This document shows, piece by piece, positions 1 through 14,111 of a stretch of DNA of 14,111 nt. Both the position numbers and the translations under genes were made by a program. Position 1 is the first letter of the stretch, and each line of letters begins with the position of its first letter. Under the pieces are notes generated by a model. It made no database searches, was not told the origin of the DNA, and saw only the letters and a program-made list of their open reading frames with translations. Source of the stretch: Anaerolineae bacterium (GTDB lineage Bacteria > Chloroflexota > Anaerolineae > B4-G1); the NCBI GenBank assembly GCA_030612585.1, contig JAUWNP010000114.1, forward strand, positions 1-14,111, written 5' to 3'.

Positions 1-915
1 GGTCAAATCGGCTCCGAGTTGGTCCCAGCGTTGCGAAAGCGGTATGGAAACCAGAACGTCGTCGCTACCGACATTGAGGAATCTAACCTGACACTGCGCG
101 AGAACGGGCCGTTCGAGTTTATGGACGTAACCCAGCGCGGGGCCATTGGGGCAGTGGTAGACAGGTACAACATTGATACGATCTACCACCTGGCGGCCAT
201 CCTCTCTGCCACCGGGGAGAAAAAACCGCAACTGGCCTGGGATGTCAACACTAATGGGCTGTACAAAATTCTAGAGATCGCCCGGGAACGCAAAGTGTCC
301 CGGGTTTTTTGTCCCAGCTCTATTGCCGCCTTTGGGCCGGAGACCCCCAGAGATAACACTCCCCAGAAAACAATTCTGCGCCCGACGACGATGTACGGCG
401 TCACCAAAGTGACCGGAGAACTGTTGGGTGATTACTACATTCGACGCTTCGGCATGGACGTGCGTGGCGTCCGCTATCCGGGCATCATCAGCAGCGAGAC
501 CCCGCCCGGCGGCGGCACCACCGACTATGCCGTGGAAATCTTTTACGAAGCGATAAAACACAAGCGCTACACCTGCTTTCTGAAGAAAGATACCATCCTG
601 CCAATGATGTATATGCCCGATTGCATCAAGGCCACCTTGGATATAATGGAAGCCGATTTTTCCCGGCTCAAGCACCACACCGATTTCAACCTGGCAGCGA
701 TGAGTTTCGGCCCCGCCGAACTCGTGGCAGAGATTCAGAAGCACATTCCCGAATTCACCTGCGAGTACAAACCCGACTTCCGCCAGGCAATCGCCGACTC
801 ATGGCCCCACACCATAAACGACAGCGCCGCGCGGGAGGAGTGGGGCTGGGAACCGCAGTACGACCTGGCGGCGATGGTGAAAGACATGCTGGAGAAACTG
901 GGGAGGAGGTCATAA
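1..915 (+). CDS. tdh: L-threonine 3-dehydrogenase, SDR type (5'-truncated by window edge)
   Basis: NAD-dependent epimerase-like protein that probably oxidises L-threonine to 2-amino-3-ketobutyrate, in the cytoplasm. Frame 1 is open from the first base and reads GQIGSELVPALRKRYG, the second half of the Rossmann glycine motif, so the true start lies a few codons upstream of the window. A TTG at 19 is in frame but falls inside the motif and is not the start. The catalytic YxxxK (YGVTK) begins at the Tyr codon 394-396. The segment around 457-530 (GVRYPGIISSETPPGGGTTDY) matches the substrate region of extended-SDR threonine dehydrogenases as I know them. The next gene, kbl, encodes the following step, which strongly supports this choice over a generic sugar epimerase. 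The stop is TAA at 913-915. A promoter cannot be seen. Confidence 0.9.
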   Translation, partial: GQIGSELVPALRKRYGNQNVVATDIEESNLTLRENGPFEFMDVTQRGAIGAVVDRYNIDTIYHLAAILSATGEKKPQLAWDVNTNGLYKILEIARERKVSRVFCPSSIAAFGPETPRDNTPQKTILRPTTMYGVTKVTGELLGDYYIRRFGMDVRGVRYPGIISSETPPGGGTTDYAVEIFYEAIKHKRYTCFLKKDTILPMMYMPDCIKATLDIMEADFSRLKHHTDFNLAAMSFGPAELVAEIQKHIPEFTCEYKPDFRQAIADSWPHTINDSAAREEWGWEPQYDLAAMVKDMLEKLGRRS

Positions 916-917
916 TC

Positions 918-1049
918 GCCCTGGATCAGAATTACATCGCCCAACAGGAGTTCGATCCAATCTACACCCAAGCAACAAAGACCAAAAGCCTAATCGGGGG
1001 CTTCATCCGCTACCTGGAAGGAAGGTCCAAAGTCCAACGTCGGACATAG
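918..1049 (+). pseudogene. 3' remnant of a four-helix-bundle (S23-like) protein gene
   Basis: Frame 3 between the two threonine genes reads ALDQNYIAQQEFDPIYTQ, then SLIGGFIRYLEGRSK, and stops at 1047-1049. This strongly resembles the C-terminal helix pair of the small four-helix-bundle proteins related to the 23S rRNA intervening-sequence protein (pattern: xxxGYIxxxxFxxLYxxAxxxxxMIxGLIRYLxxR). Only about 44 residues of a family normally near 120 aa remain. No start codon or ribosome site precedes them, and the same frame upstream only overlaps the dehydrogenase gene. I read it as the leftover 3' end of a gene deleted or replaced by recombination. The family match is from memory, and the fragment is short. 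Confidence 0.6.
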
Positions 1050-1073
1050 GACGTAGGACTTAGGACTTAGGAC
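1039..1073 (+). repeat. 7-bp tandem repeat (NTAGGAC)
   Basis: Four copies of ATAGGAC/GTAGGAC/TTAGGAC/TTAGGAC run head to tail at 1046-1073, preceded by a degenerate GTCGGAC. Just upstream, GTCCAA occurs twice. The array starts inside the end of the four-helix-bundle remnant and stops eight bases before the kbl Shine-Dalgarno region. Confidence 0.85.
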
Positions 1074-1095
1074 ATATCATCAAAGGAGTAAAACG

Positions 1096-2292
1096 ATGGG
1101 AGACAAACTAGATTTCATGCGACAAGAGATCGAGGCCGCCCAGGCCGAAAAGCGATACATCAACATCCGCACGATGGATTCCCCCGCCGACGGCTGGATG
1201 GTGGTGGACGGCAAGAAGGTGCTGAACTTCTGCACCAATAACTACCTGGGGCTGGCCAACCACCCGGCACTCAAAGAGGCTGCCAGGAAGGCCGTCGCAG
1301 AGTGGGGTGTAGGCCCTGGCGCGGTGCGCACCATCGCCGGCACCCAGCGGCTACACGTCGAGTGCGAAAGACGCCTGGCCGAGTTCAAGCGTGTCGAGGC
1401 GGCCCTGCTGGTGCAGAGCGGCTTTTGCGCCAACCAGGCCGCCATCCCACCACTGGTGGGCCGGGACAAGAAGGCCGGCGTCCAGGACGTCATGTTTTCC
1501 GACCGGCTCAACCACGCCAGCATCATTGACGGCGCACGGTTGAGCGGGGCCAAGATCATCGTCTTCGAGCACCGCGACCCGGCCGACCTGGAGGCCAAAA
1601 TCAAGGAGCACCTGCCCAAATTCCGGCGCGGGCTGATGGTCACCGACGGCGTGTTCTCGATGGATGGCGACGTCGCGCCGCTGGACAAACTGTACGAGGT
1701 GGCGGCCAAATACGACGTGATGACGATGGTGGACGACGCCCACGGCGAAGGCGTGCTGGGCCAGGGACGCGGCATCGTGGCCCACTTTGGACTGGAGGGC
1801 AAGTTCGACGTCGAGATCGGCACCCTCTCCAAAGCCTTCGGTGTGATGGGCGGCGTCATCGCTGGCAAAAGTGTGGTAGTGGAATACATCCGGCAGAAAG
1901 CGCGCCCCAACCTATTCTCTAGCGCACTCACCCCGGCCGACACTGGCGCATGCATGGCCGCCGTGGAGTACGTCGAGGAGCACCCGGAACTGGTAGAGAA
2001 GTTGTGGGAAAACGCCGAGTATTTCAAGGCCGGCATCAAACAACTGGGCATAGACACCGGCCGCACCCAAACCCCCATCGTGCCGGTGATGCTGGGCGAC
2101 GTGACACTGGCCAAGGAATTCAGCGCCAGGCTGTTCGAGTACGGCGTGTTTGCTATGGCGCTGGGCTTTCCCACTGTTCCGAAGGGTCAGGCGCGCATCC
2201 GCGTGATGAATACCGCCGCGCACACACGCAAGGATCTGGACCAGGGGCTAGAGACCTTCGAGAAGGTCGCGCGGGAACTGGGTGTGATCTAA
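1096..2292 (+). CDS. kbl: Glycine C-acetyltransferase (2-amino-3-ketobutyrate CoA ligase)
   Basis: PLP-dependent enzyme of the alpha-oxoamine synthase family. It splits 2-amino-3-ketobutyrate with CoA into glycine and acetyl-CoA, completing threonine breakdown started by the upstream dehydrogenase. At 398 aa it has the normal family length. Visible landmarks are the N-terminal NFCTNNYLGLANHP (44-57), GAVRTIAGT (75-83), LNHASIIDG with the PLP-stacking His140 (138-146), the VDDAHGEG motif (212-219, Asp and His contacting the cofactor), and TLSKAFG with the Schiff-base lysine at Lys246. The ATG at 1096 is preceded by AAAGGAG with good spacing. The 180-nt gap to the dehydrogenase holds only a gene remnant and repeats, so co-transcription is likely. 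Identity as kbl rather than the paralogous bioF, hemA or spt rests on the pairing with threonine dehydrogenase. Confidence 0.95.
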   Translation: MGDKLDFMRQEIEAAQAEKRYINIRTMDSPADGWMVVDGKKVLNFCTNNYLGLANHPALKEAARKAVAEWGVGPGAVRTIAGTQRLHVECERRLAEFKRVEAALLVQSGFCANQAAIPPLVGRDKKAGVQDVMFSDRLNHASIIDGARLSGAKIIVFEHRDPADLEAKIKEHLPKFRRGLMVTDGVFSMDGDVAPLDKLYEVAAKYDVMTMVDDAHGEGVLGQGRGIVAHFGLEGKFDVEIGTLSKAFGVMGGVIAGKSVVVEYIRQKARPNLFSSALTPADTGACMAAVEYVEEHPELVEKLWENAEYFKAGIKQLGIDTGRTQTPIVPVMLGDVTLAKEFSARLFEYGVFAMALGFPTVPKGQARIRVMNTAAHTRKDLDQGLETFEKVARELGVI

Positions 2293-2299
2293 ACCACCC

Positions 2300-2322
2300 G
2301 CGCCGCCGTAAACAGGCGGCGC
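2300..2322 (+). terminator. GC-rich hairpin after kbl, terminator-like
   Basis: GCGCCGCC (2300-2307) and GGCGGCGC (2315-2322) form a perfect 8-bp stem with a 7-nt loop, 7 nt after the kbl stop. No T-tract follows, so intrinsic termination is uncertain. It may instead protect the mRNA 3' end. Confidence 0.45.
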
Positions 2323-2371
2323 TGGGCCAGAGACCACTCAACACCGGCTCTCTTCAGGCCAGTGGCATCAG

Positions 2372-2404
2372 GGCGGATGGGGCGGCCCCAGTGGCAGATC
2401 CGCC
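2372..2404. repeat. Nested inverted repeat in the kbl-vapB gap
   Basis: GGCGGAT (2372-2378) pairs with ATCCGCC (2398-2404). Inside, GGGG (2379-2382) can pair with CCCC (2386-2389). CCAGTGGCA occurs twice as a direct repeat (2360-2368 and 2388-2396). No gene is visible in the 270-nt interval that contains it. Function unknown. Confidence 0.5.
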
Positions 2405-2429
2405 TCGAAAATAGCCTCCTTGACGGTTC

Positions 2430-2475
2430 GGAGTCCGCAACTTGTTGCGGCTATCCCGAACAAGTTCGGGACTCC
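2430..2475. repeat. Palindromic repeat: two hairpins inside a longer inverted repeat
   Basis: The outer arms GGAGTCC (2430-2436) and GGACTCC (2469-2475) are complementary. Within them are two short hairpins, CCGCAA-CTTG-TTGCGG (2435-2450) and CCCGAA-CAAG-TTCGGG (2455-2470). The two 17-nt half-arms are also complementary to each other apart from two adjacent bases. This layout is typical of dispersed REP/MITE-like palindromes, but no second copy is present in the window. Confidence 0.7.
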
Positions 2476-2527
2476 AATGCGCGTTTTCGTCATTGAGGGT
2501 GAGCCGAGAATCATGGCGACTGCTCCG

Positions 2528-2556
2528 TTGACGTTCCCTATCCTACGTGCTATAAT
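2528..2556 (+). promoter_or_regulatory. Sigma70-type promoter for the vapBC-like pair
   Basis: TTGACG (2528-2533), a 17-bp spacer, then a perfect TATAAT (2551-2556). The predicted transcription start, 6-8 nt after the -10 box, falls on 2563-2564, which is the antitoxin ATG. The mRNA would therefore be leaderless. Confidence 0.8.
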
Positions 2557-2562
2557 TGGGTT

Positions 2563-2874
2563 ATGATGAGTAATGAAGAAAAGCCAGTGCGAGAGTCAAC
2601 AACACCTTACGTGGTTGAGCCACAGATGGAAGTACACATCCCTCTGTCAGCGCTATTCAAAGCGGCGGAGTGCCTGAGCGAGGATGGACTGCGCCAGTTG
2701 CGGCAGTGGGCGGATGAACGACTGGCTGCCCTCCCCGCTGAGGCAAGCATCCGAGAGGGAAAGCCCGGACAGACGCTGACCCGCTTTGCCGGATGGATCG
2801 CTCCGGATGACCTGGCCCTGATACAGGAGGCCATTGAAAGCGGCTGTGAACAGGTAGACCTTGATGAGTGGTAG
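2563..2874 (+). CDS. Antitoxin of a VapBC-type pair (VapB-position protein)
   Basis: A 103-aa soluble protein encoded directly upstream of, and overlapping, a PIN-domain toxin gene, so it most likely neutralises that toxin and represses the shared promoter. I do not recognise a classical AbrB, RHH or Phd fold in the N-terminus. Residues 22-56 (MEVHIPLSALFKAAECLSED...) look helical, and the acidic C-terminus GCEQVDLDEW resembles tails of uncharacterised PIN-partner proteins that I know from cyanobacteria and Chloroflexota. ATG codons stand at 2563 and 2566 with no Shine-Dalgarno, since the -10 box lies only 6 nt upstream. This suits leaderless translation. The gene overlaps the toxin ATG by 11 nt (2864-2874), so translation is probably coupled. 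Confidence 0.7.
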   Translation: MMSNEEKPVRESTTPYVVEPQMEVHIPLSALFKAAECLSEDGLRQLRQWADERLAALPAEASIREGKPGQTLTRFAGWIAPDDLALIQEAIESGCEQVDLDEW

Positions 2875-3253
2875 AATCCTGCTCGACACCAACATCATCA
2901 TCGCGCTGTTTAGGCAGGATGATGCAGTGCTGAATCATCTACAAGGAGCTGCCGAGGTCTTCGTTCCGGTTATCGCCATAGGCGAGTTGTACTATGGGGC
3001 ATACAAATCCAGGTGGAGCAGCAAGAACATCCAGCGTGTCCAGGAGTTCACTGCTGCCAATACAGTATTGGCGTGCGACGGTCAGACGGCCGTGGCTTAT
3101 GGCCGCGTGAAGAACGAGTTACGCCAGAAGGGAACGCCCATTCCCGAAAACGACATCTGGATCGCAGCCCTGGCTTGTCAGCACGGTCTTGTGCTAGCGA
3201 CGAGAGACAAGCACTTCGACACGGTGGACGACCTGCGCATCGAAGCGTGGTAG
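2864..3253 (+). CDS. vapC: VapC-family PIN-domain ribonuclease toxin
   Basis: A 129-aa PIN-domain protein, expected to be a Mg2+-dependent endoribonuclease toxin acting on tRNA or rRNA. The four acidic positions of the PIN active site are visible: Asp8 in LLDTNIIIALF, Glu41 in AIGELYYGAYKS, Asp97 in PIPENDIWIAALA and Asp115 in LATRDKHFD. The length is normal for VapC. The ATG at 2864 overlaps the end of the antitoxin gene. A TTG at 2861 would add one residue and is less likely. The gene ends 5 bp before the stop of the convergent SDR gene. All key residues are intact, so the toxin is likely functional. Its RNA target cannot be read from the sequence. Confidence 0.93.
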   Translation: MSGRILLDTNIIIALFRQDDAVLNHLQGAAEVFVPVIAIGELYYGAYKSRWSSKNIQRVQEFTAANTVLACDGQTAVAYGRVKNELRQKGTPIPENDIWIAALACQHGLVLATRDKHFDTVDDLRIEAW

Positions 3254-3258
3254 CCAAC

Positions 3259-5037
3259 TTAAACTTTGGCAAGTCTCAACTGACGTCGCAGCAACAGCGG
3301 TCCTAACAGATCCATGAGCCAACCAAAGCACAACTCAACCCAAGGGACAAGCACAAACAGGCGGGGCACATACGCCCCCCGGCGGGGCTTTTGGAGCAAG
3401 GCCCAGATGCGATTGACCACCACTTCTGGCCTCACGCCAAACTTTTTGGCTGGCATAGGCAGACCGGCAGGCTGGGCCGAGGCCGTGTCGAAAAAACCTG
3501 TGGCCACCGCTCCTGACTTGACCACGCTTATATGAACGTTCGTGCCACGCAACTCGCGATAGAGGGCAGTCGTCAAGGTATCCAGGAAAGACTTGGTCGC
3601 ACAGTATAGTGCGACTCCCTGGGCTGGCAGACTGCCAGCAATAGATCCAATGTTGATGATGTGACCGCTGTTGCGCGTCTTCATGTCCCGCAGGAACAGC
3701 AACGTCAAATGCACAACAGCGGTCATATTGATCTGTATCATCTGCCGGGCGAGTGCCCACGGCATTTCAGAGCCGAATCCGTACCAGCCAATACCGGCGC
3801 TGTTGATGAGCACGTCTGCTGCGCCATAGGCAGCGCGAACCTCCTCGACGACGCGCAGACGATCCTGCTCGTCTGTGAGATCGGCGGCGATCACCAGCGC
3901 TTCTCCGCCAGCCTCCCGTATCTGAGCCGCAAGATCCTCTAGACGATCCTTGCGCCTGGCCACCAGCGCGACATTGAGCCCTTCCTGGGCCAACTTCCTG
4001 GCAGTTGCCGTGCCTATGCCACCTGACGCACCGGTGATAATCGCCACTTTCCCTCGCCAGCCCGCCCTCACCTTTCCCGCATCCTTCAGGTAAGGGGACT
4101 TCCCCAGCAGCCAACGGCGGACGACGGGGCGAAATAGCCAGATCAAGTACCGCCGGTATCCCAGCAGCGCGATCATCTCCTGAATATAATCCCCCAGATC
4201 ACGCCGCTGGTAGTTGAGAAGCCTTTGGCTTTCGCTGGTATCCACCCAGTCCGTGCAAAAAGGTGTCGAACCAAACGCTTCTTCCGGCAGTCTGCCCACT
4301 CCCACAGCATCCAGTATGCGCCCCACGATCTCGCGATAGTAATACTGGCAAGACTCACCACCACCGATCAGCAGGGTTTTCCCCCATACCTCCTCGCTGC
4401 TTATGGCGTTGGCGAGCGCCAGCCCCACGTCTCGCGTGTGCACGTACTCCATGCGGTTGTCCAGGGGAACGTCAAACATCCCCGGGTCCAGTTGTATCGC
4501 CAATGGCAGCGTAGCAGACAGCCTGAGGATGGCCCACTCCAACCCGGATGACTTGACCATTTGCTCGCACTCTACCTTGTGATACGAATAGTGTTCAACA
4601 GGTTGTACCGGGTCCGAAACCGTTCTGGGAGGTGGCTGATCCTGCGTCCTACCGTAGACGTGGTACGTCGAGGTAAAGATGATCCTGGGCGGTCTAGGCA
4701 GGGCTTTCATCGCGTTGAGGAGGTTTCGGGTACCTCCCACGTTGATCTCCCTGGCCCAATCGGGCCGCTCCTCGGAATCGACTCCGGTAGCCGACATTTT
4801 GGGGATGATAAACGCCAGGTGAACCACGACGTCTTGATCGCGCACCGCAGCGGCGACCTCTTCTGGGCAACGCAGATCTCCCCACACCACCTCCACCTGA
4901 CCCCTGAACCTGCGGGCGGTCTTTTCATTCGCCCGGGTCTTGAGATCGAAACATCGCACCGTGTGACCTCGATTGACCAACTCTTCCAGCGTACTCGTTC
5001 CAACGTTTCCGAAGGCTCCTGTCAACAAGACGTTCAT
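3259..5037 (-). CDS. Fused protein: extended SDR (epimerase-like) plus classical SDR oxidoreductase
   Basis: A 592-aa protein with two Rossmann domains. Residues 1-290 form an extended SDR (NAD-dependent epimerase/dehydratase family): TGAFGNVG (6-13), VVHLAF (71-76), STYHVYG (123-129) and YxxxK at Tyr150/Lys154. Residues 328-545 form a classical SDR: TGASGGIG (335-342), INSAG in place of NNAG (411-415), catalytic Ser465, Tyr478 and Lys482. The linker (about 291-327, YLIWLFRPVVRRWLLG) and the C-terminus (558-583, rich in L, V and W) are hydrophobic and amphipathic, which suggests membrane association, perhaps with a lipid or polyprenyl substrate. The substrate is unknown. The ATG directly follows the TetR stop codon (TAAATG), so the two genes form one operon and the regulator probably controls this enzyme. 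A GAGGAG lies 12 nt upstream of the ATG. Both active sites look intact, and there is no frameshift. Confidence 0.85.
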   Translation of the reverse strand: MNVLLTGAFGNVGTSTLEELVNRGHTVRCFDLKTRANEKTARRFRGQVEVVWGDLRCPEEVAAAVRDQDVVVHLAFIIPKMSATGVDSEERPDWAREINVGGTRNLLNAMKALPRPPRIIFTSTYHVYGRTQDQPPPRTVSDPVQPVEHYSYHKVECEQMVKSSGLEWAILRLSATLPLAIQLDPGMFDVPLDNRMEYVHTRDVGLALANAISSEEVWGKTLLIGGGESCQYYYREIVGRILDAVGVGRLPEEAFGSTPFCTDWVDTSESQRLLNYQRRDLGDYIQEMIALLGYRRYLIWLFRPVVRRWLLGKSPYLKDAGKVRAGWRGKVAIITGASGGIGTATARKLAQEGLNVALVARRKDRLEDLAAQIREAGGEALVIAADLTDEQDRLRVVEEVRAAYGAADVLINSAGIGWYGFGSEMPWALARQMIQINMTAVVHLTLLFLRDMKTRNSGHIINIGSIAGSLPAQGVALYCATKSFLDTLTTALYRELRGTNVHISVVKSGAVATGFFDTASAQPAGLPMPAKKFGVRPEVVVNRIWALLQKPRRGAYVPRLFVLVPWVELCFGWLMDLLGPLLLRRQLRLAKV

Positions 5038-5655
5038 TTATTTAACTGTCTCCTCTGTAGATTTTATACCCTCCAAGAGCATCTGCATGCCCTCTTCCAC
5101 AACCTGTCCCCAGTCAGTTCCTTGGGGATCGAGCAGCCCTTGCAGTACCAGGCCGACAGCCATAGAGACGATGACCTGGGCCGCCATCTCGGGATCAACA
5201 GGCCGCAGCGTACCCTCGGCAATGCCGGCCTCGATCATGCCGGCGAAGAAGTCCCGATACCGCCGATAGGGAGCGATGGTCGCTTGCCAGACCGCCGGGT
5301 CGTGCGCGGCCTGGGTCCAGAACTCCAGTAAGATCGGGAGTTGCCCGCCCGCCACCTGGAAGACCTGCCGAGCCGTCCCGGCCATGCGCAGCAGCCCCTC
5401 CGGGACGGTCTCCGCCCCAGCGCGAACCGCCTCCAGTTGCGTATCCAGCCCCGCCAGCCAGCGATCCAGGAGTTCCAGGAAGAGCGCCTGCTTGCTGGGA
5501 AAGTGATGGTAGAAGGCTCCCTTGGTCACGCCAGCGCGGCGACAGATCTCCGCCACGCCGGTACCGTCGTAGCCGTGGTGGGCGAAACACTCCCCCGCTG
5601 CTTCCAGAATACGAGCACGGGTCTCCTCTCCTCGCCGTTGTGGATTCATCTCCAT
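5038..5655 (-). CDS. TetR/AcrR-family transcriptional regulator
   Basis: A 205-aa repressor of the TetR family. The N-terminal HTH spans about residues 12-58 (ARILEAAGECFAHHGYDGTG, then AEICRRAGVTKGAFYHHFPS), with the recognition helix around TKGAFYHHF. The rest is the helical ligand-binding and dimer domain (for example AAQVIVSMAVGLVLQGLLD). It probably represses its own promoter through the palindrome 5672-5689 and thereby the fused SDR gene, which begins at the next base after its stop. The ligand is unknown and may be a substrate or product of that enzyme. Start choice: ATG at 5655 gives 205 aa. ATG at 5649 (MNPQRRGEETR) sits 6 nt after GAGGGAG and is at least as plausible. Confidence 0.93.
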   Translation of the reverse strand: MEMNPQRRGEETRARILEAAGECFAHHGYDGTGVAEICRRAGVTKGAFYHHFPSKQALFLELLDRWLAGLDTQLEAVRAGAETVPEGLLRMAGTARQVFQVAGGQLPILLEFWTQAAHDPAVWQATIAPYRRYRDFFAGMIEAGIAEGTLRPVDPEMAAQVIVSMAVGLVLQGLLDPQGTDWGQVVEEGMQMLLEGIKSTEETVK

Positions 5656-5671
5656 CTCCCTCTCTCATAGG

Positions 5672-5689
5672 ATACCGACCGGTTGGTAT
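5672..5689. promoter_or_regulatory. Palindromic operator for the TetR regulator
   Basis: ATACCGACC/GGTTGGTAT is an 18-bp palindrome with one mismatched pair. It lies between the minus-strand -10 box and the TetR start, covering the predicted transcription start. This is the usual position for autoregulation by a TetR repressor. Confidence 0.8.
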
Positions 5690-5690
5690 G

Positions 5691-5719
5691 ATTTTACCAC
5701 AGACATCCCTAACTGTCAA
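5691..5719 (-). promoter_or_regulatory. Sigma70-type promoter of the tetR-SDR operon
   Basis: On the minus strand, a perfect TTGACA (5719-5714), a 17-bp spacer and TAAAAT (5696-5691). The operator follows one base after the -10 box. Confidence 0.85.
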
Positions 5720-5721
5720 GA

Positions 5722-5781
5722 CCAACCAACTAACTAACTAACCAACCAGCCAACTAACCAACTAACCAACTAACCAACCAA
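5722..5781. repeat. Tetranucleotide array (CCAA/CTAA), 15 units
   Basis: Fifteen consecutive 4-bp units, CCAA or CTAA with one CCAG, begin 3 bp upstream of the -35 box of the tetR promoter. On the minus strand they read TTGG/TTAG. CCAACC-type steps resemble the operator half-site GGTTGGT. Such arrays are prone to slippage. Confidence 0.9.
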
Positions 5782-5828
5782 CCCCCACTTCCCAAATCCA
5801 CCCAACCTGGGTATAATCAAATGTGGTA

Positions 5829-5926
5829 ACCCTTGCGAAGGTTAGAGGATGATTCTCAAGTCGAAAGTGACTTCAATAGGCAAAATCCATATCACCAAGA
5901 AGGCTATTCGCAACCTTCGCAAGGGT
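5829..5926. repeat. 98-bp element with perfect 15-bp terminal inverted repeats
   Basis: ACCCTTGCGAAGGTT (5829-5843) and AACCTTCGCAAGGGT (5912-5926) are exact reverse complements, separated by 68 nt. Shorter stems lie inside (AAGTC/GACTT and AATAG/CTATT), so a transcript could fold into a branched structure. A TATAAT at 5812-5817 precedes it, with no convincing -35 box. The element sits in the probable leader of the L,D-transpeptidase gene. It could be a small non-autonomous mobile element or a structured leader. The rest of the 325-nt gap 5656-5980 holds the tetR promoter, its operator and the tetranucleotide array. Confidence 0.65.
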
Positions 5927-5980
5927 AGCTGAGTAGTAGCACGTGCGATTGGATTAGCGGGCGGGAGAGGAGAGGAAACA

Positions 5981-6940
5981 ATGCGCAGGATATTGACACT
6001 CGGTATAGTGCTCGCACTGACCCTGGCGCTGGCAGCACCGGCCTTTGCTCAGGGGACCACCGTTCACGTCGTGCAGCGGGGAGAGAACCTGTTCCGCATC
6101 GCGCTGCGCTACGGGGTGACAGTGAACGCGCTGGCGGCAGCCAACGGCCTGAGCAACACCAGCCGCATCTACGTCGGGCAGCGATTGACCATCCCAACTG
6201 GCGGCAGTCCCGGCCCGACCCCGCCATCCTCGGGCGTACACGTCGTGCGACCAGGGGAAAACTTGTTCCGCATCGCACTGCGCTACGGCATCACGTCCCA
6301 GGCGCTGGCGGCGGCCAACGGCATCGCCAACCCCAACCGCATCTACGTGGGACAGCGGCTGGTGATTCCAGGCTCTGGGACCACGCCCCCCACCCCATCA
6401 GGCCAGACCTACACCGTGCGACGTGGCGACACACTCTCATCCATCGCCCGGAGGTTCGGCGTCTCGACATGGGCGCTGGCGCAAGCCAACGGCATCCGCA
6501 ACCCCTCGTTCATCTACGTCGGGCAGGTGCTGCGCATCCCCAGCGGCGGAAGCCCCGCCCCACCCTCCCCGCCTCCTGCCCCAACCAGTGGCCGCTGGAT
6601 TGACGTGAACCTCAGCACGCAGCGGGTCACCGCCTACCAGGGGAACACAGCCGTGCGCAGTACGCTCGTCTCGACCGGCCTCCCGCGCACGCCGACGCCC
6701 ACCGGCCGGTATCGCATCTACGTCAAGTACGTCTCCACCCCCATGTCCGGCCCCGGCTACTACCTGCCCAACGTACCCTATACGATGTACTTCTACCGGG
6801 GCTATGGCCTCCACGGCACCTACTGGCATTCCAATTTCGGCCATCCCATGAGCCACGGCTGCATCAACCTGCCCACGCCCGAGGCACAGTGGCTCTTCTA
6901 TTGGGCCTCGGTGGGGACGCTGGTCAACATCCACTACTGA
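5981..6940 (+). CDS. Secreted L,D-transpeptidase with three LysM domains
   Basis: A 319-aa exported cell-wall enzyme. A signal peptide (residues 1-23, cleavage likely after AFA) is followed by three LysM peptidoglycan-binding domains (about 28-72, 86-130, 143-187) separated by Pro/Gly/Ser linkers. A YkuD catalytic domain follows (205-319). Its motif is complete: His278 in GLHGTYWH, then SHGCINLP with His292 and the nucleophile Cys294. It should cross-link meso-diaminopimelate-type stem peptides (3-3 links) or attach proteins to the wall. LysM1 and LysM2 are almost identical at DNA level around 6085-6115 and 6258-6288, which indicates a recent internal duplication. LysM3 has diverged. ATG 5981 is preceded by AGAGGAGAGG. 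There is a long leader and no obvious operon partner. Confidence 0.95.
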   Translation: MRRILTLGIVLALTLALAAPAFAQGTTVHVVQRGENLFRIALRYGVTVNALAAANGLSNTSRIYVGQRLTIPTGGSPGPTPPSSGVHVVRPGENLFRIALRYGITSQALAAANGIANPNRIYVGQRLVIPGSGTTPPTPSGQTYTVRRGDTLSSIARRFGVSTWALAQANGIRNPSFIYVGQVLRIPSGGSPAPPSPPPAPTSGRWIDVNLSTQRVTAYQGNTAVRSTLVSTGLPRTPTPTGRYRIYVKYVSTPMSGPGYYLPNVPYTMYFYRGYGLHGTYWHSNFGHPMSHGCINLPTPEAQWLFYWASVGTLVNIHY

Positions 6941-6947
6941 CGCGGGG

Positions 6948-6973
6948 CGTGAAACGTGAAACGTGAAACGTGA
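6948..6973 (+). repeat. 7-bp tandem repeat (CGTGAAA)
   Basis: Three full copies of CGTGAAA and a partial fourth begin 8 bases after the L,D-transpeptidase stop. Confidence 0.9.
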
Positions 6974-7024
6974 TATAGAATTACTCTACAACATTTGCGT
7001 TGTCCGCGAGAATCATGATCTGCT

Positions 7025-7046
7025 ACTTGCAGACTTGCAGACTTGC
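7025..7046 (+). repeat. 8-bp tandem repeat (ACTTGCAG) just before topA
   Basis: Two full copies of ACTTGCAG and a partial third occupy the region from 36 to 15 nt upstream of the topA ATG, close to where a ribosome site would be. Confidence 0.85.
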
Positions 7047-7060
7047 GACTTTGCCGCGCT

Positions 7061-9079
7061 ATGGATCTGATTATCGTCGAATCGCCCACCAAAGCCCGCG
7101 CGCTGCGGGGCTTCCTGGGACGCGGCTACCGAGTGCTGGCCTCGATGGGACACATCCGGGACCTGCCGCCGAAGAAACTGGGTGTTGACGTGGACCGCAA
7201 CTTCCGGCCCACCTACCACCTCCGCCGTGGCGCGGGGAAGACCGTCAAGCGGTTCAAGGAGGCGGCCTCGGAAGCCTCCACCATCTACCTGGCCACCGAC
7301 CCCGACCGGGAGGGCGAGGCCATCGCCTGGCACGCCCTGTGGGCGATGAAGGTCGGGGACAAGCCGGTGCGCCGCATCACCTTCCACGAGATCACGCCCG
7401 AGGCCGTAAAGACGGCCCTCTCCGCCCCTGGCTCCCTCGATATGGATCTGGTTCACGCCCAGCAGGCCCGGCGCGTGCTGGACCGGCTGGTCGGCTATCA
7501 GGTCAGCCCCGTGCTCTGGAAGGCGATCAAAGGCCGCAAGGGGCTCTCGGCCGGGCGGGTGCAGACGGTAGCCCTGCGGCTGGTGGTCGAGCGGGACCGG
7601 GAGATTGAGGCTTTCGTGCCCCAGGAGTATTGGACGTTGGACGCGGAACTTTCAAAAGTGGAGGGAGACACACGCCACTTCCGCGCTCGTCTGGTGCGTA
7701 TCGGCAAGGAAAAACCCGATCTCAAGACTGAGGCCGATGGCGTGGCCATCGTCGAAGCCCTGGAGGGAGCCGACTACCGGGTGCTGCGGGTCAAGCGGCG
7801 GCGCAGGTCCCGGCGGCCCTATCCTCCCTACACCACCAGCACCCTCCAGCAGGACGGAGCCAACCGGCTGGGCTGGCCGGCGGCGAAGACGATGAAGATC
7901 GCCCAGGAACTGTACGAGGGTATCGCGCTGCCGGGCGAGGGAACCGTGGGGCTGATCACCTACATGCGCACCGACTCGACCCACGTGGCCGAGTCGGCCC
8001 AGGCCGAGGCCAGGGAGATCATCGCCCGCTACTGGGGCGAGCAGTACTTGCCGGAGAAGCCGCCGACGTACAAGACCCGGTCGAAGGTCGCCCAGGAGGC
8101 CCACGAGGCCATCCGGCCCACGTCGTCACAGCGCACGCCGCGAGACCTGCGGGAGCACCTGACCCCCGACCAGGCGAAACTCTACGAACTCGTGTGGCGG
8201 CGGTTCATCGCCAGCCAGATGAAGCCAGCCGTCTACAACGTCACCACCGTGGACGTTGCTACCGCGCGGGACGGCTGTGACTTGCCCTACGTCTTCCGCG
8301 CCACCGGGCGGGAACTGATCTTCGAGGGCTTCCTGAAGGTGTATGAGGTCAAGGAGAAAAAACCGGCCGTGGAGGAGGGAGCAGCAGGACAGATACTGCC
8401 CCCGCTGGCCGACGGCGAGCCGCTGGCGCTGCACGGCCTGTTCCCCGAACAACACTTCACCAAACCAGCACCCCACTTCACCGAGGCCAGCCTGATCAAG
8501 GAGTTGGAGAGACTGGGCATCGGCCGGCCCAGCACCTACGCGGGGATCGTCCGCACCATCGTCAAGCGAAAGTACGTGGAGCGCAAGCGCAAGTCGCTCC
8601 TGGCCACGGGATTGGGCTTCATCGTCTGCGACTTCCTGGTGGAGCAGTTCCCCGACCTCTTCGCTGTGGGCTTCACGGCGCAGATGGAGGAAGACCTGGA
8701 CCGCATCGCCCAGGGGGAGCGGCCCTGGGTGGAGGTGCTGCGGGAGTTCTACGACCCCTTCGCGGCGGCGGTGGAACGAGCCCAGGGAACCGCCGTGGCC
8801 GGGTCTGTGACCGTGCCGGAGAGCAAGGGCAAGGCTGTTCCCACCGGCGAAAAGTGCCCGGAGTGCGACGGGGCGGTGGTGGTGCGAGAGGGCAAGTATG
8901 GCCGCTTCCGGGCCTGCGCCAACTTCCCCAGATGTAAGTGGAGCAGCCCCTTCGTGGTAGGCGAGTGCCCGGAGTGTGAAGGTGACCTGGTCGAGCGTAA
9001 GGGGAAGCGGGGAGTATTCTGGGGCTGCTCGAATTACCCGGAATGCCGGTACACGCAAGAGCCACGGCAGGCAGTGTGA
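7061..9079 (+). CDS. topA: DNA topoisomerase I (type IA)
   Basis: A 672-aa enzyme that relaxes negatively supercoiled DNA by transient cleavage of one strand. The TOPRIM domain starts at [12 protein letters not shown] with Glu7 and carries DPDREGE, whose acidic residues Asp80 and Asp82 bind Mg2+. The active-site tyrosine is Tyr301 in [14 protein letters not shown], and EAHEAIRPT (346-354) and GIGRPSTYA (486-494) follow. The C-terminus has two topoisomerase zinc ribbons with four cysteines each: Cys599, 602, 619, 625 and Cys636, 639, 656, 662. ATG 7061 gives the canonical N-terminus. A TTG 18 nt upstream is in frame but would put non-family residues in front. No Shine-Dalgarno is visible. A 7-bp hairpin follows the stop. 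Confidence 0.98.
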
Positions 9080-9109
9080 AACGATGGACTTGGGGCAAGG
9101 GCAGCGTAG

Positions 9110-9128
9110 GGCGGTTTTGCTAACCGCC
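9110..9128 (+). terminator. Small hairpin between topA and the C39-like gene
   Basis: GGCGGTT (9110-9116) pairs with AACCGCC (9122-9128) around a 5-nt loop. AACGAT (9080-9085) and ATCGTT (9133-9138) could extend the fold. There is no T-tract, so termination is doubtful. Confidence 0.35.
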
Positions 9129-9158
9129 ACTGATCGTTCAAATGAGGAGGTAACTACA

Positions 9159-10250
9159 ATGGCTGAAAAGCAACTGTATCAGAACGATCCACGTTGGAAA
9201 GATCAGGTTTTAGGACACGGCGCTGGCGAAACGATTGGCATGTATGGCTGTTTGCTCACCAGCATGGCCATGGTCGCCAATCACTTTGGCGGCGACGAAA
9301 CGGTCGCGTCCTTCAACGAGAAGATGAAGCAAAAAGGTGGGTTCCAGGCCCAGTGGATCAGGCCAGCCCTGATCTCATCCGTGCACCCCAATGTGAAGTA
9401 CCAAAAACGGGTGCAGTGCTCCAGCCAAGCGGCCCCTCTGGGCGAAATTGACGCCGCGTTGGAGGGTGGCTCGCTGATCGTCGTGATGATAGATCGCGCG
9501 CCCGCTCCAGGCGTACAGGGCCACTGGGTTGTCCTGCATGGAAAACAAGGTGATGATTACCTGATGTGGGATCCGTGGGAAAAGAAGGGGGCACCGAACA
9601 CGCTGACAGGGCGGTATAGCCATGGCACGCTGGCAGAAATCATCCAGGACGTCATCTGGTTTGGTGGAGAGCCATCCCCCGAAGCGGCGAAAAAACCTGC
9701 TACGCCGGCGCCCACAGCGGACAAAGAACCAGCCGCAGACTCAGGCAAGCCGTTGGTGGTCCTCCCGATCGTTGATGGGCTAAAGATGCGCCAACAACCC
9801 CAAATCGGTCCATCCAACATCATCAAACAGTTGCCAACAAGCGCCAGGTTAATGGCGTTAGATCCTGCGAGCGCCCGGGCCAAAATCGGCCAGCACGGCG
9901 AGTGGATGCACGTGCGCGACATCGAGGAGGATGAGGGATACGTGGCCGCCTGGTACGTCACGCCCGCCGCTGATCCTTCCCTGGGGGTGCAGAAAAAAGA
10001 GGAGGCCAGCAAACCCACCCCGCCCACCAGACTCGTGGTCAAGACCACAACCGAGGACGTCGCGCTGCGCACGCAACCCCAGGTAGCCGCTGAGACGCTC
10101 ATCGAGCGGTTGCCATTCCCCACGGAATTGCTGGTCACCGAGCCTGGCGACGCAGCGTCAAAGATCGGGGTGTACAACCAATGGCTGCAGGTACGCACCC
10201 TGGACGGCACGAAAGGGTACGTGGCTGCCTGGTACGTGGTCAAGGCGTAG
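9159..10250 (+). CDS. C39-like papain-fold protein with two C-terminal SH3-like domains
   Basis: A 363-aa protein. Residues 5-168 match the papain-like C39_2 type: YQNDPRW near the start, MYGCLLTSMAMVANHFGG with Cys31 as likely nucleophile, GHWVVLHG with His122, and YLMWDPW with Asp138. A Pro/Ala-rich linker (171-197) leads to two bacterial SH3-like repeats (about 203-269 and 298-363). Both end in GYVAAWYV, so they arose by duplication. A role in peptide or peptidoglycan cleavage is plausible, but the substrate is unknown. No signal peptide is present, which is odd for an SH3-type wall binder. The start at 9159 is fixed by GAGGAGG at the right spacing. The longer in-frame extension back to 8976 overlaps topA and has no ribosome site. 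Confidence 0.85.
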   Translation: MAEKQLYQNDPRWKDQVLGHGAGETIGMYGCLLTSMAMVANHFGGDETVASFNEKMKQKGGFQAQWIRPALISSVHPNVKYQKRVQCSSQAAPLGEIDAALEGGSLIVVMIDRAPAPGVQGHWVVLHGKQGDDYLMWDPWEKKGAPNTLTGRYSHGTLAEIIQDVIWFGGEPSPEAAKKPATPAPTADKEPAADSGKPLVVLPIVDGLKMRQQPQIGPSNIIKQLPTSARLMALDPASARAKIGQHGEWMHVRDIEEDEGYVAAWYVTPAADPSLGVQKKEEASKPTPPTRLVVKTTTEDVALRTQPQVAAETLIERLPFPTELLVTEPGDAASKIGVYNQWLQVRTLDGTKGYVAAWYVVKA

Positions 10251-10276
10251 TTACTGCTGCCAGGAGTGTAAACATT

Positions 10277-10315
10277 CCTCCCTCCCCAGCCTTCATTTTG
10301 CCGAGGGGAGGGAGG
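10277..10315 (+). terminator. Strong 11-bp hairpin downstream of the C39-like gene
   Basis: CCTCCCTCCCC (10277-10287) and GGGGAGGGAGG (10305-10315) are perfect complements with a 17-nt loop. They lie 26 nt after the stop. It is probably the 3' end structure of the upstream transcript, although no T-run follows. Confidence 0.55.
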
Positions 10316-10386
10316 TCGGACGACTCAACGATACACTCACGTAAGCAGACAACGGGTGGAAAAAGTCAAGAGCCCGCTGGACTGGT

Positions 10387-10415
10387 TTGACGAGACAGAT
10401 GTGATCGGGTAGAAT
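10387..10415 (+). promoter_or_regulatory. Sigma70-type promoter reading into the cassette-like genes
   Basis: TTGACG (10387-10392), a 17-bp spacer, then TAGAAT (10410-10415). Each box is one base off consensus. The predicted start near 10422 gives a leader of about 115 nt to the ATPase gene and lies just upstream of the core site at 10461, as a cassette-array promoter would. Confidence 0.7.
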
Positions 10416-10460
10416 CCGTGTATAGGTACGTTTGTGGTCACAGATGGGCACAGACATGTA

Positions 10461-10470
10461 GTTGGGCGGC
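10461..10470 (+). other. Putative recombination core site A (GTTGGGCGGC)
   Basis: GTTGGGC fits the integron R' core consensus GTTRRRY. The same 10-mer recurs at 13029-13038 upstream of the other low-GC gene, and its exact complement is rebuilt at 11940-11948 plus 12809 if the group II intron is removed. A weak RYYYAAC candidate (ACTCAAC) lies upstream at 10323-10329. No integrase gene is in view. Confidence 0.45.
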
Positions 10471-10536
10471 AGACTCGGTTTCCCATAAACATTGTGAGCC
10501 AGATGCTTGACACTGCTCATGCCGTTGGAGGGCAAA

Positions 10537-11919
10537 ATGGCAGAGAATCTATTTGACCTCAACATTGAGGAAGTACTAGAGAACTGGGAAGTTGAACACG
10601 CGCTTCGGGAAGTCATCGCCAACGCACTAGACGAGCAAGTTCTGACCAACAGTTCTGAGATAAAAATCTTCAAAAAACGAGGATGTTGGCATATTAGGGA
10701 CTTTGGAAGGGGCCTTCAGATTGAGCACTTCACCTTGAACGAGAACCCTGAGAAACTAAACGCTCTATCAGGTGTCATTGGTAAATTTGGCGTAGGATTG
10801 AAGGATGCCCTTGCTACATTTCACCGAAGGAATGTTGACGTCTACATTCGTTCCTCCTATGGTGCATACCGTCTCAGGAAAGTAGAAAAGTACAACTTCG
10901 GGGATATCGTGACATTGCACGTTGAGTACGATGATTCTCCGACCGGCGTTCGCGGTACCGAGTTTGTATTCCGTGGGGTTACAGACACAGACATAGCAAA
11001 GGCAAAATCTCTTTTTCTGAAGTTTGCCGGAGAAGAAGTTATGGAGACCAATGCCTACGGTCAAATCCTACGTCGTAAAGGCAATGTGGGACGGGTTTAC
11101 ATCCTGGGAGTGTTCGCTAGCGAAGAACCCAACTTCCTGTTTTCGTACAACATTACCAGTCTGACAAAGTCTATGAAGAAGAGACTTAACAGAGAACGTC
11201 TGAATGTCGGCAGAACGACTTATGCTGAACGAATCAAGAGCATTCTCAAGAATTCCAAGAGCAAAGCAGTGCATAGGCTTCTAGTAGAGCAAGTTAGAGA
11301 ACGAGCCACTGGTGAACAGCGCGACGAAATGAGGTGGATCGAGATTAGCCAAATGGCTTTGAACCTTATGCACCAGAAAGCAAAAGTGGTGTATTTTACA
11401 GAGAAAGAAATTCAGTGGCGTCCCAACATCCTGGACAATGCCCGTTCAGACGGATACGAGCCCATTATTGTCACTGAACAGCAAAAGGCGAAACTGAATT
11501 CGCAAATGGCTTCAGGTGGGCCTCAAGTTCGAACTGTGGAGAAGTACGTTGAAGAGTACAATGCAAGCTTTCAGTACCGATTTGTTAACCCCCGGAAGCT
11601 GACCAGAAATGAGCGCCGCGTGTATGGCCGAACGCTCCAGATTGCTGCATTAGTTGGGATAAGTAGAAGACGTGTTCCAGAGATTCGGATTTCAGAGACG
11701 ATGCGAGTTACAAGTGATGACACCGGGGGAGTGTGGGACTCTTCGATTCCAGCAATCGTCATAAAACGCACTAGACTTTCATCTCTTGTGAGCTATGCTG
11801 CTACGCTCTTGCACGAGTTGGGGCACGCGACTTCTGGAACCGTAGATGCCACGCGCGAGTTCGAGCAAGTCTTGACAAATTACCTGGGTCAAACGGCAAC
11901 GGCGGCTATCAAACGATGA
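10537..11919 (+). CDS. GHKL (HSP90/MORC-like) ATPase fused to an HExxH metalloprotease-like domain
   Basis: A 460-aa protein. The N-terminal GHKL ATP-binding fold is clear: N-box EVIANALDE with Glu25, Asn29 and Asp32, G1 box DFGRG (55-59), and G2 box GVIGKFGVG (79-87). A middle part (about 125-350) has basic patches (KKRLNRERLNVGR, 214-226) that could bind nucleic acid. The C-terminus carries LLHELGHATSG with the zinc-protease motif HELGH (426-430), then TREFEQVLTNYLG with Glu441/Glu443 as possible third zinc ligands. I know similar ATP-binding proteins ending in such a motif, but none with an assigned role. ATG 10537 has GGAGGG 4 nt upstream. ATG 10519 and TTG 10507 lack one. GC is visibly lower than in topA, and the gene stands 76 nt after a putative core site, which suggests acquired cargo, possibly defence-related (inference). 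Confidence 0.8.
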   Translation: MAENLFDLNIEEVLENWEVEHALREVIANALDEQVLTNSSEIKIFKKRGCWHIRDFGRGLQIEHFTLNENPEKLNALSGVIGKFGVGLKDALATFHRRNVDVYIRSSYGAYRLRKVEKYNFGDIVTLHVEYDDSPTGVRGTEFVFRGVTDTDIAKAKSLFLKFAGEEVMETNAYGQILRRKGNVGRVYILGVFASEEPNFLFSYNITSLTKSMKKRLNRERLNVGRTTYAERIKSILKNSKSKAVHRLLVEQVRERATGEQRDEMRWIEISQMALNLMHQKAKVVYFTEKEIQWRPNILDNARSDGYEPIIVTEQQKAKLNSQMASGGPQVRTVEKYVEEYNASFQYRFVNPRKLTRNERRVYGRTLQIAALVGISRRRVPEIRISETMRVTSDDTGGVWDSSIPAIVIKRTRLSSLVSYAATLLHELGHATSGTVDATREFEQVLTNYLGQTATAAIKR

Positions 11920-11951
11920 ACTCAACACTTTCAGCAACCGCCGCCCAAGTT

Positions 11952-11986
11952 ATGGTCGCAGGGGGAATCACTTCCCCCTGCGCCAC
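11952..11986 (-). ncRNA. Group II intron domain VI with branch-point adenosine
   Basis: CGCAGGGGGAA and UUCCCCCUGCG form an 11-bp stem closed by a GUGA loop. Below it GUGG pairs with CCAU (one G-U pair), leaving the single bulged A at 11956 on the 3' strand. The linker to domain V is 4 nt. Confidence 0.8.
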
Positions 11987-11990
11987 TCCC

Positions 11991-12024
11991 AAATCGGACG
12001 TGAGACTTTCACCTCATCCGGCTT
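11991..12024 (-). ncRNA. Group II intron domain V (catalytic hairpin)
   Basis: A 34-nt hairpin: AAGCCGGA pairs with UCCGAUUU, then a two-nucleotide CG bulge, an upper stem, and a GAAA tetraloop in GGUGAAAGUC. The AGC catalytic triad is present, but its C faces A at 11994 instead of the usual G. Confidence 0.85.
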
Positions 12025-12305
12025 TTGAGCACCAGGGCCTTTGTCATGGGCAGTACTGGCGGTGATTACTCGACCGCGTTCGCTTGGTAAATGCACCTTA
12101 AGAGATAGATACCCTTTGCGCGAATCCGGCTTTCAGTACGTCTACGGGCACGAAGTGCACGCCGACGCCTGCCATAAAGCTCGATCTCTCTCGGCACCCT
12201 TACCTTCCCTGGCACCCGGCCCACGTCAGCGACAAACCAAAGGTTTGCCCGAGCAGAGGGTCTTGGCCTTCGCCCGTATCCCAGACATTACCCTGGGCAT
12301 TGGCT

Positions 12306-12331
12306 TCCTTCGGCTTCGCTCAGGACAAGCC
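12306..12331 (-). repeat. 26-bp short repeat copy 1 inside the intron
   Basis: On the minus strand this begins GGCTTGTCCTGAGC and ends CGAAGGA. It matches copy 2 (12440-12465, opposite strand) at about 16 of 26 positions, with CCTGAGC and the ends best conserved. Both resemble a short palindromic repeat I remember as widely dispersed in bacterial genomes. Confidence 0.5.
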
Positions 12332-12439
12332 TTGGGCCATCCCTCCCGACAGCGCTTGCGGGTGGTTCCCTGCTCCAGTATTACTGGAGAGCTACTGCCG
12401 GGTTACTCCGTTCCGTGTGTCCATTTTTGCGTGACGTTG

Positions 12440-12465
12440 GGCCTGCCCTGAGCTTGTCGAAGGGA
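12440..12465 (+). repeat. 26-bp short repeat copy 2 inside the intron
   Basis: Begins GGCCTGCCCTGAGC and ends TCGAAGGGA, with CCCT and AGGG arms able to pair. It lies within a part of the intron that may be a peripheral loop. Confidence 0.55.
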
Positions 12466-13087
12466 CGTATGCTTTGCACCGGGTCTCCTTACGGGTGGAT
12501 ACCATACACGACTTGATTGTATGGCCCTAAGACCTTCCCCTTTTGGGGCCTGCCGCTCCCGTCGCGTGGACAGGAGACATCTAGCCAGCGTAGGCAGGTC
12601 CTCCATGACGGCACGTACATACGCAACTTCACTTTCGTTGTCCATAGCCACTTGCTCGACGTGTGACTCCGTTTGGCTCGGAGATGACGCCTTTCTACCC
12701 TTGCACTCCGACGTTTGATGACCAGTCTCCCGCCGTAGGGTAGCGCTCTCTCCCATCCACCAGGGAGGTAGGGGTTGATGTTTCGCACGAAATGTGCTAC
12801 CATCGCACCTACTTGGACACTCAGTTGTCAAGGTACAACATGTTTGAGAAACACGCGACCTTCCCGCCCATCCCCCGGATCACTCCGGTTTCGGGCGAAC
12901 GAATCGCACCCAGCGCTTGCACCCGACGCCGCTACCGCGGCCTTGAATCGCGGCTCGATTTGGCTTTATGGGGCATCTTGAACTAAGGAGCACGTCGCGA
13001 AGGCCGCGGCGCGGGTAAAGCGCGTGCCGTTGGGCGGCCATCCAAGAAGTTTCTACCAGGACAGGAAATGGAGAGAAAACCTTACCG

Positions 13088-14071
13088 ATGAAAGAGGATA
13101 TTCTGAATAGGATTCTCGATTTCTTTGCGAGATCATCGGACTTCAACGGCATACTAGTCCCTGATCTCAGTGCCGAGTTCGAAGCCCCTTGGTCTGAAAT
13201 GCGGGAAATCCTCAGTCAGTTGGTTCAAGAGAACAGAATCAGTCTAGCGTTCGCTAGCCACTCTCTGAATCCTCATATCAAGCGTTTGCCAGACCTTCCC
13301 GTGGATAAACAAATGGCAAAGATACTTGAGGAAGAACTGTATACCACCTGCGCCTATCCAACTTCCGATGTAATTCGCGCCGCTGTTGATTTGTCTGTGT
13401 ACGATACACAGCCATTCACGCAGCGATTAGCACTTGCCGAGCCCCAATTAACACCGGTGTTCTTTGGGCTCGAGGTGCTTGATAGGTACTACAGGGATCC
13501 CCGCTACTACTTCGAGTTCAGTGACTTCGCTGGTTCTATCAGGGTCACTACAGAGCATTATGATTCTCAAGACATTGCTGAACGAGACAAAATCCTACTC
13601 CAGACTTTTGGAATTGGATATGATAGCGGACGCAACCGCGTTGTGGTGGCGTTCCTACGATATTTGGCAGATCTCAGCCCAGAGCACCAGCAGATTTGGA
13701 GTGCATACGTGGTGCACGATGAATGCTCTATGAATAGCGACTATGAGCGAGCAACGATCTACGGCTATTGGCCAGAATACTACTCTGCATATCAAGCCTT
13801 CTTGACAGAGCAGGCAGAGGTCAACAATCTAGCCCATCTGATTGGCAAGCCAAGTCTCTTTAGAGAGACTTTCGAGGAGCAGAGACCTAAGGGGTTCATC
13901 CCAATGCTCCGCCCCACCCGCAAGAATTTCGATGAGTTCATCCATTTGCTTGACAAGATGCTCTCCGAGAATGGCTCTTTGGGATTTCGCATGGGAGGGC
14001 CACATATGGGGGTACTCCGGCTAGGCGAATCGGCGATAGCCCTCAAGGTCAAGGTAAATGCGTTGGAATAG
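13088..14071 (+). CDS. Uncharacterised protein, possibly C-terminally truncated
   Basis: A 327-aa soluble protein with no signal peptide, membrane segment or catalytic motif that I can name. The first 60 residues (ILNRILDFFARSSDF, then SEMREILSQLVQENRISLAF) look like a small helical, possibly winged-helix, domain. Conserved-looking stretches are YYRDPRYYFEFSDFAGSI (134-151), VAFLRYLADLSPEHQQIW (187-204), YGYWPEYYSAYQAFL (225-239) and LRPTRKNFDEFIHLLDKMLSEN (274-295). I recall hypothetical proteins with these blocks that continue well beyond the last one. Here a 32-residue tail of different character follows, so the gene may have been cut by recombination. ATG 13088 has only a distant GGAG (13070). 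It stands 59 nt after core site B and shares the lower GC of the ATPase gene. The last 40 nt of the window (14072-14111) hold no gene. Confidence 0.65.
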   Translation: MKEDILNRILDFFARSSDFNGILVPDLSAEFEAPWSEMREILSQLVQENRISLAFASHSLNPHIKRLPDLPVDKQMAKILEEELYTTCAYPTSDVIRAAVDLSVYDTQPFTQRLALAEPQLTPVFFGLEVLDRYYRDPRYYFEFSDFAGSIRVTTEHYDSQDIAERDKILLQTFGIGYDSGRNRVVVAFLRYLADLSPEHQQIWSAYVVHDECSMNSDYERATIYGYWPEYYSAYQAFLTEQAEVNNLAHLIGKPSLFRETFEEQRPKGFIPMLRPTRKNFDEFIHLLDKMLSENGSLGFRMGGPHMGVLRLGESAIALKVKVNALE

Positions 14072-14111
14072 AGTTGTGACCCTGGTAATGCCATAACAGC
14101 GCCGCTTAATC

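What the first reader, a model, noticed from the sequence alone, without database searches (positions are those of the whole stretch)
10461..13038. Intron excision recreates the exact complement of two GTTGGGCGGC sites: integron-like cassette boundaries
GTTGGGCGGC occurs at 10461 and 13029, each 59-76 nt before a low-GC gene. Joining 11948 to 12809 makes GCCGCCCAAC, its perfect complement, 20 nt after the first gene. The 7-bp cores fit attC RYYYAAC and GTTRRRY. About 0.03 chance copies of a 10-mer are expected in a window this size on both strands. Group IIC-attC introns are known to sit in attC sites opposite to the cassette genes, as seen here, and this one lies exactly between the G and TT of the bottom-strand core. 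This points to a cassette array in a lineage where integrons are little described.
Basis: partly seen in the sequence, partly recalled or inferred. Interest (0 to 1): 0.85.

Follow-up and report, generated by a model that had tools for sequence, protein, structure and literature searches.

The report
Intron-interrupted integron cassette boundary (attC)
Two genes in an uncultured Chloroflexota bacterium are separated by a recombination site of the integron gene-capture system, and a group II intron, a mobile ribozyme element, has inserted into that site.

Summary
The sites are real: GTTGGGCGGC occurs exactly twice (0.04 expected). A covariance model built without the window finds it (31.9 bits) and nothing in 1.38 Mb of topA control loci. 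Related genomes carry integrases (73 of 298) and attCs; a gene 1 homologue is also followed by an attC-like site. Gene 1 is most likely an integron cassette. No integrase or second complete attC lies on this contig. The group IIC-attC label is doubtful: the reverse transcriptase in a sister intron is nearer a chloroplast-like one, though a genome with a bottom-strand copy also holds a class-C-like one of unknown linkage. 14 of 18 intron 5' ends in relatives lie in the other strand, in the L'' box: the new part.

The parts
10461..10470 (+). Left cassette boundary: R'-type core GTTGGGC plus GGC; cassette would begin at TT (10462)
   Evidence: Exact 10-mer; no attC model hit to its left
10537..11919 (+). 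Gene 1, cassette gene of 460 aa: weak HATPase match (E 0.027, below cut-off) and an HELGH motif (read by eye) near the C-terminus; function unknown
   Evidence: homologues in 4 of 298 class genomes
11940..11948 (+). First 9 letters of R'' (GCCGCCCAA) of the attC; the tenth, C, is 12910
11949..12909 (-). Group II intron, 961 nt, no reverse-transcriptase ORF seen; 5' GTGCGATTCGTT at 12909, 3' ..ATAAC at 11949
   Evidence: Alignment of the window with 6 relatives, exon junctions, ORF list
11949..12026 (-). Domains V-VI of the intron
   Evidence: Rfam RF00029, 51.8 bits
12910..13038 (+). Rest of the attC: last C of R'', spacer, L'', loop, L', spacer, R'
   Evidence: Model R2 without the window: 12905-13038, 31.9 bits, E 1.7e-6
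12921..12930 (+). L'' box ACCCG-A-CGCC with the extrahelical A at 12926
   Evidence: Fold, alignment columns 21-30
13008..13016 (+). L' box GGCGCGGGT
13029..13038 (+). R' core GTTGGGC plus GGC; also the start of the next cassette
13088..14071 (+). Gene 2, second presumed cassette gene, 3' part replaced: residues 1-300 match homologues of mostly about 422 aa, the rest does not

Best explanation
The stretch is an integron cassette junction. Gene 1 is a cassette bounded on the left by a GTTGGGC core (10461) and on the right by its attC (11940-11948 plus 12910-13038, 138 nt), after which the next cassette (gene 2) starts. In an intact attC an integron integrase would bind the folded bottom strand and recombine at the G/TT point (established mechanism, not tested here). 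Here a group II intron without its own reverse transcriptase has inserted into the bottom strand at G|TTGGGC inside R'', antisense to the cassette genes. It separates gene 1 from its site and, by inference, keeps the hairpin from forming, so that gene 1 should be frozen in place. The intron belongs to a family in related genomes that lies mostly inside attC sites and that, on partial evidence, resembles the chloroplast-like (IIB) class more than class C.
For: Intron end: window and 6 relatives share the 5' end at 12909. Bottom-strand fold -43.2 kcal/mol, z -4.2, 0 of 200 shuffles. Model R2, built from 16 other sites: one window hit below E 0.03, 31.9 bits, although R'' is displaced (also found with default filters); 0 matches at E up to 1 in 80 topA loci of 1,380,022 bases, default filters. 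Closest relative genome G001 has an attC that was not in the model (59.8 bits). attC within a few kb of IntI genes in G011, G079 and G194. Gene 1 homologue in G089 (63% identity) has a GTTAGGT core 69 nt before and an attC-like site 41 nt after it. G151 intron removed: attC score 42 with the intron in the same bottom-strand core. RT class.
Against: No intI and no second complete attC in the window; its genome is not held. The 10461 site lacks an attC to its left. The located EBS1 loop of the window intron does not pair with its 5' exon, nor does that of the G151 copy, so the insertion step is not explained. The G089 attC-like site, which was one of the 16 in R2, has degenerate cores and does not fold as an attC at minimum energy (z -0.29); one site of a four-attC contig folds no better than shuffles overall (L152 981-1079, z -0.84, same call). 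The alignment sites were hand-picked from a scan that rewards complementarity, so the covariation is partly circular. The RT class rests on a 111-aa fragment in a sister intron and on a 70%-identical RT elsewhere; the RT found in G151, which has a bottom-strand copy, is nearest GsI-IIC (144 bits, against 92 for 6me0), and that in G271 nearest LtrA, though neither is shown to belong to this intron family.
Confidence: 0.92

Rival explanations
1. A classical group IIC-attC intron in an attC site.
For: Bottom-strand insertion in R'' opposite to the genes, as described for IIC-attC introns (PMC7923331, passages); same core in the G151 copy, GT|TAGGC. G151 also holds an RT nearest GsI-IIC, which might act on its intron in trans.
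Against: RT inside a sister intron scores 77 bits with 6me0 against 56 with GsI-IIC; a 70%-identical RT 200 against 115. 14 of 18 intron 5' ends in relatives are in the top strand of L''. Junction G|TT differs from TTGT/T. The G151 RT locus shows no similarity to the intron family's ribozyme.
Confidence: 0.2
2. A small transposon: GTTGGGCGGC and GCCGCCCAAC are terminal inverted repeats around gene 1, which was moved by a transposase acting in trans.
For: The two 10-mers are inverted around gene 1.
Against: A third copy in direct orientation at 13029 completes an attC with L boxes; related genomes have the same site type near IntI genes. No transposase among the 11 window proteins submitted to Pfam.
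Confidence: 0.03
3. Chance or regulatory repeats upstream of two genes; the hairpin is a terminator or unrelated structure.
For: Both sites lie 59-76 nt before start codons.
Against: 0 of 200 shuffles give two exact copies; 0 of 300 shuffles reach the joined-site score; model hit with no control hits.
Confidence: 0.02

Closest known systems
Integron attC sites of sedentary chromosomal integrons / CALINs
   Same: R''/R' cores RYYYAAC and GTTRRRY, L''/L' boxes with an extrahelical base, bottom-strand hairpin, about 130 nt, position just after a cassette gene.
   Different: Interrupted by an intron; integrase and further sites not visible on this contig.
Group IIC-attC introns (such as S.ma.I2; PMC7923331 and PMC8876359, passages)
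   Same: Intron in the bottom strand of the R'' core, opposite to the cassette genes, separating a gene from its attC.
   Different: Partial RT evidence points to the chloroplast-like class; junction G|TT here (GT|T in G151) against TTGT/T; most sister introns use the top-strand L'' box.
UHB.I2, a IIB1/CL1 intron after an attC in a soda-lake metagenome (PMC7923331, section 7 read)
   Same: Chloroplast-like group II intron in a cassette array.
   Different: UHB.I2 lies after an attC in cassette orientation with poorly conserved exons; here 14 of 18 5' ends in relatives share one place inside attC (12 of them R'' plus 9 nt), and the window copy is antisense.

Membership tests
Integron attC site | Inverted cores RYYYAAC / GTTRRRY | tested here: met
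   GCCCAAC and GTTGGGC, extended to 10 bp
Integron attC site | L''/L' boxes with extrahelical base, bottom strand folds | tested here: met
   the role and place of the extrahelical base are recalled knowledge
Integron attC site | Matches attCs of related integrons | tested here: met
   Model R2 without the window, 31.9 bits; controls empty
Integron attC site | Recombines with an integron integrase | not testable with these tools
   Needs a bench assay
Complete integron | intI next to attI | tested here: inconclusive
   No intI among the 11 window proteins checked; the contig ends and the genome is not held
CALIN | At least two attCs less than 4 kb apart without intI (definition as in PMC9668308, passages) | tested here: inconclusive
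   One attC found in the window; the window ends 40 nt after gene 2
Group II intron | GUGYG..AY ends and domain V | tested here: met
Group IIC-attC intron | Insertion in bottom-strand R'' at TTGT/T | tested here: inconclusive
   Strand and core agree; junction is CTGG/TTGGGC
Group IIC-attC intron | Class C intron-encoded protein | tested here: inconclusive
   The window copy has no RT. The RT fragment in a sister intron and a 70%-identical RT are nearest 6me0, not GsI-IIC; an RT in G151, of unknown linkage, is nearest GsI-IIC
Chloroplast-like (IIB) group II intron | CL-type RT | tested here: inconclusive
   Partial RTs only, no tree built

The most novel reading that the evidence does not exclude
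In Anaerolineae-type Chloroflexota a family of chloroplast-like group II introns, many without their own reverse transcriptase, has become specialised on integron attC sites, with two insertion places: the top strand of L'' (GCGCTT[CG]|CA[CG]C, intron in cassette orientation and so removable from cassette transcripts) and the bottom strand of R'' (as in the window). This would be a second, independent origin of attC-targeting introns beside group IIC-attC.
Probability: 0.45. Interest if true: 0.65.

Novelty: new variant of a known kind. Interest (0 to 1): 0.5.

Why it matters
Integron cassettes are normally mobile; an intron inside attC should fix a cassette in place when antisense, or be spliced out of the transcript when in sense (both inferred). 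An intron lineage outside class C that reads attC would let one ask what in the site (sequence or single-stranded hairpin) such introns recognise, and whether introns shape cassette arrays in a phylum where integrases are common (73 of 298 genomes of one class).

Tried and rejected
Search for an attC left of 10461: none, and the bottom-strand fold of 10251-10470 showed no attC shape. Second attC at the contig end (GCCATAAC.. at about 14091): core does not fit RYYYAAC, gene 2 is chimeric there, so left open. Synteny with the closest topA relative L001: the blastn match covers topA only, so no empty-site comparison. Gene 2 homologue in G119: no attC model match in the 15 kb fetched around it. 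Intron in plasmids: none at E 1e-10. Defence and NCBIfam families for genes 1 and 2: none. EBS1-IBS1 pairing: of 20 rows listed, the loop was located in 9; it pairs over 6-7 nt in 4 (G123, two G079 copies, and G271 with wobble pairs) and not in 5 (window, G151, G269, two G194; for one G194 copy the loop may be mislocated). Full-length RT of the intron family: only partial ones found. RTs in G271 and G151 were tested for class and were nearest LtrA and GsI-IIC; that in G133 was nearest 6me0 and LtrA alike (201 and 200 bits); none of the three is shown to lie in this intron family. First attC scan with loose settings on short loci gave little.

Full report
OBSERVATION. GTTGGGCGGC occurs at 10461-10470 and 13029-13038 and nowhere else in the window; dinucleotide shuffles give 0.04 copies on average and none of 200 gives two. 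The distances to the start codons are 76 and 59 nt, and the complement GCCGCCCAA(C) begins 20 nt after the stop of gene 1. Nine of its ten letters are contiguous at 11940-11948; the intron junction adds only the last C. Gene 1 (0.473) and the matching part of gene 2 (0.483) are poorer in G+C than 1-10250 (0.606).

INTRON BOUNDARY. Rfam finds domains V-VI on the minus strand at 11949-12026. A DNA search of 298 genomes of the class of the closest topA relative (G001, record titled Anaerolineae bacterium) gave homologous introns, and their upstream sequence proved to be conserved too. Aligned, the window and six relatives start together at GTGCGA..CGTT (window 12909) and continue without a break through 12808, where all seven have an internal GGTG(C/A)G. 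The intron is therefore 961 nt, 11949-12909. No RT ORF was seen in it. The five copies with both ends found are 251 to 1188 nt long, too short for a full RT.

attC. With the corrected boundary, 11940-11948 plus 12910-13038 is a 138-nt site. The bottom strand folds at -43.2 kcal/mol, z -4.2, 0 of 200 shuffles as low, with a 10-bp R box, an L box and one extrahelical base; of four comparison sites in the same call z was -3.8, -2.5, -0.8 and -0.3. I aligned it with 16 sites from related genomes. 90.7% of pair cells are standard pairs and 0 of 500 shuffles reach any of the five measures, but 15 of these sites were picked by hand from a scan that rewards complementarity (the hits in L146, L184, L201 and one in L191 were left out) and one, in G089, by eye, so this is partly circular. 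A covariance model of the 16 sites without the window (R2) finds in the whole window one match below E 0.03: 12905-13038 on +, 31.9 bits, E 1.7e-6, the next being 14.3 bits at E 0.037 (filters off; also found with default filters). The same model, default filters, has no match at E up to 1 in the 80 topA loci.

RELATED GENOMES. IntI (TIGR02249) passes its cut-off in 73 of 298 class genomes, but in 0 of the two closest topA relatives G001 and G002. Model R1 (which includes the window and sites from five of these genomes) gives matches at E up to 0.1 in 7 of 8 genomes: G251 22, G194 21, G089 17, G079 16, G133 12, G151 11, G001 2, G002 0; only 150 candidates per genome were scored, so these may be undercounts. 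attCs stand within a few kb of IntI genes in G011:C97, G079:C27 and G194:C44. G001 carries an attC not used in the models (L233 9828-9961, 59.8 bits).

GENES. Gene 1 homologues occur in 4 of 298 class genomes; at least 5146 proteins pass E 0.001 in the large database, where only the 7996 best candidates were scored. The G089 homologue (63% identity) has a GTTAGGT core 69 nt before its start and an attC-like site from 41 nt after its stop, whose left arm shares 22 of 30 letters with that of the window; its cores are degenerate and its minimum-energy fold is not attC-like (z -0.29). It is weaker, but separate, support for gene 1 as a cassette gene. Gene 2 has a homologue in 1 of 298, without an attC model match in the 15 kb fetched. 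No genome of the 298 gave both genes. Gene 2 is chimeric: residues 1-300 match longer proteins (mostly about 422 residues among the 120 listed) at up to 89%, and the rest does not align. The window appears to be a whole contig, since its own protein record gives a longest contig of 14111.

INTRON FAMILY. The 5'-end pattern, made from the copies seen, occurs at 18 places in 9 of 298 genomes (reversed-pattern control: 1 place). In 14 of 18 (ten by pattern, four with core GGCTAAC by eye) the 5' exon is the top strand of attC, R'' plus 7-9 nt (12 of them plus 9); 10 of the 14 end in GCGCTTC or GCGCTTG. Where both exons are on one contig, the 3' exon continues the L'' box and removal gives attC scores of 36 (G079:C32), 42 (G079:C11, a 251-nt remnant) and a weak 25 (G123). 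Of the 3' exons seen alone, one, L154, does not look like attC. The G151 copy is in the bottom-strand core like the window (score 42, GT|TAGGC); L164 and L159 look similar by eye but lack a 3' exon; L167 is unclear. The EBS1 loop was located in 9 of 20 listed rows and pairs with the 5' exon over 6-7 nt in 4 of these 9: G123, two G079 copies and, with wobble pairs, G271; not in the window, G151, G269 or two G194 copies.

CLASS. The RT fragment inside a sister intron (G194:C124; 88% identical to the G079 intron over 766 nt) matches PDB 6me0 best (77 bits) and GsI-IIC RT less (56); the 70%-identical RT of G370 gives 200 against 115. That 6me0 is a Thermosynechococcus chloroplast-like intron RT is recalled; the call shows only 'Maturase reverse transcriptase'. 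Domain V in sister introns of G079 and G133 also matches a plastid-intron family best; in the window that family stays below its cut-off (37.7 against 53). Against this: of other RTs in genomes with such introns, that of G151 is nearest GsI-IIC (144 against 92 bits), that of G271 nearest LtrA and that of G133 nearest 6me0 and LtrA alike. None of these three loci resembles the intron family beyond a 50-nt domain V stretch in the G133 one, but an RT could act in trans. No tree was built. Class C is unlikely but not excluded.

MECHANISM. Shown: one attC, its interruption, the intron's strand and ends. Inferred: that gene 1 arrived as a cassette by integrase action; that the left boundary is an insertion into a non-attC site; that the intron, antisense, cannot leave the cassette transcript and blocks the hairpin; that an RT elsewhere moved it.

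LITERATURE. IIC-attC introns insert in the bottom strand, mostly at TTGT/T in R''; a IIB/CL1 intron after an attC and one IIC intron, not IIC-attC, in a top strand are reported (PMC7923331: passages, section 7). Chloroflexota is listed among integron phyla (PMC8618304 and PMC9668308, passages). ORF-less bacterial group II introns are called rare (PMC4424553, passages). A search for group II intron + attC + Chloroflex gave 0 papers; the listings, and the passages I read from them, hold no report that I saw of chloroplast-like introns targeting the attC L'' box. The library lacks most subscription papers, including three key IIC-attC ones.

Noticed in passing
L160-L163, L166, L168-L176 (intron 5' ends); L151 7857-8923; L197 6258: Sister introns sit in the top strand of attC at nearly one place in the L'' box, in cassette orientation, at 14 of 18 5' ends found.
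   Followed up: partly
window 13988-14111: Gene 2 loses its C-terminal part: after residue 300 the sequence no longer matches its mostly ~422-aa homologues; recombination, deletion or an assembly join.
   Followed up: partly
intron, about 12305-12330 and 12440-12465: Short repeat (CTTCGACAAGCTCAGG type) inside the intron that recurs nearly identically in dozens of the 72 of 298 class genomes with a match.
   Followed up: no
L144 (G175), on both sides of the gene 1 homologue: By eye, a direct repeat of about 60 nt (GGTGGGTGGGATCCGCCAC..) flanks the gene 1 homologue on both sides.
   Followed up: no
window 10537-11919: Gene 1 belongs to a very widespread family (at least 5146 database proteins, several phyla, 10 plasmid records including haloarchaeal ones) with a weak HATPase-like N-terminus and an HELGH motif; function unknown.
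   Followed up: partly
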